Below the pieces are notes generated by a model. That model was not told the DNA's origin, did not search any database, and saw only the letters and a list, made by a program, of their open reading frames with translations. Made by a program: the position numbers and the translations under genes. Below are positions 1 to 64,000 of a DNA stretch of 64,000 bases, piece after piece (the stretch's first letter is position 1; the number at the start of each line of letters is the position of its first letter). The DNA comes from a virus. Location: IMG/VR virus record IMGVR_UViG_3300030333_008372, positions 1-64,000 of that record; one strand, given 5' to 3'.

Positions 1-1
1 A

Positions 2-688
2 TTTTTAGAAGAAGCTATATCTAAAATCCTAGATGAACAAGAGCCGTTTCAAAGAAAGGTAGCTGCAAAACACTCAGCTATGAAAGCGAGAATTGTTAAA
101 ACTGGTGCTAATAAAGACACTGGTGGTGGCGAGGGTCATGAAGAAGCTTCTATTGATAGAAGTAAAAGCGCACCACCAATTGGCGAGGCGGAAGAATTAG
201 ATGAGATATCTGCCGTGGCTGGTGCAGGTGGAGGATCTGTTGAGATCGGATCTGGACCTGCATTTAAAAGAGATAAAAAGAAGAAAAAACCACAAAAACC
301 TTATATGGAACCAGACGGTCTCCAAGAAGCTGTCGAAGAAGTTTTTAATTTTATGATTAATGAGGCAGATCCAAAAAAGGGAACTGGTAAAAAACCAAAA
401 GGATCTGGACGCAGATTGTACACAGATGAAGATCCATCGGATACTGTGTCTGTAAAATTTAGCACAGTTCAAGATATCAAAGATACTCTATCAAAGGCTA
501 GTTTCAAATCTAAATCACACAAGAGACAATCACAAATTATCAACCTTATTCATCAAAGATCTAGGGCTGCATATAATAATGCAAAAGATCCAAAAGTTAA
601 ATCTCGTCTTAAAAAAGCGTATGATTATGCTAAGACAAGAAAAGAAGCATCCAAAAGAAAAACTCAAAGGATGAATAAAAGCAAATAA
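2..688 (+). CDS. Partial phage protein, 5' end outside window
   Basis: The reading frame is open from base 2, so the gene starts left of the window; the first visible Met codon, at base 80, is internal. The middle is low-complexity and Gly/Lys-rich. The last ~75 residues are strongly basic and probably helical (HKRQSQIINLIHQR followed by Lys/Arg-rich sequence), which suggests nucleic-acid or scaffold contact. At bases 353-367 it carries MINEA, which fits the T4 prohead-protease pattern (I/L-x-E before A/G/S) and closely matches the N-terminus of the gene at 4262. I do not recognise the family. By position and motif it may be a head or head-core protein, which is inference only. Confidence 0.75.
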   Translation, partial: FLEEAISKILDEQEPFQRKVAAKHSAMKARIVKTGANKDTGGGEGHEEASIDRSKSAPPIGEAEELDEISAVAGAGGGSVEIGSGPAFKRDKKKKKPQKPYMEPDGLQEAVEEVFNFMINEADPKKGTGKKPKGSGRRLYTDEDPSDTVSVKFSTVQDIKDTLSKASFKSKSHKRQSQIINLIHQRSRAAYNNAKDPKVKSRLKKAYDYAKTRKEASKRKTQRMNKSK

Positions 689-720
689 TTCATACTATTT
701 AAGTATTGAGGAGACACCAA

Positions 721-1509
721 ATGTTATCAAGAGAACAATTAATTGAAGAACAACAGCTTCGCAAACTGGTTCGTAAAGCAATTTACAAAGTTTACGAGAA
801 AAAACAAAATCAAAAGACAAATGAAGAAACTAAATTAAGATCTATTATTCAGGACTTAATTAAAGAAGCTGCTGGTGATCCTGAAGAAACTCCACATAAA
901 TCTACCGGTATTAATGTATTGGAAGGTCTTCTTAAAAAGATTATTCCTGTTATTGAAATCGATTTTAAGAAATTAACAACTGCACAAGAACAAAGAGATT
1001 CATATAAAGCTCACATCTTGACTGCAATTGAAAACGCACTTGCCCCTGCTCGTGTAAATGATGTTGCCCCACTAGATCTTTCTGAGCAAGATATTGATGT
1101 TAATATCACAGACTCTGATGATGATAAATTCATCGACGTTCGTGGAGAAACTAAACCAGAGGAAGAGGAAGAAGAAAATAAATCAGACGCAGAAAAAGAA
1201 GGCTTTGCCCTCTCTGGTGAAGATGAAACTGGTAGAGATATGGCTTATTCTACCTTCAAAAGTATTGAAACACAAGTTGTTGAAGCATTTGAACTCCTTT
1301 CTAATAATGAGGACAAGGAACTATTCTATGATTATCTTTTAACAAATGTCAAGCTTTATTTTGATAAATTTGAAGAGGAGATGGCTGTCGATCTTGAAGA
1401 GCCTACAACTCCTGAATATGAAAAGGCAAAAAAAGACAATGAAGCAGAAACTGTCGAAGAACCTGCTGATGAAGAAGATGCTGACTTAGAAGATATTGCT
1501 AATCTTTAA
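721..1509 (+). CDS. Acidic phage protein of unknown function
   Basis: The product is 262 residues. I start it at the ATG at 721 because GAGGAG lies at 708-713, seven bases upstream; the in-frame TTG at 706 would put that site inside the gene. The N-terminal ~35 residues are basic and helical (QQLRKLVRKAIYKVYEKK). The rest is very acidic, with Glu runs near residues 145-160 and at the C-terminus, and one predicted helical stretch (TFKSIETQVVEAFELL). There is no signal peptide or membrane segment. It follows the previous gene by 32 bases and probably shares its transcript. The charge pattern resembles scaffold or head-core proteins, but no family is recognised. Confidence 0.75.
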   Translation: MLSREQLIEEQQLRKLVRKAIYKVYEKKQNQKTNEETKLRSIIQDLIKEAAGDPEETPHKSTGINVLEGLLKKIIPVIEIDFKKLTTAQEQRDSYKAHILTAIENALAPARVNDVAPLDLSEQDIDVNITDSDDDKFIDVRGETKPEEEEEENKSDAEKEGFALSGEDETGRDMAYSTFKSIETQVVEAFELLSNNEDKELFYDYLLTNVKLYFDKFEEEMAVDLEEPTTPEYEKAKKDNEAETVEEPADEEDADLEDIANL

Positions 1510-1529
1510 AAGCATTTATAAAATAGTTC

Positions 1530-1558
1530 TTGAAATCCCTAAAAATATATGATATAAT
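1530..1558 (+). promoter_or_regulatory. Sigma70-like promoter before the Fis-like gene
   Basis: TTGAAA (1530-1535) and a perfect TATAAT (1553-1558) are separated by 17 bases, the optimum for a bacterial sigma70 promoter. Transcription would begin near 1565, about 26 bases before the gene at 1591. Confidence 0.75.
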
Positions 1559-1590
1559 CCAAAACAATTAACTTACTTAGTTGTTATCAT

Positions 1591-1935
1591 ATGTCTTATT
1601 ATAAATTTAATAATAACAAAAAACAAATAAAAAGTAAAGTAAAAGAATTAAAATCTGATAATAAAATAACAGATAAATTCTTAGATCAAATTAGTCTTCT
1701 TACTCTAGAAGATATTATCACTATAAAATTAGAATTATCTTTAAAAAATTCAGGAGGATTATTATATGGTCTTCCTATATGGAATAATTTAAGTGATATA
1801 ATCAGATATTCTTTACTTAAAAGTTCTTTATCTATGTGCAAGAATAAAACAGAGGCTGCTAACTTCTTAGGGATCACTTTAGGTCATTTATTAGAATTAA
1901 TTGAAAAATATAACTTGACAAAAACTGATGATTAA
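1591..1935 (+). CDS. Small protein with Fis-type helix-turn-helix
   Basis: The product is 114 residues. Its C-terminus (about residues 83-110: CKNKTEAANFLGITLGHLLE and then LIEKYNL) has the layout of the Fis/NtrC C-terminal helix-turn-helix, in which N-K-T-x-A-A-x-x-L-G-I is followed by a recognition helix and ends in KY-x-L. The N-terminal half is Lys/Asn-rich and helical. It has its own strong promoter (1530-1558) and no clear ribosome site before the ATG. Its 3' end contains the -35 box of the RNA promoter at 1915. A sequence-specific DNA-binding or nucleoid-like role is likely. Its target is unknown; the adjacent RNA locus is one candidate. Confidence 0.7.
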   Translation: MSYYKFNNNKKQIKSKVKELKSDNKITDKFLDQISLLTLEDIITIKLELSLKNSGGLLYGLPIWNNLSDIIRYSLLKSSLSMCKNKTEAANFLGITLGHLLELIEKYNLTKTDD

Positions 1936-1943
1936 ACTATATT
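1915..1943 (+). promoter_or_regulatory. Consensus sigma70-like promoter for the structured RNA
   Basis: Perfect TTGACA (1915-1920), a 17-base spacer, then TATATT (1938-1943). The -35 box lies inside the end of the preceding gene. The predicted start is about 1950, just upstream of the folded RNA, and no gene follows before the terminator at 2078. Confidence 0.8.
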
Positions 1944-1949
1944 ACTTCC

Positions 1950-2105
1950 AGTAGAATTGAGAGAGGCATTTTAAACACTAAGGAGACTAAAGCCTTCAGC
2001 ATCCTTCACGAAGGCTCTAAATATCAACGAAGGGTTAGTATGACGTTGGAGCTAGAAAGACGTCTCCTCTCAGTAATGCCCCCCATTAGGGGGGCTTAAA
2101 TTTTT
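1950..2105 (+). ncRNA. Structured free-standing RNA, family not recognised
   Basis: The locus has a consensus promoter, nested paired segments and a terminator, and no plausible reading frame. Pairings visible by eye: GGCATT (1965-1970) with AATGCC (2075-2080); AGGAGAC (1981-1987) with GTCTCCT (2062-2068); AGCCTTC (1991-1997) with GAAGGCT (2010-2016); CAACG (2025-2029) with CGTTG (2044-2048). In addition CCTTC (2003-2007), in the loop of the first inner hairpin, can pair with GAAGG (2029-2033) at the second, which would make a kissing or pseudoknot contact. The result is a junction with two inner arms closed by two stacked outer stems. The outermost stem shares GCC (2078-2080) with the terminator, so the two may compete. 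It is about 155 nt long. I cannot match it to a known class; it could also act as a leader for the lipoprotein genes downstream. Confidence 0.75.
2078..2105 (+). terminator. Rho-independent terminator of the RNA
   Basis: A 7-bp stem, GCCCCCC (2078-2084) with GGGGGGC (2089-2095), has a four-base loop and is followed by TTAAATTTTT. The T tract is interrupted by AAA, so termination may be incomplete and some transcription may reach the lipoprotein genes. Confidence 0.75.
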
Positions 2106-2130
2106 AAATAACAAAAAGGAGAAAAACGTT

Positions 2131-2448
2131 ATGAAAAATTTGATTATTGCATCGATGCTAGTTTTCAGCATTGTTGGATGTCATGAAGAAGAGGAAGCTG
2201 ACTGTGCAGAAGCAGTAGTTGCCGAGGAAGAAGCTGCTGAAGAAGAATCTGATGCAGAAGAAGAGGTTGACGCTGAAGAAGAGGAAGCTGCTGACGAGGA
2301 AGAGGAAGCAGAAGAGTCTGAAGAAGCAGAAGAGGAAGCCGATGAAGAAGAGGCTGACGAAGAAGAATCCGAAGAGTCCGAAGAATCTGACGAAGAAGCT
2401 GAAGAGCTAGACGAAGAAGAGGAAGAGGACGAAGAGGAAGAAGAGTAA
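2131..2448 (+). CDS. Glu-rich predicted lipoprotein
   Basis: The product is 105 residues with an AAGGAG ribosome site. The N-terminus is a short lipoprotein signal (MKNLIIASMLVFSIVGC) with a lipobox ending at Cys17, so after lipidation the mature protein would start at that Cys. Almost all of the rest is Glu, Asp, Ala and Ser, giving an extreme negative charge and probably no fold. The signal peptide resembles that of the next gene (MRSFIIATMLTFALVAC), so the two are probably a pair derived from a common leader. A phage lipoprotein would sit on the host envelope. Superinfection exclusion or envelope modification is possible but not shown. Confidence 0.8.
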   Translation: MKNLIIASMLVFSIVGCHEEEEADCAEAVVAEEEAAEEESDAEEEVDAEEEEAADEEEEAEESEEAEEEADEEEADEEESEESEESDEEAEELDEEEEEDEEEEE

Positions 2449-2471
2449 TTCATTTTAACAAAGGAGAATAA

Positions 2472-4181
2472 ATGAGAAGCTTTATTATTGCTACAATGTT
2501 AACATTTGCTTTGGTTGCTTGTGAGGATACGACCTCGACAACGACTGAGACAACTGAAGATAAAAAAGGAATAACGTTCATTGGTGCTGATGATAATAGT
2601 GGAACTACCACTACTACCACAACAACTACTACTGATGAAACGACAACAGCCCCAACTGAAACTGGAACTACAACCCCAACTGAAACTGGAACTACAAATC
2701 CAACAGAGGTTGAGGAAAACAATGAAACCAATACCACTCCAAAGGAAACTGAGGATAAGGTAGAGGAAAACATTGAGGAGACGACCCCTGAACAGGGGTC
2801 TGATCCTTCTGATCCTGTTGAAGAAGAAACAACGGAAGTTGATCCTGTTGAGGATGAAATTACTCTAGAAGATTTAACAGCAGAAGAATTTGCTGAGATT
2901 GAAATCTTGCGTGATAATATTTTTGGAGGGCTTAATGTCGGAAAAGAATTATATCTTGCTCAGGTCTCTTTAGCGCTGGAAGATCTAGGGGTTGATGGGG
3001 GTTATCAGATTTTAGACGATAGCCAAGATCTACCAGAAGTATCTGATTGTCCTTACGTTGAATTCTATAATAATCAAGCTGTAATGACTGGATATGCTTG
3101 TGAGTATCTTGTAGATAAGGCTCGCTCAGAAGCTTATTCAAAGCTTTACGGGACACTTGCTTCCGTAAGAGAAGCTTATAATCCAGATCTTAGTGAGCAA
3201 GACTTTTGGTTCGAACAGGGCGCAGTTAGCGGTCTTGAAGAAGCTCGTGTTATGGTTCGTGTTGATCTTAAAGCAAAACAGCTTTGTAATGTAAATCCCT
3301 CTCCTGTAAAAAGTTCCGGAGAAAAAGGATTAGTTGTAGGACGTCAGCATTTTATTAATTCTATGAATAATTGGCTTACTACTAACGGCTACTCAGCAGA
3401 TTATCCAATTATGTCTGATCCTATTGAAGTATGTCAGGCTAGTGAATCAATGCTTGATCCTGTTTTCAATGATGCCATGAACACTATTAGTCAGGCTATG
3501 GAACAAAATCCTCTTTGTGATGATTATGTCCCTACTGATAGTGATGACGAATTAATGTTTGCCCAAGCTCAGACTGATTATGCGAACGCTTTGAAAGAAG
3601 GGATTCAAGATGAGTTTGCACTTGCAGCAGTTAAGATTTTTAAAGTTGTTCCCTGTAATGTATCAGACCCAGTTGTTATTGATTTGAATAATAACGGTCG
3701 ATTTGATATTACCGCAGTTGAAAATGGAGTTAACTTTTCTATGTTTGGTCATCGCAAAGCTGCAACTGGCTGGCTAAATGGCGACGGATTCCTTTTCTTT
3801 GATCAAAACAATAATGGAGTTGCTGATAATGGAACTGAATTTTTTGGAACATCATCTGAATTTAAAAGTGGATTCTCACATATGAGAACAATGGATATTA
3901 ACGGCGACAATATCATTGATAAAAATGATGCAACCTACAAACGTCTTTTTGTGTGGTCGGATATCAATTTTGATGGTGTCTGTACAGAGGGTGAAGTAAC
4001 GCCTCTTAACAAGACACAGATTACTTCAATTCCTCTTCGAGCACTTGATTTTGAAAAGGTTGTAAATGGTAGTCGCATCAAAGGTGTTATGCGTGTCCCT
4101 GTTGGCAAAAATCAAGTTATTCTTTTTGGAGATGTAGATCTACGTTCTGGAATCTATCCAAAGATTCGAAAAACACAATAA
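2472..4181 (+). CDS. Large predicted lipoprotein with C-terminal calcium-binding domain
   Basis: The product is 569 residues. It has a signal peptide with lipobox (FALVAC, Cys17), then a Thr-rich low-complexity linker to about residue 135 with short TETGTT-type repeats, then a globular Cys-containing region. The C-terminus from about residue 395 has the arrangement of a domain seen at the ends of large bacterial exoproteins: DPVVIDLNNNGRFD, then GDGFLFFDQNNNGVADNG, ELFG-like TEFFG, and two EF-hand-like loops (DINGDNIIDKND; DINFDGVCTEGE). Calcium binding is therefore likely. It follows the Glu-rich lipoprotein by 23 bases and is closed by a terminator at 4214, making a two-gene unit. Such a protein is unusual in a phage; surface display on the infected cell is inference. 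Confidence 0.8.
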   Translation: MRSFIIATMLTFALVACEDTTSTTTETTEDKKGITFIGADDNSGTTTTTTTTTTDETTTAPTETGTTTPTETGTTNPTEVEENNETNTTPKETEDKVEENIEETTPEQGSDPSDPVEEETTEVDPVEDEITLEDLTAEEFAEIEILRDNIFGGLNVGKELYLAQVSLALEDLGVDGGYQILDDSQDLPEVSDCPYVEFYNNQAVMTGYACEYLVDKARSEAYSKLYGTLASVREAYNPDLSEQDFWFEQGAVSGLEEARVMVRVDLKAKQLCNVNPSPVKSSGEKGLVVGRQHFINSMNNWLTTNGYSADYPIMSDPIEVCQASESMLDPVFNDAMNTISQAMEQNPLCDDYVPTDSDDELMFAQAQTDYANALKEGIQDEFALAAVKIFKVVPCNVSDPVVIDLNNNGRFDITAVENGVNFSMFGHRKAATGWLNGDGFLFFDQNNNGVADNGTEFFGTSSEFKSGFSHMRTMDINGDNIIDKNDATYKRLFVWSDINFDGVCTEGEVTPLNKTQITSIPLRALDFEKVVNGSRIKGVMRVPVGKNQVILFGDVDLRSGIYPKIRKTQ

Positions 4182-4213
4182 CATTTAAATAATTACAAAT
4201 TTTAAGTAATAAT

Positions 4214-4243
4214 AAAGGAAGTCGTTTCGGCTTCCTTTTTTTA
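4214..4243 (+). terminator. Rho-independent terminator after lipoproteins
   Basis: AAAGGAAG (4214-4221) pairs with CTTCCTTT (4231-4238), the inner T-G and C-G pairs extend the stem, the loop is GTTTC, and a run of T follows. It separates the lipoprotein unit from the gene at 4262. Confidence 0.85.
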
Positions 4244-4261
4244 TATAAACTATTTAATATT

Positions 4262-5383
4262 ATGAGCAACACACACAAAAACTGGAAACAATTTATTATT
4301 AATGAAGCTGGCTTATCTAAGATTAGGCAAGATATGCTTGATTACGATACAGCCTTTATTACAGCATTTCGTGGCGATATAAACGACACATCAGTGTGCC
4401 TTTATATTCCTCTTACAAGCAAAGAAATAAAAGAAAGAACCCGCATAGGAAGAAAGGGCGTCTTCAATAGAAAAAATAATAAAGAACTTTCAGCTTATTT
4501 ACTTTCACAAGGATATGGGATTAAAAATGTTCAAGGTTCTTATATCGAGAATTTTGAAGACCCAGATAAAGTTCCGAGAGAAGTAAAAGAAAATAGTTTT
4601 TTCGTTACCAACCTTAAAGATGACCCTGAATTTTTTGAACAGATCATCAACCTTGGAAAGAGATACTGCCAAGACTCTGTTATTCTTATTCCAAAAGGCG
4701 AAGAAGCTTATATCTATGGAACAAACAATAGTCGATATCCCGGTTTAGATCAAAAAGAAACACTTGGTAAATTTATGGGTGGAGAAACCGGAGAGTTTAT
4801 GTCTCGTATTGGAAGCAGACCTTTTGTTATGCGAGAAGAAGAGGAGACTAAAACTTATGAAGGTCTATCCGGAAAGCAAAGACAAGCAGTAAAGCTTATG
4901 GCTAAAAGGATATCAGAACAAATCAGCGATATGCATATGTTATCAGAAGCTGACCTATCTTCATATGATAATGGAGGCATGCTTACACTTTACCACTATG
5001 CTCCTGTTGATGAGGATCAAATAGAAGTCGATCCAAACCAATTTGGTAAAAGAAGTTATTCTAGGAGAGAAAAACAAAGGTCTTCATATCCTAGATCTTT
5101 TTATTATGTCGATCTAAATCAAGCCGAAAATGAAGTTAAATCAGGAAAAAAACTTTTTTCTCTTCAATTTCCTGTTAATAAGTTGTATAATTTTAAAGAA
5201 GACCCGGATGGCTTAATTAAATCTATTAGACATCCAACGTATGGGTTTAGAGACGATATTGAATGGACTGAATTATTTTCTTCTATTCATGAAAAATATG
5301 ATGGTGCTTATTACTCAACACCAAGAATGGACGTAGTGGTTCTTTTTGAACCAGCCATTGCAGATAAAATGGAGAGAGAATGA
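4262..5383 (+). CDS. Probable capsid-packaged protein, DUF3293-like plus possible ADP-ribosyltransferase-like half
   Basis: The product is 373 residues. The N-terminus KNWKQFIINEAG resembles the T4 capsid-targeting leader of the internal proteins (MKTYQEFIAEA) and fits the prohead-protease cut I-x-E before A, here after Glu15. Residues ~25-155 (TAFRGDINDTSVCLYIPLT, an N-rich segment, a late YIYGTNN) loosely follow the DUF3293 layout. The C-terminal half starts LTLYHYAP and ends in DVVVLFEP, reminiscent of ADP-ribosyltransferase folds that begin with a Y-H motif; this part is weak. There is no ribosome site: the ATG follows AACTATTTAATATT directly after a terminator. It overlaps the next gene by ATGA. 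Cargo delivered with the genome is the favoured inference. Confidence 0.65.
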   Translation: MSNTHKNWKQFIINEAGLSKIRQDMLDYDTAFITAFRGDINDTSVCLYIPLTSKEIKERTRIGRKGVFNRKNNKELSAYLLSQGYGIKNVQGSYIENFEDPDKVPREVKENSFFVTNLKDDPEFFEQIINLGKRYCQDSVILIPKGEEAYIYGTNNSRYPGLDQKETLGKFMGGETGEFMSRIGSRPFVMREEEETKTYEGLSGKQRQAVKLMAKRISEQISDMHMLSEADLSSYDNGGMLTLYHYAPVDEDQIEVDPNQFGKRSYSRREKQRSSYPRSFYYVDLNQAENEVKSGKKLFSLQFPVNKLYNFKEDPDGLIKSIRHPTYGFRDDIEWTELFSSIHEKYDGAYYSTPRMDVVVLFEPAIADKMERE

Positions 5384-5667
5384 AAATCGGAGATGTTGTA
5401 TTTCAGAACTATTCAGGCTTACATCGATATGGAAAAGTAACTAAGGTAAAAGAAGATCTAAAAGGCGATGGATGGTCTTGGTTTAAAGTTGATTGGATTG
5501 ATGATGAAAGATATATTAACGCCCAACAGTGGAAAGCTGAAATGAGAGGTGAAGAAAAAAATCATTATGTTCCTGAATACTATCGTGCTGATGATATATC
5601 TTACGTCGATATCAACCAAACTCTAAAAAGTTTAATTAAATTACAAAATAAACCTAATGCGGAGTAG
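5380..5667 (+). CDS. Small hypothetical protein, SH3-like start
   Basis: The product is 95 residues. Residues 1-40 (KIGDVVFQNYSGLHRYGKV, then KVDWIDDE) look like a small beta-barrel of KOW/SH3 type, as in phage proteins that open with a G-D-V-V segment. It is coupled to the previous gene by a 4-base ATGA overlap. Its stop codon (5665-5667) lies inside the 5' acceptor and D-arm junction of tRNA-Asn, so the mRNA and the tRNA share ten bases. No function is assigned. Confidence 0.75.
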   Translation: MKIGDVVFQNYSGLHRYGKVTKVKEDLKGDGWSWFKVDWIDDERYINAQQWKAEMRGEEKNHYVPEYYRADDISYVDINQTLKSLIKLQNKPNAE

Positions 5668-5732
5668 CACAATGGTAGTGCAGGAAGCTGTTAACTTCAA
5701 GGTTGCAGGTTCGAGTCCTGCCTCCGCAGCCA
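5658..5732 (+). tRNA. tRNA-Asn (GTT)
   Basis: The acceptor TGCGGAG (5658-5664) pairs fully with CTCCGCA (5722-5728), followed by discriminator G (usual for tRNA-Asn) and encoded CCA. The D stem is GCAC/GTGC, the anticodon loop CTGTTAA reads GTT, and the T arm is GCAGG-TTCGAGT-CCTGC. No promoter was seen just upstream, so it is probably processed from the operon transcript. Confidence 0.95.
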
Positions 5733-5745
5733 ACTAAGGCATTTA

Positions 5746-6222
5746 ATGGATGATAAGATTTGGAACAGTGGATCTGGCGTAAAAAAAACTTTTAATGAAA
5801 TATTAGAAGAAGCAAAAGAGCACTCAAAAATTAATGGCACTGTTTATATTGGAACAGATTCTTTTTTTCGTAAAGATCAGTGTATATTTTCCAATGCAAT
5901 TTGCTTTTACGGTGCTGACGGTCAACAAGGTGGTCGATATTTCTTTAAAAGAATTAAATTTTCTAAAAAAAAGTTTCCAAACTTATCAACAAGAATGATT
6001 AAAGAAGCCGAACAAACAATAAACCTAGCACACCAAATTTCTGAAAATATACCAAATATCAAGCTAGAGCTTCACTTGGACATTAGTAATACTGAAAAAG
6101 GTGAAGGAACAAGTTATTTAGCCAAAATGTTAATTGGTTATGTAAAAGGTTCTGGCTTTGAATGTAAAATTAAACCCGATGCTTTTGCAGCAGCATCCAT
6201 TGCAGATAAACACTCTAAATGA
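5746..6222 (+). CDS. YkuK-family (DUF458) RNase H-like protein
   Basis: The product is 158 residues. The family signature is clear: VYIGTDS (Asp38), GGRYFFKRIKF, RMIKEAEQTINLA, a strand ending LELHLDIS (Asp113), and the C-terminal KIKPDAFAAASIADKHS (Asp155). These acidic residues match the RNase H-fold active-site positions expected for DUF458/YkuK proteins, which have no well-established substrate. The length fits the family, so it looks intact. AAGG at 5736-5739 serves the ATG. It overlaps the next gene by four bases. A role in RNA or DNA processing is inferred from the fold. Confidence 0.85.
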   Translation: MDDKIWNSGSGVKKTFNEILEEAKEHSKINGTVYIGTDSFFRKDQCIFSNAICFYGADGQQGGRYFFKRIKFSKKKFPNLSTRMIKEAEQTINLAHQISENIPNIKLELHLDISNTEKGEGTSYLAKMLIGYVKGSGFECKIKPDAFAAASIADKHSK

Positions 6223-6515
6223 CTTTTAAAGAACAATTAAAATTAGCAAAACAATATTGTGATGATGCTCTTGGTATTTTATATATGACTCAAGATGTAG
6301 ATGCTGAATATGATCATTATGATCCAGAAGTTGAAACGATATTTTTAAAAGAAAATCCTAAAACAGTTGTTAGAATAGAATTTCATATGATTAAAGATCT
6401 TAGAGACAGAATTCAAACAGAAATTAACAAACGTTGGACAATAGGTATAATAATCGAAGAAGCCCCAGATTTCCTAACGCCGGAGGAATTAAAGGAACTG
6501 GAAAAAACTTTGTGA
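6219..6515 (+). CDS. Hypothetical small acidic protein
   Basis: The product is 98 residues and begins by ATGA overlap with the YkuK-like gene, so the two are probably co-translated. It is mixed alpha/beta with an acidic centre (DVDAEYDHYDPEVETIFL) and a C-terminal helix (TPEELKELEKTL). No membrane segment or known motif is seen. Confidence 0.7.
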   Translation: MTFKEQLKLAKQYCDDALGILYMTQDVDAEYDHYDPEVETIFLKENPKTVVRIEFHMIKDLRDRIQTEINKRWTIGIIIEEAPDFLTPEELKELEKTL

Positions 6516-6522
6516 GATTGCG

Positions 6523-6774
6523 ATGAAAAGATTATGGAATAAATTTAGATCTCTTTGGAAAAAAGATCCAGAGTTTATGGATATCAATCCAGAACAAGCT
6601 AGTCTTAAAAAAGTTTTGTATTGGAGATTGATTTCAACATTTATTTCAATTTCTGTTGCTTATTATTTTCTTCATGAACTTACAACTTCAGTTCAGATGA
6701 CACTTATCGAAGCAGGCATTTTAACTGCTGTTCATTATGTGTTTGAAGAGGTATGGTCTAAGAAATACAAATAA
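6523..6774 (+). CDS. DUF2061 family membrane protein
   Basis: The product is 83 residues. From residue 27 it follows the DUF2061 pattern: SLKKVLYWRLISTFISISVA, then a second hydrophobic stretch, then VHYVFEEVWSKKYK. Two membrane segments are predicted, at about residues 33-52 and 60-76. The N-terminus is basic and would face the cytoplasm. The family is widespread and of unknown function. The gene ends the run of small genes; 97 bases without a gene follow, containing only a weak hairpin (TTTGTT/AACAAA) near 6781-6796. Confidence 0.8.
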   Translation: MKRLWNKFRSLWKKDPEFMDINPEQASLKKVLYWRLISTFISISVAYYFLHELTTSVQMTLIEAGILTAVHYVFEEVWSKKYK

Positions 6775-6871
6775 TGGCTTTTTGTTGAAAAACAAACTAA
6801 TTATTATCGGACAAAACAAGTCCACGCATGCAAAAAATATTTAATTAAAGATATAAAAGGAGATTATAGAC

Positions 6872-7462
6872 ATGTCTGATCAAGAATTTCAAGGAAAAGT
6901 CGAATTTAAAGATGACGTAAATTTCGAAGGCAATTCAACATATAAAGGAAATCAAAAGCATAAAGCTACAAGAGCAGCAGGAAATACAAGCAGCCATTTG
7001 GACGGAGCTAGTGGAGTAGGTGTTCACGAGTATTATGAAGTCGTAACGCTAACGACTGCTGATGATGATGACGTAGCTGTTTCATTAAGTAAAAAATTAC
7101 CAGCAGGATGCGTAATTATCGATGCAGGCTTGGTGGTTGTAGAAATTGCAACATCACAACACGGAAATGTTGCACTCGAAGTTCATAGCGCAGCCATTGC
7201 AGATGATGAAGCTTCCGGTGGAACCGAGATTGTCGGCGCTGATGTATCTGGTGATAAATCAATTCCAGATGCTGACTTGGATGCATCCAGTGATGGTGTG
7301 GTTGGAGAAGCTGTCTCAATGGGAACGTTGGGAGCAGTTGATAGAGCAACTGCCGAAACTTTCTTCCACGTAGTTGCAAAAGAAAATCTTTCTTCTATGA
7401 CTGGTACTCCAAAAGTTGGCGTATATGTTAAATGGTTAGGAAAAGAAGCTGTTGATATTTAA
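6872..7462 (+). CDS. Probable virion protein (small, Ala/Val/Asp-rich)
   Basis: The product is 196 residues with an AAAAGGAG site. The start QEFQGKVEFKDDVNFEGN has the short repeat style of phage fibre or decoration proteins. The rest is rich in Gly, Ala, Val, Asp and Ser with predicted beta strands (PAGCVIIDAGLVVVEIA; GTPKVGVYVKWLG), a pattern seen in many marine phage structural proteins. It forms a single-gene unit: a gap of 97 bases before it and a strong terminator after it (7492-7520). That arrangement suits a highly expressed structural protein. No family is named with certainty. Confidence 0.65.
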   Translation: MSDQEFQGKVEFKDDVNFEGNSTYKGNQKHKATRAAGNTSSHLDGASGVGVHEYYEVVTLTTADDDDVAVSLSKKLPAGCVIIDAGLVVVEIATSQHGNVALEVHSAAIADDEASGGTEIVGADVSGDKSIPDADLDASSDGVVGEAVSMGTLGAVDRATAETFFHVVAKENLSSMTGTPKVGVYVKWLGKEAVDI

Positions 7463-7491
7463 TATCAATAGTTAAGCCGTTACCTTATATA

Positions 7492-7520
7492 AGCAGTCTC
7501 TTCGGGGGCTGCTTTTTTTT
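7492..7520 (+). terminator. Rho-independent terminator
   Basis: AGCAGTC (7492-7498) pairs with GGCTGCT (7507-7513) around the loop TCTTCGGG and is followed by a run of T. It closes the gene at 6872. Confidence 0.9.
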
Positions 7521-7572
7521 ATTTAAATAGCCTAATTACTTCTGCTATATTACCCATATAAGGAGATTAACA

Positions 7573-8724
7573 ATGGAAGATTTTGATATACCATCACTTG
7601 ATATTGAGGATTTAGACCTCGACGCCCTTGAAGGAGAAGACGCCCAAGGCGTTGAAGATGAAAGCGGAGGTGCTTTAACCTACGCAATCATTGGATCTGG
7701 TCAAGGTGGCGGTCGTATCGCAAAGGCATTTTACGATTTAGGTTATAAGAAGACTGTCGCTTTTAATACAGCAAAAGCAGATCTAACTCTTCTAGATCTT
7801 CCAGACGAACATAAATTTTATGTTGATCACTCTGGCGGTCAAGGAGCAGGTAAAGACCAAGAGAAAGGTCGTGCTGCCTATGAAAGCCGTGATCAAGAAA
7901 TCTTCAACAAAATGCGCCAGATCTTTGGTGAGAACATCGATAGAATTTTAGTTTGTGTCGGTGTTGCTGGTGGATCTGGTGGTGGCTCTGTCCATACATT
8001 GGTTAACATCGCAAAAAGATATTTTACATATGTAGGAAAAGAGAACGCAAATGAGCGTGTTGGTGTTGTAGCTTCCCTCCCCACAACTGGTGAGTCTGCT
8101 TCCCCAACTGTCGCAAAGAACGCATTCAATAGAATGACTGAACTTTGTGCTTCTGCTGAAAACGGTGAATTTGCCCCCCTTGTTATTATTGATAACGATA
8201 AAATTAAAAAGCTTTATCCCAAGCTGACCGTTAAACAGTTCTGGCCCACTCTAAACAAGACTGTGGCTGGGCTTTTCCACATTTTTAATGTTTTAGCAAC
8301 AAAGAACTCTGATTATACAACTTTTGATCCTGCTGATTATGATACGATCATGAAGACAAAAGGATGTATGATTTTGGGTGCGACAACAGTTAAAGATCCA
8401 GAGGACGAAACTTCTGTATCAAATGCACTTAAACAAAACTTGGAAAAAACACTTCTTGCCGGAGGGTTTGATTTAACAACAGCAGAAGGCGCAGCCAGTA
8501 TTGTTGTTGGTGGATCTGAGCTTTATGAAAATGTTGCTGGTCTTATGGATGCAATTGAATATGGTTTTGACACGCTAGCTGCCATTACAGGTGGGGCGGT
8601 TGTACATAGAGGCATTTATGAAGATCCTAAAAAACAAAAGCTTGTTGCTTATACAATGGTTGGTGGATTAAATGCACCACAAAAAAGATTAGACGATCTT
8701 AAAAAATTTCTAAATGTAAAATAA
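7573..8724 (+). CDS. FtsZ/tubulin-like GTPase
   Basis: The product is 383 residues. After an acidic N-terminal tail (~1-33) the FtsZ/tubulin motifs appear in order: YAIIGSGQGGGRIAKAF (T1 loop, ~37-53); VAFNTAKADL (~62-71, FtsZ NTDAQ region); GGQGAGKDQEKGRAAYES (~88-105, FtsZ G-L-G-A-G loop); VGVAGGSGGGS (~129-139, the tubulin signature GG-T/S-G-x-G); VVASLPTTGE (~165-174); VIIDNDKIKKLYP (~204-216, FtsZ IPND). In the expected place for the catalytic T7 loop is GGFDLTTAEGA, with acidic residues but not the standard NxDxxD. The protein is complete and should bind GTP and polymerise. Known phage tubulins (PhuZ) centre DNA or the phage nucleus; whether this one does is unknown. SD: AAGGAG. Confidence 0.88.
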   Translation: MEDFDIPSLDIEDLDLDALEGEDAQGVEDESGGALTYAIIGSGQGGGRIAKAFYDLGYKKTVAFNTAKADLTLLDLPDEHKFYVDHSGGQGAGKDQEKGRAAYESRDQEIFNKMRQIFGENIDRILVCVGVAGGSGGGSVHTLVNIAKRYFTYVGKENANERVGVVASLPTTGESASPTVAKNAFNRMTELCASAENGEFAPLVIIDNDKIKKLYPKLTVKQFWPTLNKTVAGLFHIFNVLATKNSDYTTFDPADYDTIMKTKGCMILGATTVKDPEDETSVSNALKQNLEKTLLAGGFDLTTAEGAASIVVGGSELYENVAGLMDAIEYGFDTLAAITGGAVVHRGIYEDPKKQKLVAYTMVGGLNAPQKRLDDLKKFLNVK

Positions 8725-8739
8725 AATTAATAGGCTGAT

Positions 8740-9546
8740 ATGAAAAATGAAAATATCGAGGAATCTCAATTACAAAGATTACAAGACACTATAACACTAG
8801 AATTGTCACAAATAACTAATGAAATTAAAGGCGATAAAACTGTAACTCATGTTAAGCCTGTAGTGGGACCTGAACTCGCAATTCAACTTTTCATGCCTAA
8901 CAATCTTTATAAAGCAAAAAGATTCTATAAAATAAGACCATCTTGGTGTGAAAATACAGTGTCAATGGCTAGGAATCCATCATATTATCAATATTGTATT
9001 GATCATATTGAAATTAAAAATGGTCTATGGGCTGAATTTGGTGTTAAATTTGGAAAAAGCGCAAAGATAATCAGCAAGATTAAAAATGATAAATACTCGC
9101 ATATTGATACGCCGTATTTTGGTTTTGATTCATTCGAAGGATTACCAGAAGATACTGAATGGGGACGGAAAGGAAGGTTGACTACAAAAGGTAATGTTCC
9201 TAATATTCCCGGCTGTAAGTTTTATAAAGGATGGTTTAAAGACACTATACCAGAATTTAACAAAGAATATTCGGATCCTTTAGCTTTTTTACACGTTGAT
9301 TGTGACATTTATAGTTCAACAGTTGAAGTCTTAGAGGGTATGAAAGACAAAATTATTTCAGGAACTGTAATTTGTTTTGATGATATGTTATCTTATTCTC
9401 AGGGTAGAAAGATATGGGCTGGTCAAGATCACGAATTTAAGGCTTTTATAGAATTTGTTGAAAAATATAATGTCGAATATGAATGGATTGCAAGTGTTCC
9501 AAATGCTAGCCAAGTTGCTTGCAAAATAAAAAGCATTGATATATAA
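8740..9546 (+). CDS. TylF-type (macrocin O-methyltransferase-like) methyltransferase
   Basis: The product is 268 residues. SAM-binding motif I is GLWAEFGVKFGKSAKI. The TylF hallmarks follow: FGFDSFEGLPE, a GWFKDTIPEF segment, then AFLHVDCDIYSSTVEVLE and GTVICFDDML, with acidic metal and catalytic residues in HVDCD and FDD. TylF relatives O-methylate sugars of antibiotics and surface glycans. It lies away from the main glycan operon but fits the same task. The start has little ribosome-site similarity. Substrate unknown. Confidence 0.8.
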   Translation: MKNENIEESQLQRLQDTITLELSQITNEIKGDKTVTHVKPVVGPELAIQLFMPNNLYKAKRFYKIRPSWCENTVSMARNPSYYQYCIDHIEIKNGLWAEFGVKFGKSAKIISKIKNDKYSHIDTPYFGFDSFEGLPEDTEWGRKGRLTTKGNVPNIPGCKFYKGWFKDTIPEFNKEYSDPLAFLHVDCDIYSSTVEVLEGMKDKIISGTVICFDDMLSYSQGRKIWAGQDHEFKAFIEFVEKYNVEYEWIASVPNASQVACKIKSIDI

Positions 9547-9556
9547 TGAGGTAATT

Positions 9557-9766
9557 ATGAGTGAAGAGTTAAAAGGAAAACCTTGGAAAGTAGTTGGTAA
9601 ATTTAAAACTTTTAAAGAAGCTGACGCTGAAAGAAAAACTTTTCTTAATGAAGAAAATCTACAAGTCAAAGTGAAAAAGCTGTCCGATCTAAACGAACAG
9701 CCTTTTGTTGTAAAGACACGAAGCACAGTTGTAGCCCCGCCTAAAAAGAAAAAAGGTAAAAAATGA
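9557..9766 (+). CDS. Small basic hypothetical protein
   Basis: The product is 69 residues. I start at ATG 9557, after GAGG at 9548-9551; the longer frame from 9536 would overlap the previous gene and lacks a ribosome site. It has an alpha/beta start (KPWKVVGKFKTFKEADAERK), similar to SPOR-like or AP-endonuclease-type small folds, and a basic tail (PPKKKKGKK). It overlaps the next gene by ATGA. Function unknown. Confidence 0.7.
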   Translation: MSEELKGKPWKVVGKFKTFKEADAERKTFLNEENLQVKVKKLSDLNEQPFVVKTRSTVVAPPKKKKGKK

Positions 9767-10203
9767 GTTGGAGAGATTTTGTCCAAAACAATAAAAAGTA
9801 TTGGATGGAATATCTTGCTGGCTTAGTTTATTTTATTTTATTGCTATTGATGATTATGGGCGTTGCCTTGTTAATTGTGCATTTTTCTGGTAACATGCCA
9901 GAAGCACAAGGTCAAGATGCCTCTATCACGAGAAAAAATTCTAATGTTTGGGTAAATGAGTGTAAAACCTGTCACCCATCCTACCAAGAACTAGCTAAAC
10001 AAACTGGAATTCAAACAGAACAGTATTATTTTAATTTTGTTTTTAGTCACAAAAATAAAGATGGTAAAGAGTTTAGAACTATTTTATCAAAAAGTGAAAT
10101 TAACTTTGTTGCTAGGTTTATTTTAATAGCTGCCTATTTGGATAAATTAGAGGCTGATATGCGTAAAGCTGGACTCCATTTGCAAAAAAATATTAAATTA
10201 TAA
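9763..10203 (+). CDS. Membrane-anchored protein with haem-c motif CxxCH
   Basis: The product is 146 residues. A basic N-terminus (WRDFVQNNKKYW) is followed by one long membrane helix (~17-41), so the C-terminal ~100 residues should face the periplasm. There NECKTCHPSYQEL places Cys67, Cys70 and His71 in a CxxCH haem-c attachment motif; these are its only cysteines. The rest is helical, with a possible distal Met in EADMRKAG. The layout is that of a membrane-tethered monohaem cytochrome c, though one short motif can occur by chance. It ends immediately before tRNA-Arg. If real, it would need the host cytochrome c maturation system. Confidence 0.6.
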   Translation: MSWRDFVQNNKKYWMEYLAGLVYFILLLLMIMGVALLIVHFSGNMPEAQGQDASITRKNSNVWVNECKTCHPSYQELAKQTGIQTEQYYFNFVFSHKNKDGKEFRTILSKSEINFVARFILIAAYLDKLEADMRKAGLHLQKNIKL

Positions 10204-10277
<74 letters not shown>

Positions 10278-10307
10278 CTACATATTATATACAGAGGTAA
10301 AGCGATT

Positions 10308-10934
10308 ATGAACGAATATTGGAATACAAAAGCAAAAGATAAATCAGATAGCCCAGAGGGACCATTAATGATGGCTGGTTCTGGTGATGATAGCAAAGTT
10401 TCTGCTGAGTATAATAATATTTATTTTTATTCTGGTGTAACTCGTCAAGATAATCTTCAGTTAAACAAGCTTCTTCTTTCTACAGGTCAGAGGATGGAAA
10501 GTGTAAAAACTTGTTATAATCTAGAGGAAACACCAAAAGTATATTTGCACATTAATTCTTACGGCGGCTCTGTATTTGCTGGCTTTTCATCCGTTGATTA
10601 TATCAAAAACTCTGTTGTTCCAGTCGTATCGATCATTGATGGTTGTGCTGCATCTGCTGCAACTATTATGAGCGTTGTTGCTCATGAGCGTCTTATTCAC
10701 GAGCACTCTTTTATGCTAATTCACCAGCTATCATCTGGTATGTGGGGAAAGTATGAAGCTATGAAAGATGATATGAAGAACAATGAATTGTTAATGAAAA
10801 AAATTATTAACGTTTATCAGGAAAATACAAAAATCCCTAAATCAAAAATTTCAGATATTCTTAAAAGAGATTTATGGTGGGACGCCAAAACTTGTTTAAA
10901 GTATGGTCTTGTTGATGATATCATCACACAATGA
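10308..10934 (+). CDS. clpP: ClpP-like serine protease
   Basis: The product is 208 residues, the usual ClpP length. Motifs: IYFYSGV in the N-terminal part, HINSYGGSVFAGFSSVDYI (oxyanion and first active-site region, ~81-99), DGCAASAATI with the nucleophile Ser116, HSFMLIHQLSSG with His139, and a C-terminal RDLWWDA...YGLVDDI carrying the Asp. The triad is complete. Phage ClpP homologues act as head-maturation proteases or in place of the host peptidase subunit. No Clp ATPase is in this window. The gene starts 30 bases after tRNA-Arg and overlaps the nucleotidyltransferase by ATGA. Confidence 0.88.
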   Translation: MNEYWNTKAKDKSDSPEGPLMMAGSGDDSKVSAEYNNIYFYSGVTRQDNLQLNKLLLSTGQRMESVKTCYNLEETPKVYLHINSYGGSVFAGFSSVDYIKNSVVPVVSIIDGCAASAATIMSVVAHERLIHEHSFMLIHQLSSGMWGKYEAMKDDMKNNELLMKKIINVYQENTKIPKSKISDILKRDLWWDAKTCLKYGLVDDIITQ

Positions 10935-11449
10935 ACATTAACGACAACAAGGTTTCAATATTAATTAGTGGTGCCTTCGACCCCCTTCATTTAGGACATT
11001 TGCTCCTACTAAAACACGCACAAGCATATGGAAATGTAATAGTTGCTCTTAATAGTGATGAGTGGCTTAAGAAAAAAAGAGGCTATGTTCTTCTTGATTT
11101 TGATACAAGAAGGATGCTTTTAGAAGATCTACCATATGTCCACAAGGTTGTTTCTTTTGATGATACTGATGGTAGTGTGTGTAAAGCACTCGAAGAAGTA
11201 AAGCCAACTTTTTTTGGTAATGGCGGAAGTGCAACTAATGTTACAATTCCACAATCCGAATTAAATGTCTGTAAAAAACACGATATTATCCCTATCTTTG
11301 GTTTAGGTGAGAATATCGATATCATAGAAAAAAAATATCTTTTACTTGTTCAAGATGGAATATTAAGATTTACTGTTGATGAGCTTGATAAAATGGATAA
11401 GTTTAGAAAATTAAGCAATAAGATATTAGATGAAGAGTTAGGAATATAA
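10931..11449 (+). CDS. HxGH nucleotidyltransferase, first copy
   Basis: The product is 172 residues. The cytidylyltransferase-family core is SGAFDPLHLGHLLLLKHA (His20 and His23 of HxGH), then VIVALNSDEWLKKKRGY and a later FFGNGGS. This matches the nucleotide-binding fold of HldE C-terminal, TagD and similar enzymes, which join NMP to a sugar- or alcohol-phosphate. The C-terminus (ILRFTVDELDKMDKFRK) differs from the second copy and lacks the usual S-S/T-T/S-x loop. It is translationally coupled to ClpP. A sugar-nucleotide step for the glycan operon is inferred. Confidence 0.75.
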   Translation: MNINDNKVSILISGAFDPLHLGHLLLLKHAQAYGNVIVALNSDEWLKKKRGYVLLDFDTRRMLLEDLPYVHKVVSFDDTDGSVCKALEEVKPTFFGNGGSATNVTIPQSELNVCKKHDIIPIFGLGENIDIIEKKYLLLVQDGILRFTVDELDKMDKFRKLSNKILDEELGI

Positions 11450-11461
11450 TTTATTTTTTTA

Positions 11462-11490
11462 TTGACTTTTTAAAAAAAATATTTTATATT
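11462..11490 (+). promoter_or_regulatory. Sigma70-like promoter for tRNA-Leu
   Basis: TTGACT (11462-11467), a 17-base spacer and TATATT (11485-11490). The predicted start near 11497 is three bases before the tRNA. Confidence 0.8.
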
Positions 11491-11499
11491 GTTTAATAT

Positions 11500-11585
11500 G
11501 TCGGGGTGGTGGAATAGGTAGACACGACAGACTTAAAATCTGTTGCTCTTTGAGCGTGGGGGTTCAAGTCCCCCTCCCGATACCA
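11500..11585 (+). tRNA. tRNA-Leu (TAA)
   Basis: Class II tRNA of 86 bases. The acceptor GTCGGGG (11500-11506) pairs with TCCCGAT (11575-11581) with G-T pairs at both ends, then discriminator A and encoded CCA. The anticodon stem is ACAGA/TCTGT around CTTAAAA, there is a long variable arm (TGCTCTTTGAGCG), and the T arm is GGGGG-TTCAAGT-CCCCC. It reads TTA, frequent here. Confidence 0.95.
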
Positions 11586-11597
11586 CACGGAGGAAAA

Positions 11598-12047
11598 ATG
11601 AGTAAAAAGTATGATATTGTTGTTTTAAGTGGTGGATTTGATCCACCTCACATTGGTCACGCTCGTATGATTAGAGGTGCCGCAGACATTGCTGAAAATG
11701 TTATTGTTGGGGTAAATTCTGATGAATGGCTAGAAAATAAAAAAGGCTACATTTTTATGCCTTGGGAAGAGCGAGCAGAGCTTGTTAGTTATTTTAAAGG
11801 AGTAACAGAAGCTGTTGCTTTTAATGATGATGACGGCACTGCTTGTGATTTAATTGAAAAAGTCAGAAAGCAGTTTCCAGATAAAACAATTGCTTTTGGA
11901 AACGGTGGCGACAGGGTAACAGACAATGTTCCCGAGGTTTTGGTAGCCACACAGTCAAACGTTGATTTGGTTTGGAATTTGGGTGGAGGCAAGATTCAAA
12001 GTTCAAGCGACTTAGTTAAAAATGCTAATCAGCAGGTTGCTGTTTAG
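11598..12047 (+). CDS. HxGH nucleotidyltransferase, second copy
   Basis: The product is 149 residues. The start is ATG 11598, following GGAGG at 11589-11593; the longer frame from 11550 begins inside tRNA-Leu. The core LSGGFDPPHIGHARMIRGA (His18, His21), VIVGVNSDEWLENKKGY and a final GKIQSSSDLVKNA resemble the adenylyltransferase half of HldE (heptose-1-phosphate adenylyltransferase), including the loop that closes on the nucleotide. It is a paralogue of the gene at 10931. Its 3' end overlaps the convergent minus-strand gene by 23 bases. A sugar-nucleotide role is likely; the sugar is unknown. Confidence 0.8.
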   Translation: MSKKYDIVVLSGGFDPPHIGHARMIRGAADIAENVIVGVNSDEWLENKKGYIFMPWEERAELVSYFKGVTEAVAFNDDDGTACDLIEKVRKQFPDKTIAFGNGGDRVTDNVPEVLVATQSNVDLVWNLGGGKIQSSSDLVKNANQQVAV

Positions 12048-12792
12048 GTTCGATAGCTAACTTCTTTTGCAATTCAAAATTATAAATCTTTTTTGATTGC
12101 GTAATAAATTTTCTTAAATTCTCAAACTCAGGAGAAACAGTTATCATAGGAAACCTTATGTTAACTGAGTGTATCATACCAATTAGCTCCCCTTTTGAAT
12201 TAACAATAGGGGAGCCAGAGGAACCCCCCGCCGCAGGTATGGTATACATTGCCCTATGTGGCGTATCATTTCCCATATAGTATCCATCTAAAAGAGGAAC
12301 CATATTTTTGTTCATAATTCCGACAGGAGCAGCGACATTATATGCTTTTGTTCCTTCAATTAATTTTCCTTCATATACAGGAGTTACTGGAAGGTCGATA
12401 CCTTCAATAGCTAATATACAAGCATCTAAATCATAATCTAGATTTACGATACTAGCATCATATTCTTTTAGGGACATATCGACAACAGATAATTCAAATC
12501 CTTTTATTGACGGATCTAGTCTTTCTTCCATTGAATCACATACATGAGCAGCAGTTAAAACGAGACCACCCAAGCTACCTTTTGATACCAAAGCACCAGA
12601 TCCAGTGCTTCTTGCAATACTAGGCATACAAATGCTTTCTTCCTTTTCAGGGTCTTGCTTGCAGCGCATAATATAGGAAATTCTTTTAACTTTTACGAAA
12701 CTATCAATAGTGTGTGTTGGAAAATGGTCGGTCTTCACACAAGATGTGCTAAATAAGAGAGCAACAAAAAGAGTGGTTAATAATTTGTTCAT
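12025..12792 (-). CDS. Trypsin-like serine protease, predicted lipoprotein
   Basis: This is the only minus-strand gene supported. It has 255 residues from the ATG whose complement is 12790-12792. Signal peptide with lipobox ALLFSTSC (Cys18). Trypsin fold with GLVLTAAHVC (His83), YDLDACILAI (Asp123) and AAGGSSGSPIV (Ser192), so the triad is complete. Further Cys residues could form disulphides, fitting an exported protein. It converges on the nucleotidyltransferase with 23 bases shared, and starts just left of a plus-strand late-type promoter box. An isolated, oppositely oriented envelope gene is typical of a moron acquired on its own. Likely acts on the host envelope; target unknown. Confidence 0.85.
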   Translation of the reverse strand: MNKLLTTLFVALLFSTSCVKTDHFPTHTIDSFVKVKRISYIMRCKQDPEKEESICMPSIARSTGSGALVSKGSLGGLVLTAAHVCDSMEERLDPSIKGFELSVVDMSLKEYDASIVNLDYDLDACILAIEGIDLPVTPVYEGKLIEGTKAYNVAAPVGIMNKNMVPLLDGYYMGNDTPHRAMYTIPAAGGSSGSPIVNSKGELIGMIHSVNIRFPMITVSPEFENLRKFITQSKKIYNFELQKKLAIEPKQQPAD

Positions 12793-12795
12793 CAA

Positions 12796-12803
12796 TATAA
12801 ATA
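12796..12803 (+). promoter_or_regulatory. T4-type late promoter box TATAAATA
   Basis: TATAAATA matches the T4 late promoter -10 consensus exactly. A start near 12809 would give a leader of about 33 bases for PhoH at 12842. The window encodes a gp55-like late sigma factor (31367), which would read such a box. An eight-base match in AT-rich DNA could be chance. Confidence 0.45.
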
Positions 12804-12841
12804 GGGACTAATTAATAATGTAGACAAAAATAGGATATTTA

Positions 12842-14161
12842 ATGGCTAAACAAATTTACGTTCTTGATACAAGCGCCTGCCTTACAGATGGATCTGCAAT
12901 TAAATCTTTCGGCAACAACGATGTCGTCCTTCCTTTAAAAGTTCTTGATGAAATAGACGCACAGAAAAAAAGACAAGATGGCGTTGGTACCAACGCTAGG
13001 TTTATTATTAGGCATTTAGATAATCTAAGAGAGGAAGGAAACCTTAATAAGGGTGTTCGTATTGCAAAAGGAAAAGGCATCCTTTCTGTAAAAAACTACG
13101 ACCCATCAGTTATCCCAGACGACTTAAATCTTAATTCACCAGACAATCAAATCATTGCTACGGCTTTGACTGAAAAGAAAAACAATCCCAGAAAAAAAGT
13201 TATTGTTGTAACCAAAGATATTAATATGCGTGTTAAATGTGATGCGCTTGGTGTTTTGAGTGAGGACTATCAAGGTCATGACATTGTTAAAGATCCAGAT
13301 GAATTATTTGTAGGCATCACAGACTGTCTTGTAGATGATGAGTTAATCGATCAATTCTACGCTGGTGAAGAAGTATATCTACCAGAAGAATTAGAAAAAA
13401 ATTTAAAGCCAAATGAGTTTGTGATGTTGGTATCAACTGCAAATAATAAAAAAACTGCCCTTACACAATTTGTTAGACAAGATGCACCCCTCAAAAAAAT
13501 TATGCAATATGATAACATTTGGGGAGTAAAGCCAAGAAATAAAGAACAAACGTTTGCTTTTAGTTTATTAATGAACCCAGACGTTCCAATTGTATCTCTT
13601 ATTGGAAAAGCTGGAACAGGAAAAACCCTTTTAGCTATTGCTGCCGGTTTAGAGCAGATAATGGGTGGGCAAGATTATGAGAGATATAAAAAATTAATTG
13701 TTTCTCGACCTGTTCAACCTCTTGGGAAAGATATTGGTTTCTTGCCCGGAACACTTGAAGAGAAGATGCTACCTTGGTTAGCACCAATTCAAGACAATCT
13801 TGAATTCTTAATGGGCAATGATAAAAATGCACTTTTAGATCATATGGAACGTGGCGTAGTAGAGATTGAAGCTCTTACTTATATCCGTGGTAGATCAATC
13901 TCAAATGCGTTTATTATTATTGACGAAGCGCAAAACTTATCTGGGCACGAACTTAAAACTATTCTTACTCGTGTTGGCGAGGGAACAAAAATTATTCTTA
14001 CCGGAGATATTGAACAAATCGATAATATCTACATTGATGAGAAAACTAACGGTCTTACATATGCCGTAGAAAAATTTAAAGACTACGATCTTGCAGGTCA
14101 TATCACGCTACAGAAAGGCGAACGTTCTAAAGTCGCCAGCTTATCAGCAAAAATCTTATAA
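12842..14161 (+). CDS. phoH: PIN-PhoH ATPase/ribonuclease
   Basis: The product is 439 residues, the full PhoH2 layout. An N-terminal PIN domain (~1-140) starts IYVLDTSACLTD (Asp9) and includes DNQIIATAL and VVTKDINMRVK acidic residues. The C-terminal PhoH ATPase has Walker A GKAGTGKT (255-262), the PhoH motif VSRPVQPLGKDIGFLPG (~287-303), Walker B FIIIDEAQN (357-365) and LTGDIEQID (~386-394). PIN-PhoH proteins couple an RNA helicase-like ATPase to a ribonuclease. phoH is frequent in marine phages, where its role is unsettled. AGGA at 12831-12835 serves the start. Confidence 0.92.
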   Translation: MAKQIYVLDTSACLTDGSAIKSFGNNDVVLPLKVLDEIDAQKKRQDGVGTNARFIIRHLDNLREEGNLNKGVRIAKGKGILSVKNYDPSVIPDDLNLNSPDNQIIATALTEKKNNPRKKVIVVTKDINMRVKCDALGVLSEDYQGHDIVKDPDELFVGITDCLVDDELIDQFYAGEEVYLPEELEKNLKPNEFVMLVSTANNKKTALTQFVRQDAPLKKIMQYDNIWGVKPRNKEQTFAFSLLMNPDVPIVSLIGKAGTGKTLLAIAAGLEQIMGGQDYERYKKLIVSRPVQPLGKDIGFLPGTLEEKMLPWLAPIQDNLEFLMGNDKNALLDHMERGVVEIEALTYIRGRSISNAFIIIDEAQNLSGHELKTILTRVGEGTKIILTGDIEQIDNIYIDEKTNGLTYAVEKFKDYDLAGHITLQKGERSKVASLSAKIL

Positions 14162-14166
14162 TCTAT

Positions 14167-14195
14167 TTGACATCTTGTAAACATTGTAATATACT
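14167..14195 (+). promoter_or_regulatory. Sigma70-like promoter for the CAT tRNA
   Basis: Perfect TTGACA (14167-14172), a 17-base spacer and TATACT (14190-14195). The predicted start near 14202 is six bases before the tRNA. Confidence 0.8.
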
Positions 14196-14207
14196 TATGT
14201 TATATTT

Positions 14208-14284
14208 GGACCTCTAGCTCAGTTGGTTAGAGCACACCGCTCATAACGGTTAGGTCCTCGGTTCGAGTCCGAGGGGGTCCACCA
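14208..14284 (+). tRNA. tRNA with CAT anticodon (Met or Ile2)
   Basis: The acceptor GGACCTC (14208-14214) pairs with GGGGTCC, then A and encoded CCA. The D stem is GCTC/GAGC, the anticodon loop CTCATAA, and the T arm is CTCGG-TTCGAGT-CCGAG. The first base pair of the anticodon stem (C/T) is mismatched. CAT may be elongator Met or the lysidine-modified Ile2 that reads ATA. It is not an initiator by its closed acceptor G-C start. I cannot decide between the first two by eye. Confidence 0.92.
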
Positions 14285-14296
14285 TAGGAGATTAAA

Positions 14297-14623
14297 ATGG
14301 AAGTAGATAAAGATTTATTAGAAGGCAACCCTGTTCTTAAACAAAGTGTTGAAACAGACACGGAATTAAAAGAGTGGTTGGTTAATTATGTTGGTGAAAA
14401 GAAACAACCAGAGGATGGCAATGTTACAGTTGAAATGACACTTGATGTTGTGGCTCGTGAGTTTCCAGAGTTTGTTCTTTCTTTGGCTGAAGAAAATTTT
14501 ATTCGTGGGTATTACCAAGCCATGATGGATGTTGAAGAACAAAATAAGCTAACTGAACAAAAGCCAAAAAAGAAAACTACCCGCCGTAAAAAGAAAACAA
14601 CAAAGAAAAAAGATGGTAAGTAA
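14297..14623 (+). CDS. Hypothetical protein with Lys-rich tail
   Basis: The product is 108 residues. The first ~85 are acidic and helical (TVEMTLDVVAREFPEFVLSL, EENFIRGYYQAMMDVEE); the last 25 are almost only Lys, Arg and Thr, likely disordered and nucleic-acid binding. AGGAG serves the start. It follows the CAT tRNA by 12 bases and overlaps the metalloprotease gene by 11. No family recognised. Confidence 0.72.
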   Translation: MEVDKDLLEGNPVLKQSVETDTELKEWLVNYVGEKKQPEDGNVTVEMTLDVVAREFPEFVLSLAEENFIRGYYQAMMDVEEQNKLTEQKPKKKTTRRKKKTTKKKDGK

Positions 14624-15296
14624 ATTTTTAAAATTTCTAACTGAATCGAAAAAGAGGTCTAGACGATTGGGAGAAAGATATGTTTTAAATAATATACCCC
14701 TTATTGTCAAAGACCCTTTTGTAATTGATATTAATGTAGAAACAGTTTTTGATAGGGTTTCCAAATTGGTTCCTACAAAATTTTTCTCTTTTATTGATGC
14801 GATATATGTTGGAGATTTTGATATTATGCGTGAAAGAGAAATAAATGCGATGTATAAAGACGGAACCATTTATGTCTCAAATTATCAATCAGATGAAGAA
14901 GATATGGTTGATGATATTATTCACGAGATAGCCCATGCTGTTGAAGATAATTATATGATGCAGATCTACGGAGATAATCAGATCGAAGTAGAATTTCTTT
15001 CCAAAAGAGCCACACTTAAAAAAAGATTAGAACTTGAAGGTTTTGACATTAGAGGATTAAACTTCTTAAACCCAGAACTTGATATGCAATTCGATGAGTT
15101 CTTGCATAAAGACGTGGGATATGCTACACTAACTTCAATAACTAATGATTTGTTTTATAGTCCCTATGGAGCAACATCATTAAGAGAATATTTTGCTAAT
15201 GGTTTTGAGTGTTATTTTCATAAAAGAGATCACCAATTTCTACAGAAAGTATCACCGGCAATTTATTTTAAACTTGAGAACTTAATGGAGCTATAA
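14613..15296 (+). CDS. Zinc metalloprotease with possible capsid-targeting N-terminus
   Basis: The product is 227 residues. VDDIIHEIAHAVEDN contains the HExxH zinc motif (His104, Glu105, His108), and REYFANGFECYF ~85 residues later supplies a Glu (about 192) as third ligand, the spacing and E-x-F-A context of anthrax-lethal-factor-like and related gluzincin-type peptidases. The N-terminus SKFLKFLTESKKR resembles T4 internal-protein leaders and contains L-T-E before Ser, a possible prohead-protease cut. If so it is packaged and injected. There is no signal peptide. It is translationally coupled on both sides (11-base and 1-base overlaps). Protease identity is strong; packaging is inference. 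Confidence 0.8.
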   Translation: MVSKFLKFLTESKKRSRRLGERYVLNNIPLIVKDPFVIDINVETVFDRVSKLVPTKFFSFIDAIYVGDFDIMREREINAMYKDGTIYVSNYQSDEEDMVDDIIHEIAHAVEDNYMMQIYGDNQIEVEFLSKRATLKKRLELEGFDIRGLNFLNPELDMQFDEFLHKDVGYATLTSITNDLFYSPYGATSLREYFANGFECYFHKRDHQFLQKVSPAIYFKLENLMEL

Positions 15297-16066
15297 TGCT
15301 TAAGCCACATATTTCTTTTTCAGAGCTTAAAGACTGGAACTTCTGCCCTTACTACCATAACCAAGTCCATTTTCAGAAAGTAAAAGGTTTCCGTGGTAAT
15401 GTATTTACTGCTTTTGGAAATGCTATTCACGATACCTGTGAGAAAACACTCACAGAAGATCTTAAAGATCCTTATGGGTTTTTTGCTGATCGATTTGTGA
15501 ATGTTCTTAATGAGCTTAAAGCAGATGGTATTGAGATAGACGAAAGTCTTGTAGAGAAAATGGAAACACAAGCAGTGCCCCTAATTGAAAATGTTTTACC
15601 AGCACTTAAACATTATTTTGGTAAATATGAGGTACACGCCGCTGAAGAAGCTCTTTACGAAGATATTGAAGATGCCCCACAAAAATACAAAGGATATATC
15701 GATCTTGTATTAAAGACACCAGATGGTAAATATCATATTATAGATTGGAAGACTTGTTCTTGGGGTTGGGATATGCGTCGTAGAAGTGATCCAATGACGA
15801 CTTACCAACTTACTTTTTATAAACATTTCTGGGCTAAAAAGCACGGTGTGGATATTGATAAGATTGAAACACATTTTGCTCTTATGAAAAGAACTGCAAA
15901 GAAAAATCACATCGAAATATTTCGTGTCACAAGTGGAAATAAAAAAATGTCTAATGCTCTTAACTTTATGAATAAGGCTCTATATAATATCAATCGTGGT
16001 ATGAAAATTAAGAATCGTTTATCTTGTAAGAGATGCGATCTATACAAAACGGAACACTGTAAATGA
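15296..16066 (+). CDS. PD-(D/E)XK nuclease, Cas4/RecB-like, with Cys cluster
   Basis: The product is 256 residues. Nuclease core: His45 (GNAIHDTCE), GYIDLV (Asp136), HIIDWKT (Asp150, Lys152) and TYQLTFYKHF. Cys17 (NFCPYY) plus three C-terminal cysteines (CKRCDLYKTEHC: 244, 247, 255) match the four-Cys iron-sulphur arrangement of Cas4, AddB and related exonucleases. It looks complete and active. In phages such enzymes serve recombination, packaging or host-DNA breakdown. The start overlaps the metalloprotease stop (TAATG) and the end overlaps the first glycosyltransferase (ATGA), so it is expressed with the glycan operon although functionally different. Confidence 0.85.
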   Translation: MLKPHISFSELKDWNFCPYYHNQVHFQKVKGFRGNVFTAFGNAIHDTCEKTLTEDLKDPYGFFADRFVNVLNELKADGIEIDESLVEKMETQAVPLIENVLPALKHYFGKYEVHAAEEALYEDIEDAPQKYKGYIDLVLKTPDGKYHIIDWKTCSWGWDMRRRSDPMTTYQLTFYKHFWAKKHGVDIDKIETHFALMKRTAKKNHIEIFRVTSGNKKMSNALNFMNKALYNINRGMKIKNRLSCKRCDLYKTEHCK

Positions 16067-17319
16067 AAAAAAAGATCTTAACCTTATCTGACCACCCACT
16101 AAGCCCCTCTGGAGTCGGTCTTCAATCAAAAATATTTTGTGAATCACTTTTAAAAACTGGAAGATATCAAATTATATCTCTTGGTGGCGCAATGAAACAT
16201 TCAAATTATTCTGCAAAAAAAGTGGAACCATATGGTGATGACTGGGTAGTGCATCCAGTCGATGGGTATGGTAGTAAAGATTTGATACGTTCGATAATTA
16301 GAACTGAAAGACCTGATGTCCTATGGTTTATGACTGATCCAAGATTTTGGGGCTGGCTGTGGCAAATGGAAAACGAGATAAGACCTCACATGCCAATGAT
16401 CTACTATCATGTTTGGGATAATTACCCTTATCCAGTCTATAATAAAAAGTTTTATGATTCGAATGACATGATTGTTTCAATATCTAAAGTTACACATGAT
16501 ATTGTTCAAACGGTAAGCCCAAACACGGATGCACATTATTTACCGCATTCCGTTGAATCAGACATTTTTATTCCATTCGAGCAGAGCGAAATAGAAAAAT
16601 TTAAAAAAGAGCATTTTCCAAATGACTCTGATGATAGGACGATTTTTTTATGGAACAATAGGAATGCTAGGAGAAAACAAAGTGGCTCTTTATTATATTG
16701 GTTTAAAGAATTTTTGGATGAAGTTGGTCATGATAAGGCTAAGTTAATAATGCATACCGACCCAAGAGATCCATATGGTCAAGATCTAGTTTCTATGTTG
16801 CGTGATTTAGAAGTTAGCCCGGACAGTATTGCCATTTCTACACAGAAGGTTGATAAGCCAACACTAGCAATGATGTATAACATAGCTGATTGTGTGGTAA
16901 ATATATCAGATGCAGAAGGCTTTGGTCTTTCTACCTTTGAATCTTTATCTTGTGGGACCCCGATTATCGTTAACATGACAGGGGGTCTTCAGGAACAGGT
17001 AACTGATGGAGAAAATTGGTTTGGCATTGGCATTGAACCTTGCTCTAAAGCTGTTATTGGATCGCAAGACGTGCCATATATTTATGAAGATCGCATCAGT
17101 AAAGAGGATTTTATTGCTGCGCTCCGTAAGATACATAATATGAGCAAAGAGGAGAGAGTTGCTCTCGGACATGCTGGAAGAAATCATGTTTTAAAAAATT
17201 ATAACTACGATGAATATTGTAGCAAGTGGGTCGACCTAATCGATGGTGCTTGTGAAAAATATGGATCTTGGGAAAATAGAAAGAATTATCAACCTTGGAG
17301 TTTTAGTAAAGTATCATGA
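16063..17319 (+). CDS. GT4-type glycosyltransferase 1
   Basis: The product is 418 residues with a GT-B fold. The N-terminal acceptor half starts KILTLSDHPLSPSGVGLQSK (the Gly loop of GT4 enzymes). The C-terminal donor half has FLWNNRNARRKQ, then the GT4 signature SDAEGFGLSTFESLSCGTPI (E-x-F-G-x-x-x-x-E, about residues 284-303). It should transfer a sugar from a nucleotide donor with retention of configuration. First of three coupled glycosyltransferases (16063, 17316, 18578), each joined by ATGA overlap. No membrane segment; cytoplasmic. Sugar unknown. Confidence 0.88.
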   Translation: MKKKILTLSDHPLSPSGVGLQSKIFCESLLKTGRYQIISLGGAMKHSNYSAKKVEPYGDDWVVHPVDGYGSKDLIRSIIRTERPDVLWFMTDPRFWGWLWQMENEIRPHMPMIYYHVWDNYPYPVYNKKFYDSNDMIVSISKVTHDIVQTVSPNTDAHYLPHSVESDIFIPFEQSEIEKFKKEHFPNDSDDRTIFLWNNRNARRKQSGSLLYWFKEFLDEVGHDKAKLIMHTDPRDPYGQDLVSMLRDLEVSPDSIAISTQKVDKPTLAMMYNIADCVVNISDAEGFGLSTFESLSCGTPIIVNMTGGLQEQVTDGENWFGIGIEPCSKAVIGSQDVPYIYEDRISKEDFIAALRKIHNMSKEERVALGHAGRNHVLKNYNYDEYCSKWVDLIDGACEKYGSWENRKNYQPWSFSKVS

Positions 17320-18581
17320 AAAAAATTATTGTAAGAGGACCAGCACTAAGCAGAAGCGGCTATGGAGAACAAACAAGATTTGCATTACGTTGTCTCCGGG
17401 CTTCTAAAGATTATGATATTCATATCATAAATACAGACTGGGGCAAAACCAGTTATATCTCATGTGATGATGAGGAGTTTCGCTGGATTGAACACAAAAT
17501 GTTGACCACAAAAAAGATTTTAGATCTGGCAAAGCAGACAAAAACGCCACCTAAATTTGACGTTTCTCTTCAGGTTACCATACCAAATGAGTGGCAACAG
17601 TTAGCTGAAATTAATATTGGCTACACCGCTGGTATTGAGTCTGATAGAGTAGCTGCTGTTTGGATAGAGCAGGCAAGAAAAATGGATAAAATTATTGTAA
17701 CATCCAATCACGCTAAACATGGTTTTATTAACACTTCTTATGAAGGTAGGCATGAACACACTGGAGAGATTGCAGAACTAAAATTAGACCCCACTAAGCA
17801 TCCTGTTAAGGTTGTAAACTATGCAGTTCGTGAAGTTGAAAAAGTAAACTTGGATTTGCAATTTGAAACTAAAACAAATTTTTTATGTGTTGCACAATGG
17901 GGTCCAAGGAAGAATGTTGAAAATACAGTAAAATGGTTCGTAGAAAATTTTAAAGATAATGAACAAGTTGGTTTAGTTTTAAAGCTAAATTGTATTGATA
18001 GTTCTGTAATTGATAGATTTGAAACAGAAAAAAGAATTAAGAATTTTTTAGAAGAAATTAATGAGGATATTAAATGCAAAGTTTATTTAATTCACGGTGA
18101 TATGTCAGAGCAAGAATTACACTCTCTTTATGTTCACCCTAAAATTTCTGCTATGATATCCCTTACGCATGGCGAAGGATATGGGTTGCCATTATTTGAA
18201 GCAGCTTACAATGAATTGCCAATTATCGCACCAGATTGGTCTGGACATATGGATTTTCTTGTTGGAACGACTTCAAAAAACAGAAGAAGATCTTTATTTT
18301 TAAATGTTGATTTTACTTTGGCAAATGTTCAAAAACAGGCGGTTTGGAAAGGGGTTGTGGAGGAGGATTCCAAATGGTGTTACCCACAGGAATATTCTTT
18401 CAAGAAAAGACTTAATGATTTTATCAACAATGAAGGCGCACATAAAAAAAGAGCTAAATCTTTGGCATCCCAGATTAAAGAAAATTTTTCTGAGGAAAAG
18501 ATTTTTAAAGAATTTGTCGATGCCTTAAATGTAAAATCTATCGAGCATGAAGGACCAGCGGAGGAAGTTTTTGTTGTATGA
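17316..18581 (+). CDS. GT4-type glycosyltransferase 2
   Basis: The product is 421 residues. It starts KKIIVRGPALSRSGYGEQTR, with the same S-G-Y-G loop as the third enzyme. The donor half has FLCVAQWGPRKNVENTVKWF and the signature THGEGYGLPLFEAAYNELPI. The presence of Y-G instead of F-G is a normal family variant. It overlaps its neighbours by ATGA on both sides, so the three transferases are probably made in fixed ratio and extend one glycan in sequence. Sugar specificity cannot be read. Confidence 0.88.
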   Translation: MKKIIVRGPALSRSGYGEQTRFALRCLRASKDYDIHIINTDWGKTSYISCDDEEFRWIEHKMLTTKKILDLAKQTKTPPKFDVSLQVTIPNEWQQLAEINIGYTAGIESDRVAAVWIEQARKMDKIIVTSNHAKHGFINTSYEGRHEHTGEIAELKLDPTKHPVKVVNYAVREVEKVNLDLQFETKTNFLCVAQWGPRKNVENTVKWFVENFKDNEQVGLVLKLNCIDSSVIDRFETEKRIKNFLEEINEDIKCKVYLIHGDMSEQELHSLYVHPKISAMISLTHGEGYGLPLFEAAYNELPIIAPDWSGHMDFLVGTTSKNRRRSLFLNVDFTLANVQKQAVWKGVVEEDSKWCYPQEYSFKKRLNDFINNEGAHKKRAKSLASQIKENFSEEKIFKEFVDALNVKSIEHEGPAEEVFVV

Positions 18582-20611
18582 CTTTGAAGGTAATTTACTG
18601 TGCTCAATTTACCGATTCTAGCGGATATGGTTCCGCAGCTAGAGGATATTTATCTGCTCTAGATACACACGCAATCGACTTTGATTTAAAAGTTCATAAT
18701 GTTGCTTTTGAGGGATCTTCAAAAATATCTGATCAAAATAGGCAGCTAATTGAAAAATACTCATTCAAAGATGTTGAAGAAGTTAGGCAGCTTTTAAATA
18801 GCCGTGATTATATATTAATATGGCACCTCCCTGCCCCTTCATTTTTTGTACACTTACAGAGACACAAAGAAATTGCACACACCACCAATATGTTAGTTAG
18901 GGGTGCAAAAAGAGTTATCAATCTTGCTGCTTGGGAATATGATAAGATACCCCTAGAGTGGAAAAAGACTTGGAGAGATCTTTGTTTTGACGCTACAATC
19001 AGTCCTAGTAGGTGGAACCAAGAAATATTTAGTCAGTCTTTACCAGAAAAAAATCATTATCTCATACCCCACGTAATCAAGGAATATAATACAGAACCAG
19101 TCAAGCCAAAAGCAATAAGTGAAGATATGGTAAAAGATAAATTTGTTATTTTTACTATGTCTCAATGGGGATATCGAAAGGGCTTTGACCTCTTGATAAA
19201 GGCTTACTCTGCTGAATTTAAAAACCAACAAGATGTTGCTCTTGTTATGAAAACCTATGGGCACTATGTTGGCAATGTATATCCTCTAGAGGAAAAGGCT
19301 CAAAACGAATCGATTATAAAAGAGATAGGCAGTTTCAAAAATTCTGTTATTTTAGAGGGCTATAAAAATCCTACTGCTCCAATCTATTTTATACCTAGTG
19401 TTTTACCATTTGAAAATATTTCTTGGTTACATGATAAATCTTCCGTGTTTGCTTTGTCAACTAGGGGTGAGGGTTTCGGTCTTACAATCGCAGAAGCCTT
19501 AATGCACGAAAGACCAGTTATTGTTCCTGATCAAGGTGGTCACATTGATTACATAAATCCAGAAGCAGCATTCTTTGTCGATGGACACTGGACTCCATCT
19601 TTTGGGGACATTATGCATACTTGTGATACAAGCTGGTATGAGCCAAATATAAAAAGCATACGAGAACAACTCCGGAAAGCGTATGATATGTGGAAAGAAA
19701 ACCCACAATCACTTAAAGATATGGGTAAAAAAGGCAAAGATTATATACTTTCTAATCAATACTCGTATGAAGATATCGGTCGTCGCCTTAATAACGTTTT
19801 AAATAATGAAAATAATTATGAAGTTTTAGATAAGCTTAACGATGTTAGAAAAAAAACTATTGATACCAAATATGCTCTGTCTAAAGAAAAAGATTTATCA
19901 AAAAAAATAGAAGTTCTTAAAGATAGATTTAAAGGCAAAGAGTGTGTTATATTAACTTGTGGTCCATCTTTAAAAGATTTTAATAAAGAAAAATTAAAAG
20001 AATATTGTAAAGATAAAGTTGTTTTAGCAGTCAAACAAGCCTATGATTACGTCCCCGAGATTGTTGATATTCATTTGTGGAATTGCTCCAATCTACCAGC
20101 CCCTGCTGCAAACGGAGCTTATTATCCCTATTGGGAAAAGGAGCCTATTGTAATTTGCAGCAGTAATTATGACTTGGGTATGAGGTGGGATGCTACAAAA
20201 CAAAAGCATGACTTATTTTTTAAGATACCAATCAGAACTGAGATCAATAATGAGTTTGTAACAAAAACTAAAAGATTTGAAGATTATTTGCTTGATAAAC
20301 AATTAACAAGACCTTGTGGTCCGGGTATAATGTTGGAGACTGTGATTTACACCGCTGTTCATTTAGGGGTAAATAAAATTACAGCTATCGGTTGGGATAT
20401 TAATAATGCCCAAACAGAAGATGAGCATAAGCACTTCTTTGGAGACACAGGTAAACTTTTTAACAGAGGCGATGTGTTGGATTGGGAAATTGAAGCTAAT
20501 CAAAAAGCTTCAAGAGATTTATATAATTGGCTAAAAGAAAAAGATATTGAATTAGTTCTTGCCTCTGATAAAAGTTCATTATATAATGGAATTCCAAGAG
20601 TAACTTTATAA
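18578..20611 (+). CDS. GT4 glycosyltransferase fused to a DUF115/Maf-like domain
   Basis: The product is 677 residues, two enzymes in one chain. Residues ~1-430: a GT4 enzyme with FTDSSGYGSAARGYL, FTMSQWGYRKGFDLLIKAY and STRGEGFGLTIAEALMHERP. After a charged linker (~430-445), residues ~446-677 form a DUF115 (MptE/Maf) domain: ECVILTCGPSLKDFN (GPSL loop), VLAVKQAY, GPGIMLETVIYTAVHLGVNK and ITAIGWDINN, then an EHKHFFGD segment. Bacterial Maf proteins with this domain attach nonulosonic acids to flagellin; the pterin kinase MptE shares the fold. The fusion ties a sugar transferase to the Maf-like step. It precedes neuB by 12 bases. Confidence 0.85.
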   Translation: MTLKVIYCAQFTDSSGYGSAARGYLSALDTHAIDFDLKVHNVAFEGSSKISDQNRQLIEKYSFKDVEEVRQLLNSRDYILIWHLPAPSFFVHLQRHKEIAHTTNMLVRGAKRVINLAAWEYDKIPLEWKKTWRDLCFDATISPSRWNQEIFSQSLPEKNHYLIPHVIKEYNTEPVKPKAISEDMVKDKFVIFTMSQWGYRKGFDLLIKAYSAEFKNQQDVALVMKTYGHYVGNVYPLEEKAQNESIIKEIGSFKNSVILEGYKNPTAPIYFIPSVLPFENISWLHDKSSVFALSTRGEGFGLTIAEALMHERPVIVPDQGGHIDYINPEAAFFVDGHWTPSFGDIMHTCDTSWYEPNIKSIREQLRKAYDMWKENPQSLKDMGKKGKDYILSNQYSYEDIGRRLNNVLNNENNYEVLDKLNDVRKKTIDTKYALSKEKDLSKKIEVLKDRFKGKECVILTCGPSLKDFNKEKLKEYCKDKVVLAVKQAYDYVPEIVDIHLWNCSNLPAPAANGAYYPYWEKEPIVICSSNYDLGMRWDATKQKHDLFFKIPIRTEINNEFVTKTKRFEDYLLDKQLTRPCGPGIMLETVIYTAVHLGVNKITAIGWDINNAQTEDEHKHFFGDTGKLFNRGDVLDWEIEANQKASRDLYNWLKEKDIELVLASDKSSLYNGIPRVTL

Positions 20612-20623
20612 AGGAAATAAAAA

Positions 20624-21457
20624 ATGTCAGTACATATTATCGCAGAAATTGGTATCAACCATAATGGTGATTTGGAGATAGCAAAAAAACTTATTCAAAT
20701 TGCAGCCGCAGCAGGATGTGATTCTGTGAAGTTCCAAAAACGAAACCCGGACGTTTGTGTCCCAGAGCACCAAAAGAGTGTTATGAGAGATACACCTTGG
20801 GGTAAAATGACTTATTTGGATTATAAGTATAAGGTTGAGTTTGGTAAAGAAGAATATGATGAAATTGATCGATATTGCAAAGAGAACAATATTGCTTGGT
20901 CTGCTTCGCCTTGGGATTTAGATAGTCTTGAATTTCTTGATCAATATGATCTTCCATATATTAAGATGCCATCTGCACACTTGACTAACGATGAGCTTTT
21001 AGCTGCTTGTCGTGATACTGGAAAAAAAGTAATTCTTTCCACTGGCATGAGCACTGTTGAAGAAATTGAACACGCAGTTAATGTCTTGAGATCAAATGGT
21101 GGATGTGATTTTGCCCTTTTACATTGTAATTCAACATATCCTGCGCCGATTGAAGAATTAAATCTTAATTGTATTAATACATTACGTGATAAATTCCAAT
21201 GCGAAGTGGGCTATAGTGGTCATGAGTTTAGACTTGGAACTTCTGTTGCTACTGTATTGATGGGAGCTACAATAGTTGAGCGACATATTACTTTGGACAG
21301 GACTATGTGGGGATCTGATCACATGGCTTCTGTTGAACCACAAGGTCTTATTAAATTAGTTCGAGGAGTTCGTGAACTTGAGGCTGCTTTGGGCGATGGA
21401 AATATCGGTGTTACTGAAGGCGAAAAGCCTGTGCGTAAAAAATTAAGAGGAGTATAA
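20624..21457 (+). CDS. neuB: NeuB-like nonulosonic acid synthase, no SAF domain
   Basis: The product is 277 residues. The TIM-barrel of the NeuB/SpsE family is complete: IIAEIGINHNGDLEIAKKLI, DSVKFQK, SASPWDLDSLEFL, YIKMPSAHLTN, VILSTGMST, ALLHCNSTYPAP, EVGYSGHE and IVERHITLDRTMWGSDH. It condenses phosphoenolpyruvate with an N-acyl-hexosamine such as ManNAc to give sialic, legionaminic or pseudaminic acid. Usual NeuB is about 340-350 residues with a C-terminal antifreeze-like SAF domain; here the chain ends at EGEKPVRKKLRGV, so SAF is missing. SD AAAGGA. No NeuC-type epimerase lies in the window, so the hexosamine must come from the host or elsewhere. Confidence 0.9.
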   Translation: MSVHIIAEIGINHNGDLEIAKKLIQIAAAAGCDSVKFQKRNPDVCVPEHQKSVMRDTPWGKMTYLDYKYKVEFGKEEYDEIDRYCKENNIAWSASPWDLDSLEFLDQYDLPYIKMPSAHLTNDELLAACRDTGKKVILSTGMSTVEEIEHAVNVLRSNGGCDFALLHCNSTYPAPIEELNLNCINTLRDKFQCEVGYSGHEFRLGTSVATVLMGATIVERHITLDRTMWGSDHMASVEPQGLIKLVRGVRELEAALGDGNIGVTEGEKPVRKKLRGV

Positions 21458-22404
21458 TGAAAAGCTGGAATAATTGTCAAAAAATATCTGAAACATCCGA
21501 AGTCCCCACGGATGTGGATGGCAAAATATGGGGCGCTTATATGAGATATTTAGGAGGGTTAAACTCGGTAAATGTTAGGGGCCCAATCTGGTATGACAAA
21601 GAAACATCAGTTTGTTTTGGTCCTGATCAGGATTTTTTCTCAAACAGACAAGAATTTTCTTTTTATCATCAAGAAGAAAATTTTCTACAATTTGAGCCAT
21701 GGGGTAAATATCATTTACAAAACGTTTTAGGTCAACATATTGGCGTAGAGTGTAATATGGATACTGAAATTATATATCATAATCATCCTGAATTTCAAAA
21801 ATATAAAGATTCTACAATTCTTATCGTTGGCGCTGGTCCTTCTGCTATTGACGTTAATTGGGAAGATGAAGAGAGAGATTTTGTTTGGTCTTGCACTAAG
21901 TTTTATTTAAATGAAAAGCTTCAAGATTGTGGTGTTGACCTTGCATCGGTTGGCGGCAATGTTTCTTTAGGAGACCCACAGTTTCAATCTTTTATTACAA
22001 GACACAACACTCTTTGTGTATTTGAGGGTGGTGTTAGTCCATTTAAAACAGGAGAAGAACTACAGGCTTTTAATAGACTTTTTCCAAACCAGTCATCATA
22101 TTTTCATACGAGATATTTTTCTAAATTAGGTTCAGCAGCAAGATTAATTTTATTGGCTGGTTTTCTTGGAGCAAAAGAAATTAAATTTGTTGGGTTTGAC
22201 GGAAACCCAGTTAATCAAAAACATGCTTTTGAAGGAGAACAAAAGGTTCACGATGAGGTTTGGAGAAATAGTAGCGCTTTAAATCTTTATCGTAGACAGT
22301 TTGTTATTTTTTGGGATTATGTTCTTTCCATGGATAATGGCGTTTTATACACTAATCTTGGTAAAGGTCACCCAAATAATCTTACCACAGATATTTTGGA
22401 GTAA
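21457..22404 (+). CDS. DUF115/Maf-like protein, block 1
   Basis: The product is 315 residues. After an N-terminal ~115-residue region (tryptophan- and tyrosine-rich, SVCFGPDQDFF) the domain core TILIVGAGPSAIDVNW (~121-136) gives the G-x-G-P-S loop, followed by KFYLNEKL, ARLILLAGFLGAKEIKFVGFDG and KHAFEG. These match the gene at 25494 segment for segment, so the two are paralogues, and they resemble the C-terminal half of the 677-residue protein. The assignment to the DUF115/Maf fold rests on this loop and the G-F-D-G strand, not on a search. Starts by TAATG overlap with neuB, suggesting linked function. Confidence 0.72.
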   Translation: MKSWNNCQKISETSEVPTDVDGKIWGAYMRYLGGLNSVNVRGPIWYDKETSVCFGPDQDFFSNRQEFSFYHQEENFLQFEPWGKYHLQNVLGQHIGVECNMDTEIIYHNHPEFQKYKDSTILIVGAGPSAIDVNWEDEERDFVWSCTKFYLNEKLQDCGVDLASVGGNVSLGDPQFQSFITRHNTLCVFEGGVSPFKTGEELQAFNRLFPNQSSYFHTRYFSKLGSAARLILLAGFLGAKEIKFVGFDGNPVNQKHAFEGEQKVHDEVWRNSSALNLYRRQFVIFWDYVLSMDNGVLYTNLGKGHPNNLTTDILE

Positions 22405-22405
22405 A

Positions 22406-23089
22406 ATGAAGGATATTAATAATATCGCCGTTGTGATTCAGGCAAGACTTGGATCTCAACGTGTTCCTCAAAAAATGATCAAGCCTTTCGCTGGCACTAC
22501 TCTAACTGATATAGCGATAAAAAAGATAAAGAAATCAAACGTTATACAAAATTCACAATTTTACATGTCTGTTTATGAATCTGAATTATTAGATATATCA
22601 GCAAAGCATGACGTAAACGTTTATCTTCGTAGTGAAGCTTCTGCCAATTCTGAGGGAACACCTATGACCGAAATGTATGAATGGTGGAATAAATTACCTC
22701 ATGAATACTGCGTTCTAATTAATCCTTGTGTTCCATTTCTTGAAACAGAAACAATTGATAATTTTGTACAAGCATATGCCAATTCAAGTTCTGATGGCAT
22801 GTTTGGGGTTATGAAGAAAAAGAATTATTTTTGGAGACAAGACGGCTCTATTATCACGCCCTTGACAGAAGATGTGATGAATACTAAAACTGTTCCTTTT
22901 ACCTACGAGGCGGCGCATTGCTTATATGCAGGTCGTATGGACAAAATTAATGAAGGAATATGGATGGGAGATTTCAACAAGCCCGGAGATATTGAACTTT
23001 TTCCTATGAAAGAAGAGGAGTGTTTAGATATAGACTATTTATGGCAGTTTGAAATGTGTGAAAAACTTTATGAGGCAAAACATGAATAA
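22406..23089 (+). CDS. NeuA-like CMP-sugar (cytidylyltransferase) synthetase
   Basis: The product is 227 residues from ATG 22406, one base after the preceding stop; the longer frame from 22301 lies inside that gene. The N-terminus AVVIQARLGSQRVPQKMIKPFAG is the nucleotide-binding loop of the CMP-sialic/CMP-KDO synthetase family (A-R-x-G-S-x-R-x-P-x-K). Later CVLINPCVPFLETETID fits the D/N-P-x-x-P region, and the C-terminal ECLDIDYLWQFEMCE fits the acidic metal-binding end (DIDxxxD). It should activate the NeuB product as a CMP-sugar. No lyase domain is attached. It lies two genes downstream of neuB in one coupled operon. Confidence 0.82.
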   Translation: MKDINNIAVVIQARLGSQRVPQKMIKPFAGTTLTDIAIKKIKKSNVIQNSQFYMSVYESELLDISAKHDVNVYLRSEASANSEGTPMTEMYEWWNKLPHEYCVLINPCVPFLETETIDNFVQAYANSSSDGMFGVMKKKNYFWRQDGSIITPLTEDVMNTKTVPFTYEAAHCLYAGRMDKINEGIWMGDFNKPGDIELFPMKEEECLDIDYLWQFEMCEKLYEAKHE

Positions 23090-23900
23090 TAAAATGAAAA
23101 GCGTATTAGAACACGTTGAAAAGCAAATTAATGCAGCAACCGTCTCAGAAGAGATTGATGGCTACCCTTATATCCAGATATTGGACTTCTTTCCGCAAGA
23201 TTATTATGAAGAATTGGTTGAGGTTTTTAAGGGCATGGATAATAAGAATTTTAATCCTTTGTCTAATAATTATCAAAATAGGTATGTATACCAGATTAGT
23301 AGAGGAGAAAATGTCCATGATCCAATCCCAACTTTTAATGACTTGTCAGAAAAAGAAAGAAACTTTTGGAAAGACTTTCAAGATACTTTTTACACCAATG
23401 GTTTTCTCAAGACAGTTTTTTTAGAAAAATATGATGATTATATTGATTTTCCGAGAGAATATTATGGTCACATGATGGATCAATGCCGCCTTCAACGAGA
23501 TTATAAGGGATATTCTATTGGCGCTCACAGGGATAAATTAGATAAAATATTGAGTGTAATGATTTACACTCCGACAACAGATGACCCAAAAATTTTAGAA
23601 GATCATGGCACCGCCCTTTTAACACCTAAATTTGATGACCCTGAAAAAGTTCCACAACATCCAGATCACGTTGGTCAAGGTAAAGATCGGCATTTTAGAT
23701 TTGAGGAAATGAACCTTGTTAAAACAGCCCCTAGTATTCCAAATAGTATCTATAGTTGGGCAGTAGCTGAAAAATCCTATCACGGGGTTACGCCTTTACA
23801 GTCTGACCACACTAGACACACAATGGCTTTCTTTGTTAAGATACCGAAAAAATTAACACAATTTCACAAATTATACGGAGCTTCAGATTTTAAATGCTAA
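23082..23900 (+). CDS. 2OG-Fe(II) oxygenase (prolyl-hydroxylase-like)
   Basis: The product is 272 residues from ATG 23082, with GAGG shortly upstream; ATG 23094 is an alternative. The iron site is GAHRDKLDKILSVMIYTP (His149 and Asp151 of HxD) with the distal His in KSYHGVTPL and the 2-oxoglutarate-binding Arg in HTRHTMAFF. All iron ligands are present. The dioxygenase could hydroxylate a sugar, a lipid or a protein side chain. It overlaps NeuA-like by eight bases and the next gene by seven. No substrate can be stated. Confidence 0.8.
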   Translation: MNNKMKSVLEHVEKQINAATVSEEIDGYPYIQILDFFPQDYYEELVEVFKGMDNKNFNPLSNNYQNRYVYQISRGENVHDPIPTFNDLSEKERNFWKDFQDTFYTNGFLKTVFLEKYDDYIDFPREYYGHMMDQCRLQRDYKGYSIGAHRDKLDKILSVMIYTPTTDDPKILEDHGTALLTPKFDDPEKVPQHPDHVGQGKDRHFRFEEMNLVKTAPSIPNSIYSWAVAEKSYHGVTPLQSDHTRHTMAFFVKIPKKLTQFHKLYGASDFKC

Positions 23901-24742
23901 CATATAAAGAGCACTATGAGCTATCTGTAAAAAATTATGGTTTACAAAACGTAAATTTGCAAGATTTATATGATTTTACTGTTTTAGAGGTAAAAGCTAA
24001 AGAACAAAATGACTTCATTATTTTTAATGATCAATATTTTAAGTGTATAAAAAAATTGTCAAACTTATCTAATTTGACTTTTTCAAACCCAGATCAAAAT
24101 TGTTGGTTCCCTCCTGACGTCGATAGAAAAAAAGATAAGATTTTGAGATCAAAAAATGTATGGCTCCCAGAAGTCAACGAACTGGCTTCGCTTATTGTCC
24201 CCCAAATTGAAAAAAAATTATTTAAATCATTTTCTATTGTTGATGGAATATATTGGTATCGAACGTTTTATAAAAACACAAAGGATCAAAACTCTTTTAT
24301 ATGGCACTATGATAACCATTGTTTAGAGCGTATAAAGGTAATGTTTTATCTTAATGATGTTGATAAAAATTCTGGTCCTTTTACATATATGTGGAGCGAA
24401 AAAGAAAAAAAAGGTCTGCCTTGTCCAACATCAAGAATAGACTATAAGAAATGGGTTAAAAAAGAATCTAGATACTCTGACGAATTTATTGAAAAACATA
24501 AGCCTGATGGGTATGAGGCAAAACAATTTTTAGGAAATGCTGGTAGTTTTGTAATATTTGATAATAATATTATGCACAGAGCCACAAATACAAAGCCTAA
24601 TTACCATAGAGACGCAATTGTTTTTATGATGAGACCATATCATAAAAAAATGCCCCATTTTATTGGAAAAAATTGGACCGGATCGAATATGCACATCGAC
24701 AATAATAAAAATCCAGAATTTTACGGAGCTATCAAAAAATGA
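23894..24742 (+). CDS. PhyH-family 2OG-Fe(II) oxygenase, block 1
   Basis: The product is 282 residues. FIWHYDNHCLERIKVMFYLND has the HxD pair (His138, Asp140), and FDNNIMHRATN the distal His228, with Arg in YHRDAIVF. This is the phytanoyl-CoA dioxygenase layout, in which relatives hydroxylate small molecules and sugars. Length is normal. It starts within the last seven bases of the previous gene and overlaps the methyltransferase by ATGA. Paralogue at 27639 is distant in sequence but of the same family. Confidence 0.82.
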   Translation: MLTYKEHYELSVKNYGLQNVNLQDLYDFTVLEVKAKEQNDFIIFNDQYFKCIKKLSNLSNLTFSNPDQNCWFPPDVDRKKDKILRSKNVWLPEVNELASLIVPQIEKKLFKSFSIVDGIYWYRTFYKNTKDQNSFIWHYDNHCLERIKVMFYLNDVDKNSGPFTYMWSEKEKKGLPCPTSRIDYKKWVKKESRYSDEFIEKHKPDGYEAKQFLGNAGSFVIFDNNIMHRATNTKPNYHRDAIVFMMRPYHKKMPHFIGKNWTGSNMHIDNNKNPEFYGAIKK

Positions 24743-25497
24743 AATGCCATTGTTGTAGTTTAGAATACAAAAGATTATCAGAAACTTCATGGCAAGGTAT
24801 CAAATACATTTTGAAAAATGTATATCAGTGCAGTTCTTGCTCCCATATACACAGGGTTTATGATGGCGATAGTATAGAATATCATCAAAATATTTATAGA
24901 AATATTGAGAGAAGAGATAAGTCTGAAATCAATGAAGACGGTGAAGTGCAAAGTCTTTTTCATGAAAAAAGAAAAGATATGTGCGAAAAAAGAATGTCTT
25001 TTGTGCAATGTTATCTAGAGGAAAGCGATACTTGTTTAGATATTGGAGCCGGTGCGGGAACATATGCAAACCTTTTAAGACAGGAAGTTGGTGATGTAGA
25101 ATGCACCGAACTCGCTCCTGCTTTGATTAACGAACTTAAAAGATTAAATTTTAAGGTATATGAGGACGATTTTTTATCTATTAAGTTTGATAAAAAATAT
25201 GATGTTGTTTCTGCTTGGCATGTCTTAGAGCACGTTGAAGATATTAAATCTTTCATGAAAAAAACTTATCAACTTTCAAATCGTTATGTTATAATTGAAG
25301 TTCCTTTGCTTAAAGCTTTGAATAATAAAGGCAAGGTAAGAAAACTAACTGATCCTAAAGATGAGGAATATGATGGACATACTCACTATTTTACAGAACA
25401 ATCTTTTAGAGAATTAATCAAAGATTATTTTAATATAGTGATCCTGAAGGAAGGAGTTCAGTCTCCCTCTTTGTTTTCGGTATTGGAGAAGAAATGA
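24739..25497 (+). CDS. Zinc-ribbon class I methyltransferase, block 1
   Basis: The product is 252 residues. The N-terminus has a CxCC pair and CSSC about 25 residues later, a likely zinc knuckle, as in sugar C-methyltransferases of the Methyltransf_13/23 type. SAM motif I is CLDIGAGAGTYANLL, followed by ECTELAPAL, YDVVSAWHVLEHVEDIKSF (motif with H-V-L-E-H-V) and HTHYFTEQSF. The gene at 29366 has the same order, including Cys pairs, HVLEHVED and the HYF motif, so the two are paralogues. It likely methylates a glycan or its precursor. Confidence 0.82.
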   Translation: MKCHCCSLEYKRLSETSWQGIKYILKNVYQCSSCSHIHRVYDGDSIEYHQNIYRNIERRDKSEINEDGEVQSLFHEKRKDMCEKRMSFVQCYLEESDTCLDIGAGAGTYANLLRQEVGDVECTELAPALINELKRLNFKVYEDDFLSIKFDKKYDVVSAWHVLEHVEDIKSFMKKTYQLSNRYVIIEVPLLKALNNKGKVRKLTDPKDEEYDGHTHYFTEQSFRELIKDYFNIVILKEGVQSPSLFSVLEKK

Positions 25498-26558
25498 AAT
25501 ATATACCTATAGGCACAGAATTTCTCGGGTTTACGAAATGTTATTGCTCCCATGAAGATACATATCTAAACATATCAGATGAATTTGTTAAAAAAATATC
25601 TGAAAAAGCAATTTCTGAAAATCAATTCGATAGACAAGACATTTGGCTTATTAATGCAGGTTTAGGAAAAACCGAAACCTTCCCAGAAAAATCTTTTCGT
25701 CGTGTAAAAAATAAAATAAATGGTGAAATTTTTAATCATTCTCCGCATTCTTTTTCTACACCTCCTGATCAATTTCTTAATAGTATGTATGGGCTTCCAT
25801 ATCTTGAAAGAACTAGAGAAAAGGTAGAATACCTAAAAAATACTCCTTTTGGTGCAAATGGAGAATTTATTATTCAAAACTATCATGAGGAAAAGAAAAA
25901 ATATGAGGGCAAATCACTTCTTATTTTAGGTGGTGGTCCTTCTACAATAGATGTTGATTTTTCAAATTTGTCGACTGATTATATTTGGGCAAGTAATAAT
26001 TTTTTTCTAAACGAAAAGTTTTCCAATATTAAATTAGATGGGCTAGCAGTCACGCCTTATATGGACCTGTTGCTCAATAAAAAGTTAATTAATTTTTTAG
26101 ATAAAAACCCAGAAACTAGAATATTTTTTGAAACAGAGAGAGGAGATCATAATAAAGATTGGGATAGTATGCATGAATTCATGATTAAATATCCTGAAAA
26201 ATCTTTTCTTTATGGAACCAGATATAGGTCTAAAATTGGCATCACTCCAAGACAAATTTGTCTTGCAATCTTTTTGGGTTTTAAAGAAATTTATTTTCTT
26301 GGATTTGATGGTGTACGTAGAGCGAATGAAAGGCATGCATTTGAGGGTAAAAAAGAGTTACCACAATGGCTTAAAAAATTCGATAGGTATGGTGGACTCT
26401 ACACAGAAGGTATGCAGTTTATTCAATATTGGAATTACATCCTTCAATTAAGAAATGGAGAAAAAAGCCAATACGATTTTAATTTATATAATTTGGCAGA
26501 AGGCTTGGATTACAACGTTTCATCGGAGATTACTCAATGTTTAAAATTGCACAGTTAG
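25494..26558 (+). CDS. DUF115/Maf-like protein, block 2
   Basis: The product is 354 residues. The core SLLILGGGPSTIDVDF (~141-156), then NNFFLNEKF, ICLAIFLGFKEIYFLGFDG and RHAFEG is collinear with the protein at 21457 (VGAGPSAIDVNW, KFYLNEKL, KFVGFDG, KHAFEG). The N-terminal ~130 residues differ. As there, the DUF115/Maf fold is inferred from the G-G-G-P-S loop. Overlaps the methyltransferase by ATGA and the next gene by 22 bases. It may transfer an activated nonulosonic acid or a derivative; untested. Confidence 0.7.
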   Translation: MKYIPIGTEFLGFTKCYCSHEDTYLNISDEFVKKISEKAISENQFDRQDIWLINAGLGKTETFPEKSFRRVKNKINGEIFNHSPHSFSTPPDQFLNSMYGLPYLERTREKVEYLKNTPFGANGEFIIQNYHEEKKKYEGKSLLILGGGPSTIDVDFSNLSTDYIWASNNFFLNEKFSNIKLDGLAVTPYMDLLLNKKLINFLDKNPETRIFFETERGDHNKDWDSMHEFMIKYPEKSFLYGTRYRSKIGITPRQICLAIFLGFKEIYFLGFDGVRRANERHAFEGKKELPQWLKKFDRYGGLYTEGMQFIQYWNYILQLRNGEKSQYDFNLYNLAEGLDYNVSSEITQCLKLHS

Positions 26559-27637
26559 GCTCTTTTCATAGAAATATCGGTGACAATGTAGCAATATACA
26601 ATATACGACAAAAGATGATAGATCTTCAACCATCTGATAAACAAGGAATATCGTGGATTAATTTGGATATAAGAACATTTCATAATCGGGACAACAATTC
26701 TGATCATGCCAAAGGTGTATTTAGAGATTTGCAAGAGAACCATAATATTGACATGTTGTTAATAGGTGGCGGCGGCTTAATTGAAAATAAAACATCATAT
26801 AAAAATGGCTGGAAGCTTCCATTCACCAAAGAAGTTTTAAGTGAGATAAAAGTGCCAATAGTTGTTTTTGCGGCAGGTATTAATTATTTTTATAATTTTG
26901 AAACACTCAGCGAAATTTCAAAACAAGAGGTAATCAATCTTTGCGAGGCATCTTCGCTTTTTTCATTAAGAAATGATGGTTCAATTGAAATATTTAAAAC
27001 ATTTTCTGATTTAGAAGTTGAAGAATTACCAGACCCCGGCTTGTTGTTTGATCATGATATTTTTAAATTTGAAAGAAAAGAAAAAGTTGTCAATGGGTTT
27101 TTTCAGCCTGCTTGGAATAGAAATGCTAAACAAACAAGAGGAAGACGCCTCGACAACAAAAATATCAGTAAAATAAATGATTTTTGTTTTAAAAACCAGC
27201 TTGTTAGTTTTTGTCACACTAAGAAAGATTATTTTTTTCCATGGAATAATGAAAAAAAATACGTGATCGATAAAGAAGAATTTCCGGAAATTTGTAAATT
27301 TACAAATACTTGGCGTGTGGCAAAATATTATCATAGTTATGATTTCTCAGTAGCGATGAGAGGTCATGGACAATTGATGGCAATAGGGCTTAATTTGCCA
27401 TCAATTTATCTATCAACTCAACCAAAGGTGTTGGATTTCTCACAAAAGAATGGCTTTTCACAATATACTGTAGATATAAGAAAAGATGATTGGCATCAGC
27501 AATTGGAAGAAAAAACAAAATTATTAAAAAATGATAAAGATTTTCTTGAACAATGGTATGATATAAGAGATCGCAACATGGTAAAATATCGATCAGAAAT
27601 CAATGATTTTTGTAAAAAGATCTGGGAGCTTCTATAG
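26537..27637 (+). CDS. Polysaccharide pyruvyltransferase-family protein
   Basis: The product is 366 residues. PF04230 features: RNIGDNVAIYNIRQ near the start, MLLIGGGGLIEN (~74-85), FSLRNDGSIE (~142-151), LPDPGLLFD and the C-terminal VAMRGHGQLMAIGLNLPSIYL (R-G-H motif). The family adds pyruvyl groups from phosphoenolpyruvate to sugars, or in some members transfers other groups. Complete. The long 22-base overlap with the upstream gene indicates coupled expression. It would tailor the glycan with an acidic ketal. Confidence 0.82.
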   Translation: MFKIAQLGSFHRNIGDNVAIYNIRQKMIDLQPSDKQGISWINLDIRTFHNRDNNSDHAKGVFRDLQENHNIDMLLIGGGGLIENKTSYKNGWKLPFTKEVLSEIKVPIVVFAAGINYFYNFETLSEISKQEVINLCEASSLFSLRNDGSIEIFKTFSDLEVEELPDPGLLFDHDIFKFERKEKVVNGFFQPAWNRNAKQTRGRRLDNKNISKINDFCFKNQLVSFCHTKKDYFFPWNNEKKYVIDKEEFPEICKFTNTWRVAKYYHSYDFSVAMRGHGQLMAIGLNLPSIYLSTQPKVLDFSQKNGFSQYTVDIRKDDWHQQLEEKTKLLKNDKDFLEQWYDIRDRNMVKYRSEINDFCKKIWELL

Positions 27638-27638
27638 A

Positions 27639-28496
27639 ATGAATTGGATTTACAATAATGATTCAAGGTTTTATCACCATGGCAAGCATGGTGTTGACTA
27701 TTATAATCAGCAAACCTTAAGTAGAAAAGAAAAATATCCTTTTGAAAATAAGGGAATTTATAAAGAAAATATTGAATCTTTAAAAAGCAATGGTTATACT
27801 ATCTTTAAAAATGTTATTTCACACGACTTAATTGATGCAATATTGGATAAAACAAATTATCTTATCAAAAATACAGAGAACTTAAAAAGCCATGATGAGC
27901 ATTACTCCGCTGTAAATCAGCCATATATTCAATCTGATGAATGTTTTAAAATAGCCACATCTGATTTACTTTTTGATGTAGGAACGGAATTTTTTGACTG
28001 CACACCAGCATTAGGAACTTGCAATTTGAGAAGAAGTTATTTAAATACTTTGCCTCCAACTACTACTCAACTTTTTCATTGTGATAAAAATTGTATTAAG
28101 TTTTTTAAGTTTTTTGTTTACCTTAACGACGTTGAAACCCCTGAAGAAGGTCCTTTAACATTAGTTAGAGGAAGTGTTGAAAAAAGACCCTATAATCATG
28201 GCATAAAGCATAGGTGGTCTGAGCAAGAAATAAAAAATGTATATGGGCAAGATAGTCTTATATATCTCACAGCGCAAAAAGGTGATCTAATTGCAGCTAC
28301 TACAACTGCATACCATAGAGGAACTAAGCCGTTAACAAAAGAAAGGACTATGTTTACAATTAATTATGTAACACACCCTGAGTTGGCAGGTGGTCGACCC
28401 GGACAGCCTGAAAAGTTTTTCAGCATAAAACAGGAGCAATATAGTTCTTTATCTGAACGAAAGAAGCCATTAGCAGATTTTTTAACAAAGGTATGA
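27639..28496 (+). CDS. PhyH-family 2OG-Fe(II) oxygenase, block 2
   Basis: The product is 286 residues from ATG 27639, just after the preceding stop; the frame from 27603 starts inside it. TQLFHCDKNCIKFFKFFVYL carries HxD (His147, Asp149), TAYHRGTKP the distal His226, and KERTMFTINYV the 2OG-binding Arg. Together with the fold GPLTLVRGS this is the PhyH family. It sits between the pyruvyltransferase and FkbM genes. Role: hydroxylation of an undetermined glycan or lipid. Confidence 0.82.
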   Translation: MNWIYNNDSRFYHHGKHGVDYYNQQTLSRKEKYPFENKGIYKENIESLKSNGYTIFKNVISHDLIDAILDKTNYLIKNTENLKSHDEHYSAVNQPYIQSDECFKIATSDLLFDVGTEFFDCTPALGTCNLRRSYLNTLPPTTTQLFHCDKNCIKFFKFFVYLNDVETPEEGPLTLVRGSVEKRPYNHGIKHRWSEQEIKNVYGQDSLIYLTAQKGDLIAATTTAYHRGTKPLTKERTMFTINYVTHPELAGGRPGQPEKFFSIKQEQYSSLSERKKPLADFLTKV

Positions 28497-28497
28497 A

Positions 28498-29331
28498 ATG
28501 AGAAAAATATTTATAGATGGGGGCGCAAATGTCGGTCAATCACTAGAGGCTTTTTGCAAAGGTCAGCCTGACATTGGGGAATATGAGGTATTTTGTTTTG
28601 AAGCTAGCCAAGATTCCTTACAAATTCTGGAACCACTTCAGCAGAAAATAAAAGATTATGAAAAAGTGGCAAAGAAAATTACATTAGTCAATTCAGCAAT
28701 CTGGAATGAGGATGGTTCTATAACGTTTTTTGACAATGGAACTGAATCATCCAGCCTTATAGAGCGTGACATAGAAAATGTGAAAGCAATTGATGTTCCT
28801 TGCATTGATTTGTCACAATGGATTCAAAAAAACTTTTCTGAAGACGATCACATTATTTTAAAGCTGGATATTGAGGGTTCTGAACACGAAGTTTTTGACA
28901 AATTATGCAATGATGGGACTATAGAATGGATTAATAAAATATATTGTGAAATGCATGGAATTAAATGTGGTCGCTCTCTTGAGGAAGTTATAAGAATGGT
29001 TAAGCAGGTTAATGATCATGGTAAAAAATTGATATCTTGGGCTGCCATAGATCGATATGGTCAAGATGACTGGAAAGAGACAGAGTATAATCTTTATCAG
29101 ATTAGAAAAGAATTTCATAAATGGTATATGAGAGTGGTGAAAAAAGCAGTGTTTGATGACGAGGGAAAAAAGATACGACATTTGCCATTTGGCATACATG
29201 TACTTAATTCTGTTGTTTCTGGGTTGCTCGAAATGAATGAGCTAGGTGCTGAGTTTGAAGATGGTGGAAAAAGATATCGTCTAATTCTTCACGAGCGAAA
29301 ACCAGAACTTTTTTGGCAGGAAGTTGAGTAA
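28498..29331 (+). CDS. FkbM-family methyltransferase
   Basis: The product is 277 residues. FkbM motifs: RKIFIDGGANVGQSLEAF (SAM motif I), FCFEASQDS, LVNSAIWNEDG and HIILKLDIEGSEHEVFDKL (the D-I-E-G-x-E signature). Such enzymes O-methylate sugars and polyketides. The C-terminal ~100 residues are longer than the core family. It starts one base after the previous stop region, and 34 bases separate it from the next gene, which has a strong own ribosome site. Confidence 0.85.
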   Translation: MRKIFIDGGANVGQSLEAFCKGQPDIGEYEVFCFEASQDSLQILEPLQQKIKDYEKVAKKITLVNSAIWNEDGSITFFDNGTESSSLIERDIENVKAIDVPCIDLSQWIQKNFSEDDHIILKLDIEGSEHEVFDKLCNDGTIEWINKIYCEMHGIKCGRSLEEVIRMVKQVNDHGKKLISWAAIDRYGQDDWKETEYNLYQIRKEFHKWYMRVVKKAVFDDEGKKIRHLPFGIHVLNSVVSGLLEMNELGAEFEDGGKRYRLILHERKPELFWQEVE

Positions 29332-29365
29332 TGATTAAAGTTTTTAATAAAGGAGTAGTAATTTT

Positions 29366-30220
29366 ATGATCAAAGATGCACCAAAACAATGTCATGCATG
29401 TCTCGATGGTGAGTATGTAGATATGAAACATACAATCAAAAATTTCATCACACCTCAAGCTTGGATGGTAAATGAATATACTGACTACTGTGAAGCAGGA
29501 GATCTAGATCAATTCGAAGATGTTTACATGTGCAACAACCCTGCATGTGTGCATATTTATAGAAACTTTTTTGGAAACTCAGCGGAGTTCCACGCTGGTG
29601 AATACAGGGAGCATGAGTATAAAAAAGATGGGAAAAATGTTTTAAATCTTGGAAGCGCAGAAGAACAAAAAAAACGTTGGAAAAGAGTTCAAAATCAAAT
29701 AAATATATTTGACTCCTTTTTAGAAAAAAATCATCATATATTAGAGATAGCCACAGGAAAAGGTTATTTAGCTAGAGTGTTGTCTCAAATGTATAAAAAT
29801 TTTGTAGGCTCCGATATTGATCCAAAAGTTGTGGAACACAATCAAGTAGTCAATCCGGATTTAAAAGTAATTTTATCTGATGTAATAAAATTACCAGAAG
29901 ATAAAAAATATGATGTTGTTATTGCAATGGATGTTCTAGAGCATGTTGAGGATACAGTTCGGTTTGCTAAAAAAATGCATTCTTTAACAAAAAAATATGC
30001 TATAATTCAAGTCCCAATTAATCGTCGACTAGTTTGCCCCAATAAGCCACATCTACAAGGTCTTAAAAACTTTGATGGTCATCTACACTATTTTAGTAAA
30101 TTTTCTTTAAATAACTTGTTTACTCAAAATGACATGTTTAGATGCGTATTGTTGTATCAAACAAGTATGGGAGAAGTTGCAAATGGTCCTGAACTTTTAG
30201 CGGTTTTTGAAAAGGTTTAA
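29366..30220 (+). CDS. Zinc-ribbon class I methyltransferase, block 2
   Basis: The product is 284 residues with AAGGAG. N-terminal CHAC and later CNNPAC form a likely zinc site. HILEIATGKGYLARVL is SAM motif I; YDVVIAMDVLEHVEDTVRFA and FDGHLHYFSKFSL follow the order of the paralogue at 24739. The extra spacing between the Cys pairs (~40 residues) distinguishes it. Probably C- or O-methylation of a sugar. It ends one base before the HAD gene. Confidence 0.82.
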   Translation: MIKDAPKQCHACLDGEYVDMKHTIKNFITPQAWMVNEYTDYCEAGDLDQFEDVYMCNNPACVHIYRNFFGNSAEFHAGEYREHEYKKDGKNVLNLGSAEEQKKRWKRVQNQINIFDSFLEKNHHILEIATGKGYLARVLSQMYKNFVGSDIDPKVVEHNQVVNPDLKVILSDVIKLPEDKKYDVVIAMDVLEHVEDTVRFAKKMHSLTKKYAIIQVPINRRLVCPNKPHLQGLKNFDGHLHYFSKFSLNNLFTQNDMFRCVLLYQTSMGEVANGPELLAVFEKV

Positions 30221-30221
30221 T

Positions 30222-30593
30222 ATGGTTATTTACGTAGATATCGATCACACAATATGCGAAACTGATTTATCACTTGATTATGAACAATCGATTCCGTGGC
30301 AAGAAAACATTGATAAAGTCAACCAACTTTATGACGATGGGCATACTATCGTTTACTGGACAGCCCGAGGTTCTGGATCTGGAATAGATTGGCGTGAAGT
30401 AACAGAAAAACAATTTAAAAAATGGGGAGTCAAGTATCATAAGTTAATACTTAAAAAGCCCCTATATAATGTTTTCATCGATGATAGAAATATCAATACA
30501 GATAATTTTTTTGACAACTTTGATAGCTATAGAAAAGATTACCTTAAAAAAGTAGATGATAACGTTATACAATTAGAAGACATAAATCACTAA
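30222..30593 (+). CDS. Small HAD-family phosphatase
   Basis: The product is 123 residues from ATG 30222; the frame from 30207 would overlap the previous gene. HAD motif I VIYVDIDHTICE (Asp6, Asp8), motif II region IVYWTARGSG, and the motif III/IV end KKPLYNVFIDDRN (Lys, then D-D). It lacks a large cap, like capsule-biosynthesis HAD proteins and polynucleotide-kinase phosphatase modules. As the last gene of the operon it may dephosphorylate a sugar phosphate; NeuB-type pathways sometimes need this step. Confidence 0.78.
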   Translation: MVIYVDIDHTICETDLSLDYEQSIPWQENIDKVNQLYDDGHTIVYWTARGSGSGIDWREVTEKQFKKWGVKYHKLILKKPLYNVFIDDRNINTDNFFDNFDSYRKDYLKKVDDNVIQLEDINH

Positions 30594-30602
30594 GGAGTAA
30601 GT

Positions 30603-30824
30603 ATGAAACTTTCAGATCAAGCAGTGGGAGCCGTTATGATGGCTCTTCAAAAAAGTCTTATGGAACAAAGCGATATTGTTCCTGTAATTAAGGGGTTCGA
30701 ATTTGTCCCTGCCACAGAAGAAGAGGGTGGAGACGCAGAGCTTTTTATTAAGAATCCACCACTTGTTAAATTCAATGAAGAAACATCGCCATATATGGAA
30801 GAAAATGGAGAAGATGGTGAATAA
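30603..30824 (+). CDS. Small acidic hypothetical protein
   Basis: The product is 73 residues with an AAGGAG site. N-terminal helix (LSDQAVGAVMMALQKSLMEQ), a short beta part (VIKGFEFVP) and an acidic tail (MEENGEDGE). No membrane segment. It may begin the structural operon. Family not recognised. Confidence 0.7.
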   Translation: MKLSDQAVGAVMMALQKSLMEQSDIVPVIKGFEFVPATEEEGGDAELFIKNPPLVKFNEETSPYMEENGEDGE

Positions 30825-30826
30825 TT

Positions 30827-31063
30827 ATGCCTCGGTATGATTATAAGTGCCTCAAATGCGAACAAACTTTTACTATTAGGCATGCTATGAAAGAAGTCGT
30901 AGAGTTTTGTGAGTGTGAAGAACAGGGTAAATTACAGAAAATACCAAGCATCCCTCGTGTAATAAAGAGAAATAAAGCTGGTAAAGTAGTAAAAGACCAT
31001 ATTGAGGAGGCAAAAAAAGAAATTAAAGAATTTAAAAAAGATATGTCAAAGGAAATGTCTTGA
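30827..31063 (+). CDS. FmdB-like zinc-ribbon protein
   Basis: The product is 78 residues. The start PRYDYKCLKCEQTFTIRHAM is the classic FmdB/regulatory zinc-ribbon, with CxxC at 8-11 and a second Cys pair (FCECEE) near 32-34; the rest is a long charged helix (EEAKKEIKEFKKDMSKEMS). Such small proteins are common in phage structural regions; role unknown. It overlaps the following start by one base (TGATG). Confidence 0.8.
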   Translation: MPRYDYKCLKCEQTFTIRHAMKEVVEFCECEEQGKLQKIPSIPRVIKRNKAGKVVKDHIEEAKKEIKEFKKDMSKEMS

Positions 31064-31389
31064 TGTTTATAGTTTCCACATTACTAACCTTGTCAGTTGC
31101 AATTAATGCTTTGCTGGTTTGGTATATGTTTAAATTATTAAAAAAGTTCCTGTTTCTATCGGATAATATGGATGAACTTTTTGATCAGCTTGAAGGCTAT
31201 ACAATGCATATCGACAACGTTCACAGTCTTGAAACTTTTTATGGCGAGCCTGTTCTTCAAAACTTAATGAATCACTCTAAAGATGTTGTCAATTACGTTG
31301 ATGAATTTCGTGATAGCTTTGATAGCACAAAAGATATTTTAGAGTTGGATGAGGATGAAGAAGCAGATGACAGACAACCAACAGAATAA
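31063..31389 (+). CDS. Small single-span membrane protein
   Basis: The product is 108 residues from ATG 31063; the in-frame TTG at 31060 is unlikely since ATG sits in the TGATG overlap. Membrane helix FIVSTLLTLSVAINALLVWY (~2-21), then a basic patch (KLLKKFL) and an acidic helical remainder. A C-in orientation is likely from the basic residues after the helix. Overlaps the sigma factor by 23 bases. Could be a lysis-related or host-membrane protein; not established. Confidence 0.72.
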   Translation: MFIVSTLLTLSVAINALLVWYMFKLLKKFLFLSDNMDELFDQLEGYTMHIDNVHSLETFYGEPVLQNLMNHSKDVVNYVDEFRDSFDSTKDILELDEDEEADDRQPTE

Positions 31390-32071
31390 AAAGACAAAAA
31401 GAAGAAAAAATCTATATTTTACAAAAGTTCACGAAGAGGCGGTTGTAAAATATGCCACTACTGATGATAATAAAATCAGAACTGAGCTTTATATAGAGCT
31501 TCTACAACCAGCTTTTAGTGAAATGGTTGATAAGATTATATACACCTATAAATTTACCACCCTACCCAATATCGATGTTCTCCGAGATGAATGTAAGATA
31601 TGGCTAGCAACGATTTTGAATAAATATGATCCTAATAGAGGATCAAAAGCGTTCTCATATTTTTCTGTTATTACAAAAAATTGGTTTATTCATAAGGTTA
31701 AAAAGAATTCTCTTTCTAGCAGGAGAGAAGTTGAGTATGATAATATACCAAAACATATAGAATCAGACAAACTTACCACAACAAATGGATATGAAGAACA
31801 TCGTGAAGAAAAAGAATATTGGCAACATTTTTGGGAAGAATTGAATTCATGGGATACGGAAGTTATGAAGCCCAATGAAAAAAAAGTATATGAAGCTGTC
31901 AAGATTATATTAGAAAATTCAGATGATATTGAAATTTTCAATAAAAAGGCAGTGTACCTTTATTTGAGAGAAATTACTGGTCTTAACACAAAACAAGTTG
32001 TTAATAATCTTTCAAGAATGAGAAAGAAGTTTTCTGACTTTCAAAAAAAATGGAATAGAGGTGATTTTTAA
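31367..32071 (+). CDS. T4 gp55-like late sigma factor
   Basis: The product is 234 residues from ATG 31367; the first in-frame Met at 31349 is less likely and makes more overlap. The N-terminal KTKRRKNLYFTKVHEEAVVKY, then LDVLRDECKIWLATILNKYDPNRGSKAF and FSYFSVITKNWFIHKVK follow the sigma-region-2 pattern of the T4 gp55 family (D-P-x-R-G-S-x-A-F-S/A-Y). The C-terminal AVYLYLREITGLNTKQVVNNLSRMRKKF is a helix-turn-helix-like end. It would direct RNA polymerase to TATAAATA-type late promoters; one such box lies at 12796. The clamp-binding tail is not obvious. Confidence 0.82.
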   Translation: MTDNQQNKKTKRRKNLYFTKVHEEAVVKYATTDDNKIRTELYIELLQPAFSEMVDKIIYTYKFTTLPNIDVLRDECKIWLATILNKYDPNRGSKAFSYFSVITKNWFIHKVKKNSLSSRREVEYDNIPKHIESDKLTTTNGYEEHREEKEYWQHFWEELNSWDTEVMKPNEKKVYEAVKIILENSDDIEIFNKKAVYLYLREITGLNTKQVVNNLSRMRKKFSDFQKKWNRGDF

Positions 32072-32097
32072 AATATAGCTATTAACTATTTAAAAGT

Positions 32098-32382
32098 ATG
32101 AGTAAAAAATATTTTCATGAAGCAATCAAAAATATCAGAGACGATAGAGCAGTAACAAGTAAGTTACTTTTGGATATCATCAATTACATTGGCAGTGACA
32201 ATGAGAAACACAAGGATGTCGGTGCTGTTGTTGCAAAGTACTTAGAAACTTTACAAAGATCAAATGAGCAACTGGTTAAGTTGGTAACTCTAATTGAAAA
32301 GAAGTCAGCAGCGAATGAAGGTCTTACGGAAAAAGACAAGGACGAGATATTTGATCTTTTAACAAAGTCGGAGGCTAACTGA
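32098..32382 (+). CDS. Hypothetical helical protein
   Basis: The product is 94 residues, helical throughout (VVAKYLETLQRSNEQLVKLV) and charged; it may be a small coiled coil. The start has no ribosome site but follows AACTATTTAA five bases upstream, the same arrangement as the gene at 4262. It precedes the baseplate hub gene by one base. Family not recognised. Confidence 0.7.
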   Translation: MSKKYFHEAIKNIRDDRAVTSKLLLDIINYIGSDNEKHKDVGAVVAKYLETLQRSNEQLVKLVTLIEKKSAANEGLTEKDKDEIFDLLTKSEAN

Positions 32383-32383
32383 A

Positions 32384-34036
32384 ATGAGCAATCAGAATAC
32401 CGGCACAACCCTGTCAAATAGCTTGACTGCTCCTCCCGGTGAACTAAATGCTTTGAGGTTTGATGACGTTCAAACTATTGCTAATAATGATCTGTATTCT
32501 GTTTTAGCCAACACAACCTCGGAAGCCTTAAAGGCTGATGATGTTGTGGGACAGGGGGAACTCAAAGGAATTGTTATAGGAATTGTAAATACGCATAAGT
32601 CCTTACAAGATACGGAAGTTCTTAAAAAGGAAAATAGAAAAAGTCCTCCAGATAAAGAAGAAGCACAAAAGTCTTTAGATGATGGCGGCTCAAATCCATA
32701 TGGCTATATAGTTAACATTCCAGAGCTTTGTTTTATGTTGCCAACGCCACCCTCTACTAGTGATCCAAATTATACAAAAGTATTAAAAGCGTATAGAGAT
32801 ACGGGATTTATTTTTAGGGTTAGAAATGATCAAGCTAATGCTCTTGCATCCGTGGGTGATATAGTTAAAGTGGGCTTTCAAAATAGAAACACATTTACCG
32901 GAGGTTATTTTGCTGGTCGATTGTCTGCCCCCGGCTCTTTCCCTTCGGGACCTCCATCTGCACCAAATTCTTCAAAAAACGCAGCAACAGGGGGCACTCC
33001 CTCATCAAAAACTGCACCAGTTATACCCGGAAAAAACCGACAAGATGTGACCTATCAAGATAAGAGAGATTATATTAGTAGGGTAACTGCGGCACAAGAT
33101 GAGGTGCTCAAATTTAAATGTTCTGGTAAACTAAGTCGACCACAGTTAAGCGTTGGAAAGGCAAGATTAAAAGCATATGGAGGCTTTTCATGGTATAACG
33201 ATGGTTTAGCTACAAACATGGATTTTTTTGGTCCTTTTAGGCGCAATCCTATTGTCATCAATAAGAATGCAGAAAGTGCTTTTAAATTAGTAAGAAATGC
33301 AATGGCTCAAGATGATCAAATATTGCGCTATATGGCAGAGTCTATTCTGTATATACCGACCGCTAGGCTCTCCCATTTAAGAAAAACTTGTGGCGGATAT
33401 AAAGTTAAGACTTGCCCCGGTTCTTTTCCTGTCAAGAAAGACAACAAATGTTATAATGCAAAAGGAACTAAATATTCTACCACACCAGATTGGAATGCAG
33501 GTGGTGGTAATTGTTTTAAAGATTTAGGAAACCATGGTTTGGGTGTTGGACTAGATATCAATCCTACTGAAAATCCATATAGTTATAACTTTAAGACCGA
33601 TCACCCTCCACAGTTACAAGCTATATTCAAGAACTTTGGATTTCGCTTGGGGACAGAATTTGGAAAGGCTGATACAATGCATTTTGATTATGTAGGCGAC
33701 CCAGCGGAGGCTAATGATTTGTGGGCACAATGTATTAACGCAGGTGAATCGATGTATTATGAAAAGAATTGGGTTCAGGCTGGTGGAGCGAGCGCAGTCG
33801 CAGCCACAGATGGAAAGGCTCCATCGCCAAGAGCACAACAAGTTTTACAGAACGTTGACCCAAAAGCTGGCGCAGAAGCTATAGCAGAAGCAGAAAAGAT
33901 TGTTGCTGAACAAAATAAACAGGCGGCTGATGCAGCGGCAGCAAAATCTGGAGACTCTTCTGGAACAAGTCCGGGCAATTCAGCGTCGCAAACCTCACAG
34001 AGTTTTACTCCAAAATTGAAAGGAGATTTGCTTTAA
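32384..34036 (+). CDS. Baseplate hub-like protein with M15 (VanY-type) peptidase domain
   Basis: The product is 550 residues. The N-terminal part includes FIFRVRNDQANALASVGDIV and KVGFQNRNTFTGGYFAGRL, an OB-like stretch as in gp5-type hubs. The middle and C-terminal part has a VanY/M15 metallopeptidase: NHGLGVGLDINP gives His384, Gly387 and Asp391, and TMHFDYVGD gives His433, the zinc ligands HxxxxxxD and HxF/H of D,D-peptidases. The Cys-rich insert (TCGGYKVKTCPG, DNKCYN) precedes it. A C-terminal Ala/Gln-rich tail ends the chain. It should cut peptidoglycan cross-links at infection. It opens the baseplate block. Confidence 0.78.
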   Translation: MSNQNTGTTLSNSLTAPPGELNALRFDDVQTIANNDLYSVLANTTSEALKADDVVGQGELKGIVIGIVNTHKSLQDTEVLKKENRKSPPDKEEAQKSLDDGGSNPYGYIVNIPELCFMLPTPPSTSDPNYTKVLKAYRDTGFIFRVRNDQANALASVGDIVKVGFQNRNTFTGGYFAGRLSAPGSFPSGPPSAPNSSKNAATGGTPSSKTAPVIPGKNRQDVTYQDKRDYISRVTAAQDEVLKFKCSGKLSRPQLSVGKARLKAYGGFSWYNDGLATNMDFFGPFRRNPIVINKNAESAFKLVRNAMAQDDQILRYMAESILYIPTARLSHLRKTCGGYKVKTCPGSFPVKKDNKCYNAKGTKYSTTPDWNAGGGNCFKDLGNHGLGVGLDINPTENPYSYNFKTDHPPQLQAIFKNFGFRLGTEFGKADTMHFDYVGDPAEANDLWAQCINAGESMYYEKNWVQAGGASAVAATDGKAPSPRAQQVLQNVDPKAGAEAIAEAEKIVAEQNKQAADAAAAKSGDSSGTSPGNSASQTSQSFTPKLKGDLL

Positions 34037-34060
34037 TAGGCTTTAAGGAAATAATTTAGA

Positions 34061-35275
34061 ATGAGTATATTTGGAGAATTTGCAGAAAAACTTGGTTTAA
34101 CCGAAGAAAATAGAAGCACCAAAAAAGATCTTCCAAGAGAACCCGGAGACCCAGCAAAACAATTTAAAATGGGTCAAGATATAGCTGGTCTTGGTGTGAA
34201 CTTTAAAGTTTGGTCTACTTCGCAAGGAGAAGAAAAATATAAGATTGGTCTTTTCGGTGGAGAGTCCGTTGATGCAAAACCTAGATTTGTCTTAGCACCC
34301 AGTGAAACACTATATGATTCATCAGTTAATGCTCAGGTCTGTATAGGACCTTATAAGCCTCGTGGAGTATTGAGCACTCGAATGGCTCGTGGCGAGAAGG
34401 GTATCGCTGCTATTGATCTTGTTGCAGGAAGAATGGGGAGCTACGCTAGATCATATGAGAATGACGAGGATCTGGAAGGTTTAAAAAAACAACTAAGGAT
34501 TGCAGAGACAAAAATGACTCAGGCTTACAATGCAGTTCCAAAAGAGGATGATGTTGTTGATGCTGGTAGCATAGCTTTTGATATCTATCAGGAACGACAA
34601 GCTGCTTATAATGCTTTAAAAACTAGAGTAGAATCTTTTGCAAAACGTGGTAATAATACGCCGATCTACACCGTTAATAATTACAAAGTTGACGCAGCCC
34701 GTGTTGTGATTTGTCAAAAAGGCGATGTAGATACGGACTTTGGAATAAGACCCGGAAGAGTTGGAACTTCAAAGTCTAGATCTTTTGTAGCGTTGAAAGG
34801 GGATGATGTTAGAATAGTTGCAAGAGAGTCAATAAAACTAGTAACTGGGACAGACGATGAAAATGCACAAGGCGGTCGCTTGGATGTTCCAAGGGGAATT
34901 GATTTAATAGGTGGAAACGATGATCAGGATATGCAACCTCTTCTTAAAGGAACAAACGTTTTAGAGTGCCTAGATGATATAAATGATAATATTAGTGCTT
35001 TAAATGGAATTGTAATGGATGTATTATTGCAACAAATGATATTCAATACAGTGTTGGCTTTTCATATCCACATAGACCCATTCACTGGTATTACTGGACC
35101 TTCAGTTGAAACAATGGCTTCTTGGGCATTGATGATACCGCAGCAAATTGGCGTCACATTTACTTCGATACTTTCAAATAAAATCAATACAGGAGTGACT
35201 TATTTTAAGTATTTGATGCCCAAACCGTTTTTAAATGATAAATTTATTTGTAGTAAATATAATCATACTAATTAG
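34061..35275 (+). CDS. Predicted baseplate/spike-type structural protein
   Basis: The product is 404 residues. Residues ~230-280 (GRVGTSKSRSFVALKGDDVR, IVARESIKLVTG) resemble the strand repeats of gp5/VgrG spike stems. A helical stretch at about 140-190 (coiled coil) and a hydrophobic C-terminus (NTVLAFHIHIDPFTGITGPS) follow. It lies between the M15 hub-like protein and the 2054-residue protein, so a place at the baseplate centre is reasonable. No family name is certain. AAGG 17 bases upstream; short leader. Confidence 0.65.
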   Translation: MSIFGEFAEKLGLTEENRSTKKDLPREPGDPAKQFKMGQDIAGLGVNFKVWSTSQGEEKYKIGLFGGESVDAKPRFVLAPSETLYDSSVNAQVCIGPYKPRGVLSTRMARGEKGIAAIDLVAGRMGSYARSYENDEDLEGLKKQLRIAETKMTQAYNAVPKEDDVVDAGSIAFDIYQERQAAYNALKTRVESFAKRGNNTPIYTVNNYKVDAARVVICQKGDVDTDFGIRPGRVGTSKSRSFVALKGDDVRIVARESIKLVTGTDDENAQGGRLDVPRGIDLIGGNDDQDMQPLLKGTNVLECLDDINDNISALNGIVMDVLLQQMIFNTVLAFHIHIDPFTGITGPSVETMASWALMIPQQIGVTFTSILSNKINTGVTYFKYLMPKPFLNDKFICSKYNHTN

Positions 35276-35281
35276 TGAAAT

Positions 35282-38200
35282 ATGGCAACGAATTTAAATA
35301 AGATAGAAATAAAGCCAAAAAGCGCAGCATATCCAATTAAAAAAATGGCAGGCTTGACCAGAGATGGACAAGTAACTGATCAGCTTGATTTTTTTAAGGA
35401 CTCAATTAGAGAAGACTGGTGGGAATTTTTTGAAATGGTTTCCTTACCAGAATACCATGAGGATGAAGTATCTTTTACCATTGGCGTCAAATCAAATTAC
35501 ACCTGTACAGGAACCGACGCTGAACTTGAACAGAGTAAAGCGGAATATTTAAAAGTAGGATTAACCGAGCTTTGTAGGTTTTATGGCAAAAGCTTTACTG
35601 ACAGCACTATAGCGCAATTATCCGAAGACACAGACAATGAAACAGGAAGCTCGATATCATCAATAATTGATTATCACATGTCATCCCGACCCGGAGCAAA
35701 ATTAAAATTTTTAGTTGAAGTTGATGCTAGATATTTTAATGCCCTTCCTGATGAGGCGCTACCTGCATCTTTTACTGACAATCTAGATGTAGAGGGAAAT
35801 CTTATAACCTCAAGTGGTCTACTTAACCCAACACTTGGGTCTGACGGTAACCTAAATTCATATGAAGATATTTCAATTGTAACACTGTCAAGCAATACTG
35901 GAAGGGGTGGTTATGAAACGGAGATAGAAAAGACAGCATTCTACATGTCTCAAATGCACAGAGATATGATGTCAAATGCAATAAAGATCCGGGGCTTAGA
36001 TTTAACAAATGAAGCCAGTAGACTTAGGCTGATTCCATCTGTAATACAGGATTTTATTGGTTTTAATTTCTCAGCAGATGGATACTCTACGGGAGAAAGC
36101 AACAAAACAAAAATAGAAGAAAACCGTAGAAATATGCCTCTGCCAATAACTGGACGAGATTATTTAATAAGGTTTGCCTTTAGAGAACAGACAGAGGGAG
36201 TTTTTAAAATATTATGGGCATGCGTTCCTACAGAGAATGGAGAAGTGTTCTTAAAAAATGGATTTGAAAGATTTGTAACATCCAACCCGTTGGATAACCA
36301 AGCTAGTGTAAAATATTTTTATTATCATCAACAGATTTTAAACAATCTAGATAGAAATATTGAACTTAATTTTGCCGATTTTTTACAAGCTTATCATCAT
36401 CCTCCAATCGATTTAGCTTCTCTTTTGTCTGGTGTTCAAAAAACGAACCCATTTGACACAGCCAGTGGTGTATCGCCAAGTGAATACGGCGGAACTGGTA
36501 AAGATTTCCCATATTTTATTGAAACAGACCCCGGTGCAGTCTTTCAAAAGCCTAGAAAGGTGTGCGGTTTTAAATTTCCAGACTTACCAGATTTTAATTT
36601 AAGTTTCTTGGACTTATTGCAACAACTTTTAGAACCTGTTAACTTTAAAGCTGAACTTAAGTTGACATTTTTTGCAATAGGTCCTCCATGCCCTGCTCCT
36701 TTTACAGGAGATACTTTGCCTGCAATTTTAGAGGAAACGGGAAGAAAATTAAAAAATAAAATATTGAAGCAAAAAAAAGTTATAGATAAAACTGCGGAAG
36801 AAGCAGCAGAGACATTTGATTATGTCGGAGATTACTTTACTTCAGAAGAATATATTAATGATTTAGAGAAGAGATTTGCAAATCCCAACAATGGCTTTTT
36901 GTTAAAAATGAGGCAGTTAGGCGATATGGTGATGAATCAATTTGGGGTAGAAAAAATGCTCAAATTGGTTTGTATTTGTATAGCACAAATTGGAGACGAT
37001 TTGTTGGCTGAACAAGGTGTAGAACTGCAAGTTCCAAACGGCTCTATGAGTGTTGCATCCCCCGGCGTCTCTTTCGACCCCGCTTTATTGTCCGACGACC
37101 CAGACCAAAATTTTAATATGAAACAAGCTTTTGATGCAAATCTTGGTTCATTTAATATGCCAGTAGGAATGAAGCCTTTTCAATTGGAGCAGCTTTGTAG
37201 TTTTTGCATAGTGTTGCCGGATATTTTATTAAAATTACCAACCCTAGATCTACTCAAAGAATTATTAGACTTGCTCTTGGCTCTCTTGGAAGCGCTTTTG
37301 GTTTATATCATAATGCAATTAATCTTATCACTTCTAAAGTGGCTTACAAGATGCCCAGATTTTCAATGTGAACTAAGACCAACCGATGTTGCTGCTGATG
37401 ATTATGGTAGCTTAAATCTACCAGATTTTTTCCCAGATGCAGGAAGTGATGCAGATGAAGAACCCTTCCCAGATCCAAGCAGGCAACCACCAGTTTTGGC
37501 AAATTGTCCCGCACTTTTTGGAATCGCTGACGCTGTACCAGATTTACAACTGGTTCAAGAAAAATTATTTAGTAGAATTTCTGAAGAACTTTCTAGTGGA
37601 GAATTGTTAAATGTCTTGGAGGGATATCCTTCAAGATCCTCTGTTTTTGTTATTAAAGAAATAATTGACATGGAGAGTGATTTTTCCGAAATACGACCTT
37701 TTATTGATAGTTATTCAAAAGTAGAAGCGTTAATCGATTGCATTTTTGACAATGCAGATCCTGCTAAAGTTGAAAATTTTAATAATGTAACAAAAGATCC
37801 CGAGTATTGCCCAGATCCAAGCAAAAATCCTGCCATATACATGAGAGATAAATGTGATAATGAGGAGCAAATAGAAAGATTTTTATTAAGAGAATCAACA
37901 AATAAAGCAGCGAAACTCAAAGGGATTATCGACGCCTTAAGGTCTGATCCGAATTTCTTTGACGATATGTTCCCAGATCTCTTCTCAACTAGAGATCCTG
38001 ATACTAACGAATTGAAACCCGGTTTATTAGCAGATGATAAATTTAAACCACCAATGGTTGATACATTAATTGAGCAATACGATCCCTTTATTGATCAAAT
38101 TAATGTTACAGCAAGAGGAGAAGGCGGGACCGTATTAAGAGCAATGTATCAGAATGGTATGCCTACTTCTGATATACCCGGAGATTCAGACTTGAAAACA

Positions 38201-41200
38201 AATGCGATTGTTCAATTAGTCGCAGCCGCTGCTGGGGCTACAGTGGCACTTCCGGTGCTACCACCCGTTGGCGTGGGATTGCTGGCACTAGCTGCCTCCT
38301 TATCACCAAATAACCAAAACAACCCAATTAATAGTGACTATCCAATTGTAGGGGGTAAAAATTTAAGAGATGCATTAAATACTATTGAAAGTAATGGTAG
38401 CTATAGCGTTGTAGATACTCCGGGTGCTGCTTCTAAATTCAATGGTATACCCGCTACTCAAATTCCAGATAGGGGTTCGAGGCAATTTAACACTAGAATT
38501 GAGCTTTCTTATCCGGATGGAGGGAAGGCAATAGAATTCTATTTTGAATCGATTACAGATACCTTGAAGGCAAAAGGTGCTAATAATGGGTATGGTAACC
38601 ATGCAATTGTCAGAGTTAAGTCTCCTGAGTTATTTAACACTAGTAATTTTATTGCTTTTGGTTATAAGGTGCCGCTAAGTTATGGCGAAAATGAGGGTGG
38701 TTTCGATGTGAATGAAGCTCTCACTTCCGTTAATCTACTTAATTTAACTGCCCCGGCAGATTTGAAAATTCAACCATGGACCGTTGATTCTGCAAACCCC
38801 GCTCAATATTCTCCGCAAGGCTTAGTTTTTGCACAATTGATTGAAAAAGGATTGGCAGATGTTTTTAACAAGATGTCTCCCTCCGCACAAGAAAAATTTA
38901 GAGCAAAACTAGCTGGGGAGGTGCATTTAACAGCTTTTAGAGATTATGTAGAATCTATAGGTAGGGCAGCACAGCAATCTGCATATTTTAAAACTTATGT
39001 CTGGGAAGATCTAAAAAATGGTGTTGGCGAGGGAGGCTTGAAAACGAGCAATTTTGGTAGATTTGGAAGAAAAAATCCATATACCAAAGGGACAGCAACC
39101 TTTGGTATTGGACCTTTTCAGTTTGGAGAATATTTTAGTGCAAAAGATAAAAATCCAAACGGAGGAAGGACTAGCGTCTGGTGGCAGCCAACTCCTGCAA
39201 TGAATGACACGCCACTTCGAAGCGGAAAATATTCTAACGGGGAATGTGTTGAATATATTGATGCTGAGAGTATGAAGAAGAAAATAAAAGAAAATTGGAA
39301 TTGGTCCGAACAATACGACCCTAGCAACTTGGATCCAAATTATCTACCTCCTATGGCGAATGCTATCTTGGATGAATTAATCCCCGAAACTGTAAAGTTT
39401 TACTGTTTAGATGCTGCAATTAAGTCTATGCCTGTAACAAAAATATTTAAACCAAAAGGAACAAAAGCCTTTAGAGACGATATGTTTGCTGGCGTTATAG
39501 CAGAATTAATGATGAAAGAATTTTCTCAATTCGACAGTGGTATCAAAAGCAAGTTCTTTGCACAAGTTAATAAATATTTTGAGAGGCGCTACAAAGAGGA
39601 TGAAAATTTAAATGTTGAAAATGCACCATCAGGTATAACGGCTATTAAGGAACTTGTCAATGAAAACATAGGGGATGCCATGGCATTGGCATCAGAAATT
39701 ACCAACATTAAACATTTAAATGAAGACGCACAAAAAATAACTATCCCAGCAGAAGCTGTTATACAGTCTGGTCCAAACGCTAATGGTCTATTCTATGTTC
39801 CTAACTTGCTAGGCTCCGAATATACCAGCTTTGTTGATGACAATATACCGAAATCTAGATCTAAGTTCTCAAAATCATACCGTTCAGTTACTGGCATCTC
39901 AAGAGGTGGGTTTATTTTTGAAGCTTTTATTCAGCTTGATCTTCATCAAGAAACTAAAGATTGGGTTGCAGCAAAATTTGGCACCGACTTTTTAGATAAT
40001 TTAGTGAATGTCCCATTATCACTTGACGGTCTAGAAGAGGCGTTTCTTCAGGAACCTGTAAACGTCCCCAGCGGTGCCCCCGGAACTTTATTACAAACAG
40101 AAGACTTAAATACACTTCTCCAGACAAAAAGTTCCGGAACGCAGAAAACAGGTGGAAGTCACATACTAAAGACTTTCTTAGAGGCGTTATGGATGGCTCC
40201 TCCTGATGAGGCTGTAACGCTCCAATCACCAAATAAAACTTCCAAAGGAGCAGGAACAATAGCGGGGTTTCCACTTTATCCGGGCTTCAAAAATTCCACT
40301 AATTCCAACGTTCCGAATATAGTTATTAAACCAAGCTATATCCCTGATGAATTAAAAAACATAATTACGCCTGTTGGAGAATCTGGTGTAGGCTTGTTCA
40401 AAGAATTTAAAGTAGGAATCAGATTCTCATATGCTATTTCGGCTAATGATGTAGTTGAAGGACTCTTTAATGATATAGCTGCCCAAAGTGATCTCTATTT
40501 TAGCAATATTTTAGGTGGAACAGGGCTGACGGGTGGCGAGCAAGGTGGTGGACCTGAGCCACTAGTGGGAGCGATAATAAAAAATAAATCATTTTTATTT
40601 GAAGAAGAGTATACAGTCGATGGTGAGACAAAAACAAACAAGATTTTAACATTCCCAATTGATACAAAATTTTACGATAAGCCCGACACTTTCGGGCATC
40701 TTTTCGCTAAAAATAAGTATGTGCCTAATCGTGTTGTGTTTGATAAACCAGAAGGCAGTTATTCTCTCTGGGTGAAAAACCATTTGCCACCTCTTAAAGC
40801 TGAATATTCGGGCGATAATGCATTGGCTGCTCATCTTGGGACCGCAGGAGTATACAAGGTTGTTGCACAAATACAAGATATTCTCTTACCTTCTGTAAGA
40901 CCAGTAACCACAACAGAGCAGGTTCTTAATCCTAAATTAAATATTGTGGATTGGCTGAACGCAGGGTCTCCATTAGACGGGCTGGTGGATGAAGACGGTG
41001 AAAAAGTTCCTTTGTTTATTGATACTAAGGTCCCAGTTCTCGGTGACGATGGTAAGCCCCTCACAGAGACACTTAGCATGCTTGACGATTATTTAAAAGA
41101 AACTCAGTTTTCAAAAAGCGCCCTAGCAACGAGTTTTAGCAAAAGCAATGCTTGGAAAGCTATGACTGATTATGCTCTTCCACAAGGATTAGCTAGCAAC

Positions 41201-41446
41201 ATTGTATCGCTTTATGCTTATTTAAATTTGATTAAAGGTCTTGGAAGTTTTAAAACTTTTAATTCAACCAAGGAGCTATATAAGTTATTTTTTATTAGTG
41301 CTACAACAAAATCTGGAAAAGATGGAAAGCCATTAGGCGGAGATTTTGATTCTAGTGGGCTAGTCCCTGAAGAGTCTGAGCCGCCTACGTTGGATGAAGA
41401 CGGCAATCCATTACCACAAGAATCACCTTTTGGAGACAACTGTTAG
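35282..41446 (+). CDS. Giant virion protein, 2054 residues, with two hydrophobic segments
   Basis: No known domain is recognised by eye. Two strong hydrophobic segments stand out: about residues 642-692 (LLKLPTLDLLKELLDLLLAL and on to LILSLLKWL) and about 977-1010 (AAAAGATVALPVLPPVGVGL and on). Charged alpha/beta sequence surrounds them, and several Cys-containing Asp/Pro-rich stretches follow. It lies directly before gp25 and gp6 in a baseplate operon, so it is a virion protein, perhaps a baseplate hub or membrane-contacting component. The C-terminus is Pro/Glu/Asp-rich. Starts six bases after the previous stop without a strong ribosome site. Confidence 0.7.
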   Translation: MATNLNKIEIKPKSAAYPIKKMAGLTRDGQVTDQLDFFKDSIREDWWEFFEMVSLPEYHEDEVSFTIGVKSNYTCTGTDAELEQSKAEYLKVGLTELCRFYGKSFTDSTIAQLSEDTDNETGSSISSIIDYHMSSRPGAKLKFLVEVDARYFNALPDEALPASFTDNLDVEGNLITSSGLLNPTLGSDGNLNSYEDISIVTLSSNTGRGGYETEIEKTAFYMSQMHRDMMSNAIKIRGLDLTNEASRLRLIPSVIQDFIGFNFSADGYSTGESNKTKIEENRRNMPLPITGRDYLIRFAFREQTEGVFKILWACVPTENGEVFLKNGFERFVTSNPLDNQASVKYFYYHQQILNNLDRNIELNFADFLQAYHHPPIDLASLLSGVQKTNPFDTASGVSPSEYGGTGKDFPYFIETDPGAVFQKPRKVCGFKFPDLPDFNLSFLDLLQQLLEPVNFKAELKLTFFAIGPPCPAPFTGDTLPAILEETGRKLKNKILKQKKVIDKTAEEAAETFDYVGDYFTSEEYINDLEKRFANPNNGFLLKMRQLGDMVMNQFGVEKMLKLVCICIAQIGDDLLAEQGVELQVPNGSMSVASPGVSFDPALLSDDPDQNFNMKQAFDANLGSFNMPVGMKPFQLEQLCSFCIVLPDILLKLPTLDLLKELLDLLLALLEALLVYIIMQLILSLLKWLTRCPDFQCELRPTDVAADDYGSLNLPDFFPDAGSDADEEPFPDPSRQPPVLANCPALFGIADAVPDLQLVQEKLFSRISEELSSGELLNVLEGYPSRSSVFVIKEIIDMESDFSEIRPFIDSYSKVEALIDCIFDNADPAKVENFNNVTKDPEYCPDPSKNPAIYMRDKCDNEEQIERFLLRESTNKAAKLKGIIDALRSDPNFFDDMFPDLFSTRDPDTNELKPGLLADDKFKPPMVDTLIEQYDPFIDQINVTARGEGGTVLRAMYQNGMPTSDIPGDSDLKTNAIVQLVAAAAGATVALPVLPPVGVGLLALAASLSPNNQNNPINSDYPIVGGKNLRDALNTIESNGSYSVVDTPGAASKFNGIPATQIPDRGSRQFNTRIELSYPDGGKAIEFYFESITDTLKAKGANNGYGNHAIVRVKSPELFNTSNFIAFGYKVPLSYGENEGGFDVNEALTSVNLLNLTAPADLKIQPWTVDSANPAQYSPQGLVFAQLIEKGLADVFNKMSPSAQEKFRAKLAGEVHLTAFRDYVESIGRAAQQSAYFKTYVWEDLKNGVGEGGLKTSNFGRFGRKNPYTKGTATFGIGPFQFGEYFSAKDKNPNGGRTSVWWQPTPAMNDTPLRSGKYSNGECVEYIDAESMKKKIKENWNWSEQYDPSNLDPNYLPPMANAILDELIPETVKFYCLDAAIKSMPVTKIFKPKGTKAFRDDMFAGVIAELMMKEFSQFDSGIKSKFFAQVNKYFERRYKEDENLNVENAPSGITAIKELVNENIGDAMALASEITNIKHLNEDAQKITIPAEAVIQSGPNANGLFYVPNLLGSEYTSFVDDNIPKSRSKFSKSYRSVTGISRGGFIFEAFIQLDLHQETKDWVAAKFGTDFLDNLVNVPLSLDGLEEAFLQEPVNVPSGAPGTLLQTEDLNTLLQTKSSGTQKTGGSHILKTFLEALWMAPPDEAVTLQSPNKTSKGAGTIAGFPLYPGFKNSTNSNVPNIVIKPSYIPDELKNIITPVGESGVGLFKEFKVGIRFSYAISANDVVEGLFNDIAAQSDLYFSNILGGTGLTGGEQGGGPEPLVGAIIKNKSFLFEEEYTVDGETKTNKILTFPIDTKFYDKPDTFGHLFAKNKYVPNRVVFDKPEGSYSLWVKNHLPPLKAEYSGDNALAAHLGTAGVYKVVAQIQDILLPSVRPVTTTEQVLNPKLNIVDWLNAGSPLDGLVDEDGEKVPLFIDTKVPVLGDDGKPLTETLSMLDDYLKETQFSKSALATSFSKSNAWKAMTDYALPQGLASNIVSLYAYLNLIKGLGSFKTFNSTKELYKLFFISATTKSGKDGKPLGGDFDSSGLVPEESEPPTLDEDGNPLPQESPFGDNC

Positions 41447-41488
41447 GATTAAAAAGTATTTAGTGCTATTTATTATTGGAGGCTTAAA

Positions 41489-41875
41489 ATGTCTGGAATT
41501 GCACCGAAATTACCACTACAGCTTGACCCGCAATATGGGATTGCTTTAACTAAAACCTTAAAAGAAACAATCAAGCAAAACCTCAAAATGCTTGTTTTAA
41601 CCGCTCCGGGTGAAAGATTGATGATTCCGGAATATGGCGTTGGGTTAAGAAACTATCTTTTTGAACAGAATATATCTTCGGTTAGAACAGATCTAGCCAA
41701 TGCTATTAGGGATCAAGTTGCGATTTTTATGCCTTTTATTAAAATTGTAGAATTAGAATTTGGCTCTTCTCCTGTTAATCCTCAAATTTTGAATACAACA
41801 CTGAAGTATACAATACCAAACACCACTACAATTCAAAGTTTGAATATTGAGACAGAAACAGGTTCTACATATTAG
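41489..41875 (+). CDS. gp25-like baseplate wedge protein
   Basis: The product is 128 residues. GPW_gp25 family: ALTKTLKETIKQNLKMLVLT and then PGERLMIPEYGVGLRNYLFE give the expected core, with E-Y-G-x-G-L-R-N-Y-L-F-E characteristic, and IRDQVAIFMPFIKIVELEF the C-terminal half. Gp25-type proteins form the wedge at the inner baseplate and nucleate the sheath in contractile phages. It sits next to gp6-like, the standard order. GGAG serves the ATG. Confidence 0.9.
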   Translation: MSGIAPKLPLQLDPQYGIALTKTLKETIKQNLKMLVLTAPGERLMIPEYGVGLRNYLFEQNISSVRTDLANAIRDQVAIFMPFIKIVELEFGSSPVNPQILNTTLKYTIPNTTTIQSLNIETETGSTY

Positions 41876-41914
41876 AAACTTAATTTTTTTATTACTACTT
41901 ATGTAAAATATTAA

Positions 41915-41920
41915 AAGGAG
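41915..41920 (+). promoter_or_regulatory. Ribosome site deciding the TTG start of gp6-like
   Basis: AAGGAG lies seven bases before TTG at 41928. The frame has no ATG nearby upstream, and the conserved gp6-like N-terminus begins immediately after this codon. Confidence 0.75.
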
Positions 41921-41927
41921 AAAAAAG

Positions 41928-43736
41928 TTGCCCGGATATAGATCAAAAAAAACATACCCAATTAAATATACCAGTCGTGACTTTGAAACCATTAAAAGAG
42001 ACCTTTTGGAGCACGTCAGAAGGTATTATCCAGACAATTATAAAGATTTTAGTGAAAATTCTTTTGGATCCTTATTACTCGATACTGTTTCTTATGTTGG
42101 AGACGTCTTATCCTTTTATCTTGACTATTCTGTTAATGAGTCATTTTTATCAACAGCGGTTGAATATGATAACGTTGTTAAGCTAGGCAGGCAATTAGGC
42201 TATAAACATCGTATGAACCCATCTTCTTCAGGAGTCTTAAGTCTCTATATCTTAGTTCCTGCAACATCAGATGGATCTGAACCAGATTCTCGTTATATGC
42301 CAGTTTTAAAAAGAGGTAGTACATTTACGTCCAATGGAGGTGCAACTTTTACTTTATCTAGAGATGTTGATTTTGGAAACCCTGCAAATGTTGTTACTGT
42401 AGCGACCCAAAACCCAACAAATGGTCTACCAACTAAATTTGCAGTCCAAACTTTTGGAATAGTTGTTTCCGGAGAAGTGACATCAGTTAACCAGACTGTT
42501 GGAGAGTTTCAAAGATTTCTTCGTATTGACATCAATGATGACAAACTAACTGAAATAGTTGATGTTATTGACAGTCAAGGTCATAGATATTTTGAAGTAG
42601 ATCATCTTAGTCAAAATGTTGTCATGTCTGCATTTATAAACAAAGGGGCTAGCCAATTTCAAACACCAATGATAATGAAGCCGCAGCCAGTCCCAAGAAG
42701 GTTCACTGTTGAACAAAATAGGACGACTACATCTCTTCAATTTGGCTATGGATCCGAGGATAACTTAACAAATGAAAGAATATCCGATCCTTCTAAAGTT
42801 GTTTTAGAAGCCCACGCAAAGAGTTATGTCACTGACAAGTCTTTTGATCCAACAAACTTAATTCAGACTGATAAATTGGGTGTTGTACCAACAAACACTA
42901 CTTTAACAATAAAATACAGAAGAAATAATTCGACAAATTTAAATGCTGCCGCAAACTCAGTAGTGTCGATTACTAATTCAGACATGTTGTTTGAAAACGT
43001 TAACAATCTAGACCAAAGTGAGATCTCAGCAGTTAAAACCAGCCTTGAATGCACAAATGAGCAACCGATAGTTGGAAATGTTACTTCCCCAACCTCAGAA
43101 GAATTAAAATATAGAGCATATGGCTCTTTCTCTTCCCAAAACCGAGCAGTAACAATTCAGGATTACCAATCTCTCATTTATAATATGCCGCCAATGTTTG
43201 GTGCTGTTAAAAGAGCGAATGTCATAAGAGACGCAGACTCAAACAAGAGAAATTTAAATATATATATTTTATCAGAAGATGATAAGGGAAACTTGATAAA
43301 CTCTAATCAAGTTTTGAAAAACAACATTAAAACTTGGCTAGCTCAATATAAAATGTTAAATGATACGGTTGATATTTTGGACGGCAGAATAGTAAACATT
43401 GGAATTGAATTTGAAGTTTTATCCGATGTTGGAACTAGTAAATTTGAAGTTTTACAAAAAGCAAAAAAAGATTTAACGATTGAAATGGCAACTGTTAAAT
43501 ACGACATGGGCGAGCCATTTAGGATTAGCGATATTTTAAGAATTCTAAAAAACACTGAAGGTGTCTTGGATGTTATTTCTGTTCGTGTTTTTAAAAGAAG
43601 CGGAGCAGCGTATTCTACATTTTATTATAATTTAGATGCCAATCTTACACCAGACGGGAGATTAATAACAATTCCAGAAAACGCAGCCTTTGAAATTAAA
43701 TTCCCTAACTCAGACATTGTAGGAACGATTAGATAA
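41928..43736 (+). CDS. gp6-like / baseplate J-like wedge protein (TTG start)
   Basis: The product is 602 residues. Start codon TTG, with AAGGAG (41915-41920). N-terminal YTSRDFETIKRDLLEHVRRY, FGSLLLDTVSYVGDVLSFYL and DNVVKLGRQLGYKHRMNPSS are typical of T4 gp6 and Baseplate_J proteins, where this part holds wedge contacts; the remainder includes a middle beta region and a C-terminal MPPMFGAVKRANVIRDAD motif that fits the J-family. It overlaps the next gene by one base. Part of the T4-type baseplate wedge. Confidence 0.88.
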   Translation: MPGYRSKKTYPIKYTSRDFETIKRDLLEHVRRYYPDNYKDFSENSFGSLLLDTVSYVGDVLSFYLDYSVNESFLSTAVEYDNVVKLGRQLGYKHRMNPSSSGVLSLYILVPATSDGSEPDSRYMPVLKRGSTFTSNGGATFTLSRDVDFGNPANVVTVATQNPTNGLPTKFAVQTFGIVVSGEVTSVNQTVGEFQRFLRIDINDDKLTEIVDVIDSQGHRYFEVDHLSQNVVMSAFINKGASQFQTPMIMKPQPVPRRFTVEQNRTTTSLQFGYGSEDNLTNERISDPSKVVLEAHAKSYVTDKSFDPTNLIQTDKLGVVPTNTTLTIKYRRNNSTNLNAAANSVVSITNSDMLFENVNNLDQSEISAVKTSLECTNEQPIVGNVTSPTSEELKYRAYGSFSSQNRAVTIQDYQSLIYNMPPMFGAVKRANVIRDADSNKRNLNIYILSEDDKGNLINSNQVLKNNIKTWLAQYKMLNDTVDILDGRIVNIGIEFEVLSDVGTSKFEVLQKAKKDLTIEMATVKYDMGEPFRISDILRILKNTEGVLDVISVRVFKRSGAAYSTFYYNLDANLTPDGRLITIPENAAFEIKFPNSDIVGTIR

Positions 43737-45451
43737 TGATTAAAATATATAGTGCATCGGCAGACAACACAATTACAAATGCTTATAAACCAGACTTGAC
43801 AAATCGTGGCACTGGCTCAAATATGGGTGCGGCTGATATTTTAGAGGTGTTTTCTTTGTACGGTCAAGCCAACAGCACCTCAGATGAGATAGCTAGAACA
43901 CTAATACAGTTTCCTGTTAACGAGATTTCATCTGACAGAACATCAGGCGACATTCCAGCTTCTGGTTCAGTTGATTTCTTTTTGCGATTATATAATGCTC
44001 CCCATACTCTCACCACGCCTAAAAATTATACATTAGAAGTTAAACCATTGATACAAAATTGGCAAGAGGGAAGAGGTTTAGATCTTGATGAATACAAAGA
44101 TGAAACATATGAACTCGAAGGTTCAAACTGGGTTTATGCTTCTAGTGGGTCTAAATGGCAGGGAGTTGGAGATGGCGAAACTTTAGGTGGTGCATTTTAC
44201 GATAACGATGATGGATTAACAGATAAAGATAGTGACACCGATAATGGCTCGGCTGGACAACAAAGATTATATAAACAGTCTTTTACAGATGGAACTGAAG
44301 ATCTTCAAATTAAAGTAACAGAACTGGTTGAAGAGTGGATGGCTGGAACTCTAGCAAATAATGGATTTTTAGTTAAACTTAGCGGCACGTTTGAAGCATT
44401 CCATTCAGGATCTAATGTTGTGGAGACTGATGGAGTCTTAACAGGACCCGGAGTAGACACGACACCAAACCTTATGAGTCTCAACAATCATACTGGATCT
44501 CAAGACTCGTTTTACATTAAAAAGTTTTTTGCAAGATCAAGTGAATATTTTTATAAGACCCCAAGAATTGAGGCAAGATGGGATGATAGTAAAAAAGATG
44601 ACACTTCTAATTTTTATGTTAGCAGCGCATTAGCACCAGAACTTGACAATGTTAACACAATTTACTTCTATAACTATGTCCGTGGACAATTGCAGAATAT
44701 TCCTGCTGTTGGGGATGGTGATATCTTTGTGGCTTTCCATACAGGCTCTTCAAGAGAAAATTTAGATCCTGTCCCTTGCGAGGTGAAAGATTTAGTTAAG
44801 GGAGAGACATCAGCCAATTACCACACGTTTGTGACAGGCGGCTACGTTGAAACTGGTATTTATTCTGCTTCAGTTGTCGTTTCTTCTTCTTTAAGTTCGA
44901 ATAATTTTTATTTTCCAGTATGGCAACATGGAACAGAGGACACCACTCAAGGATTAGATCCAAATAATCGTGGCATGACTACGCTTTTTACTGGTTCTGC
45001 AATTGATGCAAAGTTATTTGACACAAGACAGGGTAACCCATCCCCAACATATGTAAATCATATGACTAATTTAAAATCTTCTTATTCTCGGAGTGAGAAA
45101 GCAAGAATGAGACTTTTTGTTAGGGAGGAAAACTGGTGTCCAACAATATATAGTATTGCACAAAAAGAACAAAGAGACCTTAAAATTATTGAAGATTCAT
45201 ATTATAAAGTATATAGGGTTATAGATGAGCTGGAAGTTATTCCATATGGCACTGGTAGTTCTGCAACGCCACAAACACTAGGAAACAATGAGTCTTTTAC
45301 AAGACTTTCATTTGATGCCTCTGGAAGTTATTTTGATTTAGACATGTCTCTAATGGAAGCTGGATATTCATATGGAATTAAATTTGTGCATTATATTAAT
45401 GGAGACTGGAGAGAACAACCAGAAGTTTTTAAATTCAGAGTTGAAGAGTGA
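43736..45451 (+). CDS. Predicted baseplate/virion protein, 571 residues
   Basis: The product is 571 residues, Ser/Asp/Thr-rich beta structure typical of phage structural proteins. The N-terminal ~280 residues (ARTLIQFPVNEI, TLEVKPLIQNWQEGRGLDLD, QIKVTELVEEWMAG, ANNGFLVKLSG) resemble DNRLRE-like jelly-roll domains, in which W-x-x-G and E-W strands recur. The position after gp6 fits a gp7-type wedge component or a fibre attachment. TAATG coupling to gp6. The assignment is by style and position. Confidence 0.68.
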   Translation: MIKIYSASADNTITNAYKPDLTNRGTGSNMGAADILEVFSLYGQANSTSDEIARTLIQFPVNEISSDRTSGDIPASGSVDFFLRLYNAPHTLTTPKNYTLEVKPLIQNWQEGRGLDLDEYKDETYELEGSNWVYASSGSKWQGVGDGETLGGAFYDNDDGLTDKDSDTDNGSAGQQRLYKQSFTDGTEDLQIKVTELVEEWMAGTLANNGFLVKLSGTFEAFHSGSNVVETDGVLTGPGVDTTPNLMSLNNHTGSQDSFYIKKFFARSSEYFYKTPRIEARWDDSKKDDTSNFYVSSALAPELDNVNTIYFYNYVRGQLQNIPAVGDGDIFVAFHTGSSRENLDPVPCEVKDLVKGETSANYHTFVTGGYVETGIYSASVVVSSSLSSNNFYFPVWQHGTEDTTQGLDPNNRGMTTLFTGSAIDAKLFDTRQGNPSPTYVNHMTNLKSSYSRSEKARMRLFVREENWCPTIYSIAQKEQRDLKIIEDSYYKVYRVIDELEVIPYGTGSSATPQTLGNNESFTRLSFDASGSYFDLDMSLMEAGYSYGIKFVHYINGDWREQPEVFKFRVEE

Positions 45452-45454
45452 TAA

Positions 45455-48400
45455 ATGAGCATTAAAGATCTTTTTTATGGGAAAACAAGTTATAAAGTCG
45501 TTACGTCTTCAAGTTTAGACGATATCGGTAACAAAGTCGAATCAGTCGATTATGTCGAAGAATATGTTTACGACAAAGAAAGATATTTACCAACAGTCGA
45601 TTTTGGAAACCCAGCAGAATTTGCTTTTTACGGATCAGCAGAAGAATATTACGAAACAACAATACAGAGAATTTATAACCAATATCCATACGATGGTTCT
45701 TTAAGAGAAAGATTAGAATTCATTAATTCCTCTTCTTATATTGATAAATGGTTTTTCGAAAACGAATACCCTAGAACTAATGGTTTTATTACATTGGGTC
45801 AAAACTGGGGGAATGCTGATCTTGGCTCAACTGATTCATTTGAAGGTGATGCTAACAATTATGGAAAAGATACATACTTTGTCTCTGCAAAGCCACAGTA
45901 TGTTTTTTTCAAAGGCGGTCCAAATGCCGCCGCAATAAGACCATATGATGATAAAAATTTAGATCCACCAAATTTTAAAAACCCTCTTCATAAGGCAAAT
46001 ATATTTGATCAAAATAGAGATCTAGAATCTAATTTACAGATCGACGGTTTGTCCGGAAGCACGGTTGAATTTTGGTTTAAGGCTGGCGGCACTGCTGGTG
46101 ATAACGAAAAATTTCTAGGTCCTTCCCCAAATTTAGCTTTCTTTGATTTATGGAATAGTGGATCCTTAACTGCTGGGCAAGATAATCCCGCTACTTATGG
46201 TCGTTTCCTTATTGAGATGCGAAGAGAAACATCAGAATTAGACAAGTTAAAAGGCGATAAACTATTTTATGTCACAATTATGTCAGGGAACTCTGGTGTA
46301 GATAGGGCACCAATTGGAGCCGGAACTTTGACCGGATCTTATCCGTTAGACCAATGGAACCATTATGCATTTAGTTTCAAGAATAATGGAAGCTCAACAG
46401 TAGATAAACAGTTAGATCTTAAATTATACATAAATGGGCAGCTACAAGAAACTGTAATTACAGGATCTTCGATTAATGAAGTAAGTACAGGACCACACTT
46501 GGCTAATATTGGGGCATATATATATGCCCCAAATACTGGATCTGTAGCAGGGTTTACTGCTGGAGGAAGAAATCAAGAGGGCATCGGGTGTGTGTCCGGG
46601 TCTTTTGATGAATTTAGGTTCTGGAAAGAACAAAGAGAATCTTCAAGAATATTTCAATTTTATAACAGTCATATTGGTGGAGGCACAAATACGGACCCCG
46701 CAAACAATCATCTGGGGGTTTATTACAAATTCAATGAGGGCGTTACTGAAACTGGTTCGATTGATCAAACTGCCCTAGATTATTCTGGTCGTGTTTCTAA
46801 CGGCTTGATTAAAAATTATGACCCTCAATTATCAATGAGAGCGACAGCATCTGCTATGGTAGAATCCGGTGCATCCTCTGCTGAGTTTAAAGATCCGATT
46901 ATTTATTCATACCACCCAGAGGTTCAAAGAACTGAAGAAGAGTTTATATTAAAAGGAAAAGAGCATGACTTTAATAACGTTAATATGTTGTATAATTCCT
47001 TACCAGACTGGATCTTAACTGAGGATCAAAACACTCAAATCATTAGGAATCTTTTCCATGTTATCTCTGCCTATTTTGATCAACTGCATTATTTAATATC
47101 TGATATTCCAAGGCTTAAAGATATTACACTTTTGAGTGGATCTACTGACAAGCCAATGCCCTTTGCGAAAGAGCTTCTGGAATCAACAGGGTTCTTCGCA
47201 CCAGAATTATTTCCAAACGCATCAGTCATAAATAATTTTCTTGATCGTGATAAGAATGGAATAATGTATGAAAAAAGCATTCATGATATTAAGAACTTTA
47301 TTTATGAAAACATTTATCATAACTTATCATACATTAATAAGTCAAAGGGGACACCGAAAGCAATTCGTAATTTGCTAAGGTGCTTTGGTGTTGATGATGA
47401 ATTATTTAAGATCAATTTTTATGCGAACAATATAGCGGTAAAACCAGAAAATTCCTATAACATCACAACTGTTAGAAAGAATTTTGCAGATTTTAGTTCT
47501 AGAGCTAGAAACAATGCTATTGTTTTTCAATCAACGGCTAGTTCGAACACAAATTCTTCTGGATATTTAAACCACTCCGCAGACTCTTCTGCTGGTTTTG
47601 ACTCAGATATTGGGATGACTTTCGAATCAGAAATCTATTTTGCTTCTCCACCAAATGTAGACGAGCCTAATTTTACATCCGGTTCTTTTGGATATATTTC
47701 TTCTTCAATGTTTGGTGTTCATACTGCGAAAGCATCGGCAGCAGATCTAGATTGGGCATCAAATGATTATGGCAATTTCCAAGTTTATGCTGTTCGTGAT
47801 GAAATAAAATCTCCAAATTCAAAAAACGCTTATTTTCAGTTAAGAAGCCATAGCACTGGAGAGGGTCTTCTACAGGGTGTCGCAACTGCAACGATCACTA
47901 CGACGGGTAACCCCGGAAACAATGAAACCTTTACGCTTACAGATGCCGCTGGGTTGGCTGTTACTTTTGTTTTCAAAACTGGTGAGGCAACCGTAGATGG
48001 CACTAAAGATGGGTCCAATGTAATCATTGGACTTAGCGGTGCATCTGGTCACGCAGCGTCTGTTGGGATGAGGATAATTGCCTCTATTAATGCATCTAAC
48101 CTTGCAATGACTGCCACTGAAGTATCGGGTGGTGTTGTGAGGCTTACACAGAATAGTGCTGGTGCCTCTGGTAACACCACTATTGATATGTCTGGTGTTA
48201 CGACTGTCACTGCAATTAGCTTTACCGCAGGTTTCAGCGAAGAACTAGAAAGTAAGTTGTTTTACGATGTTTATGATAACCAAAAGTGGAATTTTGCGGT
48301 TGTTGTAAAGCCTGCTGAATACCCTAATTCGACATACGTTAGTGGCACCACAGACGATTACCGTGTTGAATTTCATGGTTATAACATGGCTGCTGATACT

Positions 48401-51400
48401 GTGGTTGATAGTTTTATGGTTACGGCATCAATTAGTGGTCAAGCCGGAAAAAGATTTGTATCCAGTAAAAAAAGATTTTATGCTGGAGCACACAGAACAA
48501 ACTTTGTAGGATCTGTGATTGACCCAAGCAATATTCGTGCCTCTGGTTGCAGAATTTGGACAGTTCCATTAACAAAAGATGAGATAATAGCACATGCAAG
48601 AGATACAACAAATTATGGTGTTGACAACCCATATGAAAGTGCTTACTTAAATGAAAATAAAAGCACTTACTCTGGAATGATACCCAAGATTGAAACTCTA
48701 GCTATGCACTGGGATTTTGAAACAGTTAGCGGTTCTGATGGTAGCGGTGAATTTTTAGTGGAAGATCTTTCTTCTGGTTCAAGTGACAGTAGATATGGTG
48801 ACTGGAGTGCCATCCTAGAGAAGCAACATACTGGTCAAGGCATGTTCTTCGAAACAGAAGACTCAGGCTCTATTTCTAGAGAATATATTCCGACTGCAAA
48901 AACGCAGTTTTTCGAAAATTTAAATAGCGAAAATTTCATTGAAATTCTCGACAAAGATGATGAATATTTTCAAAAAGGATTCAGATCTAGACCTATAAGA
49001 TATTTTTTCGCTATTGAAAAGAGTATGTATCAATCTATCAATGATGAAATGATTGATTTCTTTGGTAATATCGCTGGTCTTCAATCTTACGCTAGTCTTA
49101 TTGGTGAGCCGGTAAACAAATATAGAAAAGACTATAAAAAGCTTAAGTTTGTTAGGGGGCTTTTCTTTGACAAAATTAAGAATACTCCGGATCTAGAAAA
49201 ATATGTAGACTTTTACAAATGGTTCGATGACGCCATTTCTGCAATGGTTTTAAATTTAATCCCAGCAACATCTGATTTTGTAGGTGTTCAAAATACTGTT
49301 GAAAGCCATATATTAGAGAGAAATAAATATCAACATAAGTTCCCAACAATTGACTCTAAATTGCCAGATATTAGTGGCTCAATGGAGGGTATAAATAAAT
49401 TAAAATATAATTGGAAATTTGGACACGCTCCAGCCTCAACAGGCTTATCTGCGAAAGCAATAGATTGTATTGACACTACTGGCGTTGGATCCGATACTAA
49501 ATTCACAATACTTATACCAATGAGTGCAGGCGGTGAATCTGACTCAACAGCAACAACAATCTTCTTGGACGCAGACCAGACCATAGACCCCGTAGAGGGT
49601 GCGAATATGATTGCAATTGGAATAAGTGGAATATCCTCGGCACCAGCAAACGTCGCATCGTCGATTGTACGTGCAATTAATGGAGTTAAGAACGATGGTC
49701 GTGTTGATTATCCATCAACGGGAGTTGGGCAATCAGGTGTCCAAGGTGTTACAGCATCGAGATCAGGCGCAAAAATCACACTTACAATTGATAAGCCCGG
49801 AGTGGCAGGAAACCTTACAAATGCCATAACGACAACAGTGGCAGGTGATCATGATATTGTTGATCTTAGAACGTTTAGTGGGGGATTGGATGGAGTGCAG
49901 ACCCCTAGTAATCAAAAGATAAATACTCTGTGGTGGAAAAACAGAGCAGAGAGAAATACTGACGCCCCAAATAATTTCAATTCAGTGCCTTTTGATAATC
50001 CCGCTACAGCAACAATCACCACCACTACAGGTGGCTTACTCAATAACGAAACTTTTACCCTTACAGATGCCGCTGGGTTGGCTGTCACCTTTGTTATTAA
50101 GACTGGTGAGACAACTGTAGACGGCAGCAAGGATGGCGATGATAACGTAATCATTGGACTTGATGGAGCACAAGGGCATGCAGCTTCTGTTGGAGAGAGA
50201 ATTAGAGATGCCATCAACGCATCCGACCTTGCAATGACTGCCGCTGAAGTATCGGGTGGTGTTGTGAGACTTACACAGCAAAGCCATGGCACCTCTGGCA
50301 ATACTTCTATTGATATGTCTGGTGTTTCGAACACAACTGCAACTAACTTTACAGGTGGTGTTGATCGTGATGGTGTTAGCAATACTAGGGGCTTTATACA
50401 CTCTGCGTCACATCAGGCTTTCAGCAGACGCCAAAATAGTCCTCTAGACTTTAAAGTGCTTGAATTTAGAAAAGAGGGTCCAAAAAATTATAGAGCTTTT
50501 TTCCCACATCTTCAGTATGACCCAACCAATTCTATAGAAATAAGAGAACTTGGAATTCCTGATGCAATTGCTTTTTCTGGTTCAGATGATCATAAAGAGT
50601 TTTATCCGCCTAAAAAATTCAAGGCAGCACTTTTTGGAAACTTTGGCACGAAAGAAGGCGAAGATTTATATAAATATCTCTTCCCATTTAATATGTTTAG
50701 TTCTTCTCTTGGCACAAAAGTCTCCAGAGAATTTAAAGAAGGTTTGATAATTACAGACCAACACAGGGATACGTATCACACTTTTGAAAATGAACCACTT
50801 CAGGGTCCATTTACGAACACTCACGTTGGTGGTAACCAATATAGGCATATTAGTCTGAATAAGGGAGAAAAGGAAAATCTTGTAGAAAGAAATAGAGATG
50901 GTCGCTTAGACGATGACGAAATTAGACCAGAAGGCTGGATTATAAAATTTGACAAGCCAGAGGGAGTCGCCGCTACAGCAACAATCACTACTACTACAGG
51001 TGGTATACTCAATAACGAAACTTTTACTCTTATAGATGCCGACAATGTGTCAGTAGGTTTTATTTTTAAGACTGGTGAGACAACTGTAGATGGTACCAAA
51101 GATGGATCCAATGTAATCATTGGACTTAGTGGGGCATCTGGACATGCAGCGTCTGTTGGAGAGAGAATAATCGCTTCAATTAATGCATCTAGCCTTGCAA
51201 TGACTGCCACTGAAGTATCAAGTGGTGTTGTAAGGCTTACGCAACAAGACGTTGGTGCCTCTGGGAATACTTCTATTGATATGTCTGGTGTTTCGAACAC
51301 AACTGCAACTAACTTTACCGGAGGTTCAGATGGTAGCGATAGGCGTCTAAAATTAGTCTCCCCAGATTTTGATGGGGCTGACAAGCCAAGAGCAACGTAT

Positions 51401-54400
51401 CTTCGTGACGAGACGGCAAAAAGACCAGTTAACATTAGGAATATTCATTACACAACAGCCTCGCAAGACTTAGGGAACTTTACAAAAAATTATGAAGTTG
51501 TAATGACGTCTGGTAGAAATATCAACAACCAATATTTTAAAGAAAATTTAGGTGTGTCTGTTACGGGTTCTCACGCAACTCTAGTATCTGGGACATCTGA
51601 CTTCACCTTACCAGATCGATCTATTGATGCTTATCGCACAAAAACAGTTATTGCGGAAAGGTTTTCCGCTCCGGGTGATCCCTCAACATTAAGTCGAGGC
51701 TTTTTAGACTTGGAAAGTGAAAGTTTTTCAGTTTATAATAATTTAAATTATAGGAACTTCACAGTTAGAAATCGCTTACATTCAATGTTAACAGCCAGCG
51801 CTGTTGAATTTGGTCTGGCAGATGGTCTTTCAGGTTTAGATGCCAGATTGGATGATTCTGGAGAAACAACTTTTAGAAGAGCAACTTTTCACAAAGTTAA
51901 TAAAAATTCTGCAAAAAGAATACAATTAAAAGAATTAGATGCTGATGGAAACCCAGCCGGTAGCCTTGCTATCTCAAAGACTGCGGTGGCAGTAGACTGT
52001 ATTGACACTGCTGGCGTTGGTTCAGATACTAAATTTACAATACTAATACCAACGACCGCAGGCGGTGAACATGACTCAACAGCAACAGTGATCTTCTTAG
52101 ATGCAGACCAAACTACAGATCCTGTACAGGGTGTGAACGAGATTGCAATTGGAATAAGTGGAATTGCTGACAATGTGATTGCAGGATTAATTAGAAGAGC
52201 AATCAATGGAACCGCTGATGATAAAATTGATTATGCATCATCAGGAGTTGGCACATCAGGTGTGCGAGGTGTTACAGCGGTGCAAGGATCAACAAGCACG
52301 AAAATTACACTTGAAATCGATCAAGGTGGCGCAGCAGGAAATCTTACAAACGCCATCACCACAACAGTGGCTGGTGACCATGATATTGTTGATCTTAGAA
52401 CTTTTAGTGGTGGAGCCGATTTGGGCGGTGACGATAGTTACCAGACTGGATCTGTAAGCGATAACTATTATGTCCAACATCAGATACCCCGAAGCGTAAT
52501 GCAATATTCTTGGATTACTGCATCTGCTGTATCGGGACCTTTTGGGTTTGAAAAGCCAAATCAGGCATATGCTAGTATGGCTTCTGATGACATCACTTTT
52601 GTATCAGAATCTGACTTTGGTATTGTCAATCAAGCAGCGACAACAGATAATGTTGCTAATACAGGGAGAGCCAACACGGTTGGTTTTACATCGAATCGAG
52701 TGTCGGCTGGCGCTACAAAAGCCAAGGCAGCTATGATTTTTGCCGCCGCAGCTACTGCTAACGAAACTATTACCCTTATATCATCTGATGGAACTTCAAG
52801 AACTTATACTGCAAAAGCCTCTAGTGATTTTGCTAATAATGAATTTGCTGTAGGGTCTAGTGCAACCGACAGTGCAGAAAATTTAAAAGATGCTATTAAC
52901 CATACAAATGGACACAGTGGGAAAATTTTAGCTGCAAGAGTTGGAACTCAAGTATCTTTAGTGCAAGTTGAAGCTGGAGAAAGAGGCAATACAATTATTG
53001 CAGAAGGCTTTGGTGCTACCAATTCAGTAGCAATTGGCGGTGATGGAATTACAGGCAATAGGTTTACAGGTGGTGCATCAAGTATCCTTAAGCAGCCACT
53101 TATTCCCCTAAATATACTTCGAAGTCTAGATGAGGATTCTTTGAAAAATAGAAATACATTGAGTTTCATAGCAAATCCTGAATTCACCCAAGTGGGAGAA
53201 GACGCATACAATGCTCTGGGGATTGCTAGTGTGTTGAACTCCAATCTGGGAAGCATAGGCGGGGCATATGGGTATCCTTCTTGGAAACAGTGGAGAGTCG
53301 GAGAACACCCTGTTGCAAAATATCACAAGAAAAACAATATTGTTTCAGTATCTATTCCCGCAACCACGATTGACCCTGATGAAGACAAGGTAATCATTGC
53401 AGAAGATCAAACGGTGTCATTTACAGAAGCTCCATTGATGTCCAAATTTAAACCTGTGGTTCATACTCTGAATTTGAAAAAAGGCGGAGGAATGGTGGTA
53501 AAAAGCAGTTTTGCAAATAATCTTGCAAAACTAGGAAATCAGTCTGTTACAAAACAAAAAGTGCCTCTATTTGATGTGCTTGGAGTGGATGATTCTGGAC
53601 CGGAACCAGCGGTGTTTGACAGAAGAACCAAGCAGCCTCATGATGATATATACAAACTTTATAAGAAGGACAGAAACATCCCAGATAATGTAAGCCCACT
53701 AACATATACTACACCAGAGGACCCTTTTGCAAAGCCAGTAAGATCTGTTACTTATAGCGAAGTAGTTTTTCCAAAAGAAGAATATGCATATCTAAACAAA
53801 ACAAGATCTAGATACAATTACACAGAGACAAGAGATCAATTTTCAACAGGCTCACAGATGAGCCAACAAAGAACGTTCTGGCGTGATGCTCATGTTGATA
53901 GATTAAGAGCCGACAATGACTCTACTTTGAATTCTTTGGGGTTCAAAATTGATAAAGATGCCACAAAAGGGTGGCCAATGAGTGCAACAGCCAGTGTTTC
54001 AGGTGGTATTCTTCTCGTTGATCGATCAAACCCATCACCCACCACCACGGTTACATCTTCTGGCGGTTCAGCAGCTTTAAGTATCTGGCCGCTTGATACT
54101 GATGGAGAGGGATCAGCGGTTTATGCATTTATGGCATCAGGATCCTTTGTTGTAAATACAACAAATCACGAGATGGATGCTCGACCAACAGGAGAGACTT
54201 ATTATGTCGGCAGAGGCGCTGGTGAGTTATCTAATAGCACCGACTGGACTCTCTATTATCAAGACTTCCCAGCGACTGCTTCTATAGGATATAATTTTGT
54301 TCAATTACTGCACTTTTCGGGGGCATGCTTTACAGAAGAAGGCGAACCCGCAACTGGTGGCGATGATACAGCAGGAGGATTTAATAAATCTGCAAAATTA

Positions 54401-57400
54401 CCAAAATACCAGACAAATAAAATGATCGGGGTTAACCCTTGGTTTGATAGCTATGAAGATTTTGCAATGGACGTTAGGCAACTAGCTAAAGACCAGACCA
54501 TTATACCTGAATTTAAAATTTCTGATTATATGGAAAAATATTTGGATGCAGGTGGCGTAGGCAAGACCTTATTTAAATATTTGGAATTGGAAGGCTCTTT
54601 GCCGGGAGAAAATAGCGGTAGTGATAATCTGAATATATTCTCACTTCTCGATAAAGAATTAATCGAAAGATATGCAGAAACAAAGCCTATGAACTACTAT
54701 GAGCAGTTTATAGAGCAGCATGCAAAAGCAGATCCAGTCATGACACCAAACAGGTTTACCGTTTCTTTTGATGGCGTCTTGAAAATGTTGCCCTATCAAG
54801 GCTTTTACCCAGCATTAAGAACAATGCAGCTTGGTCATATGTTCTCTCAGTCTTTCGGACCTTATATCGGTCCAGATGATAGAGATAATTGGCCTGTTGA
54901 ATCAGATGGTTTTAGGAATAAAGCAACCAGAACTGCTGCCTTAGTTCAGCCTTGGTTTAATCCGGGTATTATGTTTAATACAATTAAATCTGGTATTGCA
55001 GTTGATTGGGCTGTTTTTAAAGGTGATAAAAACGGTTCCACCACCGTGGACGATGCGACCGGACTCGATGCTTTTAATTATTTTATTCGACACGACCATT
55101 ATCGGGGGGCTGGCTTCATTAGTGGGTCAGAATCGTCAACAGACACAGCCAAAGGTGGTCCAAACTTTAGATTTCCATTCGAATCGCTGGTGCAGCCAGA
55201 AAGATATTTACCAATATCAGGCGCAAATGATTCGGGAAGAATTTCTCACATAGCACCTCAATGGAGAAATTTTTACCCCAAGAATGCCATGATAGGGTAT
55301 GAAGACACTGGGCATATATATGATGATGGAACTTCGCAACCCGCTGCCGGAGGCGTTAATCACCCTCCATCAGTTACCTTAACGTTTACTGGTGTTCCAA
55401 CAGATGGGCGTAAAATTGGATTTTCACCAATTGGAAAGTATGCAAATTTAACTGGAACCATAGATACCTCCACCACAAACCATACAAAAACTGGTACATC
55501 AGGTCTCGGTGGTGAGGTATATACTATTGGTTTTAATGGTGTTTCAACTGCCGCTCAAGCTGCTCAAAGATTTGGAGAATTTATAGCACAATATATATCG
55601 TCATCGGACTACCCTCCTTATCATTCAGAACAAAATGACGCCACTGTTACATTGTTTAGCCATGGCGGAGTTTACAACAACGACTCAGATGTAACAAATG
55701 GCGGTGGAACAATCTTAGATAACGTTACAATATCAAACTCCGGTAAATTTAAAGGAGGTCAAGAAGCAAACTTAGCTTTCTTTGATTGGAGCGGGATTAA
55801 CAAACCATATTACAGCTATGCCATGCACAACTTCCTAGCTGAAGTTCCAAACTTTTTCTTGGAAAAAGGTGCTTTAAATAGTAATTTAACTTCATTTGTT
55901 TCATCGCCTCAAAGCAAATGGGCTAATTTTGAAAATGGCAAGAAATATTACATGGATATTATTCTTGCCAAAAATAAAGACATGGTTATGTTTGAAGGTC
56001 CTGCAAGACACACGATTGCTGCTGATCATGAGCGATTCGGTACCGGAGGTCCCCAAGGATTCGGAACGTTCCCTACTGGATATGCATCTTCTCGTGGCAT
56101 GCATTACGGTCCAGCTTTAAGGTGGACATCGAATTCTGGAACTTACGGCTTTGCAAACGAAGGAAACCACCACGATCCGGCTTTTGCTGCTTGGACACCA
56201 CCATATTTTTATGGAACTTCAATTGCTAGAATCGAATTCGATCCATCCAATGTGGCTCCAGATTCAACTTCTGATACTTTTACAATAGAGGAAATATTTG
56301 ATAAATCTACGGTCACTTATATTAATCTTAGCGAGAGACACCCAGAGTTTGCTCATTTGCCAGAAGAATTAGCCGGTTTAGCTGGATCCGACATGGCTAC
56401 AGCCGGAATATATTCCAATTGTATAAACTCACCAGCTAGTGCGTCTTTTATGCATTTATCTTCATCGGTAAACATATTTGGCAAAGCATTTCCCAATTTA
56501 ATTAAGTTTAATAGCTCCAAGAATAATGTGTTAGGTGGTTTAGCTCCACAAGAGCAAGAGCAGGGGGAAGATCCTGTTTGGGTTATATCCAGCAAGTTCG
56601 AATGCCCAGTTCTTAATTTTAGTGGTAATGCTGGTCCCGCAAAAGGTACCGCAGAAGCAGATTTAACAGCCCTTGAAAATGCCTGTTTTGATTCACAAGG
56701 TATGTGGTATGGATCTGGGTCAATACCAAAAGGCGGTGACGGTATCTTAATGGGTCTTCGTGAATCATTCCCAGATGAAACCTTTAAACCAACTTCTACG
56801 AAAAGATCTTTAATTAATGCAGTTGGGTTTAAATCGCAAAAGCAGAGAATTGGTAAAATGGCTACTAGTAAAAAAATCTCTGAAGCAATTGTTGCCATCC
56901 CATATGTTGCAGAAACTGGACAAATGTTCAAGCTTAACAAGCCTGTATACGACATTATATTAAGAAACATTGTAAACGGAAACCCTGATCTCCAAGTAGG
57001 CGATGTTCCAGTTATTTCTGCTGACATCAAAGAATGTGGCGTTGGAAATATGATTAGGGGCATGGCAAAATATGTTATTCCACCCCATTTCGACTTCAGA
57101 AATCCAGAGATTATGGATAAACTAGGTGGTCCTTTTGCCATGTATATTATAGAATTTGAACACACACTTGACCAAGAAGACTTGCAAAACATGTGGCAAA
57201 ATGTTATGCCAAAAATTGCAACAACTGCTAAGAAAAGCAATAGAACAATCAGTCATCAAGTGGGTGTTCCATGGGAATTCTTTAATACTGGATTGCCTAG
57301 AGACGCTATGAAATTTTTAATATTCAAAGTGAAAAAAAGGGCGCATAACAATTATTTTGCACTAACTCCAAATTTTGATGGAGAAAACGATCTAGATGCA

Positions 57401-57646
57401 AATAAAGAATTTGATTCAGTTTTAAACTTGGATAAAGGAGTCAATATTCCTTATAGCTATAACTGGCCATATGATTTTTTCTCCTTGGTAGAAACGGCAA
57501 AAATGGAGTGCAAAGTAAAATTTGAACCAGTAGCATATGAGGGTGAGCTAGGAACTGAATATCAAAATGCAGGCATCGCTCATAGATTTGTAAATGTGAT
57601 TGATGAACAAGTTGATTCTAAACCCGGAAGCGGGGACGAAACTTAA
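45455..57646 (+). CDS. Giant 4063-residue baseplate/tail protein with LamG and repeat modules
   Basis: One open frame of 12.2 kb. Residues ~195-430 form a LamG/concanavalin-like lectin domain: SGSTVEFWFKAGG, DQWNHYAFSFKNNG, LDLKLYINGQL and SGSFDEFRFWKEQRESSR. Then modules recur: three A copies (~808-926, 1517-1635, 1840-1957; NNETFTLTDAAG, GHAASVGERI, GNTSIDMSGV), two B copies (~1335-1477, 2179-2320; CIDT-GVGSDTKFTILIP, TTVAGDHDIVDLRTFSGG) and a divergent C copy (~2425-2542). The rest is unique, acidic and Tyr/Asn-rich. The gene follows gp25-gp6, so the chain is part of, or attached to, the baseplate, with surface-glycan binding as a likely task. Starts three bases after the previous stop. 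Confidence 0.78.
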   Translation: MSIKDLFYGKTSYKVVTSSSLDDIGNKVESVDYVEEYVYDKERYLPTVDFGNPAEFAFYGSAEEYYETTIQRIYNQYPYDGSLRERLEFINSSSYIDKWFFENEYPRTNGFITLGQNWGNADLGSTDSFEGDANNYGKDTYFVSAKPQYVFFKGGPNAAAIRPYDDKNLDPPNFKNPLHKANIFDQNRDLESNLQIDGLSGSTVEFWFKAGGTAGDNEKFLGPSPNLAFFDLWNSGSLTAGQDNPATYGRFLIEMRRETSELDKLKGDKLFYVTIMSGNSGVDRAPIGAGTLTGSYPLDQWNHYAFSFKNNGSSTVDKQLDLKLYINGQLQETVITGSSINEVSTGPHLANIGAYIYAPNTGSVAGFTAGGRNQEGIGCVSGSFDEFRFWKEQRESSRIFQFYNSHIGGGTNTDPANNHLGVYYKFNEGVTETGSIDQTALDYSGRVSNGLIKNYDPQLSMRATASAMVESGASSAEFKDPIIYSYHPEVQRTEEEFILKGKEHDFNNVNMLYNSLPDWILTEDQNTQIIRNLFHVISAYFDQLHYLISDIPRLKDITLLSGSTDKPMPFAKELLESTGFFAPELFPNASVINNFLDRDKNGIMYEKSIHDIKNFIYENIYHNLSYINKSKGTPKAIRNLLRCFGVDDELFKINFYANNIAVKPENSYNITTVRKNFADFSSRARNNAIVFQSTASSNTNSSGYLNHSADSSAGFDSDIGMTFESEIYFASPPNVDEPNFTSGSFGYISSSMFGVHTAKASAADLDWASNDYGNFQVYAVRDEIKSPNSKNAYFQLRSHSTGEGLLQGVATATITTTGNPGNNETFTLTDAAGLAVTFVFKTGEATVDGTKDGSNVIIGLSGASGHAASVGMRIIASINASNLAMTATEVSGGVVRLTQNSAGASGNTTIDMSGVTTVTAISFTAGFSEELESKLFYDVYDNQKWNFAVVVKPAEYPNSTYVSGTTDDYRVEFHGYNMAADTVVDSFMVTASISGQAGKRFVSSKKRFYAGAHRTNFVGSVIDPSNIRASGCRIWTVPLTKDEIIAHARDTTNYGVDNPYESAYLNENKSTYSGMIPKIETLAMHWDFETVSGSDGSGEFLVEDLSSGSSDSRYGDWSAILEKQHTGQGMFFETEDSGSISREYIPTAKTQFFENLNSENFIEILDKDDEYFQKGFRSRPIRYFFAIEKSMYQSINDEMIDFFGNIAGLQSYASLIGEPVNKYRKDYKKLKFVRGLFFDKIKNTPDLEKYVDFYKWFDDAISAMVLNLIPATSDFVGVQNTVESHILERNKYQHKFPTIDSKLPDISGSMEGINKLKYNWKFGHAPASTGLSAKAIDCIDTTGVGSDTKFTILIPMSAGGESDSTATTIFLDADQTIDPVEGANMIAIGISGISSAPANVASSIVRAINGVKNDGRVDYPSTGVGQSGVQGVTASRSGAKITLTIDKPGVAGNLTNAITTTVAGDHDIVDLRTFSGGLDGVQTPSNQKINTLWWKNRAERNTDAPNNFNSVPFDNPATATITTTTGGLLNNETFTLTDAAGLAVTFVIKTGETTVDGSKDGDDNVIIGLDGAQGHAASVGERIRDAINASDLAMTAAEVSGGVVRLTQQSHGTSGNTSIDMSGVSNTTATNFTGGVDRDGVSNTRGFIHSASHQAFSRRQNSPLDFKVLEFRKEGPKNYRAFFPHLQYDPTNSIEIRELGIPDAIAFSGSDDHKEFYPPKKFKAALFGNFGTKEGEDLYKYLFPFNMFSSSLGTKVSREFKEGLIITDQHRDTYHTFENEPLQGPFTNTHVGGNQYRHISLNKGEKENLVERNRDGRLDDDEIRPEGWIIKFDKPEGVAATATITTTTGGILNNETFTLIDADNVSVGFIFKTGETTVDGTKDGSNVIIGLSGASGHAASVGERIIASINASSLAMTATEVSSGVVRLTQQDVGASGNTSIDMSGVSNTTATNFTGGSDGSDRRLKLVSPDFDGADKPRATYLRDETAKRPVNIRNIHYTTASQDLGNFTKNYEVVMTSGRNINNQYFKENLGVSVTGSHATLVSGTSDFTLPDRSIDAYRTKTVIAERFSAPGDPSTLSRGFLDLESESFSVYNNLNYRNFTVRNRLHSMLTASAVEFGLADGLSGLDARLDDSGETTFRRATFHKVNKNSAKRIQLKELDADGNPAGSLAISKTAVAVDCIDTAGVGSDTKFTILIPTTAGGEHDSTATVIFLDADQTTDPVQGVNEIAIGISGIADNVIAGLIRRAINGTADDKIDYASSGVGTSGVRGVTAVQGSTSTKITLEIDQGGAAGNLTNAITTTVAGDHDIVDLRTFSGGADLGGDDSYQTGSVSDNYYVQHQIPRSVMQYSWITASAVSGPFGFEKPNQAYASMASDDITFVSESDFGIVNQAATTDNVANTGRANTVGFTSNRVSAGATKAKAAMIFAAAATANETITLISSDGTSRTYTAKASSDFANNEFAVGSSATDSAENLKDAINHTNGHSGKILAARVGTQVSLVQVEAGERGNTIIAEGFGATNSVAIGGDGITGNRFTGGASSILKQPLIPLNILRSLDEDSLKNRNTLSFIANPEFTQVGEDAYNALGIASVLNSNLGSIGGAYGYPSWKQWRVGEHPVAKYHKKNNIVSVSIPATTIDPDEDKVIIAEDQTVSFTEAPLMSKFKPVVHTLNLKKGGGMVVKSSFANNLAKLGNQSVTKQKVPLFDVLGVDDSGPEPAVFDRRTKQPHDDIYKLYKKDRNIPDNVSPLTYTTPEDPFAKPVRSVTYSEVVFPKEEYAYLNKTRSRYNYTETRDQFSTGSQMSQQRTFWRDAHVDRLRADNDSTLNSLGFKIDKDATKGWPMSATASVSGGILLVDRSNPSPTTTVTSSGGSAALSIWPLDTDGEGSAVYAFMASGSFVVNTTNHEMDARPTGETYYVGRGAGELSNSTDWTLYYQDFPATASIGYNFVQLLHFSGACFTEEGEPATGGDDTAGGFNKSAKLPKYQTNKMIGVNPWFDSYEDFAMDVRQLAKDQTIIPEFKISDYMEKYLDAGGVGKTLFKYLELEGSLPGENSGSDNLNIFSLLDKELIERYAETKPMNYYEQFIEQHAKADPVMTPNRFTVSFDGVLKMLPYQGFYPALRTMQLGHMFSQSFGPYIGPDDRDNWPVESDGFRNKATRTAALVQPWFNPGIMFNTIKSGIAVDWAVFKGDKNGSTTVDDATGLDAFNYFIRHDHYRGAGFISGSESSTDTAKGGPNFRFPFESLVQPERYLPISGANDSGRISHIAPQWRNFYPKNAMIGYEDTGHIYDDGTSQPAAGGVNHPPSVTLTFTGVPTDGRKIGFSPIGKYANLTGTIDTSTTNHTKTGTSGLGGEVYTIGFNGVSTAAQAAQRFGEFIAQYISSSDYPPYHSEQNDATVTLFSHGGVYNNDSDVTNGGGTILDNVTISNSGKFKGGQEANLAFFDWSGINKPYYSYAMHNFLAEVPNFFLEKGALNSNLTSFVSSPQSKWANFENGKKYYMDIILAKNKDMVMFEGPARHTIAADHERFGTGGPQGFGTFPTGYASSRGMHYGPALRWTSNSGTYGFANEGNHHDPAFAAWTPPYFYGTSIARIEFDPSNVAPDSTSDTFTIEEIFDKSTVTYINLSERHPEFAHLPEELAGLAGSDMATAGIYSNCINSPASASFMHLSSSVNIFGKAFPNLIKFNSSKNNVLGGLAPQEQEQGEDPVWVISSKFECPVLNFSGNAGPAKGTAEADLTALENACFDSQGMWYGSGSIPKGGDGILMGLRESFPDETFKPTSTKRSLINAVGFKSQKQRIGKMATSKKISEAIVAIPYVAETGQMFKLNKPVYDIILRNIVNGNPDLQVGDVPVISADIKECGVGNMIRGMAKYVIPPHFDFRNPEIMDKLGGPFAMYIIEFEHTLDQEDLQNMWQNVMPKIATTAKKSNRTISHQVGVPWEFFNTGLPRDAMKFLIFKVKKRAHNNYFALTPNFDGENDLDANKEFDSVLNLDKGVNIPYSYNWPYDFFSLVETAKMECKVKFEPVAYEGELGTEYQNAGIAHRFVNVIDEQVDSKPGSGDET
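47878..48232 (+). repeat. Repeat module A, copy 1
   Basis: About 355 bases inside the 4063-residue protein. Shares long identical stretches with copies at 50003 and 50972, such as CTTACAGATGCCGCTGGGTT and GTAATCATTGGACTTAGCGG-like segments. The most divergent of the three at its 3' end (GTTACGACTGTCACT). Confidence 0.85.
49457..49884 (+). repeat. Repeat module B, copy 1
   Basis: About 428 bases, matched by copy 2 at 51989. Shared segments include ATTGACACT-CTGGCGTTGG at the start and GATCATGATATTGTTGATCT-like sequence at the end. Encodes a beta-rich domain opening with CIDT and ending FSGG. Confidence 0.82.
50003..50359 (+). repeat. Repeat module A, copy 2
   Basis: About 357 bases, close to copies 1 and 3. 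It has one extra codon in the G-D-D-N-V segment compared with the others. Confidence 0.85.
50972..51326 (+). repeat. Repeat module A, copy 3
   Basis: About 355 bases. Its first and last thirds are nearest to copy 2, its central third nearest to copy 1 (GATGGATCCAATGTAATCAT), which suggests exchange between copies. It has a unique LIDADNVSVGFIF segment. Confidence 0.85.
51989..52414 (+). repeat. Repeat module B, copy 2
   Basis: About 426 bases, homologous to copy 1 at 49457 with differences concentrated in the middle (IADNVIAGLIRRAING against SSAPANVASSIVRAING). Confidence 0.82.
52728..53080 (+). repeat. Divergent repeat module C
   Basis: Encodes NETITLISSDGTSRTYTAKA, AENLKDAINHTNGHSG and a final GNRFTGGAS. 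The order of features (E-T-x-T-L, an A-I-N helix, a T/S-L-V-Q strand, ending F-T-G-G) parallels modules A and B, but DNA similarity is low. Confidence 0.6.
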
Positions 57647-57676
57647 TATCCGTCTAATTATTTTAGGGTAATAAAA

Positions 57677-58768
57677 ATGGAATTTTTTAATAGAAAAGAA
57701 GAAGTTTTAGATATTCAAATGACTCAATATGGCAAATATCTTTTGTCAAAGGGGAAATTTAAACCTAAATTCTATGCTTTTTATGATGGCGACCTAATTT
57801 ATGATTCAAATTATGGTGGATTTTCTGAAAATCAAAATAAGTCTGCCGGAAGAATAAAAGAAACAAGCAGAATAAAAGCTTTAAGCGCTTTTGAAGGTGC
57901 AGAAACAAGAATAAAAAAAGTAACACAAGGCGAAGCAGTTAAGCATCTAGACACAGACGAAAAAGCAATGCTGCTTCAGCAAGTTCAACCAACCCAAACA
58001 AGGCAATATGCGCTAGGCGGTCAGCTAGGCAGTAGCGACATATCTTCCGACAAGGCACCGTCATGGTCAATTACATTTTTAGATGGGGAGATGGAAGGTT
58101 CTTCACCCAACTACACCGGTTCAATTAGAAATGAATTAATACCACAGATAGATATTGTTTTAGAGACAAAAACAACTGCTGTGTCATCTGATAGTGTTGA
58201 ACTCAATTACAATGAAGAAGCTGGGGACTCAGACTTGCAAGATGCTCTTGAAGAAGGTTCGTTTCAAATGTTTTCTGAATTTGCAGATGATTCTAGTTAT
58301 AAAGTTGAAAGCGATACGATTATTCTGGACATCACAGAAGAACATGCCCCTCCCATGGGCATCAATTATGATGTTGAAGTTTTCGAAGTAGAGGAGGATG
58401 AACAAGGAAATGAGGAACTTAAGCTTTTAAAGTTTGCAAAATCTGACAATCTAGGTCTCAAATCTGATCTGGCTATACAAATTAATAATCAAGTTGTAGG
58501 ATCCTCAACCACACAAGCAGCAGAAAATAAAATGTTTGCCCAATATTATATTGATTTAAACTTCGACGGTCAGATTGAAAGACCAGCAGCAAGTGGTCTT
58601 GGTGGAGGTTCCACGTCATTACAAAATACTCTGGCACCCCCAACTAGGACTTTGAGTTCTGTTCCAGTTAATGACTTTGCTTGCCCTGATGAAGTTAACT
58701 TTTTTGAACCGGATGATCTTTTAGGGGACAGCAGCGGAACAGGTGGAACAGGAGATGACTACTTATGA
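57677..58768 (+). CDS. Predicted structural protein, 363 residues
   Basis: The product is 363 residues. The N-terminus EFFNRKEEVLDIQMTQYGKY and LSKGKFKPKFYAFYDGDLIY forms a compact conserved-looking domain; the C-terminal half is acidic (DLQDALEEGSFQMF, EVEEDEQGNEEL). It sits between the giant protein and the 1337-residue protein, joined to the latter by ATGA, so it is a virion protein. Family name unknown. Confidence 0.68.
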   Translation: MEFFNRKEEVLDIQMTQYGKYLLSKGKFKPKFYAFYDGDLIYDSNYGGFSENQNKSAGRIKETSRIKALSAFEGAETRIKKVTQGEAVKHLDTDEKAMLLQQVQPTQTRQYALGGQLGSSDISSDKAPSWSITFLDGEMEGSSPNYTGSIRNELIPQIDIVLETKTTAVSSDSVELNYNEEAGDSDLQDALEEGSFQMFSEFADDSSYKVESDTIILDITEEHAPPMGINYDVEVFEVEEDEQGNEELKLLKFAKSDNLGLKSDLAIQINNQVVGSSTTQAAENKMFAQYYIDLNFDGQIERPAASGLGGGSTSLQNTLAPPTRTLSSVPVNDFACPDEVNFFEPDDLLGDSSGTGGTGDDYL

Positions 58769-61700
58769 GCTATCATGGATCATCAGGAAATGGAAACGGC
58801 GGTTCCGCCGCCGCCCTTACATCTGGCAACACCGGTAATGAAATAGGTGAAGTCACAAACAGCGACGCTCAAGTCGATACTTCTGCAATGGAAGTTACAT
58901 CAGATAGCGATTCTGGTCTTACACAAGAAGATTTTATTAGTAAGTTTACATTGGATGAAGAAAGCATTATTCAAAGAAGACTTGAAGGCGAGACTAATGT
59001 AGGGGCTTTCAAGATATATGAAGATGATGGTGATTCAATCATGGGCGCTCTTTTGCCCACTCCACATATTAAAAGAGTAACTCTCGAAATGGCTTCAGTC
59101 AACAGTCAATTGGTCGATAGAGAGCCACACATTAAAGTTGATCAATTGACATCCGTTTCCGACAGTGGATCACCTGAAGTAGTTAGCGGTGTATCATCTG
59201 ATATAACTAACGCCCTAAATCTCGCTGGAACAGCAAGCGACATAATGGTAACCGTAGATTTAAGTTTAAAATTAAAAATAGAACAAGATGATCTTGAATT
59301 GATTAAAATAATGGGGTTGAGAAATAGCTTGAAACTAAAGGTTCTTACCTCAACTAACCTCGAATTAACCCGAGAAATCATGGGAAGCCCCGGACCTTTC
59401 TTCCCCCAAGAGGCTGGGTTCAGACTAGCCAGAAAAAAATATCTTGATGCAGGGGTTGGGTATTCAGATAAATTTGACGCAACGGAAACCATCATCCCGC
59501 TAAAAGAAATTGGTGTTATTGAACAGATTTTTAAACAAGATTTTCACCCAAAAGCATTTGAGGGAAACCCCAACGTTACCTATGATCCAAATATTATTGA
59601 TAAGCTACTTGTTCATGAAATGGACAAGGAAACTCTCGCTGATGGCACTCAAATATACAATATACCTCACAAAGTCACCATGAGTGTTCCATGGGACGCC
59701 ATGGCAGCATACGGCAATACGATACAAATGAAGAACGATGACTTTAGGAAGTATGGCAATTTACAACACCTAACAGTTTTTGCAATAACATATATAGATT
59801 TTGATTCACTTGTTTCTGAAATAGGCTCTTGGGAGGGAGACTACCAACAATCAAAAGCTGATCAATTTAAAGAAATAGGGTATAATGATGCTAGTCTTAC
59901 TACACAACAACCCCTAAAAGATTTTGGAGACTTAATTATAGATTACGGCTACAGTCTGTCAGCAATAAATCAAGTTATACTTAATGGCAATATAAATAAC
60001 AAAAATACAAAATATGTTTATAGGGGAATTGAAGAAGAGTACAAGGCTAAAAAAGGTTTAGTTTGGCATGGTCCAGTCCATTACCATGGACCAAACAACC
60101 CCAGCCCAGACGGATATCAGGGATTTATGGGTGGCACCCCGGAACACATGGCTGATTCATCTATGCCAACACCAAAACTTAAAGAAGTCACCGCAGATGG
60201 TGTTACTGAAATAGTTGATTTGAGAAAAAGAAAACAATTAGAACAATTTTTCTTTAACTACACAGGTTTTGGATTAGGGACGAGCTTTGACGAACTAACA
60301 AAGCCAGCCAGTTCGATCATGCTTGACACTCAGTCGTCTGATGTTTTTTATACTAAACAAACAAAATCGAATGATTGGATTAAAGCAAAAACAAATCCAA
60401 TCGCTTCTGAAGCAAAGTTTGCAACCCACAATAATGGAGAGGTTTCTGTTTTGTTTGATTTGGACATATTTAATATAATAAGATACAATACGCTTTTCCC
60501 CGGTCTGGTTACAACTGCAACACAAGCAGGTAGTGCATTGACACAAGCTCTTTATAGTGCAGAAATAAAAAAATTAGAAGTCTTTAAGAAAGAAGTTACA
60601 CTACTGGAAGGTGCTCAGGGCAAAGAAATCACTAATGATCTAGATGTAGCTCCAATACATCTCGTCTCTAGTCACGATGGTGTTAAGGTAGGAAATTTGC
60701 GCCTATTGGAACCAGCTAGCAGTAGTGACCTAGCGCCTTATTCGGTTCTCGCAGCGTCGGGAAATTCATCTTTAGAAATTATTACTGGTCAAATAAAACA
60801 ACAGTTTTTTATAATTGAAAATTTTAACGCAAGCAGCTTCACTCAGCCTTCTAGCAAGGTTAGAAACTATGTCGTTAAAGATAAAACCGGCAACCACACT
60901 AGGACTGGAGCCAAGACTGTTGGGGCTGGCAGAAAATATCGATATGGCGTCAATATTGAAATTAAAGATCCAATATATGGTTTTTTGAACACTAGGCTTC
61001 AAATGGTTGTAGGTCTCAAAAATGAGTTGTATAAATATTATGATCTTTGCACAAAAAGCAGGGAATTTACAAATAGCTACACCAATATGTTTACTAGAAA
61101 ATTCGAGAAGAGATGGGAATACTCTCCTAGTTTTAACACAGCCACACCGGGGCTTCCAAACGACACTTTTACAAAATTTAAAAAAAGTAATCTGGGTTTG
61201 TTGATTACAGATTTTATACAGAATGTAATGATGGTTTTAAAACCGTTGCCTACCATAACTGCTTCAGAAACGCTTGATTTGATGTTTGCTTTAACAAACC
61301 CAATGACAGGAAGTCCAAGTGGAGTTTCTTCTGTTATAGATTTTGTCTTGACTGTGGAAAAAGGTTTGCGAGATTTACTAAACACATCATCCTCCTCGAA
61401 CAGTGTAAAGTCTTTGACATATGGAGAGGATACATTAGGGGAGAAGTTGGCATCATCTGGTGCAAAAGAACCAAAAAATATTATCAAACTTACAATTATG
61501 TTAGATGGTATATATGACACAAGTGTTGCTGGTTTAGAAGGTTACGAATATATATTTGATGAAAAGATTTTATCTGAAGGCACTGAATGGCAGGGTGAAG
61601 ATATGCCAATGAGCCTAAGTAATGTTGGTATGCTTAAAAGGCTAGGTTTTGAAGGAGTAAAATATGGCACAGGGGGGGTTGCCACTCAAGAATTAGCTCC

Positions 61701-62778
61701 GCATCTAGGTCCCGTATCTGTATCAACAGAAAGAGGAAAAAGATTTCTAGATAAAACACAAATAGGAATAACCCAGCAAACTCCAAATTTAGTTAATGCC
61801 ATGATTGAAGTCCTAGAATCAAAGAGTGAGGGTCTTAATGCTTTAGACATGGGCGATGTGTATCAAACAACTGATGCCCTAAAAGATATACCAACTACAA
61901 AATTTGGAGCGGGAGCGAAAATTCCCTCTTCGAAGCGCAGGGTGCCGAACATAATGAATATCTTATCTCAAGATGGAGTCTCTATTAGCAGCATCGGCTC
62001 AGATTTGATAGCGCCGTTTAATTTAGAAAACCCAACCATTTCACCTATTGGAGGTCTTATTGCTGCTGGTGGTTCATATGGGGTCACCCCTGAAAGCCCC
62101 AGTCTCATCGCAAACCCGCTAGAAGGAGGGGGGTTTAAAAATTCTATTGCGAATATCAATGCTTATAAAAAATCAATTGTAGAAGCATTTGGTCCTTCTA
62201 CTGCCCAAGATGCATCATGGTTTCTTTTAACTTTAATGCTTATGAGACACGCTGGTTACTTAGAAAATATCGATTCTCAAACTCCAAAGCTAACTTCTTT
62301 TGCTCTCGCTTCTCAAGTATTTGCTTTTGCTATTGGTGCGGCTTTCGGCGGGTCTCTTGAAGTACCAAAACAAATGGAAAACTTATTCAACATGATGATC
62401 GAAGATGTCCCTCCGGACCAATTGAACAATATTGAGGCAATCAGGGAATATTCTAAGAAATTTGATAATTATGCTAATTTAGCAAATTTAGTTATTAATT
62501 ATACAACTATGGTTAGGGTAGAATATTTTAGTGGCTATAATAAAATTATAGATCCATATGGTTTTATAGATAATTTAAAAAGTCCAATTTATAAGCCGTT
62601 TACAGGTCAAGCTTATGTAGATGCAATTGCAGCAGGTGGCGACTACTCTACATATGAACCAGTTTTATTGCTTAAGATAAGCCCTTATGATAAGGCAGCA
62701 ATTTTTCAAATAAGTGATAGTATTAAGTTGCCAATATATAATGAATACTTTTTGTTAAGATTACAGGGTAATCAATAG
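58765..62778 (+). CDS. Large structural protein, 1337 residues
   Basis: The product is 1337 residues. A Gly/Ser-rich N-terminus is followed by alpha/beta sequence with several near-repeated features; no catalytic motif is seen. A His-rich short stretch (GLVWHGPVHYHGPNN) lies at about residue 430. A hydrophobic stretch is near 1170-1200 (FALASQVFAFAIGAAFGG). It continues the tail operon and probably forms part of the baseplate or tail. Starts by ATGA overlap with the 363-residue gene. Confidence 0.68.
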   Translation: MSYHGSSGNGNGGSAAALTSGNTGNEIGEVTNSDAQVDTSAMEVTSDSDSGLTQEDFISKFTLDEESIIQRRLEGETNVGAFKIYEDDGDSIMGALLPTPHIKRVTLEMASVNSQLVDREPHIKVDQLTSVSDSGSPEVVSGVSSDITNALNLAGTASDIMVTVDLSLKLKIEQDDLELIKIMGLRNSLKLKVLTSTNLELTREIMGSPGPFFPQEAGFRLARKKYLDAGVGYSDKFDATETIIPLKEIGVIEQIFKQDFHPKAFEGNPNVTYDPNIIDKLLVHEMDKETLADGTQIYNIPHKVTMSVPWDAMAAYGNTIQMKNDDFRKYGNLQHLTVFAITYIDFDSLVSEIGSWEGDYQQSKADQFKEIGYNDASLTTQQPLKDFGDLIIDYGYSLSAINQVILNGNINNKNTKYVYRGIEEEYKAKKGLVWHGPVHYHGPNNPSPDGYQGFMGGTPEHMADSSMPTPKLKEVTADGVTEIVDLRKRKQLEQFFFNYTGFGLGTSFDELTKPASSIMLDTQSSDVFYTKQTKSNDWIKAKTNPIASEAKFATHNNGEVSVLFDLDIFNIIRYNTLFPGLVTTATQAGSALTQALYSAEIKKLEVFKKEVTLLEGAQGKEITNDLDVAPIHLVSSHDGVKVGNLRLLEPASSSDLAPYSVLAASGNSSLEIITGQIKQQFFIIENFNASSFTQPSSKVRNYVVKDKTGNHTRTGAKTVGAGRKYRYGVNIEIKDPIYGFLNTRLQMVVGLKNELYKYYDLCTKSREFTNSYTNMFTRKFEKRWEYSPSFNTATPGLPNDTFTKFKKSNLGLLITDFIQNVMMVLKPLPTITASETLDLMFALTNPMTGSPSGVSSVIDFVLTVEKGLRDLLNTSSSSNSVKSLTYGEDTLGEKLASSGAKEPKNIIKLTIMLDGIYDTSVAGLEGYEYIFDEKILSEGTEWQGEDMPMSLSNVGMLKRLGFEGVKYGTGGVATQELAPHLGPVSVSTERGKRFLDKTQIGITQQTPNLVNAMIEVLESKSEGLNALDMGDVYQTTDALKDIPTTKFGAGAKIPSSKRRVPNIMNILSQDGVSISSIGSDLIAPFNLENPTISPIGGLIAAGGSYGVTPESPSLIANPLEGGGFKNSIANINAYKKSIVEAFGPSTAQDASWFLLTLMLMRHAGYLENIDSQTPKLTSFALASQVFAFAIGAAFGGSLEVPKQMENLFNMMIEDVPPDQLNNIEAIREYSKKFDNYANLANLVINYTTMVRVEYFSGYNKIIDPYGFIDNLKSPIYKPFTGQAYVDAIAAGGDYSTYEPVLLLKISPYDKAAIFQISDSIKLPIYNEYFLLRLQGNQ

Positions 62779-62790
62779 AGGAAATGTCGA

Positions 62791-64000
62791 ATGTCAGTAA
62801 GAACACCATATGTGCCAAGCCTTTTAAGAGATAAAAGAAATCATTTTTTGTCTAAATATCACCTAATCATACAGGATCGCAATTGGTTTAATGGAGATAC
62901 CGAAGATATTAAGTCTTTGGATCCGTTTCGTGGAAAAATTAGACATATTTGGACAAAGGTGTCCGACGGTTCGGGGAGCAAGGCTTTTGGTTGGGATCCG
63001 CCCTCGTCGATTTCTCTTGCGCTTCCAATATCTGTTACAAATCAACCACTTGGAGGGTTTGGGTCGAATCTACAGATTCGTTTCGCTAATCTTTCTGGAC
63101 CAGTATATAATGGTCACAATCTTTATAGACAATCTTTTGTTGAAACTATAGATCTTTTCTGCGAGACCAGTGCAACTCTGGCGGATAGAGCTATAAAGAC
63201 ACTTTTGCTGACCCTTTTCCTGCCCTCAAGCTTCCGAAAAGCCGAATCTTTTTCAGAGTATGATAATAACTCGGCAGTCGAGCTTTTTGCTGTGTCAGGT
63301 CCGGGGGCAGATACCCAATTATTAGTTAATTCATCGGGTATTGTTCAATGGAACCATGTCGAAAATGCCGAAAAGACTGTTAACGAGTTTATGTTTAGGA
63401 TGTTAAGGAGAGTTTTTTTTCCACTTAGCTACAGCAGCACTTCAACATCTCGCTTTAAGCACCATCATACGCCTTTAAGAGTTGATTCTAAAGAATCAAA
63501 AGCAGGTGACAATTTTCACAGTGTTGGGTCGTATTGGGATGATGTATATTCTATAGATAGGTTTGTTTCAACCCAAGCAATAGAAACGGTCGCATCCCTA
63601 GAAGATAAAGGTAATTTTTCCGGTGTTTATTTTGCAGATGTTGATCCTGTATATAATTTCTTAGTGACAAATTATGAGAATACATTGCTCAATGAGGATG
63701 TCACTCACACCAAGATACCAAATATATATAATGAATTAGAAAAATTGAATGGTCCACTTGGTATGGACGGAACCAGTAATCCTGATGAATTTTTAGAAGG
63801 TGTTTTGACAGGTGAAAAAATTGCAAATGTTTGGTGGTCAAATTATTTTAAGACTTATGAAAACATGCTCGGAAAAGGCACTTTGAGCAAAGTCAGAGAC
63901 AAATTCAAACATATTTATGTCAAACCACAAGGGCATTATTCAAATCAATCTATTGATGAATATAAAGAACTGTTTCCAATGTATAATGATATTAGTTTTA
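62791..64000 (+). CDS. Partial structural protein, 3' end outside window
   Basis: The frame is open from ATG 62791 to the right edge, 403 codons without a stop, so the gene continues beyond the window. GAGG (62778-62781) precedes the start by nine bases. The start SVRTPYVPSLLRDKRNHFLS and later ISLALPISVTNQPLGGFGSN read like virion proteins; TINEFMFRMLRRVFFP-like helical sequence follows. No family recognised; position indicates a tail or baseplate component. Confidence 0.75.
   Translation, partial: MSVRTPYVPSLLRDKRNHFLSKYHLIIQDRNWFNGDTEDIKSLDPFRGKIRHIWTKVSDGSGSKAFGWDPPSSISLALPISVTNQPLGGFGSNLQIRFANLSGPVYNGHNLYRQSFVETIDLFCETSATLADRAIKTLLLTLFLPSSFRKAESFSEYDNNSAVELFAVSGPGADTQLLVNSSGIVQWNHVENAEKTVNEFMFRMLRRVFFPLSYSSTSTSRFKHHHTPLRVDSKESKAGDNFHSVGSYWDDVYSIDRFVSTQAIETVASLEDKGNFSGVYFADVDPVYNFLVTNYENTLLNEDVTHTKIPNIYNELEKLNGPLGMDGTSNPDEFLEGVLTGEKIANVWWSNYFKTYENMLGKGTLSKVRDKFKHIYVKPQGHYSNQSIDEYKELFPMYNDISF

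Follow-up and report, generated by a model that had tools for sequence, protein, structure and literature searches.

Bacteriophage T4 encodes two small stable RNAs, rnaC and rnaD (species 1 and 2 RNA), which are 139 and 119 nt long respectively. We know of no settled function for either of them. The packaging RNA of phage phi29 is similar in length to the RNA described here; it folds into several helices and has loop-loop pairing. Pistol and other small self-cleaving ribozymes are compact RNAs in which a hairpin loop pairs with a downstream strand. The GOLLD and ROOL RNAs have been reported to form RNA-only homo-oligomers (PMC12286853).

The RNA described here was found in a T4-type tailed phage, as judged by its baseplate protein. 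The window, by which we mean the whole 64,000-nt stretch that was analysed, is part of a 71.8-kb virus record. The reading that we favour, with a probability of roughly 0.6, is that this is a stand-alone, trans-acting structured RNA of a new conserved phage family, allied to the translation module.

The RNA gene in the window

The gene is about 150 nt long, non-coding, and bracketed by a near-perfect promoter and an intrinsic terminator. The promoter, TTGACA-17-TATATT at 1915-1943, comprises a -35 element at 1915-1920 and, after a 17-nt spacer, a -10 element at 1938-1943. The original prediction called it perfect; it is present as described but matches the consensus at 11/12 positions. A promoter with at least 10/12 matches lies upstream of the RNA in 80% of 41 members of the family, against 10% of control stretches. 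Transcription is expected to start at about 1950, and from the promoter and terminator the transcript is predicted to cover 1950-2098 on the plus strand. The terminator had been recognised correctly, it is read as the hairpin GCCCCCC-ATTA-GGGGGGC at 2078-2095 (plus strand) followed by TTAAATTTTT.

The statement that this transcript holds no gene is borne out by the relatives. An ATG frame of 19 codons at 2040-2099 in the window RNA is not conserved across the family. No conserved reading frame was found in the 41 members, the candidate frames ending after three codons in 15/41 and varying in length and start codon in the rest. A leader peptide or small protein gene was rejected since no frame is kept across the 41 members.

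The folding energy of the window RNA has a z score of -2.8 with the terminator and -1.2 without it. Folding energy by itself is weak evidence for this RNA and it is covariation in relatives that counts; as the value was merely modestly unusual, relatives were examined. The inner helices proposed by minimum-energy folding were misleading and were set aside.

The conserved upstream neighbour (1591-1935, plus strand) encodes a small, all-helical protein of 114 aa with a C-terminal HTH. The original prediction named it Fis-like, and the HTH is indeed weakly so. Matches to NtrC/Fis HTH domains have E=0.016/0.064, and HTH_8 matches the copy in locus L004 with E=0.0014, under the curated cut-off. The AF2 model of the protein is all-helical with a mean pLDDT of 74.5, and the top Foldseek matches are mostly Fis, none of them significant. 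A match of the Fis-like profile to PDB 8vd6 was discarded as a sum of weak repeat matches.

Two lipoprotein-like genes are found downstream, at 2131-2448 and 2472-4181. One is almost all acidic (E/D/A), and the other has a Thr-rich stretch and DxNxNG-type motifs. The acidic gene (2131-2448, plus strand) takes the place usually held by a tmRNA or tRNA in relatives. Elsewhere in the window, 4262-5383 encodes a Pfam S-adenosylmethionine lyase domain (30.7 bits against a curated cut-off of 28), and 7573-8724 a TubZ/FtsZ-like protein that matches Pfam Tubulin above the cut-off and is kept in relatives. A run of glycosyltransferase-, methyltransferase- and oxygenase-like genes at 16063-30593, assigned from translations only, is probably concerned with surface or glycan modification.

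Relatives of the RNA

Relatives of the lipoprotein neighbour led to L004, in which the corresponding position, with the Fis-like gene on one side and a lipoprotein gene on the other, holds a diverged RNA. Relatives of the TubZ-like protein led to L017 and L043, where the RNA is flanked by the Fis-like gene and a tmRNA gene, and to L031, in which a truncated copy is present at the end of the record. A covariance model (R1) was built from four members. This model found three new copies with E-values of 1e-11 to 1e-10 (56.5, 54.2 and 52.3 bits) in records picked by another gene, and all three are 3' of a Fis-like gene and 5' of a tmRNA. As these copies were absent from model building, they provide the strongest single test of the family.

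Scanning with the alignment of Fis-like sequences turned up 339 relatives, and we kept the best 80. The RNA was detected by R1 and a larger model, R2, in 41 of 79 kept loci (L004's contig left out) at E<=0.011, always on the sense strand and downstream of the Fis-like gene. Adding the window, L004 and L051-L053 brings the number of Fis-linked loci to 46, which include some near-duplicates.

Two unlinked copies have no Fis-like gene, tmRNA or tRNA nearby. They lie at 2174-2247 of the L152 record (E=1.4e-6) and on the minus strand at 2306-2382 of L153 (E=4.5e-5), and their flanking genes are unrelated. By direct reading L152 has a TTGACA-17-TATTAT promoter; no obvious promoter was seen in L153. 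Both copies sit among small MK(V/I)GDLV-type genes.

Blastn of the RNA sequence against named phages gave chance matches only, and tblastn of the Fis-like and TubZ-like proteins against named phages found none. Two DNA patterns searched in viral contigs recovered known copies only, and one of them fitted just L043-like copies. Two strict patterns, which divergent copies could escape, gave no real copy in 84,980 bacterial and archaeal species genomes. The lone match in this genome collection, inside a glycosyltransferase gene, was rejected by a further model, R3.

Fold and covariation

The fold predicted for the family consists of a closing stem (P1), a hairpin (P3), an H-type pseudoknot (pk) and a second hairpin (P5) beside P1. 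The loop of P3 pairs with the strand immediately 5' of a conserved UAGY, and P5 is stacked on P1 with a gap of 0-2 nt. In the window, on the plus strand, the P1 5' strand at 1956-1966 is AUUGAGAG, a bulged A1964 and then GG; 1956-1963 plus 1965-1966 pair with 2065-2074, which follows P5 immediately. P3 is formed by AGCCUUC (1991-1997) and GAAGGCU (2010-2016). The first pk strand, AUCCUUC (2001-2007), is in the P3 loop and pairs with GAAGGGU (2029-2035). This second strand is followed by the joining sequence UAGUAUG (2036-2042), whose final G2042 is the start of P5. The P5 hairpin (2042-2064) has the strands GACGU and ACGUC (2042-2046/2060-2064) and the loop UGGAGCUAGAAAG.

In an alignment of the four seed sequences made with MAFFT, 98.4% of the P3, pk and P5 positions form standard pairs and double changes are seen in 10/16 pairs, which was matched by none of 500 shuffles. 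Among 31 members, compensatory change is found in all six pk pairs and all five P5 pairs. In 41 aligned members (40 distinct) it extends to 15/16 pairs, made up of 4/5 counted pairs in P3, 6/6 in pk and 5/5 in P5, and 95.3% of cells are paired. Again 0/500 shuffles match, and controls in which the structure is slid along the alignment fall to 35-53%. Alignments made with a covariance model lean to the model's own structure; the MAFFT-made seed already covaried. The original prediction had proposed compensatory changes in relatives as its check, and these are present at every size of alignment.

P1 was assessed by direct reading and by joining the upstream half of one member to the downstream half of another. 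A P1 stem that scores 8 or more and begins 0-2 nt beyond P5 is present in 81% of members against 9% of these mismatched partners, and 34 different P1 strands occur among the members. P1 is also present, as judged by eye, in both unlinked copies.

Several unpaired or loop bases are conserved, namely UG.C where the pk loop begins, an A-rich strand 5' of pk, UAGY and the P5 loop. The UAGY bases are conserved in 40/41 (U), 35/41 (A), 35/41 (G) and 40/41 (Y) members, and the P5 loop follows a motif of approximately GYGARRA.

The original prediction included a CCTTC/GAAGG kissing pair. This complementarity is real and covaries in relatives, but its second partner is outside any conserved hairpin loop and it is therefore an H-type pseudoknot rather than a contact between kissing hairpins. 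The other proposed helices fared less well. GGCATT/AATGCC (1965-1970/2075-2080) and CAACG/CGTTG are not helices of the family, the second hairpin is not conserved, and GGAGAC/GTCTCC competes with the conserved P5. As GGCATT/AATGCC is not a family helix, the GCC that it shares with the terminator is not part of a conserved switch. The broader proposal, a structured RNA gene that stands alone with a promoter of its own, loop-strand pairing and a terminator, holds.

In a subgroup of loci (L101, L087, L104, L107, L121, L065 and L097) the P1 5' strand lies within the loop of another short stem upstream of the core, examples of which are UUCUAG/CUAGAA, CCCACG/CGUGGG and AAGCUUAU/AUAAGCUU. Read by eye, this stem would make a second, outer pseudoknot.

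Genomic setting, function and known RNAs

The next RNA gene downstream is a tmRNA in 26/41 members and tRNA-Gly in 8/41, and the median distance from the end of the core to the start of the tmRNA or tRNA is 33 nt. The frequency of tmRNA neighbours is a biased estimate because loci were chosen via the Fis-like gene, which is itself beside tmRNA. A lipoprotein gene follows the RNA in the window and L004 only, and a terminator is present there too.

We favour a trans-acting gene product over a leader because the fold is constant, the neighbours vary, the RNA has its own promoter, and terminators are found where there is no tmRNA. Transcription would start from a sigma-70-type promoter of the RNA's own, located where the Fis-like gene ends, and the RNA would adopt a compact core, in which P1 closes the structure, the P3 loop pairs downstream as pk and P5 abuts P1. 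In most relatives the transcript seems to begin with the RNA and run on into tmRNA or tRNA-Gly, whose 5' processing would set the upstream part free; we infer both co-transcription and this mode of release from the short spacing. In the window and L004 the RNA is followed by a terminator instead. The RNA may then act in trans as a stable RNA, probably with a protein partner such as the phage Fis-like protein, a host RNA-binding protein or a ribosome component. Its most likely function would be as a protein-bound RNA in the phage translation and ribosome-rescue module.

Some of the tmRNA-linked loci carry further sequences in this interval. A boxA-like sequence (TTCTTT, 1-2 nt, AA) is found within 45 nt upstream of the tmRNA in 13/46 loci (L051, L052, L066, L068, L076, L080, L088, L097, L104, L105, L107, L121 and L131), the background in the same loci being 0.0095 per 45 nt. 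This sequence could draw host Nus factors. In L051-L053 a strong GCCCCC...GGGGGC hairpin, which has no T tract, lies between the RNA and the tmRNA and is a possible processing site.

The RNA is absent from some phages that have the Fis-like gene and tmRNA. No full copy was detected in 38/80 kept Fis-like loci, one of which ends at the contig end. In three records (G010, G011 and G012; loci L012-L014) about 16 nt separate the end of the Fis-like match from the tmRNA, leaving no room for the RNA, so here the two genes are linked without it. The copy-less loci and these three records indicate that the RNA is dispensable in some phages. Such patchy presence between related phages, together with a position in the tmRNA/tRNA island, would suit a counter-defence decoy, a stable RNA that ties up a nuclease, toxin or RNA-guided defence protein of the host and shares its island with the tRNAs and tmRNA that compensate for damage to host tRNA. 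Phage RNA decoys do exist in general. However, no specific target is indicated and the core is conserved rather than changing at an arms-race pace, and we consider a decoy unlikely, if the least so of the alternatives.

Less likely again is a cis-acting leader, either a riboswitch or an attenuator, controlling the downstream gene. The compact pseudoknotted fold, the conserved unpaired bases, the location upstream of other genes and, in the window, a terminator immediately 3' of the RNA are features that such a leader could have. A leader would be expected to keep its regulated gene, but here the downstream gene may be tmRNA, tRNA-Gly, a lipoprotein or, in the unlinked copies, something unrelated. 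This disfavours the original suggestion of an attenuator for the lipoprotein genes. In L004 the P1 3' strand runs straight into a T tract, so the conserved fold itself would terminate transcription, and neither the shared-GCC switch nor any other antiterminator is seen to be conserved.

The closeness of the RNA to the 5' side of tmRNA or tRNA, and a pseudoknot and small conserved core that resemble small ribozymes in general form, raise the prospect that it trims the tmRNA/tRNA precursor, as a processing element or as a self-cleaving ribozyme. We give this little weight, as no Rfam ribozyme family matches, the RNA is kept with a terminator and no tmRNA in the window and L004 as well as in the unlinked copies, and it is missing from many relatives that do have the Fis-like gene and tmRNA.

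The RNA family also resembles the last pseudoknot of tmRNA (RF00023), its genomic neighbour. In both, an H-type pseudoknot leads into UAR and then a closing helix, and a loop UGNC pairs with GNC. This short motif resemblance is a lead; descent from tmRNA, or mimicry of it by P3/pk and UAGY, is improbable because R3 run with filters off gave no sense-strand match in the tmRNAs of 14 loci, because the bases after UAR pair in helix 2 of tmRNA whereas P5 intervenes in the RNA family, and because the shared bases are few and were spotted after the fact. The family has neither a tRNA-like domain nor a tag frame, and in relatives the tmRNA is a separate downstream gene. ARAGORN found no tRNA or tmRNA overlapping the RNA region and no tmRNA in the window.

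The original prediction assigned the RNA to no known class, and a search of Rfam 15 (4227 families) agrees. Neither the window copy (whole window at the gathering score, 1850-2140 at E<=10) nor eight further members (L004, L017 and L043 at E<=10, five more loci at E<=1) gave a match. Below threshold, tmRNA_permuted matches reach into the RNA as extensions from the neighbouring tmRNA. No published description of the family was found in the literature searched, in which subscription papers and preprints are thinly covered.

We tentatively put at somewhat below even odds the wider proposal, that this is a new class of trans-acting pseudoknotted phage RNA which works with the tmRNA/tRNA island, is common in uncultured phages and has no place among the described RNA families. 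It could act, for example, on ribosomes or SmpB, or oppose host tRNA-targeting defence. The family adds an RNA with strong covariation in phages that have no close named relative in the phage collection searched. It also points to a recurring island of a Fis-like gene, a structured RNA and then a tmRNA or tRNA, which suggests that phages with ribosome rescue also have an unrecognised RNA. The consensus and coordinates open its expression, partners and function to direct testing.

Among the RNAs described at the outset, the packaging RNA of phi29 differs in that the pairing geometry of the present family fits an intramolecular pseudoknot, and no Rfam model of that RNA or of Pistol and other ribozymes matches it. 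GOLLD and ROOL are, like this family, structured bacterial or phage-associated RNAs with no assigned function, but they are far larger than its ~150 nt. The closest parallel in setting is with rnaC and rnaD, which are also small and lie by the tRNA cluster of a T4-type phage. Their sequence differs, rnaC reads as tRNA-like, and homology was not detected, the family model with filters off giving no match at 1409-1672 of L143, the T4 rnaC/rnaD region. What is new here is the class of RNA; small phage RNAs next to tRNAs, as a broad kind, have been known since T4.
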